64,000 nt of DNA, from positions 22,074,582-22,138,581 of the forward strand of contig NC_019864.2 in assembly GCF_002234675.1 (NCBI RefSeq), read 5' to 3'. Origin of the DNA: Oryzias latipes (lineage: Eukaryota; Chordata; Actinopteri; Beloniformes; Adrianichthyidae). Positions 1-64,000 of this stretch are shown here, one piece after another. Numbering within the stretch: position 1 is the stretch's first letter; each line of letters begins with the position of its first letter. Position numbers and translations under genes: made by a program. The notes under the pieces were generated by a model. It searched no databases. It saw only the letters and a program-made list of their open reading frames with translations, and had not been told where the DNA came from.

Positions 1-1724
1 CTTAATTTTGCCACACCTGCAGAGAAAAAAGGAGTTGCATGTCGTTGTATTTGAAACTCTTGCCTGTGAAGAAAGGGTTAAAGGTAGAAAATGTGGGTGG
101 AAAGGAGACGGCAGGTGTAGCACATGGGCAGCCATGTTTCAGCCGCCGTGCTGTCTGAGCTAGCTTGTGCACCCTGAATCCATCTGCATGGCGCTGAGCA
201 TGGAGAGTGTGTGTGTGTTGACTGCAGCTACGCATGCAAACAGACACGGTCAAAGACAGATCTGATTTGTCAGGAAAATAAATTCCTCCTTCAGATATGA
301 TGATGAAAAAACAGTGACTTGCATAAATTCCCAACTGAAAGTCTTGTGATACATAGTAGGGAAATACACGTGTCTTACGTAACTAAAGGGGTAAACAAAA
401 GAAATTCCTCTGGTATGTTTGCTCTGAGACTATAATGATCTTCAGTCAACGTAGTCTGAAACCAGACTGACAGAAGTCAGAGGTCAGCAGCTTTGACAAC
501 GCCTGAACTTCCAATTCAACCACCAAAGTCAGCTCTCAGTACCTGGGTGCTTTTAATTTGAAAGGAAGGGTATGTCAGGAGAAAACGTTTTTCTTTGCTT
601 TTTATGAATCTTAAGCGCTAATAATTTATACCGTATAAGCTAATGCTTCTCACTCTGTGTGGGTGCAGCTTGGTATCCATGGTAGCGATGAAATGTTCAT
701 CTCCTGAGTGACCTCCTGGCTATGTGTTAGGGATACAGCAGTTCACTTTCATTTGGTTCAAACCTCCATGTTTGGGTTATGGTTACCAACAACAAAAAAA
801 CTAAAAAATTAGAAAAGTAAATTTTCAAATTTTCTGATGAGGAGGTAACAATGGAGAAAAACCTCTCAGTTGTCTCATATTAAGCCTGGTGTAATATAAT
901 CAAACAATAAAAAATAAATCCCACTTAAATTTAGTTTGACACAATGTAAACATAGTGGTATGCAGTAGGGATGTTACTATTCACTTTCCCCACGATTTGC
1001 TTCGGTAGAGTCAAGTTCATGTTCATAGTGTGTCTGCAGCCTGTCACGGAGTTCAGGGTGGTGGTGGTGGATGTGTGTGAAGAGTACATAGCCTTTGACC
1101 TCTGCTGGGGTTGCTATGGGAGAGAGGCCGGTAGGTGCAGCAATCTAAGTTTGAAAAGGCCAGAGCTGTCCTGCAGGCTTCAAACCTCCTTCCAGCACAC
1201 ACACACAAACTATTCACACATGCTCACAGATGGCACGGGCCAGCTTGGAAATGTTAGAGCTCTTTCTGCTCATCAGTCTGCTGCAACTCATCCAGACTTT
1301 GGATGAACCGTGGAACTCTTCTTCAGTGGATTCTGCTGCTTGCCTTACTTATTCTCACCAACTGCATGGGCTTGGGTCTATCACAACATGCAGAAAACCG
1401 CTTTAAAAAAGGAAAATTAATATTTAAAAAAAGGTCTGTCCTTTGATATCTAATATGTTTAAAACGATTTAACTAAAAGTAGTCCCTAAATTGTAGTATT
1501 TTACATTTGTATGAGTAATTCAGAAGATTAAATAGGATTGACATAATTTTAAATGAACACAGAATTTTATTTTGAAAAATGGATTTCATAAATTCTTTAT
1601 TTTTGCTTTATCACATCCTTCCACTTTCCCAAACCTTTGGATGATAAACTGTAACACCAGTGAACCACGTGCTTCTGTGTCTTCTTCCTTCAGCTGCTGA
1701 GCGTTTGATGTTTGACTGAGGGCG
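1..1724. other. gene-free spacer
   Basis: No open frame here looks like a known protein and no splice-bounded exon is convincing. The stretch is mostly AT-rich with short GC-richer islands near 100-260 and 1020-1290. Those could be conserved non-coding elements, but conservation cannot be judged from one sequence. A short GT run lies near 208-220. Confidence 0.5.
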
Positions 1725-1729
1725 TGTGA

Positions 1730-1870
1730 GAGTGGGCATGCAAATCCACCGATTGTAATTTGTGCATGTTCCCTGGCCCCTGTGTAAACGGGTGTGAGTG
1801 TGGCCTCATTTAAGGCTGCATTCATTCAGGGGAGGGGTCTCGCGCATAAAAGAGCGCGTATTTGCATACG
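1730..1870 (+). promoter_or_regulatory. promoter-like cluster (octamer and TATA-like box)
   Basis: A perfect POU octamer, ATGCAAAT, lies near 1738. About 100 bases on, a GC-rich segment with GGGGAGGGG and CpGs leads into CGCGCATAAAAGAGCGCG near 1840-1857. The ATAAAAG would serve as a TATA box, and a further ATTTGCAT octamer (reverse) follows near 1859. A 17-19 base A run begins near 1901. No gene follows that I can recognise, so this may be an enhancer, a promoter of a non-coding RNA, or chance. Confidence 0.25.
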
Positions 1871-1919
1871 CTGCATGCCGTCTGCATAGAGGGAGCAGTC
1901 AAAAAAAAAAAAAAAAAAA

Positions 1920-4900
1920 GATATCAGAGGTAGACAAAGAGAACGAGGACAAATCCTTCATTGTGGGCTCGGTGGGAGAACAGGTTCATCTGAATTGGGG
2001 AGTGGGTGAAAATTGACAGAGAAAGAGTTGGAGCTGGTTCCCTGTGGGGATGAAAGCTTTATGATCTGTCTGTGCGCACAGCCTGAAAATGGAGGAGAAG
2101 TACAACATGCCGAGCACAGGGGCCTTTTTTTCCTTCTTTTTTTTTTTTTTACAGTGCATGAAAAGGAAGTTTGTTTTTGTGAGACACTTCCTCCAGCATC
2201 TTATGCATGGAGGGAGGAATCATGGACATCAACAAATGTACTCACACAAAAACAGAGCCACCAGTGCAAAGAAAACAGAAAAAAAAGCTTGGCGTGCAAA
2301 AATATCTTTGATTTGAGTTTATTGTTTCTTGTTATTTAGCAAACATGTTTGACGCAATTTTTCTGCACATTATCTGTTTATAAAACAGGTCCGCATACAA
2401 AGATAATAATAAGATAACAATAAAGCTTGTCATCTTCATCCATTCAGACTTTAAGTTCACTCTTCCTCTTCCCAAACATGTAGGATTTGTTCGTATTTCT
2501 GATGATTGCCCCTTTTTCTTTTAGGATGGATCAAACCATGTGACCATCTCCGCTTCTCTAATTTGGGATGTCAAGGACCAACTGGAAAAAACATCAAACT
2601 TGACAGCACTCTGAATGTGTAACCCAGGATGTGTCACCTAAAAAACTATTCATGTTGAGGTTCTGTAATAGAGAAATATAAACCGGCATCAGGAGCTCCC
2701 TGTTTGTTTAAAACTAACCATGGATTTTTATTTTATTATACTGAACAGTAATCCTGTTAGTCATGACTTATTTTAAAGCACAAAGCAAAACCGGATTAAA
2801 AATATGTATTATTGCAGGGATTATGCCTTTTGAAGGAATGTTTAATTCCAAACAAATGTTTTGTGATAAAATCCTCATATTTTAATAAGCTAAGTAAATC
2901 ACCATTGTGACACTGTCTTTAGTTTGTTTTACAATTTAACTGATTTTATTTCAATGTATTTTTTTTGTTGTCTTGGCCTAAATGTGCAAAAATCTGCATT
3001 TTGTTTTTCTAAATGAAACAAAATAAACTATGTTTGCCCTCATGACAATTGTGTGTTATTTCTATTGTGTTGCACAGATTGACATAATAAAGCACTTTTA
3101 CCTGATGTAGGAACTGATAAAATAATCTGTGATAAACAGTTTGGATAAACAAACCAAAAGAAACCTTATCCACACTATTCTTGTTGGATGTACTGTATAC
3201 CAATGTTTTTACTATGTTTTGTTTAATAGGGAAAATGTAAAAAAAACTATTATAGACTTAATTTAGCTGTAATAAAATAAAAAGAAATAATAGGTGCAGA
3301 AAATGTTTAACATTTAAAAACATCCCATTTTTTGGCACACTAGGGCCTTGCTTAACATAATCAGAATTTTAGACTATTTTAGAGTTGGTACACACACTTT
3401 TAAATGAAAATTATTTTCATCTCTTCAATGGATAAATTGGTGGTGGTGTGAGTTTTTTTTTAGATTTTTGAGATGTTACAATTACTTATGGCCTATGTGG
3501 GTCAGCATATAATATAGATATTTAATTATGTATAATGTTTAGTATCATACCAAGTCTAAAAATTAGTATTTTTAATCAACCTAAACCTTCCAGTTTAATC
3601 GCCATGAGAGCAAGAGAAACAGAACATTAACAGAAAGGTTTGTCACCTTACAAACATGGCATAAAGAAAGAGGTTAAAGAAAGGGTTAACGCGCTCGCCT
3701 GAATAAAAGAAATTTGCAGTCGATGAAGTAGAAGCAGTTCAAGTGTGCATTTTTGGTCCTCAAATCAAAAATCACCCTTACTTATGAAGGCCCACACAGG
3801 AGTCAGCATGTTTTTAATCCAACCAAATATCGCAGCAGCTGATTCCAGTGATTAGTTCTCCTCTTTGGATGAAAGGAAACCAATTAGTAGGATCAGCCTC
3901 CGTAAAGCTGGCTTGGAAGGAAAGCCTAAATGTTCCAATGATGTTGTAAAAACTGTTACACTGCTGTGATCTTCATCATTAAAACCTGTTTCTGTTGGTT
4001 TTCCTCCATGAGCTCCATAAATGTAAGCTTAGCACATGTTTCCATCTGAAAACAAACACAAGTGGTGCAATAACAAATATGGCACCCTTTTCCCTGCATT
4101 CTGACACCCTTCAGTTGCTTCAGTTGAGGTAAAAAATTTGATGAATGTCTCGTTGCGGTGGGCAGCCTGTTGGTGGGATCCCCGGTCGGCAGTGGGGCCA
4201 GAGGTCCTGAGGTGGACAGTTCCCCTGAGGACAATAAAGAGGACAGAGCGATGCAAAGGTCAAATGCAGCCAGAGCTTGAACCAGAGGTCAAGAGCGGCT
4301 AATTAAGTGGCGATTTCCTGCTATTCCCAAGTGACCATTGCATTCAAAGAGAGACAAGTAAATACACTGAGAAGACTGTTTAAAACGAGTTAATCAACTT
4401 GCTTGAGTTGGAAAAATGTTTAGAACAGTAGATGCTAGAAGGGAGAATATAAAGCAAACTGATGAGTTTTAAGGGTGTTTATGGTTAAAAGATAAGCAGG
4501 TTTGAGTTATATTTATTTATGTATGGGGCAAATTACGTGATATTTGGATTTTCCATCAGTAAAATAAAGTTAGGCTTTCTTCAAGAAACAGAAAAGCAGA
4601 GCTTTGGAATTCAAATATTTTGGAGGGAAAGAAGTTGAGGGCATGAGCCGTGTATGTCTCTCCTGAAAGGGTATTAGCCTGTATGTGCATGATAATTTAG
4701 CATAAGAATGGAGATGGGGGCCTGTGAACTCCTCTGACACTGACCCCTCTCTCCCAGGATGTGAATAGTATCACTCAAGGGCTGCCCGACGGCCTTTCAG
4801 ACAGACCTGAGACTTGCCCTCGCCTACACTTCTAATCAGGCTGATTTAATGCATCCTACAAGTCTCTTCTCATCAGCCAGCCCACCGTTGCTTCAGAAGA

Positions 4901-6409
4901 GTCACCGTGCAGCCTTTCACTGCAGCCACTCAGCTCGAGTCTGGGCCTCCTGCACTTTCAGAACCCAGAAGCTGGTTTGAAACAACAGGGAGCCTCTTTC
5001 ATTCCACACAGTCTGGGTCTCTTTATAATCAATTGGTTCCTCCTCAAAGGAGTTGGTGCTTAATCCAGACTTGGAGGCAGCAAACAGTACAAAAGTGAAT
5101 ATTATGTTTCTGTAAATCTTTTTGCTAAATAAATGATTTGCCAAACAAATAAAATAGTTTTAAATGACTGTTTAAAGTTATGTAACTTAACGTGGAACTT
5201 AACGTTCCAATGGTATTATCAAATGAAAAAAATAGATTAAAGCAGCACATATTTTCTTTTATGTTTGAAAAACAACCATGAAAATAAATAATTTAAATGA
5301 ACCCCAAAAAATGTGAAGCTATTTGGACTTCTGTGTAAATTCAGATCAAGGGGTGCTGAAAGGACAGCGCCAAGCAGAAATTGTGAAAATTACTGCAAAA
5401 GCCTATGGATTTTAGTCTTTTAGCATTTTGTAATTTATTTTTATAGTCTTGGTTTTAGTTTATAGAAATCCGCCTCATATAGAGGTTTTTATTTACACTT
5501 TTAGCTTTTTTTCGGGCTGCTTAATAGTTAAAAAATATTCCAGGAGAATAATTTGCTGATTGAAAGAGGAAACAATGTAAGATTTTTTTAAACCAAATAA
5601 TATATTGCTATAGCGGATGGTGATTTTTTTAGTATCTACTTTTCTTTGCATGCTTGCAGCAGAAGCTTCGCTTTGCCGTCAGCGTCAGTGCACAGCGCGC
5701 CGCGCCTTCGGACAGCAGTCATTATTACACGGTCGTGTATTAAATGTTTATTAACTGTATTGTCGCTTTGCAGAAGAGACACACGTTTCTGTCAGTCCAC
5801 CAAAAACAGAATTGCTTCATAAAACATCAGGTTGAGCCCGGAAAAGAATGAATTAAAACTTAAACTGCTAATTTTTTCCTCTTTTCTTTACTTATAGACC
5901 AAATTTGAAGAAAATTCGACTCTTTCATTATTGAAAAAAGGATGATAAATTGAGTGGTCTGTAGTCTACCATTCTCGTTACAATAGAAAGATTTAATTTA
6001 AGAAGATTAAAAATAAAATTTTCCCTTTTACATTTACAAAATTATGTTTACCTTTGGATCAAAAATATATTAATTAAAATCAATTCAAATGAATAAATGA
6101 TACCTTTTCCACTACTTCAAGGATAATTTGATTTAAACCTCTAAGTCTTTTGTGCATGCTGAATTTCTGCAGATGTGTATGTGTCTTTGTTTTTTAAAAG
6201 ATTCAGGTCAGAGAAGAAAAACTTTTGGATCACAAAATGTTCACCAATAAAACAAAAAAAGAAACAAACCAAAAAAACGTTTGGACCAGAACTCTGAGAG
6301 AACAAAACAACAAAAAAGTAGATCGGTTTTTAAGGGAAAAAAAAGCACAAAAAAAAAAACGGCACGTAGACATAAGAATAAAAGAGAAACAAAAATTCAG
6401 GAATAGACA
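1920..6409. other. gene-free AT-rich spacer
   Basis: No coding exon is recognisable. Open frames here are short and low-complexity. A moderately GC-rich, low-repeat block at about 4730-5100 and a small CpG-containing patch at about 5660-5730 stand out from the AT-rich background. They could be regulatory, but nothing identifies them. Confidence 0.45.
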
Positions 6410-6414
6410 CTCTA

Positions 6415-6540
6415 TCATAAACTGGGCACGTGTTTGCTGTCGGAGCCCCGTGAAGTGGCTTCTTTCAAGAGACCACGTGACCCTGATGCAGCGGCGGGAT
6501 TGTGATTGGTGAAGGGAGGAGCGCGTCATCAGTCAAAGGT
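6415..6540. promoter_or_regulatory. E-box / CCAAT-box cluster
   Basis: Within about 125 bases there are two CACGTG E-boxes (GGCACGTGTT and GACCACGTGACC), an ATTGG inverted CCAAT box (GTGATTGGTGAAG) and a GCGTCATCAGTCA segment with a CRE/AP-1-like half site. CpG content is higher than in the flanks. CACGTG plus CCAAT is a common USF/TFE plus NF-Y promoter arrangement. No downstream gene is visible on either strand, so the target is unknown. Confidence 0.3.
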
Positions 6541-7130
6541 AAAAGGTGAAAACTGGATCAATTTCTACAAAGTAAAAGAAAATATTTTGGATCTTTTTTG
6601 AATTATTAGAAGTTAAATTTAATAAAAAATGTAGGTAAAAATATTTGTAATTATTTGCATATTTTACAGCAAGTCTTTCACCTCTAAGAGAAGCACATTC
6701 CACGACACTCGGATTTTAGAGTTCAATGTTTGACCCCTGACCGTCTGCAGGGCTGTGGTGACAAAGTCAAGGTTAAGTGGATGTGGGTGGTGGGGGTGGA
6801 TCAGCAGGACAGCATCTGATGGGTGGAAAGGATTCCTGTCTGGGAGTGTAGAATCCAGACAGTCCCAGACGTCTAGGGAAGGGGACCCCGTGTCATGCTC
6901 GATCCCCTTTTTTTGTTCCCCCCATTGCCTCTTTGGCCCTGGAGGGAGGAATGAAGCCACTGACGCCTAGACAGACCAGCTCAGCGATGGCTCAAGCTTT
7001 TAACCACATTCCATATTCCATATATGTTATATCAGGATATTGTTCTTGGGGTTTTTTCTAAAACTTTTGTACAAGTGAAGCTCTTGAAACTGTCCCGTTT
7101 CATTTCTTATTTTTATAAAAATAAAATAGT

Positions 7131-7157
7131 ATAAATATAATATAATATAATATAATA
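7131..7157. repeat. TATAA-type microsatellite
   Basis: Short tandem run of a TATAA-type unit in AT-rich spacer DNA. Confidence 0.7.
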
Positions 7158-7437
7158 GTATATTAGATATCCTTTTTTTTATACTTCTGTACTGTTATTT
7201 GTGCAAAAAGCCCCAAAATTACATGTGGCAAAAAAGTTTTTATTTATTTATTGACAGTAGATATAGAATTTTTGAACGCTTTAAAATTGTCTTGTTTTTC
7301 TACTAAAAAATGCATCCATATCTAAAGTTAAAAAAACAAAAAACAAACACCTTTAAAAATCTCGATGAGAAAAAGGAGAAGCTTTTTGCTAAATTTTCTT
7401 AAGTTTGTGTTACTCTTTTCTCTTGTGGGTTCTCCAG

Positions 7438-7482
7438 GACCTCCAGGGTCTATGATGTCTGCAGAAGTTGCTTCCTCTACAG
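7438..7482 (+). other. orphan exon-like segment
   Basis: A 45-base segment is preceded by a pyrimidine-rich tract ending TTCTCCAG and followed by GTATGA, so both splice signals are good. The frame without stops reads GPPGSMMSAEVASST, with a collagen-like start. There are no neighbouring exons of the same kind, so this may be chance. It could also belong to a gene spanning from outside the window. Confidence 0.15.
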
Positions 7483-9396
7483 GTATGAAAATGCGCCGCC
7501 TTCAAAGACACACAGGCAGTCATGCACTCAGAGACCAGGCCTCATGGACCTCCCGGGTGATTTGCAGTGGAGCGTGTAGCCTCCTGTCAATCACCACATC
7601 CCGCCAGCTTTAAGAGAGACATTTCGTCTGGGACGTCGGTGGCCCGTCCCTCCCCACACATTCTGCTTCCCCTAGCAACCATTGCCGGTTGACTGAGGGG
7701 CTTTGTGCCCACACAACGGGAGTCTGCCATTGAGCCCAGAAGCCCATAGCAACAGAATTAGAGGGTGTCAGAATAGGGTCTGTCTTCTGTGAAACGGCGC
7801 TGAAAGCTCTGTTCTTGTCCCCCATGTCTGGGACTCATATCACAGGTCTGAATGGCACCCCCACCTCTTTTTAAAACCAGTGTAACAGAGCGTATGAAGG
7901 GGCTAGTGGCGAGCAGATAGGATCATGGTTAATCTGCTGTTCCTCTCCACTGTGGTCCGATAGGGACACTTAAACAACCTCTGGGGCATGAGGAGGCCTG
8001 GAGTTAACCTGCAGTAGACAGAGCCGTGGGCTGCAAACACCGACAGACAGAAGTGCAAGACTGTCACACAAAAAACAAGCAGGTATATTTTCAGAAATGG
8101 ATAAAAACAAATTTACACTCCAGAATAATTGACCAACTGACTGCAAACAATCAATGCACAATTTAAAGTAAGATCAATAAATATCAAAAGGAAAAGCCTG
8201 CTTGTACAAGTCAACATCTGTGTTATGTTCTTCCAACTTTAGAAATATTTTTACACTTAAATAGAAGCAATCTGTAATTTGACATTCAAATACATGTAAT
8301 TTTTATAACCTTTATTGAATCACTGGGATTGTAAAAGATGAAATCCTCAACTCATCAATATTAACTGCCACAGAATTTCAGGCATAAATTTAGATGCTGC
8401 CAAACAATTTTGTCTTTTCCAGTTTATAACACCTTTTCAACAAAAATATGTCTTTGTCGGGCCTTAAGTGTTATAGAACCCACAGAGACGCTAAGTATCT
8501 GGAAACTAAATGCATTTTTGTGGAAGACATTCACCACTTTCACTGGAACATTTAGAAAACATGTTTTGAGGGTAAAAAAATGAATGTTTGTTTTTCAACT
8601 GCTTGGACATTTCATCATCCATTGTTGAGAAATGTCAGCCAAAGGTATGTCCTATTAAACAGCAGTGCTGCATTTAAACTGGCAAAGTAAAAAACTGACA
8701 TTTTACAGAACAAAACAAAAGAAAAGGTGCGTCAGACATTTCATTCTTAAAAGCATTAACTGTTCATAAATACATAGAAACAACATAAAAGCTTTTAGGC
8801 TAATAGAACCAAAATGAAATCTTTTTTTGTCTGACTGTTAAAAATATTTGATATTGTGGCACCTCAAATAGAGTACTTCCTTTACCTGTGTGTGCATTAG
8901 CAAAAGAGCCACGATTGAAAAAAAAAATTTATCTTATTGACACAGAGTGTCCAGTATGAAGGCATTGCAACAAACCATGCAAAACAAATAAAGCACTACA
9001 GTTAAATAAAGTACTAAGGAAACCCAGTGGAGACCCCAATATTTGCAACAAACTAATGAAACTTCATTTTGCAAAACTAGATTTATTTGTCAAGTAATCC
9101 TGAATTACACAAAACTACATTTATTAACTTTTAAAATGAATCTCAGGACACCTGCATCTATTCTTGGCATCATTTTTAAAACCGGATTTTTCTTTGTTCT
9201 TCCTTCACATGCAAAATAACTAATACAATTTAAGGTGGTCCACAGACTACATTACAGAAAATCCGGACCTGCAAAAATATACCCAAATATTTAAAACAAT
9301 TCAAAACAAAATTGTGAAACACACAGAATCCCTTTCACCCTCCTGACCTCTCCCTCAACAAAACGAGACATAAAAAGACACATGAATACATCTTAA

Positions 9397-9611
9397 CCCT
9401 TGTGCTATCCTATGGGGTCCAGCTGACCCGATCCTTACTTTGACGTGTTATCCCTACCATAACACAGGTGGATAAAGGTGAAGAGGATTTCATGTAATCC
9501 ATGAACACCAGTGAAGATCACAAATCATTGAATAAAAAAGGTTCAGAGCACTGTCTAGTGGGTATAGATGACCCAACTCCCAATGTTAAAGTGCCTAGGA
9601 TAGCACAAGGG
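9397..9611. mobile_element. piggyBac-type MITE, copy 1
   Basis: A 215-base element begins CCCTTGTGCTATCCTA and ends with the inverted form GGATAGCACAAGGG. It is flanked by TTAA on the left and TTAC on the right. CCCT-type ends with a TTAA target are typical of piggyBac elements. No transposase is present, so it is non-autonomous. The interior matches the copies at 41157-41357 and 55303-55508, sharing among other parts CACTGGTGTTCATGGATTAC and its surroundings. Confidence 0.85.
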
Positions 9612-9994
9612 TTACATAGAAATAGGAACCTGTGGAAACCTGGCTTGATGCTGATGTGAGGAAGTGATATTTGGTCCCATGTTTAAATGGATTACCTCAA
9701 AGTGCCAAAGGAAAGCAAAAAGTTCTGACTTGAGACCAAATGTAGTATGGTGAAAAAAGAGGTAACGGTAACCCTAAAAACAAGAAAATAATATAATCTT
9801 AAAAAGAAAATCACTGGAAAATATTTAAAATATCTGTCCATGCAACTCTTTTTAATTAAAACATTTTACAGTAAAATATCAAAATCTTGAAGTAAGAAGT
9901 TCCACACAAGCATTCAAGAAAGGAAAAAGAAGCTAAAAAAACAAACTATTAGATAGAATTACTTAAAATTGAACGTTATACAGCCCAATAGTAG

Positions 9995-10580
9995 TGTCAT
10001 GGCCTGTCTAGTACTCCCTCTTCCCCCCACCTTCCTCTGTTGGACGCGACCAGCTGGATCCACTCACCTCATCATCACCTGCCTTCATAAACTCCTCCAG
10101 GATCATCAGCCGGTGCCAGTTCGTTGTTCCTCCTATGGTGCATAGTCTGGTCAGCTCAGCTCATGTTTTTGTCTCAAGTCTAGTAGACTCAAGCTCATGA
10201 TTTTTCTCGCTCTGCCTCAGGACGTTGACTTTCTGGATCCTCACCTGGTCGCAGTCCTCCTACGCTGCAGTCACGCCGAACCCAGAAAACCTCCTGCCAG
10301 CCGCCTCGTCTCGCCTTGGTTCAAGCTTCGCCCACGCCTTCTCAAGAAGCCTCCAGCCAGTGCCTCGCCTCGTCGTGGTTCAAGCCTCGCTCCCACCGCT
10401 GTTTCCCCTCAAGGAGATTCCAGTTCAAGATCCCTCCAGCCTGCTCACGCTCACTCTTCCTGGAAGGAAGTTCTGTCAAGTTCTGGTTTAAATTAAACAA
10501 TTGAATTCTTACCGTTGTGTCAGTCTCCTTCCGGGTTCCAGCATCTGGGTCATTTTTGAACTCGCGTTCGGATCATGACA
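9995..10580 (+). mobile_element. solo LTR (fossil LTR retroelement, probably Ty3/Gypsy-like)
   Basis: A 586-base GC-richer block starts TGTCATGG and ends ATCATGACA, the TG...CA ends of an LTR with a short inverted repeat. It is flanked on both sides by the direct repeat AGTAG (9990-9994 and 10581-10585), a 5-bp target duplication as expected for LTR elements. No internal region or second LTR adjoins, so it is a solo LTR left by recombination between the two ends. The family is inferred only from style; fish Gypsy LTRs often look like this. The intact duplication suggests a fairly young insertion. Confidence 0.8.
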
Positions 10581-10585
10581 AGTAG

Positions 10586-12447
10586 GTATTGTTTTTGTTA
10601 TAATTTAATGGTATTTTTTTTGTTTTAATGCACGTAATTGTAGATCATTTTGAGTACAGAGACAAAACCTAATGTAATGACTGGAAATGACTCGTTTTAG
10701 AACAAAATGTGAACAAAATGAGAATACGATCTTAGCACTGGTTGGTCCATCTTAATAAATCAGCATGAAATCTCAAATTAGCGCTTACTTTTAAAACATA
10801 AGTCTACATTTTTGTTATCAAGAATTCCTGATCTTTAAAATAACAACCAACATTTTATTAAGTGGAGTGATTTGAGTTTTTGGAGTCTTAAATTAAGTTT
10901 TTCAGTTGTCAAGACTGAAGCAAAAGGATTTTGACTTGTTTTGATAATTTCCTTCATTTTAGCTCAGTATGAGACAAAACATTTTCAAATGTGCTGATTT
11001 TGAGAAAAGCTTGGAAAGGATCTTGAATGTCCAAAAACAAGGATTTTGAATCTTTGTAAGTATCAAATATTTGGCTGTGTGTACCTCCAGATTTCCTCAT
11101 TTAGATTTGTTTGGTACCCCTTGCTGAGATGCCATCTTCAGGGCAACACTGAAACTTCGTAAAACGGGTCAGTTCATAAAGACTTTTATAGACTCTCTTT
11201 ACTGCTCTGTTTACACCAGAGTCAGTTCAGACTCCTCAATGCTAATTTAGCCTCTGTTTACCCCTGCTGCAAAGTTTTACTGCCCTGGTGGTGGACTCAT
11301 TGAGCGAAAACAATCACACAAATCTGAAAACAAATAGTATTACCAACATTACACTGCACGTTTCTTTCTTTGGAAAACCGTGAAATAAAAGGAGAGCAAA
11401 AAAAAGTCACAAATTCAGTTCCATGACCTCCCACGTTGTGTTCGCCTTTGCGCCGTTCTGTACAATCCACAGAAGATTACGCACCAAAAACAACCGTCAT
11501 CGGCACACAGAACGTACATTCTTTATCATTAATGAGCATCTCAGTGGCCCCCTTTTTGGGAGGAAGTTTTGTCCTTTCAAAGCTGCCGTCCTGGACCCAC
11601 TTTTTTTTTTGGGGGGGGGGGCTCTCCTCAACCGTCAATCAGTGATCCTGATTGAGCTTGGATGGCAGGCAGTCAGTCACCAGCAATGAAAGTGAGGCCT
11701 TAGTCCCCCTCTTTGATGCCCCCCAAATGTCCCCAGGTTTGCTCCTCACCATCTAGTCGGCCCCTTTAGCCTCCGTCTCATGAAGCTTCCACCTGCGGCA
11801 GTCTTATCTGTGTTCAGTCTGTCCAAATGAGGCTTTGTAAAGACATCAACCCTGCTTCATTTCAAGAGAACTCCGATTTAGATATTTGGATGTAACAGGC
11901 CTCTGCATTTGCCCTTTGAGTGGCTGATGAATAAACATGAGAGGAGCTAGGGCGGGAACTTCATGGCTGTAGCATGACAAGGGGCTATGTTTGTGCGTGT
12001 GTGTATAGGGGACTATTGAGGGCAATGGGGAGCTTTTCTTCCCAGCAAGGCTGCATCTCGTTTAATTGGAGCACTTGTGGCACCATTACCTCCTTTACTC
12101 AAACACGTTACTGATGACAAAAGAAAACAGCACTAAGCCTGCCATTGTTGGCTGTGAGGCTGGATGAGGAGATGGATTCCTCACTGCTACTCATGTGTGG
12201 GAATCGGCCACGCTCCCACCATGAGCCGCCGCTGCCACTGCTGTTGCTCACCGATTTGAGGAGCATGTGACAGAAACCTAGAAAATCCTGCCTCCTTCCC
12301 ACCTGAACCTTTCACACAGAAAGAAATCAGCAAGGAATCCATTTTGACATAGAGTTTGATGACACAAAATTGAGTCAACATCTCAAGGAATAACGCGTTT
12401 ATTTTTTAAAGTAAAAAAATAAATCAATAAATTATTAAACGTCAAGA
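10586..12447. other. gene-free spacer
   Basis: No coding exon is recognised. A GC-richer block without obvious repeats spans about 11680-12330 and includes TTTAATTGGAGCACTTG, which has a homeodomain-like TAATT core. It could be a conserved regulatory region of rhcg or of a gene to the left. A T/G homopolymer junction lies near 11602-11620. Confidence 0.35.
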
Positions 12448-12535
12448 GTGTTCACCAGTGAATGGGATGGGCTCCAGCATCCCCATGACCCTGAAAGGGA
12501 TTAGGCAGGTTTGGATAATAGATGGATGAAAAATA
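12448..12535 (+). mobile_element. LINE (L2-like) 3' tail
   Basis: The segment GAATGGGATGGGCTCCAGCA, followed by CCCTGAAAGGGATTAGGC and GGATAATAGATGGATGAA, is the well-known 3' end of fish L2-clade LINEs and their SINE partners, which close with a TGGATGGA-type tail. Only the tail is present, as expected for 5'-truncated retroposition. Confidence 0.65.
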
Positions 12536-12818
12536 AGTAATTTTGTTTTAAGCAACAAAGGAATCCAAAACTTCTGGAGGTCTATATTTACATTTGCATT
12601 TAAGATTGTCCTGAACTCTGTTTAAATAGGATTATATCGAAGGAGAATGAAGGATTTTTGATGACACTACACGAAAATAAAATAGACCAAAGGCAAAAAC
12701 AAAAAAAAAACAAAAAAAACAAAAACCTGACCCTTACATCATGTGACAAAATAACTTGAACAAAGAATCATTTCCTCCAACGACTATTGTTTACTAAGTT
12801 ATACAAAAAATGCCACTT

Positions 12819-12835
12819 CCCCCCCCCCCCCCCCC
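12819..12835. repeat. poly-C run
   Basis: Seventeen consecutive C residues in AT-rich DNA; prone to sequencing length error. Confidence 0.9.
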
Positions 12836-13601
12836 ATTTGTGTAACATTACACACTTTAGGAACAAAAATGCAAAATGGAGGATTTAGTCTTTGAGTGGT
12901 GAAAAAACCTCTCAACTCACCTGGTGCAACAAGTATGTCAGTAAAAATGCTAAATTAAGATTTATTTCTATAAAAATTACTTAGTTAGGACATTACATAT
13001 TATGTAGTTTCTTCTGTTTATTCGTAATTATTTCTTCATCCAAAAATGGCAAGATTCAAAACAATGTGGCAAAGATTATAATGATTATGAACATACAGGC
13101 TTTTGACAAAGACATTGTTTTTTATTCTTGTAACTTCTTAATTTCTTCTTCCTACTGAGAATTTTTTTTTAAATCCACGACTTGGATCCCCATCTGGCAT
13201 TCATCATAGTCCATTAATTATTAGTTCTGAACAAATCAAATGCAAAACAATAAAAACACAAATATACATTTAACATCAGAAATATTAAGTGTAAGTAAAA
13301 AGAAGCCACTGCATATAAATTGTCCTAAAACTATCAAAGTGATGTTAAAAAAGCTTAAACGGAGGAGTGGAGGTAAAATATCAAATTGCTGATAACATAA
13401 CATGGTTGACAAAACAATTATTACCGCTGGTATATGTTTAAAATACATGATCAATAACAAGATCAAACAACTTTTACTGTAAAAAGAAAGAACAAAAGGC
13501 ATGAAGAATGGCAGGGAGTGACAGTTGTGCCGTGACTGCCTCAGGTTTTTCACTTTTGTCCAGCAGAAGAGTAAGACGTGTGCAACTGACGCAGATGTTC
13601 A

Positions 13602-16600
13602 TCACGCTCGAGGCCTGGTATCTGACTCCATGGTGAAATTTGACTCCGCCCTGAAAAAAATGTACAAATAAAAAACTGTATGCACAAAAATAATCGTTTT
13701 AGTTAACCACTGTCTGCATTTACTGCTTCTATCTTGTCCATTTTACTAATAGTAAAACTGAAAATTACTACAGTTCAATCTGACTGGGTTCTCCTTCCAA
13801 CAGTATAATTTATATTGTGACTGTAAATATGACAGCTGTTAAATATTTCCAAGGGCTTTAGACTCATGGGTGTGTTTTGTAAAAACACCTATTAATAAAC
13901 AACACGGTGCAGCTTTACTTAGTATCACAGGACGCAGGTTTGCGTCACCAACTGATAAATCTTGCCTCCCAGCCTCTGTAACAATGTGGGCTTGAGTCAA
14001 CAACTCCCTACTGAGAAAGGACATCACCAAAGAGCTGCTGCACCCTCAACAAACCGCATGCCGTCTCTTTATAACCTTGGCTCTGCTGCCTCTAAGAGGA
14101 CACTGAATGCATCGCATCCTCTGTCTACACGCAGAAAAACTGCTGCTGTGATATTTCCTCAGTGGGAGAAATCATATCTGTTGACCCATAAACAAGACAG
14201 ACACGCACACGTCTTTATTCCGCATGTGGTTGTTGTACTGCATGACGGCTGGAATGCTCTCCTCCTCCTCCGGCACCTGAGGACAAAACGTGAGGAATCA
14301 GCTTTTAACAAAGCTGTGCTTTCATGATCCCTTATTTCCTACAACAGATGTCGAATTGCACGATGTCTTGTGCAATGCATGGATAAATAAAGGAAAACAG
14401 TTGCAAATGTTTCTGACCTTTTGTTCATGGAATCAGCTTTTCACAAATAATAATATTAAAAAAGACCTCCAGTGCTTTCTTAAAGTTCTTTACCAGTGAT
14501 AGCTACTAAAAACTTATTAGGAAAAGATCTGCACTTTTTGCATTTAGTTTAGATTTAAAAATGTATTGATATATTGGAGAATGATCCAAACAGCAAAAAC
14601 ATTCTTGAAAAATTCAAATCTGCCTCTTACCTCCCAGTAGGACTCATCATCGAAGCAGTTGTCATCAGCTGGATCTCCCCATATTGGTAATCTTAGGATG
14701 GCGCCTTAGAACAACATAAGGGAAATGATTATCCAAAACACAAATATCGGTTGTGCAAAATGGTGTGTTTTTGTTGTAAACTAGGTGAGTAAAAGTGACA
14801 CTTCTTACCCACAAGAATGCCTCCTCCTATGCCAAAGCAGAGAGCCACACAGAGGGCTCCTGCCTGGTGACCGCCTTGCTGCGCGGGAGGAAACTTAAAC
14901 AGTTTTATCCTTTTGGAACAAATAATAGTTTTAAATTGGGGTCTTTAAGGCGTGATAACATACAACTTAAGATGAGGTTAATCTTTGCGAAGGTTCACCC
15001 ATCGTTTTTAGTAAAACTCACCCCTCTGTACCATAAACAGACTCTGAGGCAGCAGCAGCGGTGATGGCTCCAACAATACCCCCAATGACACCAGGCATGG
15101 CATGGAGGTTGTGGATTCCACATGTGTCCTGGATTTTCAGGTACTTTTCCAAGAAGGGCTGAAAGACAGGCACATGTTTTAATGAAGTGTTAACAAAAAT
15201 TCCACAAAGGATTAGAACTTACTATGAAAGTAGTTAAAACTCGTACCGTGATGTAGATGTATCCAAGTGTGGACAAAATTCCACAGCAGAACCCAACAAT
15301 CAGGGATCCATAAGGCATCAGCATGAACTCTGCTGCAGTTCCTACAGCAACACCTCCAGCGAGGGTGGCGTTCTGGATGTGGACCTGAGCAAAGAAATCA
15401 TGAAAGGCATGTCAGGAAAAGTAAAAGATTAGGTAGATAATTTGGGTTCTAAAGTTTGGGTTAAAAAATGTGATGTACTTAATTTTTTCAATCATATTGA
15501 TTAGATGTCATCGAGTTTTGAAAATTGCCAAATTTGAGTTTCAAAAGCAATGTCGTTCATTTTGTCTTGCTTCTTTCTTCCACAATAAATTAAATTATTG
15601 ATGTTATTTCTAATTAACAAATTAACAAGTTTTTCTTGTAAATTCAGAATCATGTCCGTATAGTTTAAAGGAACAGTTTCTGTTTCTCACCATGTCCAGC
15701 TTTCCATGTTTTTGATAGACACTTGAAACAGCCACAGCAGTAAGGACGGTTGAAGCCAGCGACAGGTAGGTGTTGATGGCAGCTCTGTGCTGCCCGTCTC
15801 CATGCTCAGTAATTGCTGAGTTAAAGCTGGGCCAAAACATCCACAGGAACAGAGTGCCTGTGAATGAGAGACAGAGTTCAAATATCTGGTTTTGAAGCAT
15901 AAAAAAATCTTTGCAGAAGTCAAACAGTTGTTGCAAGCAACTGGATTTACCGATCATAGCAAAGACATCGGAGTGATAGACTGAGCCCTGCAAGCGGCTG
16001 CTCTGGTCCAGGTTTGGGCGATAGAGCATCCACGATATGGCGAGACCATAGTAGGCTCCAAATGTGTGGATCACCATGGAGCCTCCAGCATCCTTTGCCT
16101 TTAAATGCAAAACATTAGCCATTTAGCTTATTCTGTAAATAAGTGTAACAGTGACATAAAGCAAATCGGATGTTATTTAATACAAGAAAAATATTTGCAT
16201 TACTTACATATATGAGATTTAAGATAATGTATTCCTCAACAGCAAATAATGTGACCCCAAACAAAGTCAGGACCATCAGCTGGACTGGACTGACTTTACC
16301 CAGCAATGCTCCATAGGCAATCAAGCAGCCAGCCACACAAAAGTCTGCATTGATCATACTGTAAAGACAAATGAATCACAGACACCACAGGCTTAGTCAA
16401 ACCTTTAAGAATTGTTTTATTGTCAAGAAACAGCGAGCCATTGTGACCCACAAAAAAACCCACAAAACGTCAAGCTCATTCAGATGCTTTTTCTGAATGA
16501 GACACACACCTCAAACTTCCTTTGATATGTACAGGACCAGCTGTTGTTTTGCGCAATCTCCCTTTCTCAGTATAGCAGAGCACCGTATTGAGTTTCAAAC

Positions 16601-19600
16601 ACAGACTCTAAACAAACCTGTTGCATAATATGTCTGGATGAGCTTTCACGCAATCTAGCAGTGAGACCAGGTTCTCCACCCAGACAAATGTTTCATCTCT
16701 GCTATCCTAGAGACACGCTCCGGATGATAATCCAAGAAAATAAAAACACATTTATAAAGTTAATTGTGAATTTTAAATGTGCTGTGACTTCATAGTTTAA
16801 AGATGAATTGCTGGTGTGGTTAATTTTACATCAGGACGCCTGTTTATGGCGATTATTTCTGGAAATTTAAGCCAAAAAAATGCAGAATGTACACAATTTC
16901 ACTCTGAAAATGAAATGTTGTCAAGGGAAATGCAAATATTTGATCAGACTAATCAAAAAAGAGGCACACCTCAGGAAGTTGGAGGAAGTGGAATCAAACT
17001 TCCTATTTAAATTGAACAACAGATAGTAGAGCCTTTTGCCTTTTTTGCCTCTTTGACACTGTTTCAATATTATGAATTTATTAAAAAAGAGACATTTTCT
17101 TTACCTATAAACATTAATGCTTATCTTCCCATCATCTCCCAAGTGGTGAAACCAGCCCTGCATCAGCAACGCCCACTGGAGGCCGAAGGCAGCGATGAGG
17201 AAGTTGAAACCCACTCCACCAAAGCTGTACCGCTTCAGAAACGTCATCAGGAAACCAAATCCAACGAAGATCATTACATGAACATCCTGGAAACCTAGGG
17301 GGACATTGTTCCATGAATTTCCCTGCATTTATTTGCATTGGCTTTTCTAGTAAAGCCACAATTGAGGAAGGTTAACAGGCATGGATAGGACGTATCTCCC
17401 TGACAGGGCATATCTCTTTATGAATTTGATCTCAAGTCTTTTGTTGTTTGAAGCTCTTCACCTGCAGAACCAGCTCAGAACACGTGATTCAGGTACAAAT
17501 AAAAGTCTTCCAGGTGAACTCTGTGTACGTGGAGAAATGCTCATGGAAAAATAAATAAGGGTAAAACAAAGGAGAACATGACAACATTAACATGAACAGA
17601 TGCCAGAACTCATTTTCATCCCAATTAAAGATTTTTCACATGTTTGGGTAATCTTAAACGTTGACATTGAATTAATTTCCCATGTGTTCAAGAACATACA
17701 GTGCTCTAATTAGGAAATTGTGACAATTCAAAATATAGACAGATTAAATTCATAACCCACAAAAATACTTTAAGCATCTATATTAACCATCTCAGGGAAT
17801 TGCTAAGGGATCCTCTTTAAGATGTCTTTAAGGTTTTAAATAGCAGAAATATTCATATTCAATCAGTTTAAAAAAGGGAAGCAACAGGATAAAACGAAAA
17901 AAAAAAATCATTGAATTAGATAAGCCACTTTTTTTTCCTGAGGGGCAACAAAAATAACAAGTTAATTCTGATTCTTTTGAAATGTCTTCAGAACTTTTTT
18001 CCACAAACAAAAATCAGGTGAAAGTCTGAGTATTCCATGTACACCTGAAAACTTGCCACTTTAAGAAGTGACACAATGTTTCATCACAGATAGAACAGTT
18101 TACCTTAACAACACGTTTGCACAATGCCGGCTGGCATGGGGGCACATTACATAGAAGGACGTTATGATGTAAAGACAACTCAAGGGCAAATTGTTTCGTT
18201 TTTATAGAGGAGGGTTACTAGAAGTTACATTTACTCAATTCCATTCAGGAAGGTAATTTAAGTTTTCATCAAGCAAATCATTTGTGTGGTTTCAGTATAA
18301 TTTACTTAAGGAAAATTTGAATAGAATTTTGCCAATTATTTGTAGATTTTGTTTTGTCACAGCAACATTTTTGTTCTGATTTTTGCAAAAGGATTTCAAA
18401 ACACCCACAATTTCACAATTATTTTTATTTTTGCTCAAGAATTTAAAAAATAAATCCATCTAAGTGGTATACTAACTGCAGGTCCACTTTGCTGAACTTT
18501 TCACAATACTTTTCACATTGCATCTGTGTGTAGCTGCAGCATCATATCAAACTTATTGCAATTATAGACATACTTTTACTACTATGTTGGTAATGTAACT
18601 GTAAAGTAACTTCTGCTTGAGTACAGATACAGTACAGATTCTGAAAGTTTTTTTCTGTTTCATCATTGTAAAAGTGGAGAAGGGTAGAGAGTATATCTGT
18701 TTTACCACAGACAATTCTGTTTTTTATTTTGTTTAAGTTTAGTTTGCATTTTTCTTTTCATTACTAGTCCCCAAGTACTGATATGGACGTCTTTTTAAAC
18801 CCTTAAGTTTTGAAGCTTTTGAGTTTTTACATTTCGAGTTTATAAATTATGTTTTACTTGTATTTTAAGTCTGCTGTATGATTTATGTTTTGTTTATTGC
18901 ATTGACATTTGGACCTTGAGTCTGTAATATAAATTCTATTCTATTCTATTCTATTCTATTCTATTCCAATGTCATCTCAGAATCTAAATGGTCACAGCAA
19001 ATAGTCACCAATACTCAGTCTGGTTCTGCTGGTGCTAAAAGTTTCTTCCTGATCTTTGATAGAGATGTTTTTTTCTTCTCCACTGTCACCTCATGCTCGC
19101 TTGGTTCAGAAAATGCACTGCAAACACTCCCATCTTTTGGTTTTTATAAAGGCCATTAGCAAACACAGGTCAGTTGTTTCGGCTTTGGAGAAAGCTGAAT
19201 ACCTAAACCACAAATGTCAGCAGGAGGATCTGATCTCACTGCTCCTCTGAATCCAATTCAATTCCAAAAGAACTCAGTTCTGCTGTTGTAACTTTTCCCA
19301 TCACATTTCAAGGGTGTCAGGCTGTTTTGTCAACATTTCAAACTATTTTTTGGTCTTTACCTCTGAGTGCTTCAAAGCAAACTTTGAGCCTACAAAACAT
19401 GAGATGGTTTAGTAACAACCCGAGACTGACACCATTTTATGTGGGGCACATTCCCACCACACCCTTAAACCAAACACTTAACAAAGACGGGTGATATTAT
19501 AGGAAAAAATTATTTAGTAAAATGAATTATGTTGAGGGTAATCTAGGGAACAACTTGGTAGCCATTTGTTGGACTTTTGTGAACAAAAGTCAACATCAAA

Positions 19601-19974
19601 GCTTTTTAGAACGAATGTCAAACTGTGATTTTTTAATTATGAAAAAAAAAAGATTAAACAAATTTTATTCTGCAAATTAATCAAGGTTTAAAAGGAATTT
19701 TAAAAATCCTTACTTTAAAATACATATACTTATTTAGAGGAAAAGAAAGTCACTTACTTGGATATCTGAAGTAGAAGTCGTTTTCTATTTTACTCATATT
19801 TTTTGGGTTTGTCTCTATCCAATGTGCGTCTGATTCTTTATCATACCGAACAAAAATTCCAAACAGGATGATCATGGATATTTGCCACACGATGCAAACT
19901 GCTGGAAGACTGACACGAATGTTTGTATTTTTCTCTCTGTCACACATCGCCCTGAAGCTTTGAGCAGCACCCAT
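13602..19974 (-). CDS. rhcg: Rh family type C ammonia/CO2 channel
   Basis: Rh glycoproteins are trimeric membrane channels for ammonia (and possibly CO2); in fish they serve gill and skin excretion. Coding exons on the minus strand: 19974-19758, 17294-17105, 16358-16208, 16098-15951, 15857-15691, 15384-15247, 15158-15022, ~14942-14809, 14704-14631, 14276-~14209 and 13650-13602. The frame continues across all junctions to about 490 residues, against 479 in human RHCG. Visible marks: an N-terminal membrane helix with [10 protein letters not shown], the NMS glycosylation sequon, [19 protein letters not shown], pore histidines in VIHTFG and HNLHAMPG, and a cytoplasmic tail starting VPEEEES and ending near AESNFT. 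Exon 8 is the weak point: the usual FDF-containing stretch is not recognisable and its acceptor is a guess. The exon 10 donor may instead be at 14203. A 2.5-kb intron 1 has no gene. Teleosts carry several rhcg paralogues and I cannot say which this is. Confidence 0.9.
18934..18966. repeat. TTCTA microsatellite
   Basis: About six and a half tandem copies of a 5-base TTCTA unit inside intron 1 of rhcg. Confidence 0.9.
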
Positions 19975-20184
19975 CGTCGATGCTTCGCTGATCCCTTCAG
20001 AAATGTCAAAGAGTCTGAGTCTGCAAGGAGAGCAAAGGTGCCCAGCTGAGCTGTGCTCTCTGCAAATGCTGCAAAGGCCAGAGCATCCTCACGCTCAAGT
20101 TCAAGGGAGTCTACCTTCATGACACGCCCACATCCACTCCCACCAGCCTGCCTCCAGAATGTATTGTACTCTTTCAATGACTTT

Positions 20185-20194
20185 GCTATTTATG
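20185..20194 (-). promoter_or_regulatory. candidate TATA box of rhcg
   Basis: On the minus strand CATAAATAGC lies about 210 bases before the rhcg start codon. It would allow a 5' UTR of about 180 bases, and a G-rich CACCC/KLF-like stretch (GGATGTGGGCGTGTC) lies between the two. Position and motif fit a core promoter, but an upstream non-coding exon cannot be excluded. Confidence 0.25.
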
Positions 20195-20199
20195 TTTGT

Positions 20200-23100
20200 C
20201 CATATCCAGTTTCAATACTAAAGCAAAACCTAAGGATGTCATCAAATACAGTTTTAACATGATTACAAAATTTATTCTGGGACATTTTCATGCAAAAGTG
20301 TGTTAATTTTTTTTAATTTATTTTTGCTGCAGATTTTAGGTAATTTTAAAAACAGTTCACCTCTCCCTATTTTGTTTTTTTCTTCATGTCAGTCAAAGTC
20401 AAGAACAAAAGCTGGTGACATTTCACTGAACCTGCATTGAAGCATTAACTGTAAATAATTGTGCCCGTGCTGGCTTCATCAGAAAAGAGGCGGCTTTATT
20501 TTGTTAACCATGGATCAAGAGTCCAAGATGTCTGGCAGGAGCCGCTCTCCGCCGTCATTGGGTGAAATGAGCTTTACCGTCTGGATAAATCGCAATGTCA
20601 TCAAGCAGCTGTACACGAAACTGAAGAAAATCCACACATTTTTACATTTTAGTGGTTGATGGTCATAAGCAAAATAAACCTGGTTTTGTCACCTTGACGC
20701 CTTTTGATGCAAATATGCATCAAACCAACGGGGTTAAGAATCCCATACAAGGTCATTCAAACATTTCATAGATGTTAAACTTACAAAGAATATTCTCTCA
20801 CATTGGTAGATTTTTGAACTTTAGCCTGGATTTAGAACACTTACTGATGTCTTCAGGTTACAAAGAAAGAAAATCTACAATATCACAAAAACCTGGGAAG
20901 AGTTATCACCTATCAACACTAAAAGTAATGTACACGTGTGTCTTAATCCAGACTGGATTTTTGAATTTTGATATTAACTATATAATGGGATTTTATTGCC
21001 GTAAATTCTGTTTTTTGCCATGCTTGGTTTGATTTTTTAAACACTTTCATCTGGATTTGCTCTGTCGAGCACCTCTGTTTGAAAGGTAACATATAAATAA
21101 GTTGAGCTGATGTAATTTTCCAAGTAGGGGCAATGTACTTGTCAGTTTACAAGACATAACGCAACGGAAGAGTGTAAAAGTGTTGGGTAATGGCCCATAT
21201 TTCATGCCCTATATTTAAATGTCATTCAAGGAAAGTCAAATGAACTTGATAGAGAACAGCGCCCACAGAACACCAGGTGCTTTACTTTACAGCTTTCTGT
21301 TGAAACGTAATGATTAATTTGCCAGGCTGCAATAAACAAGTGCAAAGAAATTCACTAAATGATAGCTTAAAACTAAATATTGTGCAGAATGTTGTAATGA
21401 AAGTAGAAAGAAACTGTTGTGTCTGTGTTTGTAAAAAGAAATGAAAAACATCTTAAAGCAGAAGAGAAGAAAGGCAAATAAATTGGTGAGTTATTAATGA
21501 TAAAACATGTTTTACTGTATTTGAGTATTTTTAGGGAATTCACAGCAGCTATAAGTTATTTGGAGCAGTTCTGGAAAATAGATAAGACAGCCGAACGGCC
21601 TTTTAACAAAATCTAGACAGATGAATTAGATATATTGTAAATGTGAAAAATAAAAAACAAAAAACCAGTATAGAAAGACTTTAAGAGGAAAAACTTGTGC
21701 ATCTGTTCTAGTGGACTAAATTAGCTTTTTTAAATGCGGTAAAGTCGTAATAAATTACGAGGGACAAGTGAGCAGCTGGACATAAAGATAAACTCAACAC
21801 TGTGAAGCTCAGCTTAATGCTGCTGCCTTGGTGAGGTCATTCTGGCAGATGATGTGCTCCTCTGGGATAAAAAATTGTGTTGACAACAATGAAGCATGTT
21901 AAGTGATCTATGCTGTACTGAAAACAACCCTTATACGACATTTTACTTAAAAGAAATTGAAGATACAATGCCAAATTATGAAAAAAAAGACACTTCTACC
22001 AGGAAGAAGCTCTTTAGTGTTGACTTATTTAAATATGAATGTTTAAAAATCCGTAATACAGTCCTTACATTTGATCTGTAGTTTACAGTGACTGGTTTTG
22101 CTGAAAAAAGAGATACGTCTTGAGAAAAAGGGGAAGATTTAGTGTATTGTTGGAAGAATAAACAAGGCATTAAGGTATGTTATGGCATCATAGGAAAACA
22201 TTACTCAGTATAAACTCATCACTTCTCCTGCATTAAAACGGTTCAAGACATTTTGCACCGGAGTTGACTGAGACAAGAACATAATTTCTCTGAAGTAAAA
22301 CAAAACACAACAACCTGTTCGTTGTGTATTCTCGTCTCTATAAGTGAGTCTTCTTCTACAAAGATGTTGTGGCTAAACATAAATAAATAAATAAAAAAAC
22401 TCTGATGGAAATGGTCACTGGACACTCGTTTCTTTTCGGTACAAGCAGAACTTGATGTTTAAAAGCTTTCAAAAGACACCAAACTTAAAAACAAAACAAA
22501 GTACATTTAAAAATAAAATAAAAATATGAAATGAGATTGTCTTTACATGTTTTGCAATGATACCAAAGAAAGTAGTACTTTTGCTGCGATATATATCCTG
22601 GTTTTTGAGCAGGTTGTTCAGTGAGCATGAGGCACAATTTCTTTCTGCCAAAAGGAATCTTTGAAAATGTTTTACTTTGGATAACTGGTGAAAATTAAGT
22701 CACACAGGCTCCAATAAGTAATGCAGGTCTGTCTCTGCAGAAACTAAGCTGATCACTAAAAGGAGTAAAGACCAAATATTTAATTCAGATGAAACTTTAT
22801 TTTCTTTTTATATTTGTATTATTGAATGCTGCTCTTTCATTTTTGTTCTTATTTGATCAATTTTTAAGGACAAAACTTTGTTTTAACCTGTTCTTGTGAC
22901 ATTTTCTGATGATTGAGGACATATTTTTCTTTAAATTAAGCTCTAAATTGCATTTCTAAGTATTAAAATAAATGTGAATCAGGAGCAGAGGAAAAAAATG
23001 GCAACGGAGAGGGGAAAGGGAAAGGGGGCGGGGTTGTTCTACACTACACCAACTGTCACACCAACATATCAGAATTTCTAACAAACCAGTGCTGCTCTGC

Positions 23101-23203
23101 AGGACAGAGACACATTCTTTCTAATTTACGTAGTTTCTGTACATTACCACAGTGAATTTTAAATAAAACAACTCAGATGCCATTGAAGTGTAGACTTTCA
23201 GCT
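20200..23203. other. spacer between rhcg and gdpgp1
   Basis: Mostly AT-rich, with no recognised gene. At 20510-20659 a 49-codon plus-strand frame starts in a strong context (ACCATGG) and sits in a small GC-rich island; its product resembles nothing I know. A purine-rich tract with a GC box (GGGGGCGGGG) lies at about 23015-23036. Confidence 0.4.
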
Positions 23204-23209
23204 TTTATT
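23204..23209 (-). terminator. poly(A) signal of gdpgp1
   Basis: AATAAA on the minus strand begins about 30 bases past the gdpgp1 stop codon and predicts a very short 3' UTR. Confidence 0.55.
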
Positions 23210-23239
23210 CCATGGGTTGAACAAAAAGACTGCATAAAA

Positions 23240-24358
23240 TTAAGGATGGATCAATGTTTTAGTCCTTGGGTCACAAGGTCTCAGGTGATTAATAAGCTGC
23301 TGCTCCAACTTCTGCAAAGCACTCTGAGGCAGAAGGTACTTCTGTATTATTTCCACCACATCCCTTTCAGTCGAGCGCTCATAGTCCTCTTTGTTTTTGA
23401 ATGGCAAGTGTCCGGCCAGCTCACAGAGAGCAACGTTGAAGGCAGACTCCTCTTTGGCACCAAAGCAGGCCATTCTGGGCCAGATGACAATCCGCACACC
23501 GTTTCGCAACTGGCAATCCTTGTTGGTTTGAGCACAACTGTAGGGCGGACATCCTCTGGTCAAGAACAGGTTGTGGGCAACATTGTTGTCCACAAGAAAA
23601 TCTGTGACTTGACAAACCACTTCAGCTACTTTCTCCACCGTATCTGCTTCGGCGTAAAACACAAATCCTCCAGGGAATTCTTGAGAGAGATAAAGTCCCT
23701 TTTCTGGTAGTAAAGGCTCCACCGGTATGGATTCGATCTTAAGCTCATGGTCGAGATAATATCCATGAAGGTGTAAATGATTGACAGACGCAAATGCACC
23801 AAGACTATTGAACCCAACTCGAAAACTGGGGTCTGAGCTCAGCAGAACAGACTCCATGCTGATCCGGATTGTGGACTTTGTCAGGATTTGTGGGAAGCAT
23901 CGCGAGGGATCGGGAATAAACAGACAATGGCCAAACTCCAGTGGACTCACATTGATCATTACAAACATCTTGGAGGGTGAAGGCGCCAGCCCGTCATCAG
24001 GCAAAGCTGGGCTTCCATCTCTGCCCTTCACCATTTCAAATAGAACTTCATCTGGACTGATTTTGTTAAAGTTAAACTGTTTGCCATTAAACTCCTGCTT
24101 AATGCTTAATATCTCCTGAGGCTTTCTTCTCTCCGTTCCTCGTTTAATATTCAGCTGAGCCACAAAGCCGTACGGACCTGGCAGGACGCGGGTTTCTAAA
24201 GCACTCAGCTGGTAGCGGAAGAGCCCTTTCTCCATCCTGTCAGTCCAGCCGGCCCGAATGGCTGAGTCAAACACTGTAGGTGGCGGCGCCATCTTGTCAC
24301 TCCCCCGACACACTTCAGTGATGAAGTCCTGCTGGGTGTACACAAACTGAAGCGTCAT
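23240..24358 (-). CDS. gdpgp1: GDP-D-glucose phosphorylase 1
   Basis: The enzyme splits GDP-glucose with phosphate to glucose-1-phosphate and GDP. It is thought to clear wrongly made GDP-glucose from the cytosol. The coding region is one exon of 372 codons (human protein about 385). The start chosen is the ATG of MTLQF; the open frame reaches farther upstream only through a splice acceptor (GTGAACAG, exon edge at 24365), so earlier codons are not translated. The GalT/HIT-type catalytic motif HLHLH is at about residues 194-198, preceded by FNSLGAFASVN as in the family. NVSPLEFGHCLFIPD is also typical. A non-coding 5' exon probably ends at 25326, making one 5' UTR intron that hosts a mobile element. 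The nearest neighbour upstream on the other strand is the titin-like gene. Confidence 0.95.
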   Translation of the reverse strand: MTLQFVYTQQDFITEVCRGSDKMAPPPTVFDSAIRAGWTDRMEKGLFRYQLSALETRVLPGPYGFVAQLNIKRGTERRKPQEILSIKQEFNGKQFNFNKISPDEVLFEMVKGRDGSPALPDDGLAPSPSKMFVMINVSPLEFGHCLFIPDPSRCFPQILTKSTIRISMESVLLSSDPSFRVGFNSLGAFASVNHLHLHGYYLDHELKIESIPVEPLLPEKGLYLSQEFPGGFVFYAEADTVEKVAEVVCQVTDFLVDNNVAHNLFLTRGCPPYSCAQTNKDCQLRNGVRIVIWPRMACFGAKEESAFNVALCELAGHLPFKNKEDYERSTERDVVEIIQKYLLPQSALQKLEQQLINHLRPCDPRTKTLIHP

Positions 24359-24500
24359 GGTCAATCTGTTCACAAAAAAGAAACAAAGTTAGTTATGACA
24401 AGAGAGGCGTTTTGCTCCTGAATCAGCTGTTCACATTTCTAGTATATTAACACAAAAAAAAATTAAATCACCCCCTAAACAGGAAGATAAAATTGTTTAT

Positions 24501-25121
24501 AAAGTCCCACTCCAATCATCATTTAATCCACTATAACAGTGTTCCCAGTGGTCTTTAAATTATGATAATGCCACTATTTTTTAGCCCAAATACAAAAATC
24601 TGTGTTGTTTTCTTGGGCATAGTTTCTTCTAGGACATAGTTTCTACAGAAATTCCCTCCGAGTTGTGGCAGGGAATGTTGGTGCGGAGCCTCCTTCCCAT
24701 CAACCCTTTCTTTACACTCTCCCCCGCTAACTTACAGCCCCAAACCACCCTAAACATATCATTTGCAGTGCAACTAAAATTGCGAGCAATATAACAGCTA
24801 TCCAGTCGTAAGGTTTTTAGCCAGAAGCCAGCTCAGACGAGGAAAACAAAGACGTGAATGGATCTATTTCTCTACAAGTGGATGCATCAGAATGGGGCAG
24901 AGCAGGGAGCTTGTGGCCTGCCATAGCAGCTTCTACGTCACAACTACAAGCTTTTTCCAAAGGCTCCTGCTACTAATTCACAACGATTTGAATAAGGAAA
25001 CACTCAAAAAAAATGTTAAACTTAATTTTCTTTACATATCCTCATCATGAGAAATATGCCACAAGAACATGTTTAAAAAAAACACACCGAAAACATGATT
25101 TTCATTAGAGTGGGGGTCTTT
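24501..25121 (+). mobile_element. non-autonomous DNA element, AAAGTCCCACTCC family, copy A
   Basis: A 621-base element in the 5' UTR intron of gdpgp1 starts AAAGTCCCACTCCAATCATC and ends with the inverted counterpart ATTAGAGTGGGGGTCTTT. Three more copies lie at 43696-44259, 56274-56705 (inverted) and 61623-62161 (inverted). Shared inner landmarks include TTGTTTTCT, ACTTACAGCCCC, GTGGATGCATCAGAATGG and GCCACAAGAACATG. The superfamily is not certain, as I see no clean target duplication. Confidence 0.75.
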
Positions 25122-25325
25122 CAATATTTTACAATATTTGAAAAAATTATTCTTTTGTGAACCAGAAAAAAAGAGCATGGCCTTGTATCTGCCACAAAGT
25201 TTTGTCAAAAAGGGACGAAAACCTACAGGGGGAAGTTACTTCTAAGCAAACATCTCTGTAGTCAAACGCAGGTTTAGTCTCACAGACAGTGTCACAAACT
25301 AACATCCTTGTCGTTAAGCCCTCAC

Positions 25326-25490
25326 CTTTTGTGCTTTCATTCGGTGTTTAAACTGTAATCTTGGAGCGACAGTGGATTAAACGCGTTTTTAAGAACATTT
25401 TTACGTGGACTAAAATGAATTACATTTCAACAACACCGGTTAGCTGACGTAACCAACTTCCGCGTTTTACCGGGAGGATTTCCGGTCTAG
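25326..25490 (-). promoter_or_regulatory. gdpgp1 promoter and 5' UTR exon
   Basis: On the minus strand a donor AAAG|GTGAGG ends a non-coding exon at 25326. Just upstream is a CpG-bearing segment with two ETS-type TTCCGG/TTCCGC sites (25455-25490), followed by ordinary AT-rich DNA. This is the look of a TATA-less housekeeping promoter. The transcription start is not resolved. Confidence 0.45.
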
Positions 25491-26419
25491 TTTTTCAGAA
25501 TGAAAGTCGTCAAATTTAAATTTGAATGATAATTAGGAATCTTCGAACTTTGTTTATTTTTTAACAAGAGGTTTAAATATATTAACACATATGTCAGCTA
25601 AGATTTTTGTTTTTGACCACGAGTATTTTACTGCAAATATTTACAAATATATCACAGATTTGTTGTATTTTTTTTATTTAAATACAAAAGTTTAGCAAAC
25701 AGGAAAAAAAAGTATGACTGCTTTACATCAAAACAATACAATGAAGGAGAGCCAAAAATGTCTTTAATATGCCCCCTGCCCCCTTTGAATTCAATTTTAC
25801 ATAGTCAAATTAATTAAATAATCAATAAGACTTGCAAAAATCATCAAGTACTGAAAAGCACCATAATGATGACAAATAGCATGATTGTCCATATTTGTAC
25901 ACACATGTGATACTATAAAACAAAACAAAAAACACATAAATAAATAATCTTTTCATTTTTTAATCTTTTGCTATCCTTCATATTTTATCAGCACAATAAT
26001 TTAACAAGGGTTCTTCCTGGTGGGTGACTCATAAATGTTTACTTAGTTATTGAAGAACCATTTTATATTGTGTTTTAATATAGTGTCTTTTTATAAGACA
26101 ATCGGTCACTCCTAACAGCCTATTAAGCCTGTTTCATTTAACAGAAATAGAGTAATGAAAGGCTGATGAGTAATTTTACAGTTTTTCATAGCTGACCTAT
26201 ATAGACTAAACTAATACTGAAAGAATGAGCAGCTGTCCAATCCTGCTCTGCCTATTTTTGTCACCTAGTGCTCTTGCAGATAAGTAAGCAGTGAGCTATG
26301 ACAGTCTGCTTTAAAGTGTTTGACTTCACCACCTTCTGTTTCTTACAGCTAAGCATCTAAAAAAAACAGAATTTAAAAAGGCCACTTGTTTGTTTTATAA
26401 AGGTGCAGAAAGAACAAGG
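25491..26419. other. spacer upstream of the titin-like gene
   Basis: AT-rich DNA without a recognisable gene. The stretch just before the first coding exon of the titin-like gene ends GGTGCAG|AAAGAACAAGG. It could be a splice acceptor, so a separate 5' UTR exon and the true promoter may lie in this spacer. Confidence 0.35.
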
Positions 26420-29400
26420 ATGGAAGCAGGCAAAAATGAAGTAAGTGTCACTTTTTAACAATAACTTTAGAGGTAATCTATTCAGAATGATTCTTCAGTT
26501 GTTTACAGACAATTCTGTAACCTCAGTGATTACTTAGTGGTTTTGGTTACTTTTAAAATTGTGATAATTATAAACCAACATGCGTTAAGCAACATATGGC
26601 TGACCCGTTTGCTGTAACTCAAGTTATTTTTAACACCATCAACTGTGTCTCCTTCAAACGACCACAAAAAGTATAAATTACTTGATAGTTTCTTCAAACC
26701 GTTGAAAGGAAATGGGCCACATGTCCGATTTGACATAAGCAAAACATAATTTTACATTAAAATGACCAGATTTATATAAAAAAAAAGGTTTTTATATGCT
26801 TGCTTGTTTTTGACCTCTCTTTTTTATTCACATCTTGTTTTAGATGAGAGACAAATCTGAGGGACAAGATCAGAGACTCACAAATGTTACGCACGTTTCT
26901 GAACAGAAGCTCACGGGTGAGGCTTTACCACCCCCAACACCTTTTGTTCAAGGTATGGTGTGCATGCAACATGCCATAATGCAGCCTCAGAATCTTCCTT
27001 TAAAATTTTATTGAAAGTATTGAACAGATTTATACCAGTTTCTGTGTAGAAGAGTAAATCATTGCAAACTTTTGTGTTCATAAAAATGAGAAAAAATAGT
27101 GTAAAGACAAAGATATCCCATTCTCATCAAGTGGGTGGTCTCTTTTAACTTGTGATTTGTTTTTAACAATTCAGCTCAGGCTGCTTCCTTTGAGGGTCAA
27201 GAAACGCCTGCCCGGACCAAAGAAAAAGAAAATGCTGTCAGACCAAAACTCCAAATAACTTTTAGCACTTTTACTGTCAAGAATGGCGAAAATCTGCAAG
27301 TGGAGATCCCAGTGGCAGGGAACCCAGTACCAAAGATTGAATGGAAAAGAGACGCACAAGTAGTTAAGGAGACGTCAAGGCTAGAAATTTTAACCAAAGC
27401 ATCATTAACCATCCTTCATATACGGCGTGCTGCCAGGGAACACTCTGGTCAGTATTCTGTCACAGCAAGTAACAGTGCAGGAGAACACACTGGAGAAGTC
27501 ACTGTTGTTGTTCTAGAAAAACCAGATCCACCCAAGGGCCCGGTGGTTGTTCATGAAGTTAGTTCTGATTATGCTGTCATTTCTTGGGAGCCACCAGAAT
27601 ATACAGGAGGCTGTCAGCTAGACAATTACATAGTGGAGAAACGTGTGACCACCAGCACAGAGTGGCAGACTGTCTCAACAACAACAGTGAGAACCACAAT
27701 CAAAATTACCAAGCTGAAAACAGGAAGCGAATACCAATTCAGAGTTTCTGCAGAAAACAGGTATGGGAAAAGTGCTGCAATCACCTCTCCAATTGTCATG
27801 GCACAATATCCATTCAGCGTGCCTGCTGCTCCAGGAACACCCTGTGTGTCCTCTGTGACAAAATACAGCATGGTGGTGGAATGGGAACCGCCACTCAGAG
27901 ATGGAGGCAGCCCTATTATTGGGTATCACCTTGAACGTAAAGAGAAGAACAGTATTTTATGGACCAAACTTAACAAATTAGTCATCCCTGACACTCGTTT
28001 CAAAGCAAGTGGCCTAGACGAAAGCATTGAGTATGAATTTAGAGTCTTTGCTGAGAATATTGCTGGACTGAGTCCATCAAGTAAGTCATCTGGATGCTAC
28101 ACTGCAAGAGACCCATGTGATGCACCTGGAAAACCAGAGGCTGTTGTTGTAACCAGAGACAGCATCACGCTTCAGTGGGCCAAACCACAGTATGACGGGG
28201 GAAGCTCCATTACAGGCTATGTAATTGAAAGAAAAGATCTCCCAGATGGCAGATGGATGAAGGCAAACTTCACAAATGTCATTGAGAATCTCTTCACAGT
28301 CACGGGCCTAACAGGAGGTCAGAGTTATGAATTCCGGATAACTGCAAAGAATGGTGCTGGTGTTTGGAGCTCACCTTCAGAATCTTTAACCATCATGGCT
28401 CAGGATGTCATCGAAACACCGACCATACTCATAGATCCAAAGTTTAAGAGCACTATTGTTGTTCAGGCTGGGGAGACATTTGCTATTGATGCTGATTACT
28501 TTGGAAAGCCTCTCCCGGAAATAATGTGGCTAAAAGATGGAAGAGAGATTGACAAGGTTACACCGAGAATGGAGTTTAAAAACACCCTGACTCATACCAC
28601 TCTCACTGTCAGGGAATGCACACGTGTGGATGGAGGACGCTTTGCTTTGAGTCTTAGTAACATAGGAGGAAGTACATCTGTTTCAGTTAATGTGAAGGTC
28701 TTGGACAGACCTGGTCCACCTGATGGTCAACTAAAAGTTAAGGTTCTGAGTGCAGAAAAGTGCAATCTTTACTGGAATCTCCCAATAAATGATGGAGGTG
28801 CTACTATCACTCACTATATCGTTGAAAAAAGGGAGACAAGTCGTGTCACATGGACATGTTTAGACTCAAATATTGAAGCTGTGAGCTACAAAGTTTCAAA
28901 ACTGGTACCTTGCAAAGAATATGTGTTCAGAGTTGCTGCAGTGAACAAGTTTGGTGTGGGTGAATTCTTGGAATCTGAGCCCTTTGTTGCCAAAAATCCT
29001 TTTACAACACCCAGTGCTCCTTCAAGCCCTACTGCCAGTGCAGTAACTAGTGACTCTGTTCTGCTAACATGGGAGAGGCCTGTGAGTGATGGGGGCTCAG
29101 AGATAGATGGCTACATTGTGGAGAAGATTGATAAAGAAGGCGTCAGATGGACCAAATGCAACAAGAGACGGCTAAATGACTTGTGTTTCAGGTGTACAGG
29201 GCTGACAGAAGGACATTACTATCAGTTCAGAGTTCTTGCAGAAAATGCAGCTGGTATGGGTACACCAAGTGAGCCAAGTGAGTACATAAAAGTATGTGAA
29301 GCTAGTTATCCACCCGGTCCACCTACAAACCTAAAGGTCACAGACTATTCAAGTAGCACTGTGTCTCTGACTTGGTCAAGGCCCTTCTATGATGGTGGAG

Positions 29401-32400
29401 CACCCATCACTGGATTTCTGGTTGAGATGAAGGGTTCAACAGACGAGGAATGGACTACATGTACCCCAAACACAGGTATAGAGGACACAAACTACACTGT
29501 GAAAACACTAAGAGAAAACACAGAGTACAGTTTTCGTGTAAGAGCCATAAATGCAGCAGGTGTTGGAGAGCCAATGGATTTACCTGGATCTGTACTTGCA
29601 ACAGAAAAAGTTGAGGCACCTGAGATTGAGCTGGATAGTGCTCTGAGAAAGATTGTAAATGTTCGAGCAAGTTCCACTTTACGACTCATTGTTAGCATCA
29701 GGGGAAGGCCAGAACCAGAAGTGAAATGGTCAAAAGAGGGTGGAACTCTGAGTGGGCGAGCTCAAATTGAGGTCACCAACTCCCACACTGTTTTAATTAT
29801 AGAGAATGTCAACAGAAATGACAGTGGAAAGTTTGTGCTGACTGCTGAGAACTGTGGTGGCTCAAAATCTGCTTTCATCAGTGTTAGAGTTTTGGACTCT
29901 CCAAGTGCACCATCAAATTTGGAGATAAAAGATGTAAAGAGAAATTCTGTATCACTTTCATGGGAGTCACCTCTTTTTGATGGAGGAGGTAAGATTTCAC
30001 ATTACATTATAGAAAGGCGAGAGGAGTCCAGGAAAGCATTCACAAGTGTCTGTAGTGACTGTGCAAGAAATTCCTATAAGATTGACAATTTACAGGAGGG
30101 ATGCTTTTACTATTTCCGGGTCTTGGCTGTAAATGAATTCGGAACTGGACTTCCAGCAGAAACCGCTGAACCTGTTAAAACGTCTGAGGTTCCTCAGTCT
30201 CCTGGCAAAATATCATTAAGCGAAGTCTCTTGCAATAGTCTAAGACTCTCTTGGGAAAACCCTGATCATGATGGAGGGAGCAGAATTTCCTCTTACATTG
30301 TAGAAATGCAAACTAAGGGAGATAATACATGGATATCATGCTCAGAGAGTAGGGCACCAGAACTGCTTATTGAAGGTTTGACAAAAGGAAACGAGTATTT
30401 TTTTAGAGTCAGTGCCATAAATGAGAAAGGAAAGAGTGAACCAAAGACCCTATTGGCACCTGTTATGCTTAAGGATAACAGTGCCAGTCCAGTTATTCTT
30501 CTCTTGTCCAACACATTTAATGTGAAGGCAGGTAATGATCTGGGAATTGATGTTCCATTTAGGGGGCTTCCACAGCCAACAGTGGTTTGGAAAAAAGATG
30601 GCAATATACTGAAAGAGACAAGTAGGGTAAATGTACAAACATCTGACTCAACATCTCAGATCAAAATCAAAGATGCATCCAGGACTGATGTTGGTGTTTA
30701 TGAGGTGACCCTGACAAACTCTGTTGGAACCACATCAGCTGAAATCTTTGTGAATGTCTTTGAGAGACCTGGACCTCCTACTGCCCTCATTTTGGACGAG
30801 TTGAGTGCTGACTTTGTATCTTTGTCGTGGCAGCCACCACTATACTCTGGTGGATGTCAGATCTCTAATTATGTTGTTGAGAAACATGACACAAGCAGTA
30901 CAGTATGGCAGACTGTCTCAGCTACAGTTGCAAGAACATCAATCAAAATTTCTCGATTGACCCAGGGAACTGAATACCAATTTCGTGTTGCTGCAGAAAA
31001 TCGCTATGGAAAAAGCCAATTTGTGGAAACACAAACTGTTGTTGCACAGTATCCTTTTAAACCACCTTGTCCACCGATACACCTCCATGTTGAACTGGCC
31101 TCAAAGTCAGCTATTGTCATTGCTTGGAACAAACCAGACAGCGACGGCGGCAGTCCCATTGTTGGCTATTATATTGAAATCAAAGATCAAAGCAGTATTC
31201 TGTGGACAAAACTAAACAAAATTCCAGTAACAGAGAATCGATATAAGGTGACAAGTGTAGAAGAGGGTCTTGTCTATGAATTTCGTGTCAGTGCTGAAAA
31301 CATTGCTGGTGTGGGACCCTGCTGTAAACCCTCTGAGCCTGTTGCAGCCAGGGATCAGTGTGATTCACCTGGCAATGTCACAGTTACCAATATAACTAAC
31401 ACGTCAGTATTGCTGTCATGGGTAAAACCAGAATATGATGGTGGAGCTAAAATAACTGGATACATTGTTGAGCGTAGAGAACTTCCAGACAGTTGTTGGC
31501 TCAAGTGTAACTTCACAAACTTATTGGACACCTACTTGGAAGTCACAGGCCTTGAAGAGGGCAAACAATATGACTTTCGTGTTATTGCGAAGAATGCAGC
31601 AGAGCTTCTCAGTCTACCCTCTGACAGCACTGGACCTGTAACAGTACAGCATGATGTGGAGCCACCCAGAATTATAATTGATGATAAATTTAAACAAGTG
31701 GTGATTGTCAAAGCAGGAGACAGCCTTAAAATAGATGCTGAAGTTGTAGGAAGCCCTAACCCAACTGTGTTCTGGCTGAAAAATGGACGAAATATTTGCA
31801 CAACAGGAAGGGTTGAGATAACTACAACAAAGACAAATACTTCTCTACTCGTAAGAGAGTGTGTTAGGAAAGACTCTGGACAGTATACTCTGACCCTGCA
31901 GAACACAGGGGGCACCATATCTAAGGTTGTTACCTGCAAGGTATTGGACAGGCCAGGTCCTCCTGTTGGACCTCTTCAAGTAACTGGATTGACAGGAGAA
32001 AAATGCACCCTGTCCTGGGACCCTCCTAATGAGACTGGTGGTGCTGAGATCACGCATTACATTGTCGAAAAGTGTGAAACCAGCCGTGTTTCCTGGACTC
32101 TAGTATATGATGACATAGTGGCGACTACATGTAAGATAACAAAGCTGCTCAAGGGAAATGAATATCTGTTTAGGGTGAGGGCCGTCAGCAAACATGGAGA
32201 CGGTGAGATATTAGAAAGTGAACCAGTCAAGGCCATAGATCCCTTCAATGTCCCATCTGCTCCAACGGATGTCGAGGTTACAAGTGCAACTTGTGAAACT
32301 ATGACTGTATGCTGGAGGAGGCCTGCCACCGATGGTGGTAGTCGCATTAGTGGGTACATTGTAGAGAAAAGGGAGAAGCAGGGTGTCCGCTGGGTTAGGG

Positions 32401-33556
32401 TTAATAAAAAAACTGTCTATGACCTACGAGTCAAAGTCACCGGCCTGCATGAGGGATGTGAGTATGAATTTAGAGTCTTTGCCGAGAATGCAGCTGGTCT
32501 AAGTGAACCTAGTTTACCCTGTCGTCTTACTATGGCAGAAGATCCCAAGTTTCTACCTTGTCCTCCAGCAAAGCCCATCATAACAGATTCCTCCAAGTCT
32601 TCAATGACTCTGATGTGGAACAAACCACTATTCGATGGTGGAACGCAGATCACGGGGTACAATGTTGAGTTCAGAAAAACAACAGAGGAAGATTGGACTG
32701 TTGGTGTTAACAACACTGACAAGACAGAGTCTACAGTAACTGGACTCACCACTGGGTCAGAATACGTTTTCATTGTCAGATCAATTAACAAGATTGGCAT
32801 CAGTGATCCCAGCCCTGAAACAGATCCTGAAGTAGTCATGGACAGAGAAGAGATACCCAGGTTCGACATCAACCCTGAGATGAGAAAGACGTTGCCTGTA
32901 AAAGCTGGAAGCTCCTTCACCTTGACTGTTCCATTTGTAGGCAAACCACCTCCCACTGTGTCATGGGACAAAGCGGGAGTAGATCTTAGAATCAGAGGAA
33001 TTATCAGCACAAGCAGTTCCATCACATCTATCAGCATTGAACAAGCAACACGGGATGACTCTGGTAAATACAAGGTCAAACTGCAAAATGTTGCTGGTTC
33101 TACATCGTTAACCCTGAATGTGAGAGTTTTGGATTCACCTGGACCTCCAGCTAAGATAATAGTTAAAGATATCACCAAGAACTCTGCAACTGTTGCATGG
33201 GACATTCCAGAGAATGAGGGAGGGGCTGCAGTAACAAACTATTTTGTTGACCTAAGAGATATTAGCAGAAAGGGATGGACAAGACTCACAGACAAGTGTA
33301 AGAGATTGTCATATAGGATCTCTGATCTGGAGGAAGGAGGAATCTATTTCTTCCGAGTCACAGCTGAAAATGAATACGGCATTGGGGTTTCAGCTGAGAC
33401 CAAAGAAGGAACAAAGATAACAGGTATTTTTTTAACAGAGACATACACATCCATAATGCTACACTGAACTAAAATGTTTGACATTGTGCTTAAAATGGCG
33501 TCTGTCTTTGTTTTATTCCAGATACAACGGAGTTGGAGACAGACCAAGGGGCTTAG
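26420..33556 (+). CDS. titin A-band-like Ig/FN3 protein (mini-titin)
   Basis: Coding exons 26420-26440, 26844-26952, 27175-33423 and 33522-33556 join in frame to 2,137 residues. The start MEAGKNE precedes a GTAAGT donor; the last exon adds DTTELETDQGA and a stop. After a 67-residue low-complexity head, domains run Ig-FN3x3-Ig-FN3x3-Ig-FN3x2-Ig-FN3x3-Ig-FN3x3-Ig-FN3 (6 Ig, 15 FN3). FN3 domains carry the titin signatures WxxPxxDGGxxIxGY and YxFRVxAxNxxG. The order is titin's large A-band (C-zone) super-repeat of 11 domains, in rotated phase. In titin this region lies along the thick filament and binds myosin and myosin-binding protein C. Here kinase, PEVK, Z-disc and M-band regions are all absent. 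The long exon resembles the giant A-band exon of titin, which suggests descent from a titin fragment. A sarcomere role is inferred. I know no established symbol. Confidence 0.85.
27241..33423 (+). repeat. internal 11-domain super-repeat, nearly two units
   Basis: Unit 1 (Ig1 to FN3-8, about 27241-30480) and unit 2 (Ig4 to FN3-15, about 30481-33423) align domain by domain at a spacing of about 3,243 bases (1,081 residues). Matching landmarks are GGCQLDNYIVEK / GGCQISNYVVEK, SILWTKLNK / SILWTKLNK, and VRECTRVDGG / VRECVRKDSG. Unit 2 lacks the final FN3 domain. Confidence 0.85.
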
Positions 33557-33825
33557 TGTGTGTTTTTAAATCCTGCTTTTCTTTTTTCCCCCTTTTTTAA
33601 ACTTCTTTTTTTCTTCTTCAAATTAAAAAATAATTATCACCTGACAATGTTGACATCCCCAATTCTTTCTCATGAATCTTGTATTTGTTTTAATTTGTTG
33701 CTTTGATAGTAATTTGAGTTTAATGTAAGAAATGTTTATTATCTAGTAAATACCAAATGACTTATTGAACTAAATGGAAATATCTTCTAGTAAACACTGT
33801 TTGTGCCATTTTTAGTGAACTCTCC

Positions 33826-33831
33826 AATAAA
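33826..33831 (+). terminator. poly(A) signal of the titin-like gene
   Basis: AATAAA lies 270 bases past the stop codon of the titin-like gene. Confidence 0.5.
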
Positions 33832-35132
33832 CCCATAAGTGTAGAACTTTTAAGCCAGAACAAAAGTTAATCAGTTGTCCTGTTTTCTTTGAAGTTCTTA
33901 AATTATGATGACTTAAAACTCTTGCTAGTGGGGGATTTCAACTGCAGTGGACAGCAGAATCTGATCTACAATAGATAATCTTACAATGTTGAAAAAGTAC
34001 TGTGCTTCTCAAAATAAAAAAGTCAATTTGAGAAGAATTTACATATTTTAAAAGTAAAAGTTAAACCAGTTGACAACTTTTTTTTGCACTTCTCTGATCT
34101 AACCAGTCTGGATCAAATAAGAATCCACACAGACGTGTTTACCAAGCAAAATTTAAAAAATAAAATAAAAATAGGAAAAGAGGCATTACTTATAGGCTTT
34201 GTAAACAAATAAATGATTTAGCAAATCTGGAAAAGAAATACATTTTATACAAACTAATTAAGTGTTGAGGTTGTAATTGTAAACACTTTTAAATTTGCAT
34301 AGAAATAAAAAATAAACCAGTAATAAAGGAAAAGAAATAAAATGGTATTGTCCTGGTGAGCTGTTGTTAATAAAGTTTGAATGTGTGCAAAAGCATAGTT
34401 TTCTCCAATTTCATTGTCCAAGTGGACAGTGACAGGAAAACTTACTTTTTCAAACATCTTATTAAAGACTTGGACACAGGCTTCATTCTCTATGGTATCT
34501 TTACAACATTCACATTTAATTGGTTTGTAAAACATTAAAGTGGCAAGCTATTTAAAGTATATAAGTAAACAAAACATTAAATCAAAGATATAGATTATAT
34601 AATATTCAAAGAATACAGAGAAAGAAATGGCTAATAACAAATAATACCCACAAACATATGCACTAATATGTGCACACACAACTGGAACTAAAATATAATA
34701 GTTTTTAAAATTATTGTTAATTTTGTACAAACAATGAATAAGTTAAAGGAATAAACCAAATTCAACAATTGAGTAAATAATTCGGTCATACTGTGGAGTT
34801 ATATATGGAAAAGAACAATACATGTATTTTTTTGAGTACCGTTTAAGTTATTTTTTGTCTAATATTGTTGAAAAAACGTGGGCACATATATTAATTTACA
34901 AACAGTAAATATAAAATACAAAATATTCAAATTTTGCTTAGAAAATTTGTAAACCTTGTAAAGCGAAAACCTTTTTTTATGTGTGTTGTCAGTAAAAACA
35001 GTTACGTAGTTTCAGGAAGAAGAAACTGACGGGATTGGCTGGTTAAGCAAACTCACCTATCCAGTCTGTAGTTTGAACTGCAGCAAAGCAAAACAAAACA
35101 CAGAGTGAATTTTCCTGTCAAAAAAGTTGAAG
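33832..35132. other. spacer before the cib1 pair
   Basis: AT-rich DNA. From about 34975 onward it aligns with the promoter region of the second cib1 copy (shared GTTACGTAGTTTCA), so the duplication begins here or somewhat earlier. A weak exon-like frame on the minus strand near 34440-34510 is not supported. Confidence 0.4.
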
Positions 35133-36456
35133 ATGGGAGCCACAGCCAGTCAACTTGATACAGGGAAGCTATCCGAATATGAAGTAAGTGTACAAAATGC
35201 AGTTCAGGTAAAGTTTTTGAAAACAATGGATGGCAGTAAGAGAATAGTACTCTATATCTAACGAGACAAAAAGCTACTAACTATTTGACAGGGGAAGCAA
35301 AAATTACTAGTACTACCAAGATTTTGCTTGTTCAACCTGTTTTTGTTTGTACAGGTGTTAGTTTCAAGTCAAATGGAAAAAAAATGTAACTTTTTTATTC
35401 TTCTTTTATAGGCTTGTGACTTTCAAATGCAGTCTTCTTTAACTTTTAGGAGCTAACCTTCCTTACAAAACAAGAAATTCTTCTGTAAGTGCAGATTTTT
35501 TTATAGAATTTAAATCTGAAATGAATGTACTTTGTGGTTAATTGCTGTCACCTTTCAGTGCTTACAAGAGATTTGACAAACTGGTGCCGAAGGAGGAAAA
35601 AAATCGTATAGATTACAGAGTTCGCATGGAGGACATCCTGGAGCTGCCTGAACTCAAGGTGATGTGGCAATTCACATGAAAACATTCAGTTTCTTTTCTG
35701 GCTTCATGGTGGCTCGTGGGGTTTTTGCTGAGGAAGTTGCTCTGGTGAAATAAATAAACAAAAAATTCAAACTGGTTTGACTCTTGTTCCGCTTATAGTT
35801 CAACCCTTTTAAAGAGAGAATCTGCAAGGTGTTCTCCACATCTGACAAAAAGGATGGAAGCCTCGACTTTGACGACTTCCTTGATTTTTTAAGTGCATTC
35901 AGTGAATCAGCAACTCTGGAAATCAAATCTCACTATGCATTCCATATATTTGGTAAATACCATGACAAATTTAAAGTTGGCACAAAAATATGTATGTAAA
36001 ATTCCACTTTAAAAAAAAGTTTTTTATTGCATTAACTAGTTTGATCATTTCTAGACTTTGAGGATGATGGGACCCTTGGTCGTCAGGATCTGAAGCAACT
36101 GGTTAACTGCTTGACTGGTAAGGCAGATAAGACAAGCCTAACTGCTGATGAAATGAAACAGCTCATCAACAATGTGAGTTCATCTGGGCTTCTTTTCCTT
36201 TCAAGTTTGGGGTGTACCTTAATCTCCCTTGAATGTCATTTAGATTCTCGCAGAGTCAGACATTGACAAGGATGGAACTGTGAACCTCTCTGAGTTTCAG
36301 CATGTCATTTCAAGATCACCAGATTTTGTCAGGTGAATGAAGCCTTTATCCATGTCATCACTACTATATCCCCTTGCAGTTTATTCAGAATCGTTCTGCA
36401 TGTTCTAACATTTTCTATAACATTGTTTTTGCAGCTCATTCAAGATTGTACTGTAA
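35133..36456 (+). CDS. cib1: calcium and integrin-binding protein 1, copy a
   Basis: Seven exons: 35133-35183, 35450-35484, 35559-35658, 35799-35952, 36055-36173, 36244-36332, 36435-36456. They encode 189 residues. CIB1 is an EF-hand protein that binds the integrin alpha-IIb tail and kinases. The start MGATASQL has Gly-2 for N-myristoylation. ELTFLTKQEILL, the NPFKERICKVFSTS core and the C-terminal SSFKIVL match vertebrate CIB1. EF-hand loops are DFEDDGTLGRQD and DIDKDGTVNLSE. The first has Glu where copy b and human CIB1 have Asp at loop position 3. By my count it differs from copy b at 32 of 189 positions, and at most of the informative ones it is the copy less like human. No stop or frame break is seen, so it is probably functional but evolving faster. 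Confidence 0.93.
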
Positions 36457-36618
36457 AGCTCTTGACTGGACACTGCTTTAAACATTGTAAGTTACTTTTA
36501 AGTCTAAAGATTGTTTTTTACGGCCCTGCCTTAAGTTTTACTTAATTGTGAATTAAAAATTCTACTTTTTTTTCAAAGATGATGTCTTGTTTAAATTGTG
36601 TGGTACAATGTTTTTTCA

Positions 36619-37150
36619 GAGGTTTTGTGGGATGTTCAGGAAGAAATTCTTTCCCATTTGTATTTGCAGCAGAAGTGTTCCAGGGGTCACACAACCACAC
36701 CAACAATGCGCCCTGAAAAACTCCACACGCTGGGGTTCATCTAAACTTCTAAATGATTGGTGTCCAAACTGGCCATATTCACATGAAAACAAAGAGTAAA
36801 AAAAATTAGACGTTTACATCAAGTCAGCACAATATAATTTTGTACTTAAATTCATTCAACTTCTAATCCGTTTTGTCCCTTTCGGGTTCACGGGGTTTAT
36901 TCATACAGCTCAATAATACAACACAGTTGTCTCAATGCGCTTCCTCAATGGGCTTCACACCGGCAATTGTACAAAACCTACTGGGTTCTCACATTCATAC
37001 ATAGATAAGTGAAGAACAGCTGCTTTCAGGAAGAGTCTGTGCTGCCAGCACCGCCCCAGGCTGACACAGAATGTCTGTTCAATTTGATGATTGGTCTCAA
37101 GGTTTAAATTTGGTTAAACGTACCCCACCCAAGTATAAAGACAGGGATGG
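36619..37150 (-). pseudogene. rccd1: broken duplicate of the last two exons of rccd1
   Basis: On the minus strand 36801-36619 aligns with rccd1 exon 8 ([21 protein letters not shown]) and 37150-37111 aligns with rccd1 exon 7 and its donor. About 14 bases present in the working exon after RVEFFRA are missing here, which shifts the frame. The other six exons have no counterpart. It was carried along with the cib1 duplication and was never a whole gene. A retroposon fragment separates the two exon remnants. Confidence 0.8.
36860..37085. mobile_element. retroposon fragment (L2-like or complex)
   Basis: The segment begins with CTAATCCGTTTTGTCCCTTTC and GGGTTCACGGGG, the style of fish L2-type retroposon tails, and continues with CACACCGGCAATTGTAC. 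It is absent from the paralogous position near 39640, so it came in after the cib1 duplication or was lost from unit 2. The exact ends are uncertain. Confidence 0.45.
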
Positions 37151-37787
37151 ACAGTCAAGAAAAAGATAGCATATTCGCCAGAGATTTATTTTTCTAAGAA
37201 TAAAAATTAAACCTTTTTCTTTAGGCAAAAAAAACCCCCACATTTAATCCAAAGACTGATTTTTTTTTATTGAGCAATCAGGAAACTGTTAGAATCAATT
37301 TTACTATACAAATGCAAGCTTTTTTAAAATTTTGTTTGAAAGAAACATTTGAATGTAAAAAAAAAAACAGTTTTAAAAGGAAATAACTATGTGAGTGATC
37401 TGTTTATTGTCAAACCCATTGCACTGCTGAGCTACATAAAGAAAATCATATTGAAATATATATATTCTAAAAAACAAAATGAAAAATAAAAAAATTTAGA
37501 AAAAGAAAGGGGATTTTAACTTTCCATGATTAATAAATAATAACAAGCACGTGCACGCACATGTAAACACAATTACGATACAATAGTTGTAACACTATGG
37601 TGGAAAAACGGAAACAGTCTTTATCTACAGACATTACGTAAAAAACATACAAACTATTCAAATGTTCCTCACAGAAACGAAGCACAACATTTGTGAGCAG
37701 TGGCGCCCTTTTTTGTATGTGTGTTGCCATAGAAACCGTTACGTAGTTTCATAAAGGAAGAACCGACTGGAAACGGACTTGGCTATA

Positions 37788-37796
37788 ACCGGAAGT
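37788..37796 (+). promoter_or_regulatory. ETS/GABPA site upstream of cib1 copy b
   Basis: ACCGGAAGT, a consensus ETS/GABPA site, lies 89 bases before the ATG of cib1 copy b. The aligned region upstream of copy a (GGCTGGTTAAGC) lacks it. Confidence 0.45.
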
Positions 37797-37884
37797 AGGT
37801 AATGCGATCTCACTTCGAGTGTTTTGTAGTTGAAACTACCAAAACAAAACTAAAAGCGACTTTTTCCAGTTTAAAAAGCTGAAG

Positions 37885-39171
37885 ATGGGAACCACAGCCA
37901 GTCAACTCGATAAAGGGATGTTATCCGAATATCAAGTAAGTGTAAAAAGTGCCGTCAAAATGAAGGTAAATGGAGGAACAGACACAGTACGGCGACATTA
38001 TTTTGCCATAAGCGGAAAAAAGCTCTAAAAGATTAATTTGACAGGGGAAAAGAAAAAAAACCCTATGTTTAATACCACCAAGATTAGGTTAGTTCTTTTT
38101 TTAAGCCATTCGTACTTATGTTTGTATGTGAGCTTTATGTAAACTTACCGTAAAGCCAGGCGGAACCTTTTGTTGTTTTTCATAAATGTGTCACTTTCTA
38201 ATGTAGTCTTTTATACTTTTAGGAGCTAACCTTCCTAACAAAGCAAGAAATTCTTCTGTAAGTAGAGATTTTACATTTTTTTACATTTCTGTACTTTATG
38301 GCTGATTTGCTGTCGCCTGTTTCAGTGCTTATAAGAGATTTAGCGAGCTGCTACCGAAGGAGGAAACAAACGGTATAAGTTACAGAATTCCCATGAACGC
38401 CATCCTGGAGCTGCCTGAACTCAAGGTGATGAGGCAATTCACATGAAAACATTGTTGTTGTTTTTCATGGTGACTCGTGGAGATTTAGTTGAGGAAGTGG
38501 CTCTAAATCTAAACCGATCTGACCTTTGTTCCTGTCATAGACCAACCCTTTCAACGAGAGAATCTGCAAGGTGTTCTCCACATCTGACAGCCACGATGGA
38601 AGCCTCAACTTTGACGACTTCCTCGATCTTTTGAGTGCCTTCAGCGATTCAGCGACTCTGGAAATCAAATCTCACTATGCATTCCGTATTTTTGGTAAAT
38701 AAAATGACAGAAAAATGTATGTAAAATGCCCCTTTTTTGTTGTTGGGTTAACTATTTCATCCTTTCTAGACTTTGACGATGATGGGACCCTTGGTCGTCA
38801 GGATCTGGAGAAACTGGTTAACTGCTTGACTGGTGGGACAGGGGATACAAGCCTAACTCCTGATGAGATGAAACAGCTCATCGACAACGTGAGTTCATCT
38901 GGGCTTCTTCTCCTTTCAAGTTTGGGGTGAAGCTTAATCTCCCTTGAATGTCATTTAGATTCTTGAAGAGTCAGACATTGACAAGGATGGAACCGTGAAC
39001 CTCTCTGAATTTCAGCATGTCATTTCAAGATCACCAGATTTTGTCAGGTGAATGAAGCCTTTATCCATGTCATCACTACTATATCCCCTTGCAGTTCATT
39101 CAGCATCGTTCTGCATGTTCTAACATTTTCTATAACTTTGTTTTTGCAGCTCATTCAAGATTGTGCTGTAA
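37885..39171 (+). CDS. cib1: calcium and integrin-binding protein 1, copy b
   Basis: Seven exons with the same lengths as copy a: 37885-37935, 38223-38257, 38326-38425, 38541-38694, 38770-38888, 38959-39047, 39150-39171; 189 residues. Features are Gly-2 (MGTTASQL), ELTFLTKQEILL, canonical EF loops DFDDDGTLGRQD and DIDKDGTVNLSE, QLIDNILEESD and terminal SSFKIVL. It is closer to human CIB1 than copy a and keeps an ETS promoter site, so it is likely the conserved copy. It converges with rccd1, with stop codons 241 bases apart. The role is calcium-dependent regulation of integrin and kinase partners. Confidence 0.95.
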
Positions 39172-39352
39172 AGACCTTGACCGGATCACAGAAATACTCA
39201 GCTGTAACTTTCATTGTAGTGTCAGTTATAAGTCCAATGATTTTCACAGCTCCGCCTTAAATTTCTACTTACTTGTGAATTAAAATTTCTAAGCTCTTTT
39301 TAATGTCTGTATATAAATAGTTTATTATACATTGTGCTTAATTTCCAACGTC

Positions 39353-39370
39353 TTTATTATACTAAATAAA
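39353..39370. terminator. opposed poly(A) signals of rccd1 and cib1 copy b
   Basis: AATAAA on the minus strand (39358-39353) serves rccd1, about 55 bases past its stop. AATAAA on the plus strand (39365-39370) could serve cib1 copy b. With cleavage 15-30 bases past each signal, the two 3' UTRs would overlap by several tens of bases. Confidence 0.4.
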
Positions 39371-39412
39371 TACAAAATCTCAATTGTTAGAATACTTGTT
39401 TGGTATAAAATG

Positions 39413-41862
39413 TTACTCTCCATGTTTATTGAGAGGTTTTGTGGGATATTCAGGAGCAAGTCCTTCCTCATTGGCAACTGCAGCAAAGGTGTTCCAGGGG
39501 CCACACACCACGCCAACAACATGCAGCTGCTGCGCCCTAAAAAACTCCACACGCTGGGGCTCATCTGAACTGCTAAATGATTGGTGTCCAAGTTGGCCAT
39601 ATTCACCTGAAAACACAACGCAATGAGGAGTCATACAGATATAGGCTTTAACACCACATCTCAATTTCATTGGTGGTCTTAAAAGTTTGAGCCTGGTTAA
39701 ACGTACCCCATCCCCAAGTATAAAGATCCCCAGAAGCTGAAATCAGAAATAACAAAAAAAAAAGATTATTGACATACATTTGTCAAACATCGATCTAAGA
39801 TGGACATAAACCTTGTAAAGAGACTCTTACTTGTTACTGCAGCTGTATGCCGTGAGCCACAACTCACTGTTTTGACCTCACATAATGGAGTGACATCAAA
39901 CAGGGCTGGGAACGCTTGGATTGAAATGAATACTTCTTCCTGGTGTGTGCTGCTATTTTGGCTTAATTCTCCTATTCAACGTAGATAATGACACAAAAGA
40001 CTTTAAGATATGACAATGGACATCTAAAGCAACTTAATAAAAACCTAGGCAGTGGCATTTCTATTCTTTCTTATAGCTAATGCTGTTCTTAGCATGGGAA
40101 ACTGATTTTTGTTCATCTTAAATATTAGTTTTTATTTATATTGAACAGTAGAAAAAAATAATGTATTGCTTGCAAACCTTCCTGTTGGTCCGTCTTCTTT
40201 TCTGAAGTTTTTCTCAGCCTTTGTGATGGAAGTCCAAGCTGTCCACTTTCATTCCAGCCCCACACATAAAGGTCTCCAGCATCTAAGAAGGAATATAAAC
40301 GCAGTTCAGTTTGTTGTCAAAAATGTCTTCTATCACTTTTACACTGCACCTGCGATGCCTTCAGGGCCTACCACTAATGCAGACAGAGTGCCATCCTCCT
40401 GCAGATACAGAGCTCATCTTCATCCCCCACAGAGCCTCCACTGTCCTGGGCTCCTCCTCAGGGAGGAGTCCTCCGTGTCCCAACTGACCATGACTGTCAT
40501 AAAAAATGAAATTAAAAAAAGGCATGCAAACAAATTATTAAAAAAACACACAGAGATACACACAATTAGGGCTGCACAACATGAAAAGGAAACTGCTGTG
40601 ATCAATATTCACAACATGACTTGCAATACATGAACAAATAGCTGAACAAAATACAAATAAAACATAATCCCCATTTCACTTCAATAAGTCAACACCACTT
40701 AAAATATACTCCAAATGACCCTCAACTACATAGCAGGCAGGCAGGCAGGCATCTAACATAACAGGGCTCCATTCAATTGATTAATGACATCCGATTGGTC
40801 AAATGCATAAAGCTATGCAATTCGTTAATGTATGCTTCACACTGCCATGAGATTGTTTTAGCATTTGTGTAAACATTTAAGGTAACTTTGTGATTTATGG
40901 TGTTTAGTTAGCAGGACGCTCCTGCTGTACCTTCCCTGTCCCCAAGTGTAAACAGCTCCAGTTGCAGTGAGGAGGATGACATGCTCTCCACCCAAAGCGA
41001 GGCTCTTGGCTTGCATGTGAGGTGACAAGGAGTGGAAGAACGGAGGTTTGGAGGCTATATAACCACCAGGAACCAGTGGCAAATTGACAGCTGCTAAAAA
41101 AAAATAAGAACATAAGGAAAGCAAAGACATTGAGTACACTGCTGTTTGTTATTTAACCCTTGTGCTATCCTAGGCATTTTAACATTGGGAGTGGGGTCAT
41201 CTAGACCCCACCAGACAGTGCGCTGAACTTTTTTCTTCAATGGTTTGTGATCTTCACTGGTTTCCATGGATTACATGAAATCCTCTCCACCTTTGTCATG
41301 GTAGGAATAACACGTCAATGGTCATCTTGACCCCATAGGATCAGGATGGCACAAGGGTTAAACAAGATGCAACTGACCAGAGCTCTTTGACTGGGTGTCA
41401 ATGCCCATGGTCCATGATGGAGTTTCATCGCTGCTCTGCAGATCCCAGCACTCAACTCTGTCCAGGAAAGCGAGTGTGAGGTGGGACTCACTGATGAAAA
41501 CATCTCTGCAGCCACGGCTTTGTTTTATAACTCCTCTGCAAGAGTCATTAACGAAACCTGCCACACACACGCAGCCGGCGTCTGATAGACAACAACAAAA
41601 ATGTTATTCCTAGAAAACAAAAATCAATAAATAACTGTTTCAATCGGGATTTTGAAATCTGACCATCCGAATGCAGCGATGCTCTTCTGCTCCAGCTTGC
41701 TCGGATTTGACTAAACTCAAAACAGCGACCATCTCTGTTCACGTGACCTTTCAGCTCAGTCGGACTGCTCAGCCTTTCCTCGGCATCGAGGCCGCTGTAT
41801 TCTGGATTATTTTGGGTTTGAATTTGTTGAAAAGCATTAAAACCAAACCCAAACCAGCGCAT
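39413..41862 (-). CDS. rccd1: RCC1 domain-containing protein 1
   Basis: Eight exons on the minus strand: 41862-41664, 41581-41378, 41090-40931, 40493-40372, 40282-40178, ~39934-39831, 39736-39707 and 39606-39413. RCCD1 is an RCC1-type beta-propeller protein. It partners the histone demethylase KDM8 in chromatin and mitotic control. Landmarks matching human RCCD1 are the start [98 protein letters not shown] and [10 protein letters not shown]. The C-terminus is longer than human by a tail ending PLNKHGE. The exon 6 acceptor is weak and could differ by a few bases. Introns contain a truncated hAT-type element and a piggyBac MITE. Confidence 0.92.
40567..40905 (+). mobile_element. hAT-type element, truncated copy
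   Basis: It begins TAGGGCTGCAC like the element at 54999-55612. It aligns with it through CTCCAAATGACCC, GATTGGTCAAATGCATAAAG and GCCATGAGATTGTTTTAGCA, then stops before the other terminal repeat, in rccd1 intron 3. It keeps the uninterrupted sequence at the point where the other copy holds a MITE. Confidence 0.7.
40733..40751. repeat. CAGG tetranucleotide run
   Basis: Four to five tandem CAGG units inside the hAT-type copy. Confidence 0.85.
41157..41357. mobile_element. piggyBac-type MITE, copy 2
   Basis: Starts CCCTTGTGCTATCCTAGG, ends GATGGCACAAGGG and is flanked by perfect TTAA on both sides (41153-41156 and 41358-41361). It lies in rccd1 intron 2, about 20 bases from exon 2. The inner sequence is the inverted-orientation match to copy 1. 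Confidence 0.88.
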
Positions 41863-41939
41863 TACATCGGCTTTTGCGTCTTTAAAGGGTTTGTTTCAGA
41901 AACTTTTGGGCAGTAGATACAAGACGATTCGGAAACGTC

Positions 41940-41949
41940 TGCGCATGCG
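41940..41949. promoter_or_regulatory. NRF1 site in the rccd1 promoter
   Basis: TGCGCATGCG, a near-perfect palindromic NRF1 site, lies about 80 bases upstream of the rccd1 start codon in a CpG-containing patch. This is typical of broadly expressed TATA-less genes. Confidence 0.5.
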
Positions 41950-42927
41950 TTGTTGTACTTTTGAATAGCTTTTTTCCCCGTTCAAAAAAACTTTATTTAA
42001 AAAAAAGGAAGAAGTAGTTGACAATAGCGTAGTATTTTAAAATTAGAAATAAAAAAAAGTGATAGAAAAAAACAAAATAGGTTGTCATTTTTAAATCCAT
42101 TGTTGGTAATTTTAGCATGATTCATTTTAAAATCTGAATTAAATGAAAACCGAACAGACAAATGAAAACTTTGTATTAGTCCACCCCAATGTTTTTTAAT
42201 ACAACTGATTAAAAATACAAGTTAAAGCTATATTATTACCCATTTTAATTTGGGTCATAAAGAAAAATAAAATGTACATGTAAGAAAAAGGAATGCCATA
42301 AGGATGAAGATGCAAGTCTAGAATAAGCAGTTACAGTTTCTGGAAGTGTATAAAAAATTGAAAAGGGAAGAAGTTAATATTTTCTTTAAAGCAGAGTAAA
42401 ATAAAAAATAACCAGGTAGTTTGCATGTATTTAAATGTGTTCAACTTTATTAGATAACCGATTTATAAGGTAAGAAAATACATGTGACAAAACGTTACCA
42501 AATATAAATTTTGCTTTTCTGTGCACATGTTTAAACTAAATTGCCTTGAGAGCAAACTAAACATAAAGAACTGGAATGTAGTGGAAATAATTGTGCCATA
42601 AACGTTTTAAACAAAGTACATCATGTGATTGTGAGATCTTTAGCAGTTCATATTTAAAGAAAGACATGTTAAAATTAGAGGCAATACATAAAAAAGCAAG
42701 ACCAAAATAGTAGAAAATGTATAATACAGAAGTGGATTCAAGTGGATTTAGTAATTTTGAAGGTCAAAAGCCACATAATATGAGAGCCTGACAACACTCA
42801 AATTCTTCTGTCACATGTTTGTTTTTTTAAGAGACCTTTCATAAATTACTTTCAGTTGTAATAAAATTTCCTCTTTCATGTAAATTACAACTCCTAGGTG
42901 TCACATCCACACACTGCAGCCGTGTTG
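41950..42927. other. spacer between rccd1 and unc45a
   Basis: AT-rich and gene-free. It should hold the unc45a 3' UTR (minus strand) at its right end and the rccd1 5' end at its left. A minus-strand AATAAA near 42446-42451 is one possible unc45a poly(A) signal. Confidence 0.4.
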
Positions 42928-45900
42928 TTAGGGCTCAGTTCCTTCCATCTTCCCCTCTCTGCTTCTGATGAGGCCATACTCCACTGCTTTGTCCAGGCAG
43001 TCCTTGGCAATCTTTGACACCGGATCAGATGTGCCCTCTCCTCCCTTAGCAAGGACGGTAAGAATCTCCAGGACTTCACTCTCCATAAGCTTCTCAGTCA
43101 GATCTCTATCAGCCTGGATCATGTTCTGAACAATGACCACCCCACGATGACGCAGGTCAGATATTTCGCAGAGCAGTAGAGCCTGCATTATCTCCAACCA
43201 GTGAGTGGTCTGTAAAGAGAGAGGTTAAGAGTGTAAAACATTAAGTCAGCTATAACACCAGCACGTAAGAATGTTGTCAGAGTGATTTCCATACAGTTCC
43301 AGGAATGCGTTTGCAGAGCTCAGGCTGCTCAGACGTCAGCATGGCCAGAGTTCCTGCAGCAGCTTTTCTTAGCCTCTCATCGTCCTCACCACTATAGAGC
43401 ACAAGTAGCTTCAGCCGATCGTTTCCTGTGGCCAGATACAGCTTCTGAACCTGAGGACACATTACATTGGTGTCTTTTCTTCTTTAGATTTCCAGCACAT
43501 TCTTTATCTTTAATGATCTGTGCATTACCTCTGTACTTAAAACCAAATTACACATGCACTCCGTTGCTGAAGCTCTGACAAGATCCTGCTCCTCAAACAT
43601 ATAGCCTTCAATTTTTGGTACAGCTTTTTCTTTTATTATCTTTTGCCTGTAAACAAAAATACAAAAAAGGGAGTAAAACATGTAAAATTATTTTTAAAGT
43701 CCCGCTCTGATCATCTTTTGATCCATTTTAAAGCATTCCAAGTGGTCTTGTAATCATGATTATGCCATTTCACTGACAGTATGGGTTTAACATTAAATGG
43801 TGTTTTTGTTTTTAAAACAAAAAACCTATGTTGTTTTCTAGGACTTAGTCTCAGCAGATCGACAGTAGTTCATTAGAAATTCATCCGTCTGTTTACGTGC
43901 ACTCCCACTAGCTTACAGCCCCTCACGACCCCAACCTAAGATTGCAGTTGGAACAAAAATGCCAAACAATATTGGAGCTATCCAGCCATACAGTTTCGAG
44001 CCAGATGCCAGCTCAGACAAGGAAAACGAAGATGTACATGTATCTAGTCGTCTGTGAGTGGATGCATCAGTATGAAGTGGTGCAGGGAACTTGTGGCTTG
44101 CCATAGTAGTTTATACGTCTGCCTACAGCATTTTTCCATCTGTTCCTTACAATGATTTAAATAAAGAAATTGTGTTTACACATGTCCTCCATCATGAGAA
44201 AAATGCCACAAGAGCATGTTAAAACACCAAAGTGATGATTTTCATTGGAGTGGAGCCTTGAGCAAATAATAAGTCATTATTTTTTTAAACTGTGGCTTTG
44301 GGGAGCACTATATGATTATACAAAAATGATAAAACTGATACAGCAACTGCTCAAGTTACATAATCCTCAAAATGGTTTTTGGATGAAAATATTAAACATA
44401 GCCTGGATTATGGCCTAAAGAATGTGGTGCTTACTGTACAAAAGAGTTATGATTTTTAAATTAGTTCACCAAACATGGACAATGAATCTTTCATTCATTT
44501 CCTAAACCCGTTTTGTCATGAGACACCCTGGTCAGGTTGCCAGTTTGTCGCAGGGCCACAATCAAATCAGACACCTTTGCATACTCACATTCACACCTAG
44601 GGTCAATTTAGAGTAACCAATTAACCTATGAGGCCTGTTTTTTGGATGGTGGGAAGAGGCCAGAATCCCCGGAGAAAAACCATGCATGCACGTGGAGAAC
44701 ATGGAAACTCCACACAGAAAGGTCCCCCATTGGTGTTCTGCTTCAGGGTCCCCAGGACTTCTTGCTTCACCGCGCACAATAAATTAATACTTTAAATACC
44801 TGGATCGACAAACCGTGGGAATAAATGTGTCTATTTTTTAACCAACTGATATGAGCAGTTTTACAGGGGAAGACTTCCCCCTAGTGGCCAACCTGAGTCT
44901 TTCACTGATGCCAGCCAGGTTGGTGAGTGCCATTAGTGCTTCAAAATTCTGCAGCAGGGTGCAATTGAGGCTCAAAAGGCTCACAAGTGGACGCACGACT
45001 TCATAGATCTGAGGGGAAAAATGAGGTTTGCAAAGTGAAATAAATATCTCAAAGAAAGTTGTTTGCATTACTATCTCCCATTCTTACCCTCTCTCCTGGA
45101 AAAGCAATCTCTGGATTGGATGTGATGGCAATTTTTGCCAGGGCTTGTGCAGCTTTGACTTTTCCTGCATCTGTGTTTTCGGTTGCGAGTGGAATCAGAG
45201 CTTTCCCTCCACCTTGGGCCACCACGGTTCCCCTGTCTTCCTGCCGTTCTACCAAAGCCAAGAACACCCTGCCAAGGACACGTGACGTTAAGCAACAGAG
45301 AGGGGGGTCAAACACACATTTTCCTTCCTTACCTGGAAATACACTCTTTACAAGCCTCAGTGAGGGCAGGACTCTCTTGTTTAACCATGCAGGCCAATGC
45401 AGATACAACTCCAGCTTCAAGGAGCTTAACCAGCCTTTTCTCCACATAAGAAGGTGCATCCTGACACATAAAGGGTAAGGACAGTCAATTAAAACTCCTG
45501 CAAAGTCCGATTCATATTCTATTTGATTATTAAGGATGGATTTTTCTGGCAGATCTACAAAATAAGGCAACACAAAAATGAAGAATCCTACTTTGGGGTG
45601 CTCCTCAGGCACATGCTGCTTTGCATACTTGGCAAGCTCCACCATCTGGGGGTCTGGTTTCTCTACTTCATAGCTGTTTGTGCAGTTCACTAATGTAGAG
45701 CCCACAGCGAAGAGCACAGTCTTATCTTCAGACTGCACAACCACAAAAAAAACAACAACAACAACACATTTTTCAGCCACCATCCAAAACAAGGTTTCAT
45801 TTTTAGATTTCTTCTCTTCTGTTTGGTAACTATTTAGAGAAACTAATAAAATAAACAGGTAAACCTTTGCCAGTTCAAACATGGCCGTGAGAGCGTGCTT

Positions 45901-48900
45901 GTCCTCCACCAAGTCTTCCTTTACATCAGCATCAAAAGTCAGGTAAGCGAGCCCTTCCACAGACCAGCGGCGGGAGGTTGGAGGTAGAGACTCGTTACAC
46001 AGCCACCTAACAGAGGAGAAAAGTGAGGCCAACTCCAAGTCTGTATCACTTCACTGCAGTCATGTCAACAAGTCAGAAATGATCACATTTTTTTAATTGA
46101 ATTCCAGGTTCGGATTAGAGCATGGAAACCTACTTCCTGCACTGCTTGGCAAGTTTGCCCGTGGATCCTTCTGCAAACTGCTTCATGCTGAAATCTGTGC
46201 CTCCTGCTGACCCAAGCTTGCACAGACCCTGCGATAACATTAAATGATTAGTTTTATCTGTGACCAGAGGAATGCACAACTCTGTGGAAGCACGTTTATG
46301 CCACAAAGGTGGCTTTAAACATTTAGAGACTGAGATTTTTTTAAATGAATTATAGATTGAAACTTTTGAATTTTTAATAGGTTGAATTATTTTTGGAAAG
46401 CCCCTCAACTAAGGGTTCAAAAAATAAATGATGGCGCACTTCCTGGTTGTAACAACAACACTTGCCTGACATAATACACTGGGTAAAGGTTCAGCATAAA
46501 AAAAACAATTAGCTGGAAGCCAAAGTTTGCAAAGAAAAATAAGAGTTTACTGTTCTGTGTGGACCAAAGAATTGATTCTTCTAGTCTTATTTTTAACTTA
46601 AATGTTTCTAAGGAGAAGGGTCTAAATATTTGACTAACACACTGGTGGTGTATAAACCCAGGAGACCACAACGCTCGCAAGAAAAGAGGCTGCCTTTGCT
46701 GCTCAAAGTTTATAAATAAATAGTGGGATGGTAATTTTTAGCCTGAATGCAGCTCAACTTTGATGCCAACAAACCTGATGGTTTTAGAAATAAAGCATTC
46801 ATCGCAGTTTTTTTTCGTGTCAACTTAAAACCCAGCTCTGTAAGAAAGTCTTATACGTACTTTTAAATACATTTAGTATCGTATAATAGTGTTCATCGTA
46901 TTGAATTTAACACTTTCATCTTTCATCTTTCAAGTTTGACGTTTCTCAAAGAATTTTTCTTTTATTACTTGAATTGCTGGGTTGCCATGGATATCTCTGA
47001 GGCATTTTGAGATCGTATTGTTCAAAAAAGTTGCTAAATAAATAAAGTCGCCTTAAAAGATTAGCCTGCGGAGAGCTTCCTTTCACTAAGCAGTACTACT
47101 TCCCTCTATATGAAGCACTTACCACCAGGGCTCTCACGCGTATCCTGTCATTCTCGCTGGTCTTGTAGAGGTCTTTCAGAAGAGCCACGCCATTGGCTGT
47201 GATAAAGGAGGCCCTCTTGGCTTTGCCCGCCGCGTGTATGAGAGCTTCGACTGCTATTTGCTGGTGAGTAACATCTTTGGAGGCACAGAGCGAGATCACT
47301 GCATCCATCATTCCGGACATTTCTAGAGTTCGGTTTCCCACATCGCTTGGCCCTTGAAGGAGCACAGACACCGTTTGGATGGCGCGCAGCTTTGCATCTA
47401 GAGCAGACTGGCTAAAATGTTGCCTAACCACACAAAAAAGGAAAAATGTTTCAGACACTTAAGAATAACTTTTGCTTAAACTAAATAAAGAGCCAAAAGT
47501 TAGTGGAAAGTGAAATATGTGTTTGGCTCACTGAATGTATTCTTCACATATTTTGTTAAAGTTCTCCCTCTCTTTGTCACTCTTCAGGTCATCGTAGAGT
47601 TTGCTAAGCAACACAGAGCAGCTCATGTGAGTGTTGTCCGTAAGAGGTGGTCCATCTGAGAGTTCAGGAATGCTTCCGGCAACCTGCAGGATTTTCTTCA
47701 GCCCTGCAAGACAGCAAAGTGTGCTTTAATGTGCAATGGAGTGCAGAAAAATCACTTGCCTATATAGCAAGTATATTTTCTGTCCTTTTTATGGTTTTTG
47801 GGTAAGAAGAATGATTGACTTCATGCAGGTGTGTCTCATACCTTGGTCGATAACCCATAATGTGGGTGAATTGTCTGGGTTTTTGAACGACTTGCGGGGA
47901 ACTTGTTTGACCAGCAGGTTGATGGCGCTGTCTCTTCCCGGCCCAGAAACATTAGACGCTGGCATCATTTCAAGAAGGTGGCGCAACATTGAACGCAGCT
48001 CTTTGGACGGCTCTGGAATTTGTGCAAAGAATTACGACTTAGCAGAGGGCTGGAAATGCAGCCATATTTGCTTTGGTGAGTGTTTCGACTCACCGGGTAG
48101 CATGGCTTCTTCCTTTCCCCTAATCTCTCTTTTCATGCCCTCCGTCAGAGCCTCAAACATCACCTGCAGCAGGTGGCAGGCAGCCAGAGACACAGTGGAG
48201 GCTCCTGACCCCATTACAGCACACAGCTGGTCCATCCCCAATTCATTCACTATAGCCATGGTCTGGGAATAAAAAAGTGCAAGTCATTAAAAGTCTGAAA
48301 GTACTCACATAGGTTTAACAAAATACTTCCTAACAACTCCTCATTATGAATGTGCAAAGGAATTTCCTGAGATACATCATTTGTATTTTAAGGGTATTGC
48401 CATACTTACCCGTGACTGATGTTCTGTGCACAACCCAACCAAAGTCCTGAGAGCCGAAAGGACAACCTCTTCCTGCTTTGACTGAAGGAGTTTTTGAATT
48501 AGCTTCACTCCATCATTGCGAAAGATCTGCTCAGCTCCTCCCTCGTCTCGAGATAAGACCACCAGGTTCTGAGCTGCCTGAAAATTCATACACGAATTTG
48601 ATTATGTCGGGGAAACCTTGATTCAAAGACTCTTCAAGAAAATGTCTATGATTGAGACATTGAGGCCACCTTTACCTTCTCTCGATCTGAGTCTTTTGAA
48701 GCATCATCTAACAGGATGGAGAACATTTGCTGCACTCGAGCATCTGTGGAGTTTAGTTGGACTGACTAAAAAAAAATATATATTTTTTTAAACAGTAAAA
48801 AGAATTAGATTTCTAAGGTTTCCTTCCAAGAAAACCCATCAACAACTAACCAGCTCATTTGAACCACTTTACCTTTTGCTGAATCAGTGCTCCCAGTTGT

Positions 48901-49839
48901 CTGAGTAGTTCTTGGAAAGCTTTGTTTTTCGGCTCAAGCTGGGCACATCTCTGAGCATCCAGAAAGGCCTGATCAAGTCGATCCAGCTTCTGAAAAGCCT
49001 GAGCTCTCCGAAATCTGGCTTTCACATCACTTGGGTCAATATCTAAAGCTTAAAAAAAGGCCCCAAAAAGTTGTTAATTAATGTCACCAGTAGACAACCA
49101 TGCATGCGTCATGCTGTAATCTCTGAGCCATGCCTTTAGTTGTGCTGCTTTGGTATTAATCTGCTAGGAGTTGCATGAAAATGCAGTTTTATTCACCTTC
49201 TTAACTTTACATTTTTCTGTCTGCACCCACTCATCAGTGACAGAATGTCATTTTTACAGTTATTTACTTATTTCTATTGTCTTATAGTAGATTGTCAGAC
49301 AAATCTGTAATTTTTCCTTTCTGACCATCTCTGACCCAAACTGATCACAGTTGTTTTCTCCTGCTTTTTGGTGTAGCACCATGTGAAACCCTGGTTGGAA
49401 ATCAAAACATCCCATTAAAAATGAATTATAAAAATAAATAAATCCAGTGTTTTTTGCGAATTATGAAAGAAGAAGAAAAAAGTTATAGGTTCTTGATAGC
49501 AGCTGGCATGCTTCCTTCTCGTTGAAGATTATACCACTAATGATCCTACCTTTGGATGCATCACACTCTGCTTTGTTGTATTCTTCCAGCTTCAGGTGGC
49601 AAGCAGAACGGTTGCGGTACAAAACCGCGCTGTCTGCCTTGCTGGCACTCAGCTTGAGGGCTTTAGTGTAGCAGCAGACAGCCCCTTCCATGTCTCCAGC
49701 CTTGAATAGGCTGTTCCCCTTCTCCTTGAGGGCTGCAGGATCCTGGATTTCAGAGAAAAGGTGCGCAAAGGTGACAGACAATCTTAAAGAACACTGCAAA
49801 TTAATGTTTTCTTACCTTGTCTACTTCTTTCTCACTCAT
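42928..49839 (-). CDS. unc45a: UNC45 myosin chaperone A
   Basis: Eighteen coding exons on the minus strand: 49839-49816, 49742-49550, 49048-48873, 48765-48676, 48577-48410, 48262-48094, 48012-47842, 47703-47532, 47423-47123, 46228-46134, 46006-45865, 45732-45592, 45460-45333, 45268-45088, 45008-44893, 43646-43529, 43450-43295, 43209-42928. They give 940 residues (human UNC45A 944). The protein folds and assembles non-muscle myosin with HSP90. An N-terminal TPR domain (about 8-120, [19 protein letters not shown]) is the HSP90 dock. An armadillo-like central region and the UCS myosin-binding domain follow ([73 protein letters not shown]). It ends GKMEGTEP. The general isoform A, rather than muscle UNC45B, is favoured by sequence and by neighbours man2a2 and rccd1. 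Intron 15 holds two mobile elements. Confidence 0.95.
43696..44259 (+). mobile_element. AAAGTCCCACTCC family element, copy B
   Basis: Starts AAAGTCCCGCTCTGATCATC and ends CATTGGAGTGGAGCCTTG, in unc45a intron 15. A plus-strand frame from 43959 reads [20 protein letters not shown] and on to EDVHVSSRL then stop. This resembles the start of the P2X7-C-like proteins that are common in fish repeats. Confidence 0.72.
44490..44770 (-). mobile_element. L2-like LINE/SINE 3' fragment
   Basis: Contains ACACCCTGGTCAGGTTGCCAG, TTGTCGCAGGGCCACA, CTCACATTCACACCTAGGG, AATTTAGAGTAACCAATTAA and GGAGAACATGGAAACTCCAC. This is the classic fish L2-clade 3' region. It sits in unc45a intron 15 beside copy B of the other family. 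The strand is not firmly fixed. Confidence 0.6.
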
Positions 49840-49944
49840 TATTAGTGTGTTGTATTCAACTATGCAAGACTTTATAATGCAATTTGCACTTTTACAATCA
49901 AAACAACACCGTAAACTTTGAATAAACTAAAGACGTTCCATCTT

Positions 49945-50065
49945 TGTATACTTCCGGGTATGCGCAGAAGGCTGATGACGACAGAGAGTCCCGCCTCTTT
50001 CCTCCGACACTGGATTACCGTAAAAGGAAGGGAGGGCTCAATCTCGCTCCGTCTCCTCTGGATTT
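49945..50065 (-). promoter_or_regulatory. unc45a promoter
   Basis: A CpG-richer island starts about 105 bases before the unc45a start codon. It holds an ETS site (CTTCCGGG), an NRF1-like TATGCGCAGA and a GTCCCGCCTC GC box. No TATA box is visible, in keeping with a broadly expressed gene. Confidence 0.5.
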
Positions 50066-53000
50066 GGTTACACGTTGGATGTTTTATGGTTTTACTCTAC
50101 TCAAATAACAGCAAAACTAGTTATTCTACGTCCGTGTTATATTAAATAATTAAAAACTTTACCAAAAAGCATAATTTTTGAAAAACTAAATCTGTTTCAC
50201 CTTCTATTAAAGAATATTTTACAAAATAAATGGTCTTCTTTAAAGTACATCAAAATGAAATTGATGGCAATAATCGTTAAAATCTAAGTCTTTAAGTGAT
50301 GACAAACCCAAAATTGGTTAAAAAAAGTGGTTTTCTTTAACTTGTTCTATAAAAACTGTAACTTTAACATGTATATTGTGCACAGCGAATTGTTTTTTGT
50401 ATTACAATGCAACCTGAGAGCTGCAACTCCTGAAGAAAGTTTCCAGTTTCCTGGACCAGCGTCTTGGGAATTGTTGTCTGTCAAGAACTGTTGTATGGTC
50501 TTCGTTCCCTTGGATACGAGGTGGTTTCATGTGAGCCTTGCTCTCCAATACAATTGATTTGACTCTCATATTACCATGTCAGCTTTGTTTAATGAGTCAA
50601 ATAGCCAAGCCGGAGCAGGTGGCACAGGCTTCCCTTGGTTCACAAGTCGGATATGCAGGAGATCCACAAGGCTCAGCCAGGCAGCAGGAATCCAGAACTT
50701 CACTCTGAAATTCAAATTAAAAGCAGCTGTGTAAACATTTGCCCTTCACCACCACTGTGTTTTGAGACTGTACAGTCTTTACTAGTGTTTTCCAAGGCCA
50801 AACTAAAAAACACTGTTCTGTTATTATTGCATTTTTTTCAATGTTTTTGCAGATTCAATTATAAATGATGGGTTGTGGTTGGACTCATGAAAGACACCAC
50901 CATCCCTCCTTCACCCACAGTGTTCTGTTGTGAATTATTGAAATGTTAACTCATCTCTTGCTTACACAAACTAACAGAGTTGCAGAAGGAACCATCAAAA
51001 CTACAAACTCAAATCTAAGCTGAAATTGAACAATCACACTGATTTTAGCTTGATAAGTTAATTTTCCTCTAATTAAAAAAATCTACGGAAAAGTATATAC
51101 ATTTGGAAATTTCGATTTGGGAATTGGTTTATTTCAAACAATCAAAACAAGAAATACTAAACAAGAGAACAAAAACAGAAAAAACAAGCCTTTGTATCTA
51201 TACATAGATCAGACTGGATGATTAATCAATGAGTAGAAAGTTTACATCACACACGTTTTTCCCCCACATCTGTATTGTGATGCCAATATAATTACTCCTA
51301 ATCGTAATATATTACGTGTTTTGTACCTTTAAATACAATAACACTTTAAATAAATTGAAATGTGAATAAATGTGAACAAATAAATAAATATTATGTGCTC
51401 TTCTACTCGACTGCAACGGTGTAAGGCACAATTATGTTGACACACCAAAAAATAAAATTAAAATAAAAACCTCTGTTCCCATAAGGCTTTGCGACGGCTC
51501 AGCGGCGCTAACAGCTAAGCTAAATGAGCTAACCTGCTAGCCTAGTAGCTGATCTGTCAACCTGCATCTGAATAAGTCCACAGAGTAAACTCTGCGCTCT
51601 TATTGGACACCCGACCATTTATAGGTAACGTTATATAATGCATGCATGTTTTATTTTATTATTTTACTTGAGAGAAATTGCAAACAGAAATTCTAGCGTG
51701 GTTATATTTTCGATTTTTGATAGAAAGTGAATGGTTAGCAAATGAATGATAGACACGTATTGCTTCGTCCCTCATGAGAGTATTTGGTGTCGTTCCGGGC
51801 GAATTGGCAGGTCCGTGAGGCAATTGTTTATCAAGAATAGTTAGCAAGTTTTCAGTTTTAAGGACAACAAACTAACTCGATGGGACAGATATAGTAGTTA
51901 ATATCTTGCTAGCTCAGGTCATTGCGGCACGATTATCAAATATTGTTGCAGAGTTTCGAGTGGATGAGATCATTTCACACTGACTGTTATTATCGGGTTA
52001 ATGTACGTTTAGCCTTTTTTGGGTTTATGTTGGATAATTTCGATATAATGTTCAAAATATATTCATCATTATAGTCGATCATTTATTTGCTTTTTTGCTA
52101 GCCCTGCTAAGACTAAGTTAGTCTTAGTTTAGTTAGTCACTAACTAAATGCGGTTTTAGTGCTGTATCGTCGTAAAACGTAACATATTTGTGCACATGAT
52201 CATGCAGTTTGAGCTGTTATTTTATGCTGATAATCAATAGGGAGACTTGGTGAGGAGATTAGGATCAGTTGCTGTCACGTGAATGCGGAAGTCTTTTGTT
52301 GTTTCATTCTCTACAGCTTGACAACCTGGTTTGTTCTTTATGTCGAGGAAATGAGCCTCCAGTTTATTTTGGAACTACTTTTCCTAAAAAGTGTTCCATG
52401 TTGTTGAGATGAAATACTAAAATGGCTTCAGCCTATCGAGTGACTGGATTATAATTATGGATTTACACACACAGAGTTAAGTGTAAAATTCTTCAGCAAT
52501 CCAGCTAAATTAGACTGCTTTAAGCCCAATATATCTCACATTTTTCCTTTGAACTTTATATGAATGTTTGTCCACCCCTCCTCCTCTTAGTCTCATTGAT
52601 AATTGCCCTCCAGGGCAGCACAAGAGCTTGAGGGTCTTTTTCTCTTTTCCCTTTTCTAATCATAACAACCATAAATATAATTGGGAGCAGCTTTCTTTTT
52701 GATCAGAAACTCCTTTATGGAAAATCTTGTCCAATTACCTTAGTTAGTTATTGACCATTGATCAAACAAAAGCTGTGATCTTTCACCTATTTCTAAGATG
52801 CTTAGATAAACACAAGAGCCGTAAACTGTTGGAATGTAAAAAAAAAAGTTTGAAAAATTGGACCCAGTTCAGTTTTTGGTGTTAAAATCCTGGGAGTAAA
52901 ATAAACAGATTTTTTTTTTTTTTTTTTTCAAAATGCACCAACTATATGTAGTTACAAATTTTCAATCTGGTGTCTTCTCAACATTTAACTTCCTTATGGT

Positions 53001-54622
53001 TTATTTCAAGGGCAGTTTAATTAGGTTGATTTAACTACATGCTATTTAAATGGCTTAAGATCATGTGAAGATTTTAGTTGTTCTTCCTGTAGACAATGGT
53101 CATGGTACACATATCTTAAAAGATTATTTTTTTAAAGATTTAAAATCTTAAAAAGATTTTTCTGAAGTTGAGCAAACAGATGGAAGCTGAACATTTTTTG
53201 TTTCAAACAGATTTTTAAATGACATCAAGGCTTCTGTCATATACTTCTTATACAAACTGGAGGTGCATTTGGTTAGAACCCTTTTGTTTAAATTAAACTT
53301 AATTTAAAAAAAAACTTTTTTTAAACATTTAATTTATAAATGTACCTAAGTTTAACATCCATGAGTAATAAGAAGTTTTCTTCTTCCAGGTCCTCAATAT
53401 TGATACAATCCTTCACAGTTTTCCTGTGTTGCATCTAACAAACTATGTATATCCAGTTTGTTTTTGGCTCATCAACATCTTTTTCATGACATCATGCTTA
53501 TTTCTGACCACTGTTCCAATTCACAGTGTGGCGTTTTTTGAAAGCTAGCCCACTGTTGCCAGAAAACTCTAATGCATTGCTGTAAGTCTACAAAACAAAA
53601 GAAAAGATCAGATCGAGTGGTGTAATGCCTTTCTGTGTTGTTTTTCCCCCCTCGGGACACTGGCCTAAATGCAAAGCGACCTGAAGGGAAAGCTCATGAA
53701 ATTCCCATTTGGCCTCTGTGGCTCTGCCTATTAAAGAAAACAGAGCTCTCTTCATGGCCACATTTATCCTTCTGTGTTACCAGTCTGATTCAGAGAAGAA
53801 TTTGGCTCTGTTTTTTTATTTTTTTTTAATCAGTGGCTGTTTGTCTTTTTAAAAAAATGGTGGGGTGAATGTTTAGTTATGCATGTTAAATTCATCTCAA
53901 AATTTCCCCAACAGCTGAAGAGGAGCCTTTCATGTGACTTAAACTTGGCTCTTGGGATCCACAACAGATGCCCCGACCGTGCTGCCAAAGCAGATATGCA
54001 GTCACCACGGCACTGAGGGAAGAATGACATTTGTCTCATTTTAATTCCTGGAGCTGCTCGTGGGCAGATTTGAGGCTTGATTAAAAATCTGCTGCTCCTC
54101 TCAGCCAAATCAGTGTTTTTCTCCGATGCGCAGTTTACAAACTCATACGACTCCGACGGTCATTTGAGCAAGAAAAGGACTGTACAGGTGGATGAAGCTC
54201 TTCTGAGGACTCTGCGAGAAAACACACACTAACGTACATCAAGATGCACGAACACTAGTTTCACTGTTTGTTCCCTTCCTGTTTGGTACTTTTTTCCCCC
54301 CCTTCTGCTTCAGTCCCATCATTTTTTGCGGTCGAACACAAGGACCACTTTGAAGGAGACCCCCCGCTGGCTGTGCTTGGGCCAGAGCTGAAAGGTTACA
54401 GATTGAGTGTCCTTCTTTACTGCTACAACTGCAGTCCCCTGTCATTTTGCTGTCCAGTATGGTGAAGGGAGGCTGCAACCATCGCAGTAGTGGGACTCCA
54501 ACTCTCCATCGTTTTTTTTAATGCACTGTAATGGATTGCATTACCATTTTCTAGAGCCCTTTTCTACCCGTTTGTGCTTGAAACAAAACATTCATTAGTC
54601 AGGGAACCACAGTACGGGAAGG
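50066..54622. other. spacer and presumed 5' UTR region of man2a2
   Basis: No coding exon is recognised. A CpG-bearing patch at about 51485-51620 (GCGACGGCTCAGCGGCGCTAA) is a candidate man2a2 first exon or promoter. If so, a long 5' UTR intron would join it to an exon ending in the start-codon exon at 54.6 kb. The GC-richer stretch at 53620-54620 includes CTCCGATGCGCAG and may be 5' UTR. Nothing else stands out. Confidence 0.35.
52910..52928. repeat. poly-T run
   Basis: Nineteen consecutive T residues; could be a decayed retroposon tail, but no body is recognisable beside it. Confidence 0.85.
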
Positions 54623-57600
54623 ATGAAGCTAAGGAAACAAGTGACAGTGTGTGGAGGGGCTATATTCTGTGTGGCAGTGTTCTCGCTGTATCTGATGTTG
54701 GATCGAGTCCAGCATGACCCTGCAAGACGACAGAACGGAGGAAACTTTCCACGGGTGAGAAGAGCTGATCCTTTTTTATTTCTTTTTTTAAAATAAAGGA
54801 TTTAACTTGTTGCTGGAATTTTTTTCTGCACTTTTATTTTTCCGTATTTTTTGGGCAGCTGCAGTGAATAAATATTTTAAAATATTATAAATATTCACCT
54901 AAAAATCAAATGTACATTTTTTTTTCAGTAACAACAAAATGTATTTCTTTAATCAGACGTCTTTGAAAATATTTTCTGTGTTTTAGATTAGTATAAAGTA
55001 GGGCTGCACGATATGAGGAAAACTCGCGATATTGGTGATTAATATTGCGATAACGATATAATTTGCAGTATATAAACAAATATCAAACCAACCAAAAACA
55101 TCATTTCCATTTGAATGCAACAGTATAAAAATTATACTCCAAATGACCCTTGTCGACGTAGGAGGCAAACATCAAACATAAAAGGGCTCATCTGATTGAT
55201 CAACAACGTAAACGGGTCCTTCCGATTGGTTAAATGCATAAAGGGATTTATTTCATTTATCCAATATTTCAAGCTGCCATGAGATTGTTTTAGCACATTT
55301 AACCCTTGTGCTATCTTAGATGACCCCCACCCTTACATTGACGTGTTCTCCCTACCATGACAAAGGTGGATAAAGGTGGAAAGATTTCATGTAATCCATG
55401 GACACCAGTGAAGATCACAAATCATTGAAGAAAAAAGGTTCAGAGCACTGTCTAGTGGGTCTAGATGACCCAACTCCCAATGTTAAAGTGCCTAGGATAG
55501 CGCAAGGGTCAAGGTAACCATTTATTGCGATTTTCGCCCTCTTTTGCGGTATGCATATTGCACAGCTTGATGTGGCGATAACGATAAATTTGCGGTATAT
55601 TGTGCAGGCCTAGTATAAAGCTATGTAGATAATCAAAGTGGTACAACGAAGTGACTTTTTATTTTATTTTTTTAAGAGCCAAATCTCAGTCCTGCAGAAC
55701 CGGATAGAGCAGCTAGAGCAGCTCCTGGAGGAAAACCATCAAATCATTAGCCACATAAAGGACTCTGTGATGGAGCTAACAGACACAGGAGCTGTGTCTC
55801 CCAGCGGCCACCTGCCTTTCCGAAGTGCCAATGGTTCCTGGGTCCTACCCTTCGACCGGCGTCCCACTTATCTCGCCATCAAGTCCCAGGATTGCCAGTT
55901 CGCCTCGGTCAGCCGCGATCAAACGGATGTTCAGGTAAAAAAATAAAAAGAGAAAATACAGCAGAGTTGCCAATAATGTTGTCATTTAGCTTTTATTTAT
56001 TTTGAACTGGTTATTAATATTTCGATGTTTATTTTAGATGCTGGATGTGTACTCCCTGCTTAAGTTTGACAACCCTGATGGAGGTGTATGGAAACAGGGC
56101 TTTGACATTACCTATGAAGCAAATGAATGGGATAATGAGCCACTTCAAGTCTTTGTCATCCCTCATTCTCACAATGACCCAGGTGAGCAATGTTGTTCAA
56201 AATTAAATACCTCTCTTTAAGGTCGAACAATACATCAGGTTTGTACATAAAAGCCATTTGGTAAGGAAAAAAAAACTGGAGTGGGATGTTGTAGTCTTTT
56301 AAAGACCCTCTCTAAATTATGAGAATTATGTTTTCAGTGTTTAGAACGTGCTGTTGTGGCATTTTTCCAAAGATGGAGGAAATGTATAAAGAAAATTAAA
56401 CTCAAGTGAACTTTGCTGAGTATTTCTTTCTTCAAAGGTTTGGGAATCAGGAGCAAACAAAAAAAGCAGTTTTAAAAAAGATTTTCTTTGTAACGTAGGA
56501 CATACATTTGACGGCCATAATCTCCCTGTTCTTAGGAACCGGGAGGGCAAGAGGGGGTTTGGGTGCTCCGCACCAACGGTCCCACCCACCAAATCGGAGG
56601 CAAATTACTGATAAACTTCTCTGCTGAAACTAGGTCCTAGAAAACAACGCAGGTTTTTGATTTAGTCTAAAAACAGCATAATCATCATTAAAGGACAACT
56701 GGAAATGCTTTTAAAATGGTTGAAGAAGGTATTTAAATTCTGTCCAGCGCTGTCCTTATTACTGGCGTGATGCCAACACAATAGAGAGCTTTGTTCCCAA
56801 TAATGGAAAAATATTTGCATGGCATATATTTGCATATTTATATGGGAAAACAGAAGCAATTAATTTCAAAGAGTGGCTGAAATGTTATTTTTGACTGAGG
56901 TTTCAATCAAATATAATACCATCCCCTTTGTTGCAGAAACAAATTATTCGAATAAAAAATAAAGTTGGGTACAGGGAAAGCACGAATTTATTATTTATTA
57001 ATCTAGTTTTCTAAAATTTGAAGACTTGATAGAACAACATACTCTGTTAGGTATGTCTAAAGTAAAAAATAGAGCACTGCCAGATTTTACTTAAGATTTT
57101 GGTTTTAGGAGGAGATTTAATTTTAAGTTCCCAGATACTTGCACCACTTTAAAACAAATGTTTTTCTTTTGTGGGTGTTAAACTCTGGAATCTACAACAA
57201 AATGATGAGAAAAGTTGTACACATATTTTCCAGTTTAAAATATGTAAAGGAGAATCAAATTGGAGAGTTATGTAAAATGTAAATAATTTCACTTTGCCTT
57301 TATTTTGTTTTTGTTTGTATTATTGTATTGATTGTGACTGGCCAAGTGTGGGGCCATCTAAACGATGTAAACATATACAAGTTTCTTGATTTAGAGGGGG
57401 CAGGCATAGAAAGAAGAACATTGTTCTTCTGACTGCTCCCTTTCATTCATGAAGTTGTAGGATTGTGTTGTTTTCGGTACAGGATTTTGTGTTGCTGATG
57501 TTCCCGATGCTTCATGAAAGGGAAAAAAAAGTAACCTGTTTACCAGCCAGTGACTTGTTTCCCAACTTGACAGTTGTTAATATGTGGATGTACAAACCTG

Positions 57601-60600
57601 GACATTGTTCATTTGGGATTATTCTTTTCTCTAATTTTTATTTTGTTTTAAAAAAAAATATACATTCTAAGGTTTTATAAGCAGTTTTAGTTGTAAAAAG
57701 AGCTGGAATACAGCAGTCCTGTCAGATTCCATAAACACCTCCCTATTTCTTTTCTACTGTCGCCTTTTTCTATGAACCACTTCACTGACTTGCTTTTAAA
57801 AAAAAGAAACCAGCTTGCAGGACTCCAGGTTTGCAGGATGCCTAACCTTGTCTTTACTGTTCTGTTAGGTTGGATCAAAACATTTGACAAGTACTTCACA
57901 GACCAGACGCAGCACATCTTGAACAACATGGTGGTGAAGCTGGCAGAGGATCCTCGCAGGAAGTTCATCTGGTCAGAGATTTCCTATTTCTCCAAGTGGT
58001 GGGAGACTGCTGAGCCGCAAAAACAAGAGGCCATGCGAAAGTGAGTTTTTGCTGTTGGAAGCACACTGTTAAGCCAATTATTGCCTCTCAAAAGAATTAG
58101 TTGAGGCAGGCGAGCCCTACTGTAAGTACAATAGCTGACACCTTGGACGGAATTTCCAGGCAGGTTGTGGACGATCTAAAAATAGTGCGACACCTGTTTA
58201 GAGGGACTTAGTTCAGGATTATCCTGATTTTGCTTTCTTAATCTTGGTCTTTTCAACAGGCTGATCCTCGAAGGGCAGCTGGAGATTGTGACTGGTGGCT
58301 GGGTGATGACGGATGAAGCCAATGCTCACTATTTTGCGATGATCGACCAGCTCATCGAGGGGCATCAGTGGCTGGAAAGAAATATAGGTATTTACTTGAA
58401 TCTTTAAGGGTCCATGTTTGCAGAAGCTTTCATTTCAATTCAGAAGGATGGAGCTGAGATATTTGTCTGACGTTACACAGCCTCACAGCCACTATTATAG
58501 AATTTTAAATTCTACCAATCTTCATGGAGCGCCACAATGAAATTGAGACTCGTCATCTCGCATGCAACAGACGTAGCATCAGGCTCTGTGGGTGACAAAA
58601 TGATTTGTGGTACTTTCAGTGCATCCTGCTGTGGGGAGTGATTTTCTTTAAATGCATTTTGCTCTCTTTCCAGTCGTTTACTTGAATTATTTGCCTTCTG
58701 CTTGCTGTCACAGGTGTAACCCCCCGCAGCGGGTGGGCTGTAGACCCGTTCGGTCACAGCGCCACTATGCCTTACCTGCTGAAGAAGTCCAACCTGACCA
58801 GCATGCTCATCCAGAGGATCCACTACTCTATTAAAAAACACTTTTCCTCCACACGCAATCTGGAGTTTATGTGGAGGCAGGCGTGGGGTGAGTGGACCAG
58901 AGCCAGCAATGCCATCTACTCAGTGTTGTCCACACGCTTGTTGTTAAGTTGACCTTTTACTGAGGCACTTAAAATTGAATTTTTCCTCAAAACTTGCTAT
59001 TTAATGGCTTCTGAAAAGCTCCCTTCATTATTATCTCAGAATGAGTCAAGTGTCTTCTCTTCAAACTGGAAGGATTTATTCAACAGAATCATTTGAGAGG
59101 ATTTATTTGAGGTTTTTGAATTCATGCTAAAACCACATTTTTTTTTCTGTGTTTTTGATCGGCAGGCTGTGTAAACTTTTAAAAGTGGGAAATCGCTCAA
59201 AGGAGCTGCCTGCCTTTCAGTTGATTCTTTTTCTACTTTTATACTGCCTTTTGAGTTGATCTCATTGTCTGAACAGACACAGGGTCCAGCACAGATATCT
59301 TCTGCCACATGATGCCGTTCTACAGCTATGATGTTCCTCACACCTGCGGACCTGATCCAAAGATCTGCTGCCAGTTTGACTTCAAGAGGTTACCTGGAGG
59401 TCGCATTAACTGCCCTTGGAAAGTCCCACCGAAACCAATAGTTGAGGCCAACGTGGCAGAGAGGTGAGCAGTCTTTGGGTTGTCCGGGGTCGTGAAAGGT
59501 CGTAGATGGGTGCGGGTGCATCTTATAAGGAGCATGGGTGTGTCTAGCAGTTCCCTTGAGGAACCCGTGAGCAATTTGTTAGGATCACTTGAGCTACATG
59601 CACTTATGACGTACAGCTGTGGTATCTTTATGCCACTCTCTAGTCGTCAGTAAAGTCCACGCATTGGCTCCTTGTTGACTGCATGCAAATGCTGCACAGC
59701 CGTGGTGTGCAGGTGATATGCAAGTGTCCGTAGGACGCCCACACAACTACTCTATGTCTAATTTCCTAATTTTCTAACAGTCAGGCTGCACCTTTCTAAT
59801 GAACATCATTAACCCAGTGTGCAGGGTTAAAAAAAAAAAGAAACATCTGTCTTACCTACTTCACCTTTTACTCACTCGTTCAAGTGTTCACTGCAACCTG
59901 TCGTTAGCAAAATGTCCAGAGAAAAAATGTGTAGGAACAGTTTTGCTCTATGGGCTCACCAGGTGGTCTATGACCTTAAAATGCTTGAGCGTGCCGCCTG
60001 CATACCCCGGACAGGTTTGTCTGTTTCCACCTGTAAGGGCAGTTGTGGCTGAGGCACAACTCTGGTTTCCTGCAGGCACAGAGATGAAGCAGGATTTTTA
60101 TTGTTTAGAGGTTTAGACAAATGCTAATTGACATTAGATAACATTTTGAAGTGCATTGGTTCTTGCATTTTAGATGTTCAAAAGGTATTTTCAGTTGATG
60201 TTATACCAAACATTTTGCTGCAATGATTTAGCTTTTACCAACAAATATGCTCCAATTATGCAAATACTTGGTTTTTCTACATTTTGTGGATGAGTGGGTG
60301 TTGTGGAGTCGAGGCTAAATTCATTTATTGGTCTCCTGCTGTGCATGCCCATCTGCTTAAAAGGCTGCAGTTCAGCCTTTTGCCATGTTAAACGTCATGT
60401 TCTAATACGATCCGGCAGTGTTGGGATGTTTCTTATGAATCTTTGTGGTGAAATCTTGTTGCAGCCATGCAGAAACAACCAATGAAGACATAGAAATTTT
60501 AACATATTTTATGATGTAAAGCGTCTTTTTCTTTTAGCATAGTTTATTTCCAACAGCAAACGCCTCCTAAAAGATTTAGTCTGAGCTCTTGCAACTGTGT

Positions 60601-63600
60601 AATGGTGTCTTCATCAAGTCAACGTGGACCAAAGCCAGTGACTGCAGCCAGACAGTGAGAATACACCGAGGAGCTGCTCAGAGTTTTGAGGCCACATTAA
60701 AAAGCCTTTTTCTTTTGGAATACGAGTTTGTGGAAAATGTCTCCGGGGCTTGAGTTGGCTTTTATTGTTTTGTTTTTTTTAGGCTAACAATGATTTCCTC
60801 ACTACACTGACGTTTTGCTCTCTTCCCTGTCTCACACAGGGCCCAGCTGCTCCTGGATCAGTACCGTAAAAAGTCCAAACTGTACCGCAGCAAGGTCCTC
60901 CTCGTCCCCCTGGGAGACGACTTCCGCTACGATAAGTCCCTGGAGTGGGATCAACAGTACATCAATTATCAGAAGCTCTTCGACTACATGAATTCTCACC
61001 CTGAGCTGCACGTACAGGTGAAAAGATGATTTGTTAACTGTCACGTATATTGCTTTGTAACATTCATGTATTTTTTTTATAGAGTTTGTGCTTCAGGATG
61101 AATGGGTGCCAAGCATTGCAATGAAAAAAAAAAAGAATTATGCAGGAGCTTTTTAAACTTGCTGACAGAACACAGAAACTGTCATGCTTTTTTTTGTCAG
61201 CCTCAGAAGATGCAGTGTAAGATAAAAGGCCCATGCATACCAATGAAAGAGATGATTTCCTCTGCTCTGTTTGAGTAAGCATCTCTTTCTGTCTTTCCGT
61301 CTTGTCACCTGTCCCCTTCAGGCTCAGTTTGGGACTCTGACGGACTACTTCAGTGCTTTGTACAAAACAACCGGAGCCGCCGCTGGATCCCGACCGGCTG
61401 ACTTCCCTGTGCTTAGTGGAGACTTCTTTGCTTATGCAGACCGGGAAGACCACTACTGGACTGGTTATTACACGTCGCGACCTTTTTACAAAAGCCTGGA
61501 CCGTGTGATTGAGTCCCACCTCAGGTGAGGCTCGTTTATTTTCTCTTTCTGCTAAATATACCTGTTTAATTTATCTTTACTATTTGATGTGTTTTTGTGG
61601 GACTGAAAACTTCTGCTTGTTTAAAGACCCACTCAGTTGAGAACTGTGCTATGAACAGGTTCATGTAGCATTTTGTTTTAGGATGGAGGACACATATAAA
61701 GAAAATTGGGTTTAAAATAGCATTTCTGAGTATTTCTTTACTCAAATCGTGAATCAGGAACAGACGCCAGAATGCTGTTTGAAAAAGCTAGCAGGTGTGA
61801 TGTAAAAGCTTCAATGGCAGGCCTGGAGCTCCCTGCTCTGCTCCATTCTGATGCATCCACTGTCAGACAAATAGATCCATGTCCGTCTTTGTTTTTCTCT
61901 TTTGAGCTTATATCTGGATCAAAACTGTACAGCTGGATAGCTCCACATATTTGTTGCTCCAGTAATGTTAGTTTGGGGTTGTGAGGGGCTGTAAGCTAGT
62001 GGGAGAGCATGTAAGCAGATGGGCTTGCTCCACTCAGAGTTGAATTTCTCTGCAGAAACTATGTCCTAGAAAACAACACAATTTTTAAATTCTGGGTTAA
62101 AACGGCATAATCATAACTCTTGACTCTCATAACTCTCAAAAGATGATTGGAGTGGGACTTTGAAAGTCAGAATGGGACATTGTCAATTGTGCTTTTTTTC
62201 TTCTTTGTTTTTGTCATGGCTACGTTTAGAAGTTCAGCGTTTTTAGCAACTAAACTCAAACATGCATGCAGTTTGATGAAGCTAAGCAAAAGCAAGATAG
62301 AAACAGGGACTAAAACTCATTTGACGATGCAATATTAAATTGATGGAGCTTTCCCAGGTGTTTGTTTTCTTGCCTCTTGGTGTCTTTCCTGTCTGTCTGC
62401 AGTTAAATGGACTTTGTTTTGAGTCTGAACAATCTGTCTACTTCATTAGAAGGACTTGGACATCATTTTATTTATATTTATCACTGTGGTGTGCTCATGA
62501 TGAGGTTTATGTGTTAAATAATGTGCTGGAAGCTCTGCAGTCCTGTTCCTACCAGTTACCCTTCCTCTATTTCTTCTGGGTAGTATTTTGTGTAGTTTAC
62601 TGGCTTTTGGGACCACACCATGAAAACTATTTATTGTCTTTCTTTGTTATAAATAATAAATTTGACCCTTTATCGGTAAAAACTGAGCTTATTTACTTCC
62701 AAATGTGTTTAAATGACTTCTCAGTTTTTACACTTATAATTCATATAATTTCCATGTTATTGGGCCATTGTAGCCCTAACCTCCTTTAGTTAATAAAGTA
62801 AGGTTTTATGGTATTACAATATAGAAATAGCAGTTTTTCCATTTTAAAGAAATTACACAAAGTAACCCCTTTAAAGAAATCAGTTTTTACAGTTTTTTTT
62901 CTTGTCCAAAGCAAGCAAGCAAACAAACAGACAAACTTTTTGTATTCTTGAGTGTATTTAGCCAGTTTAATGCACCGTGACCATAGATCCTGCTGTGTGC
63001 AGCTGGAGCACTCTGTTAGACCATTTGAAAGCAATTAGTTCTACGTTTGGTTTTATGACCGGATGATTTTGTGTGTCTGATAAATGATTGAAGTTTAACA
63101 AAACCAACCCAAGTCTGCTTTCCAAAGTTTAACTAAAAGAAATTTCACATTGATGACAGAATAGACTTACTGTGATGACGCGCATGGATGACTTTTTTTT
63201 TCCTTTTCCTTTTCTGTCCTGCAGGGGGGCAGAAATCCTCTACAGTCTGGCGGTTGCCACTGCTCGACATGAGGGCATGGAGGGGCGCTACCCGGTAACA
63301 GATTATTCCCTGCTGGTCGATGCCAGACGGGCGGTTGGACTCTTCCAGCACCACGATGCCATAACAGGGACCGCAAAGGAGAACGTCGTCATCGACTACG
63401 GCAACAAGTAAGAGTGGAAAGCTTTAAAATGAGCATCAATGACAAAAAACAAAACAAAAACCCTTAGCATTGAGTTAATACAGACGCATTTCAACCAAAA
63501 ACTTGAAAAAAAAACACAATTATTTGATAGTAAATAATGATTTTAAGCATTTATCCATTTCTTCTCCCTATTGAGAATATGAAATCATTTCAGTGACTTT

Positions 63601-63986
63601 TCTGGGTTTTTCTTTTTGTTGGCAAATGTTGAAAACTTTCGGTGTCTGGTTGTCTTCTGTGAACACTTCTCTCAGCTTCTTCCTTTTACCCCCCTTCAGA
63701 TTATTGCGCTCCCTAATCGGCTTGAAGAGAGTAATCATTAACGCTGCTCATTTCCTGGTGATGAAAAACAGAGATTTTTATCGCTTCTACCAAACGGAGG
63801 CTTTCTTGGAGACGGTGAGATGAGATGTGGACATTGTTACCAGCTTGAATATAGGGGAAAAAAAAGGCTCTGCACGCAAGGCTTTTTCCTGTTTAAGAAG
63901 GATTTCTGTCTTTAGGACGACAGGCGAGCCACTCAGGATGCTTTGCCTCAGCGCACTTTAATCGAATTGGACCCAGCAGGACCAAG
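54623..63986 (+). CDS. man2a2: alpha-mannosidase 2x (Golgi), 5' part
   Basis: Twelve coding exons are visible: 54623-54754, 55677-55934, 56038-56182, 57869-58040, 58260-58387, 58714-58887, 59277-59463, 60840-61017, 61322-61524, 63225-63407, 63700-63814, 63916-63986. They give about 648 residues of roughly 1,150; the gene runs off the window. The enzyme is a GH38 type II Golgi membrane protein. It trims two mannoses from GlcNAcMan5 on the way to complex N-glycans. [20 protein letters not shown] gives a short cytoplasmic tail and the signal anchor (about 11-28). A stem coiled segment follows ([17 protein letters not shown]). Zinc and catalytic motifs are [27 protein letters not shown] (nucleophile Asp) and [13 protein letters not shown]. 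All agree with human MAN2A2. It is transcribed away from unc45a, with a 4.8-kb gap between start codons. Confidence 0.97.
54999..55612 (+). mobile_element. hAT-type element with nested MITE
   Basis: Ends are TAGGGCTGCACGATAT and ATATTGTGCAGGCCTA (inverted repeats). Flanks are the identical 8-mer GTATAAAG at 54991-54998 and 55613-55620. An 8-bp target duplication with this type of terminus points to the hAT superfamily. No transposase is present. It lies in man2a2 intron 1 and is split by a piggyBac-type MITE at 55303-55508. A truncated relative is at 40567-40905. Confidence 0.85.
55303..55508. mobile_element. piggyBac-type MITE, copy 3 (nested)
   Basis: Starts CCCTTGTGCTATCTTAG and ends GGATAGCGCAAGGG; the left flank is TTAA and the right flank TCAA. 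It is inserted in the hAT-type element. Its relative at 40.9 kb shows the uninterrupted site ACATTTAAGGTAAC, with a single TTAA. Confidence 0.88.
56274..56705 (-). mobile_element. AAAGTCCCACTCC family element, copy C
   Basis: Inverted copy in man2a2 intron 3, with decayed ends. It shares with the other copies GAAAACAACGCAGG, the CAGAGAAGTTT region and ATAAAGAAAATT near the far end. It is shorter and more divergent, hence probably older. Confidence 0.6.
56990..57270 (+). mobile_element. LINE reverse-transcriptase C-terminal remnant
   Basis: Adjacent plus-strand frames read [18 protein letters not shown] and then [18 protein letters not shown], with FQFKICKGE after. This is the pattern at the C-terminus of many fish LINE ORF2 proteins (…GvklWN.L…FK…). 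A frame change separates the two pieces, so it is a decayed fragment in man2a2 intron 3. Confidence 0.5.
61623..62161 (-). mobile_element. AAAGTCCCACTCC family element, copy D
   Basis: Inverted copy in man2a2 intron 9. Its minus-strand start AAAGTCCCACTCCAATCATC is perfect, and its end matches as AAAGACCCACTC on the plus strand. It keeps GTGGATGCATCAGAATGG and the CAGCTGTACAGTTTTGATCC region of the P2X7-like peptide. Confidence 0.75.
62162..63224. other. man2a2 intron 9, right part
   Basis: More than a kilobase with no recognisable gene. A long open frame at 62340-62789 reads like hydrophobic low-information sequence and has no family look. The region may be decayed repeat DNA. Confidence 0.35.
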
Positions 63987-64000
63987 GTATAATCTGCTTT

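Follow-up and report, generated by a model that had tools for sequence, protein, structure and literature searches.

A medaka gene that appears to be a separate, partial duplicate of the titin C-zone

Can a part of titin, the largest known muscle protein, exist as a gene of its own and, if so, what might such a gene do? The question is raised by a locus in the medaka (Oryzias latipes), located at C6:22,074,582-22,138,581 of the host genome; this whole stretch of DNA, of 64,000 nucleotides, is called the window. To our knowledge, there is no natural example of an isolated, unanchored piece of the titin C-zone that binds and acts alone. The thick filament is held to be templated on the C-zone, and in mice minus two C-zone super-repeats it is shortened (PMC5648799, in the part available). 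An earlier note on the window had proposed that it holds such a piece, i.e., a stand-alone gene for Ig and FN3 domains arranged as in titin. On its sequence, this gene (mini-titin) is best explained as a partial duplicate of titin that is old, codes for protein and stands by itself, so that a part of titin seems to have become a gene in its own right.

Gene structure and domain order

A single open frame on the plus strand, 27156-33467, comprises 2,103 codons. The spliced model built around it (26420-26440, 26844-26952, 27175-33423 and 33522-33556, plus strand) is predicted to have 6,414 nucleotides, i.e., 2,137 amino acids and a stop codon. All three introns are of the GT..AG type, with phases 0, 1 and 1. 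The features of the gene are:

26198..26235, plus strand: possible core promoter, weak, with a TATA[AT]A match (26198) and an E-box, CAGCTG (26230)
26420..26440, plus strand: exon 1, predicted from its splice site and sequence, not from homology; start codon, peptide MEAGKNE, GTAAGT donor at its end, phase 0
26844..26952, plus strand: exon 2, predicted from splice sites and open frame; 109 nucleotides, phase 1 at its end
27175..33423, plus strand: exon 3; 6,249 nucleotides, phase 1-1, holding 21 of 21 Ig and FN3 domains
33424..33521, plus strand: intron 3, 98 nucleotides
33522..33556, plus strand: exon 4, predicted from acceptor and open frame; finishes the split codon and adds the tail DTTELETDQGA and a stop codon
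33826..33831, plus strand: AATAAA motif, a possible polyadenylation signal

Exon 3 can be taken as proven through homology and codon constraint, and exons 1, 2 and 4 are predicted from splice consensus and open frame. Homologues of these three exons were not detected, and the DNA on either side of exon 3 (26180-27174 and 33424-34400), when searched against the host genome (734,051,031 bases in 25 contigs), matched only itself. In a motif scan of the 25401-26420 region, CAGCTG occurred once (mean of 0.07 in mono-nucleotide shuffles) and CANNTG five times (3.1 in shuffles); TATA-like sequences were not enriched (3, against 3.6 in shuffles), and the MEF2, CArG and MCAT consensus sequences did not occur.

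The open frame of exon 3 contains 15 fn3 and 6 I-set stretches according to Pfam, in the order Ig-F-F-F, Ig-F-F-F, Ig-F-F, Ig-F-F-F, Ig-F-F-F, Ig-F. This fits the 11-domain super-repeat of the titin C-zone (Ig-F-F-Ig-F-F-F-Ig-F-F-F), with positions 4-11, 1-11 and 1-2 following one another in register. Apart from the short ends, the whole protein consists of Ig and FN3 domains in C-zone register, without Z-disc, I-band or PEVK parts, and no protein kinase domain was matched by Pfam in the gene. The earlier note is thereby borne out in its coordinates and its length of about 2,137 residues, in its count of six Ig and 15 FN3 domains between short head and tail peptides, in its reading of their order as the C-zone super-repeat, and in its statement that kinase, PEVK, Z-disc and M-band parts are lacking.

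Relationship to the two titin loci

The best matches of the mini-titin protein among solved chains (PDB; best 60 of 240 matches) were titin chains, with 1545 and 1522 bits. Outside titin, the highest score among these 60 was that of myosin-binding protein C (MyBP-C), 245 bits; this protein is also an Ig/FN3 rod of the C-zone, and its domain order differs from that of the titin C-zone. A myomesin chain scored 102 bits and a twitchin chain 60 bits, again within the best 60 of 240. The names obscurin and IGFN1 are absent from the same 60 matches, which excludes these two proteins as the best match among solved chains.

When the protein encoded by exon 3 was searched against the host genome, at least 41 matches were found: the window itself and 40 other places, all 40 of which lie in two clusters on contig C21. 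The search scored 23 of 440 first-look candidates, so that the number of matches is a lower bound; no other dispersed copies were present among the 23 candidates scored. The two clusters are titin loci, each with a protein kinase exon and one giant exon, whose open frame spans 5,785 codons in one locus and 5,717 in the other, and are named TTNA (at about 1.0 Mb on C21) and TTNB (at about 27.3 Mb). Medaka titin has been mapped to linkage group 21 (PMC6899042, in the part available). Thus mini-titin, on C6, stands apart from both titin loci, as the earlier note had supposed, and its best matches are titins, among the best 60 of 240 matches to solved chains and the 23 of 440 genome candidates scored; that note had named myomesin, IGFN1 and obscurin as families to be set against titin.

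Mini-titin aligns to residues 3648-5713 of the 5717 residues of the TTNB giant exon, with 65.5% identity over about 2,067 amino acids and two gap openings. The next-best alignments of more than 1,000 amino acids to either titin have 42.7-51.5% identity; the value of 51.5% belongs to TTNA in the same register, and alignments beyond these are lower. At the DNA level, the alignment to TTNB covers 6,143 bases with 68% identity and does not extend past the splice donor of the giant exon, where it ends. In a domain-by-domain comparison covering the two giant exons (TTNA and TTNB), the collinear TTNB domain was the top match for all 21 domains, although for FN7A and Ig8B the TTNA domain has an equal bit score. 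TTNA carries insertions of 19, 13 and 17 residues that are missing from both mini-titin and TTNB.

The register was anchored on super-repeat C4 and on the collinear TTNB segment, and super-repeats were counted from there. The titin chain 8g4l_bm, which includes the A77-A78 sequence (3lpw), fits best to TTNB residues 1202-2277 (69%), and A77-A78 has been assigned to C4 (PMC10665226, in the part available). A second titin chain, 8q6t_I, fits best to TTNB residues 3943-5020 (67%), i.e., from C6 position 7 to C7 position 6, and can therefore serve as a register-matched outgroup, with 59% identity to mini-titin. We take 8q6t_I to be mouse titin. In this numbering, in which C6, C7 and C8 are super-repeats, the domains of mini-titin are as follows (start positions):

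27234..29603, plus strand: C6-like part, positions 4-11; Ig4 27234, FN5 27519, FN6 27813, FN7 28110, Ig8 28404, FN9 28707, FN10 29001, FN11 29304
29604..32843, plus strand: C7-like part, positions 1-11, complete; Ig1 29604, FN2 29898, FN3 30186, Ig4 30477, FN5 30765, FN6 31056, FN7 31353, Ig8 31653, FN9 31950, FN10 32244, FN11 32547
32844..33422, plus strand: C8-like part, positions 1-2; Ig1 32844, FN2 33135

How could this segment have reached another chromosome? The equivalent of intron 3 is 102 nucleotides long in TTNB and 75 nucleotides long in TTNA, compared with 98 nucleotides here. Because the donor of the giant exon is retained and is followed by an intron of similar length, a segmental copy at the DNA level, broken within titin's next intron or exon, is the probable origin. 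An origin as a retrocopy is disfavoured, as the homology ends at the donor of the giant exon and a predicted intron comes next. The sequence of intron 3 could not be aligned to the TTNB intron (104 of 300 shuffles equalled the score). Two further candidates for TTNB-derived sequence were tried and found unsupported: exon 4 as a relic of the next TTNB exon (248 of 300 shuffles reached the score) and the 5′ side of the gene (237 of 300 shuffles). The copied segment would thus have run from C6 position 4 to C8 position 2 of the TTNB giant exon, up to the donor of that exon, and would have landed between GDPGP1 and CIB1. There it would have gained a start, probably via small new upstream exons, and acquired a new 3′ end.

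Mini-titin is bounded by GDPGP1 on one side and CIB1 on the other, and its neighbours in the window include:

23240-24388, minus strand: reading frame that we recognise as GDPGP1, with no significant match in Pfam
Exon of an Rh type C ammonium transporter
Second CIB1-like copy, with EF-hand scores under the Pfam cut-offs
UNC45
Alpha-mannosidase 2

A gene with RCC1 repeats is also among the neighbours and is probably RCCD1; the set as a whole resembles human 15q26. Repeats of at least 30 nucleotides in the 24400-37500 region are mostly the domain repeats of mini-titin itself. The remaining repeats there are short, mostly AT-rich pairs with 71-78% identity, unlike the ends of mobile elements.

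Could exon 3 belong to a larger, third titin, as an outlier whose companion exons lie nearby? Its phase-1 ends could join further Ig or FN3 exons. However, no other Ig- or FN3-like frame of at least 25 codons was found in the 64-kb window, using profiles made from mini-titin's own Ig and FN3 domains (E up to 1), GDPGP1 and CIB1 enclose the interval on both sides, and the genome matches outside the window all fall in the C21 titin loci (23 of 440 candidates scored). A larger third titin is thus extremely improbable.

Age and selection

A quartet tree was made from a stretch of about 1,080 residues of mini-titin, TTNB, TTNA and the 8q6t titin. The topology ((mini-titin,TTNB),(TTNA,8q6t)) outscores each of the other two by 61-63 log-likelihood units (AU p 0.0002 in both cases). 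Branch lengths are 0.366 (mini-titin), 0.149 (TTNB), 0.424 (TTNA), 0.191 (8q6t) and 0.154 (inner branch). With the root set on 8q6t, the tree places the copying later than the split of the two fish titins. If the pace of TTNB has been steady, the copying would have taken place, as a rough estimate, about half way between the TTNA/TTNB split and today.

Mini-titin and TTNB differ at 23.7%, 17.9% and 57.6% of codon positions 1, 2 and 3, respectively, and TTNA and TTNB differ at 58.5% of third positions. Third positions are saturated, and NG86 gives no finite value of dS for mini-titin and TTNB. Changes found in mini-titin only, counted at sites where TTNB and TTNA are the same, amount to 230 of 1469, 193 of 1578 and 408 of 855 sites at positions 1, 2 and 3 (15.7%, 12.2% and 47.7%); the converse count, of changes found in TTNB only, gives 10.3%, 6.9% and 47.3%. 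Saturation at third positions, combined with restraint at the first two, is the pattern of an old gene under purifying selection. At the level of the protein, 244 lineage-only amino acid changes were counted for mini-titin over the 21 domains, compared with 135 for TTNB, i.e., mini-titin has changed about 1.8 times faster. Judged by its codons, exon 3 is thus old sequence under purifying selection, weaker than that in TTNB. Relaxed coding constraint, which the earlier note had named among the things that would refute its reading, was found in part: constraint is present, but it is weaker than in titin.

All 15 FN3 domains retain both the core tryptophan and the Y-x-F motif, and all six Ig domains retain their tryptophan. 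The domains most diverged from TTNB include the Ig domains at position 4 (45.3% identity in the C6-like part, 56.2% for the other) and Ig8 of the C7-like part (52.5%); among the best kept are FN9 and Ig1 of the C7-like part (75.5% and 72.4%).

The weaker constraint would suit a pseudogene (processed or decaying) or an artefact of assembly, without a product. Exon 3, however, has 2,083 codons without a stop or a frameshift despite its saturated third positions, and in 50 runs of neutral simulation, taken to roughly half the divergence observed, stops averaged 42 and never fell below 25, where exon 3 has none. The donor of the giant exon is kept and has a predicted intron after it, which is unlike a copy of an mRNA, and the flanking DNA is single-copy and continues into ordinary neighbours. 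An origin of this kind, without a product, is very unlikely.

Possible roles on the thick filament

What could the product of such a gene do? With its 21 domains, it would form a rod whose length is about that of two thick-filament repeats. The Ig domains at position 1 of C-zone super-repeats bind MyBP-C, and the FN3 domains at position 7 carry a conserved surface patch around the motif LPDGR-x5-FTN-xx-D/E (PMC10665226, in the part available). Mini-titin has two Ig domains at position 1 and two FN3 domains at position 7. The first of the position-7 domains keeps LPDGR...FTN..E, at a place where TTNB has YPDTR and TTNA has a two-residue insertion (LSSPDGR); the second has LPDSC...FTN..D, where TTNB has LPDGR...FAN..D. 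Thus, the motif is intact in one of the two domains of mini-titin, and TTNB itself departs from it, so that fish titin does not follow it strictly.

The position-7 domains have 21 changes in mini-titin and 24 in TTNB, compared with 223 and 111 in the other domains (Fisher p 0.012, for a class of domains chosen post hoc). The position-7 domains may therefore have been spared the acceleration of the remainder, a post hoc lead that hints at retained contacts with the thick filament.

On balance, we lean towards the view that this autonomous partial duplicate of titin acts as an A-band accessory on the thick filament; the MyBP-C-type surfaces, the position-7 surfaces and the unaccelerated position-7 domains favour it. 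The rod would lie along the thick filament in the manner of titin's C6-C8 and would offer two Ig position-1 docking sites for MyBP-C and two position-7 FN3 surfaces. Since the Z-disc, PEVK, kinase and M-band parts are lacking, neither passive force nor the setting of whole filament length would be expected of it. The origin from titin, the register, the intact frame and the purifying selection are established from the sequence; muscle expression, thick-filament binding and a physiological role are what we infer for mini-titin. Several points weigh against the accessory reading. LPDSC in the second position-7 domain together with the roughly 1.8-fold faster change means that the binding function of titin need not persist, the promoter interval has a single muscle-type motif that stands out, and exons 1, 2 and 4 matched no homologues. 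A more specific version can be put forward tentatively, namely that mini-titin is a third titin-family gene, encoding a self-standing ruler piece of about two super-repeats that docks in the fish C-zone and modulates the occupancy of MyBP-C or titin. If the docking reading is true, nature would have carried out an experiment on an unanchored ruler piece.

The main rival to an accessory is a competitor or decoy, in which the rod would take the sites of titin or MyBP-C, or sequester MyBP-C or other partners, and so tune or limit titin-dependent assembly in some muscle or at some stage. The two MyBP-C-type Ig position-1 domains would serve such a protein, which has no part for end-to-end integration, and the altered motif in one of the two position-7 domains and evolution faster than that of TTNB also fit. 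The same sequence, however, is predicted by a pure competitor and by an accessory, and we regard a competitor as unlikely, if worth weighing.

A new role outside the sarcomere can also be imagined, with mini-titin serving, under a different promoter, as a scaffold in the cytoskeleton, the nucleus or development. The 5′ and 3′ ends of mini-titin are without similarity to titin and unique in the genome search, so that the muscle control of titin probably did not travel with the copy, and the Ig position-4 domains are among those that have diverged most. Against this, the position-7 domains are not accelerated (a post hoc observation), which hints at kept thick-filament contacts. Such a role appears fairly improbable.

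The preferred reading, of a thick-filament accessory, can be placed beside known systems. Titin C6-C8 has the same domains in the same order as mini-titin, which differs in being a separate gene with 21 domains and new ends. Cronos, which extends to the M-band end of titin, comes from the titin gene itself, whereas mini-titin is its own gene and ends inside the C-zone. Twitchin and projectin, the mini-titins of invertebrates, are like mini-titin smaller Ig/FN3 proteins of the thick filament; they bear a kinase, are ancient and, unlike mini-titin, are not derived from a vertebrate C-zone exon. Cronos has been described as a short titin made from an internal promoter, lacking the N-terminal part and expressed apart from full-length titin (PMC4720518, in the part available).

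In teleosts (eel, zebrafish and fugu), two connectin/titin genes lie on one chromosome, and the part of that source available makes no mention of a third, partial titin gene (PMC12198301). Like mini-titin, this pair arose by duplication of titin in teleosts. Among the open papers listed, no description of a separate C-zone titin gene was found; in databases the gene may well carry a label such as "titin-like". A maintained gene for a C-zone piece would allow its autonomous action to be tested directly in a laboratory fish. A review of 2022 gives medaka one titin gene (PMC9575118, in the part available). The medaka genome analysed here has two titin loci, each with giant and kinase exons, plus the C-zone fragment gene, which would add a partial gene to the count of the fish titin family.

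Titin loci on C21

The medaka genome has two titin loci, which are separated by 26 Mb on a single chromosome, C21:

C21 ~0.96-1.12 Mb: TTNA, with a giant C-zone exon (C21:1083171-1100525) and a kinase exon
C21 ~27.24-27.42 Mb: TTNB, likewise containing both exon types (giant C-zone and kinase)

In contrast, a 2022 review (PMC9575118) assigns medaka a single titin gene.

Divergence within the C-zone

In the tree, the TTNA branch is longer than the TTNB branch, and super-repeats C6-C7 of TTNA contain insertions of 19, 13 and 17 residues that are absent from both TTNB and the mini-titin (the predicted Ig/FN3 gene of the window). The position-7 FN3 domain of C6 retains the LPDGR motif in the mini-titin; the equivalent place in TTNB (domain at residues ~3943-4040) reads YPDTR, and in TTNA it reads LSSPDGR, i.e., the motif with a two-residue insertion.

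Neighbours of the mini-titin

Immediately 3′ of the mini-titin are two CIB1-like genes, in tandem and on the same strand, and UNC45, a member of the myosin chaperone family, lies ~10 kb away:

~35131-36460, plus: first CIB1-like gene
~37850-39100, plus: second CIB1-like gene, assigned by similarity to the first copy
~42894-49811, minus: UNC45, one exon identified by search, extent judged by eye

From synteny, we take this gene to be probably UNC45A; thus, its proximity to the mini-titin is likely to be coincidental.
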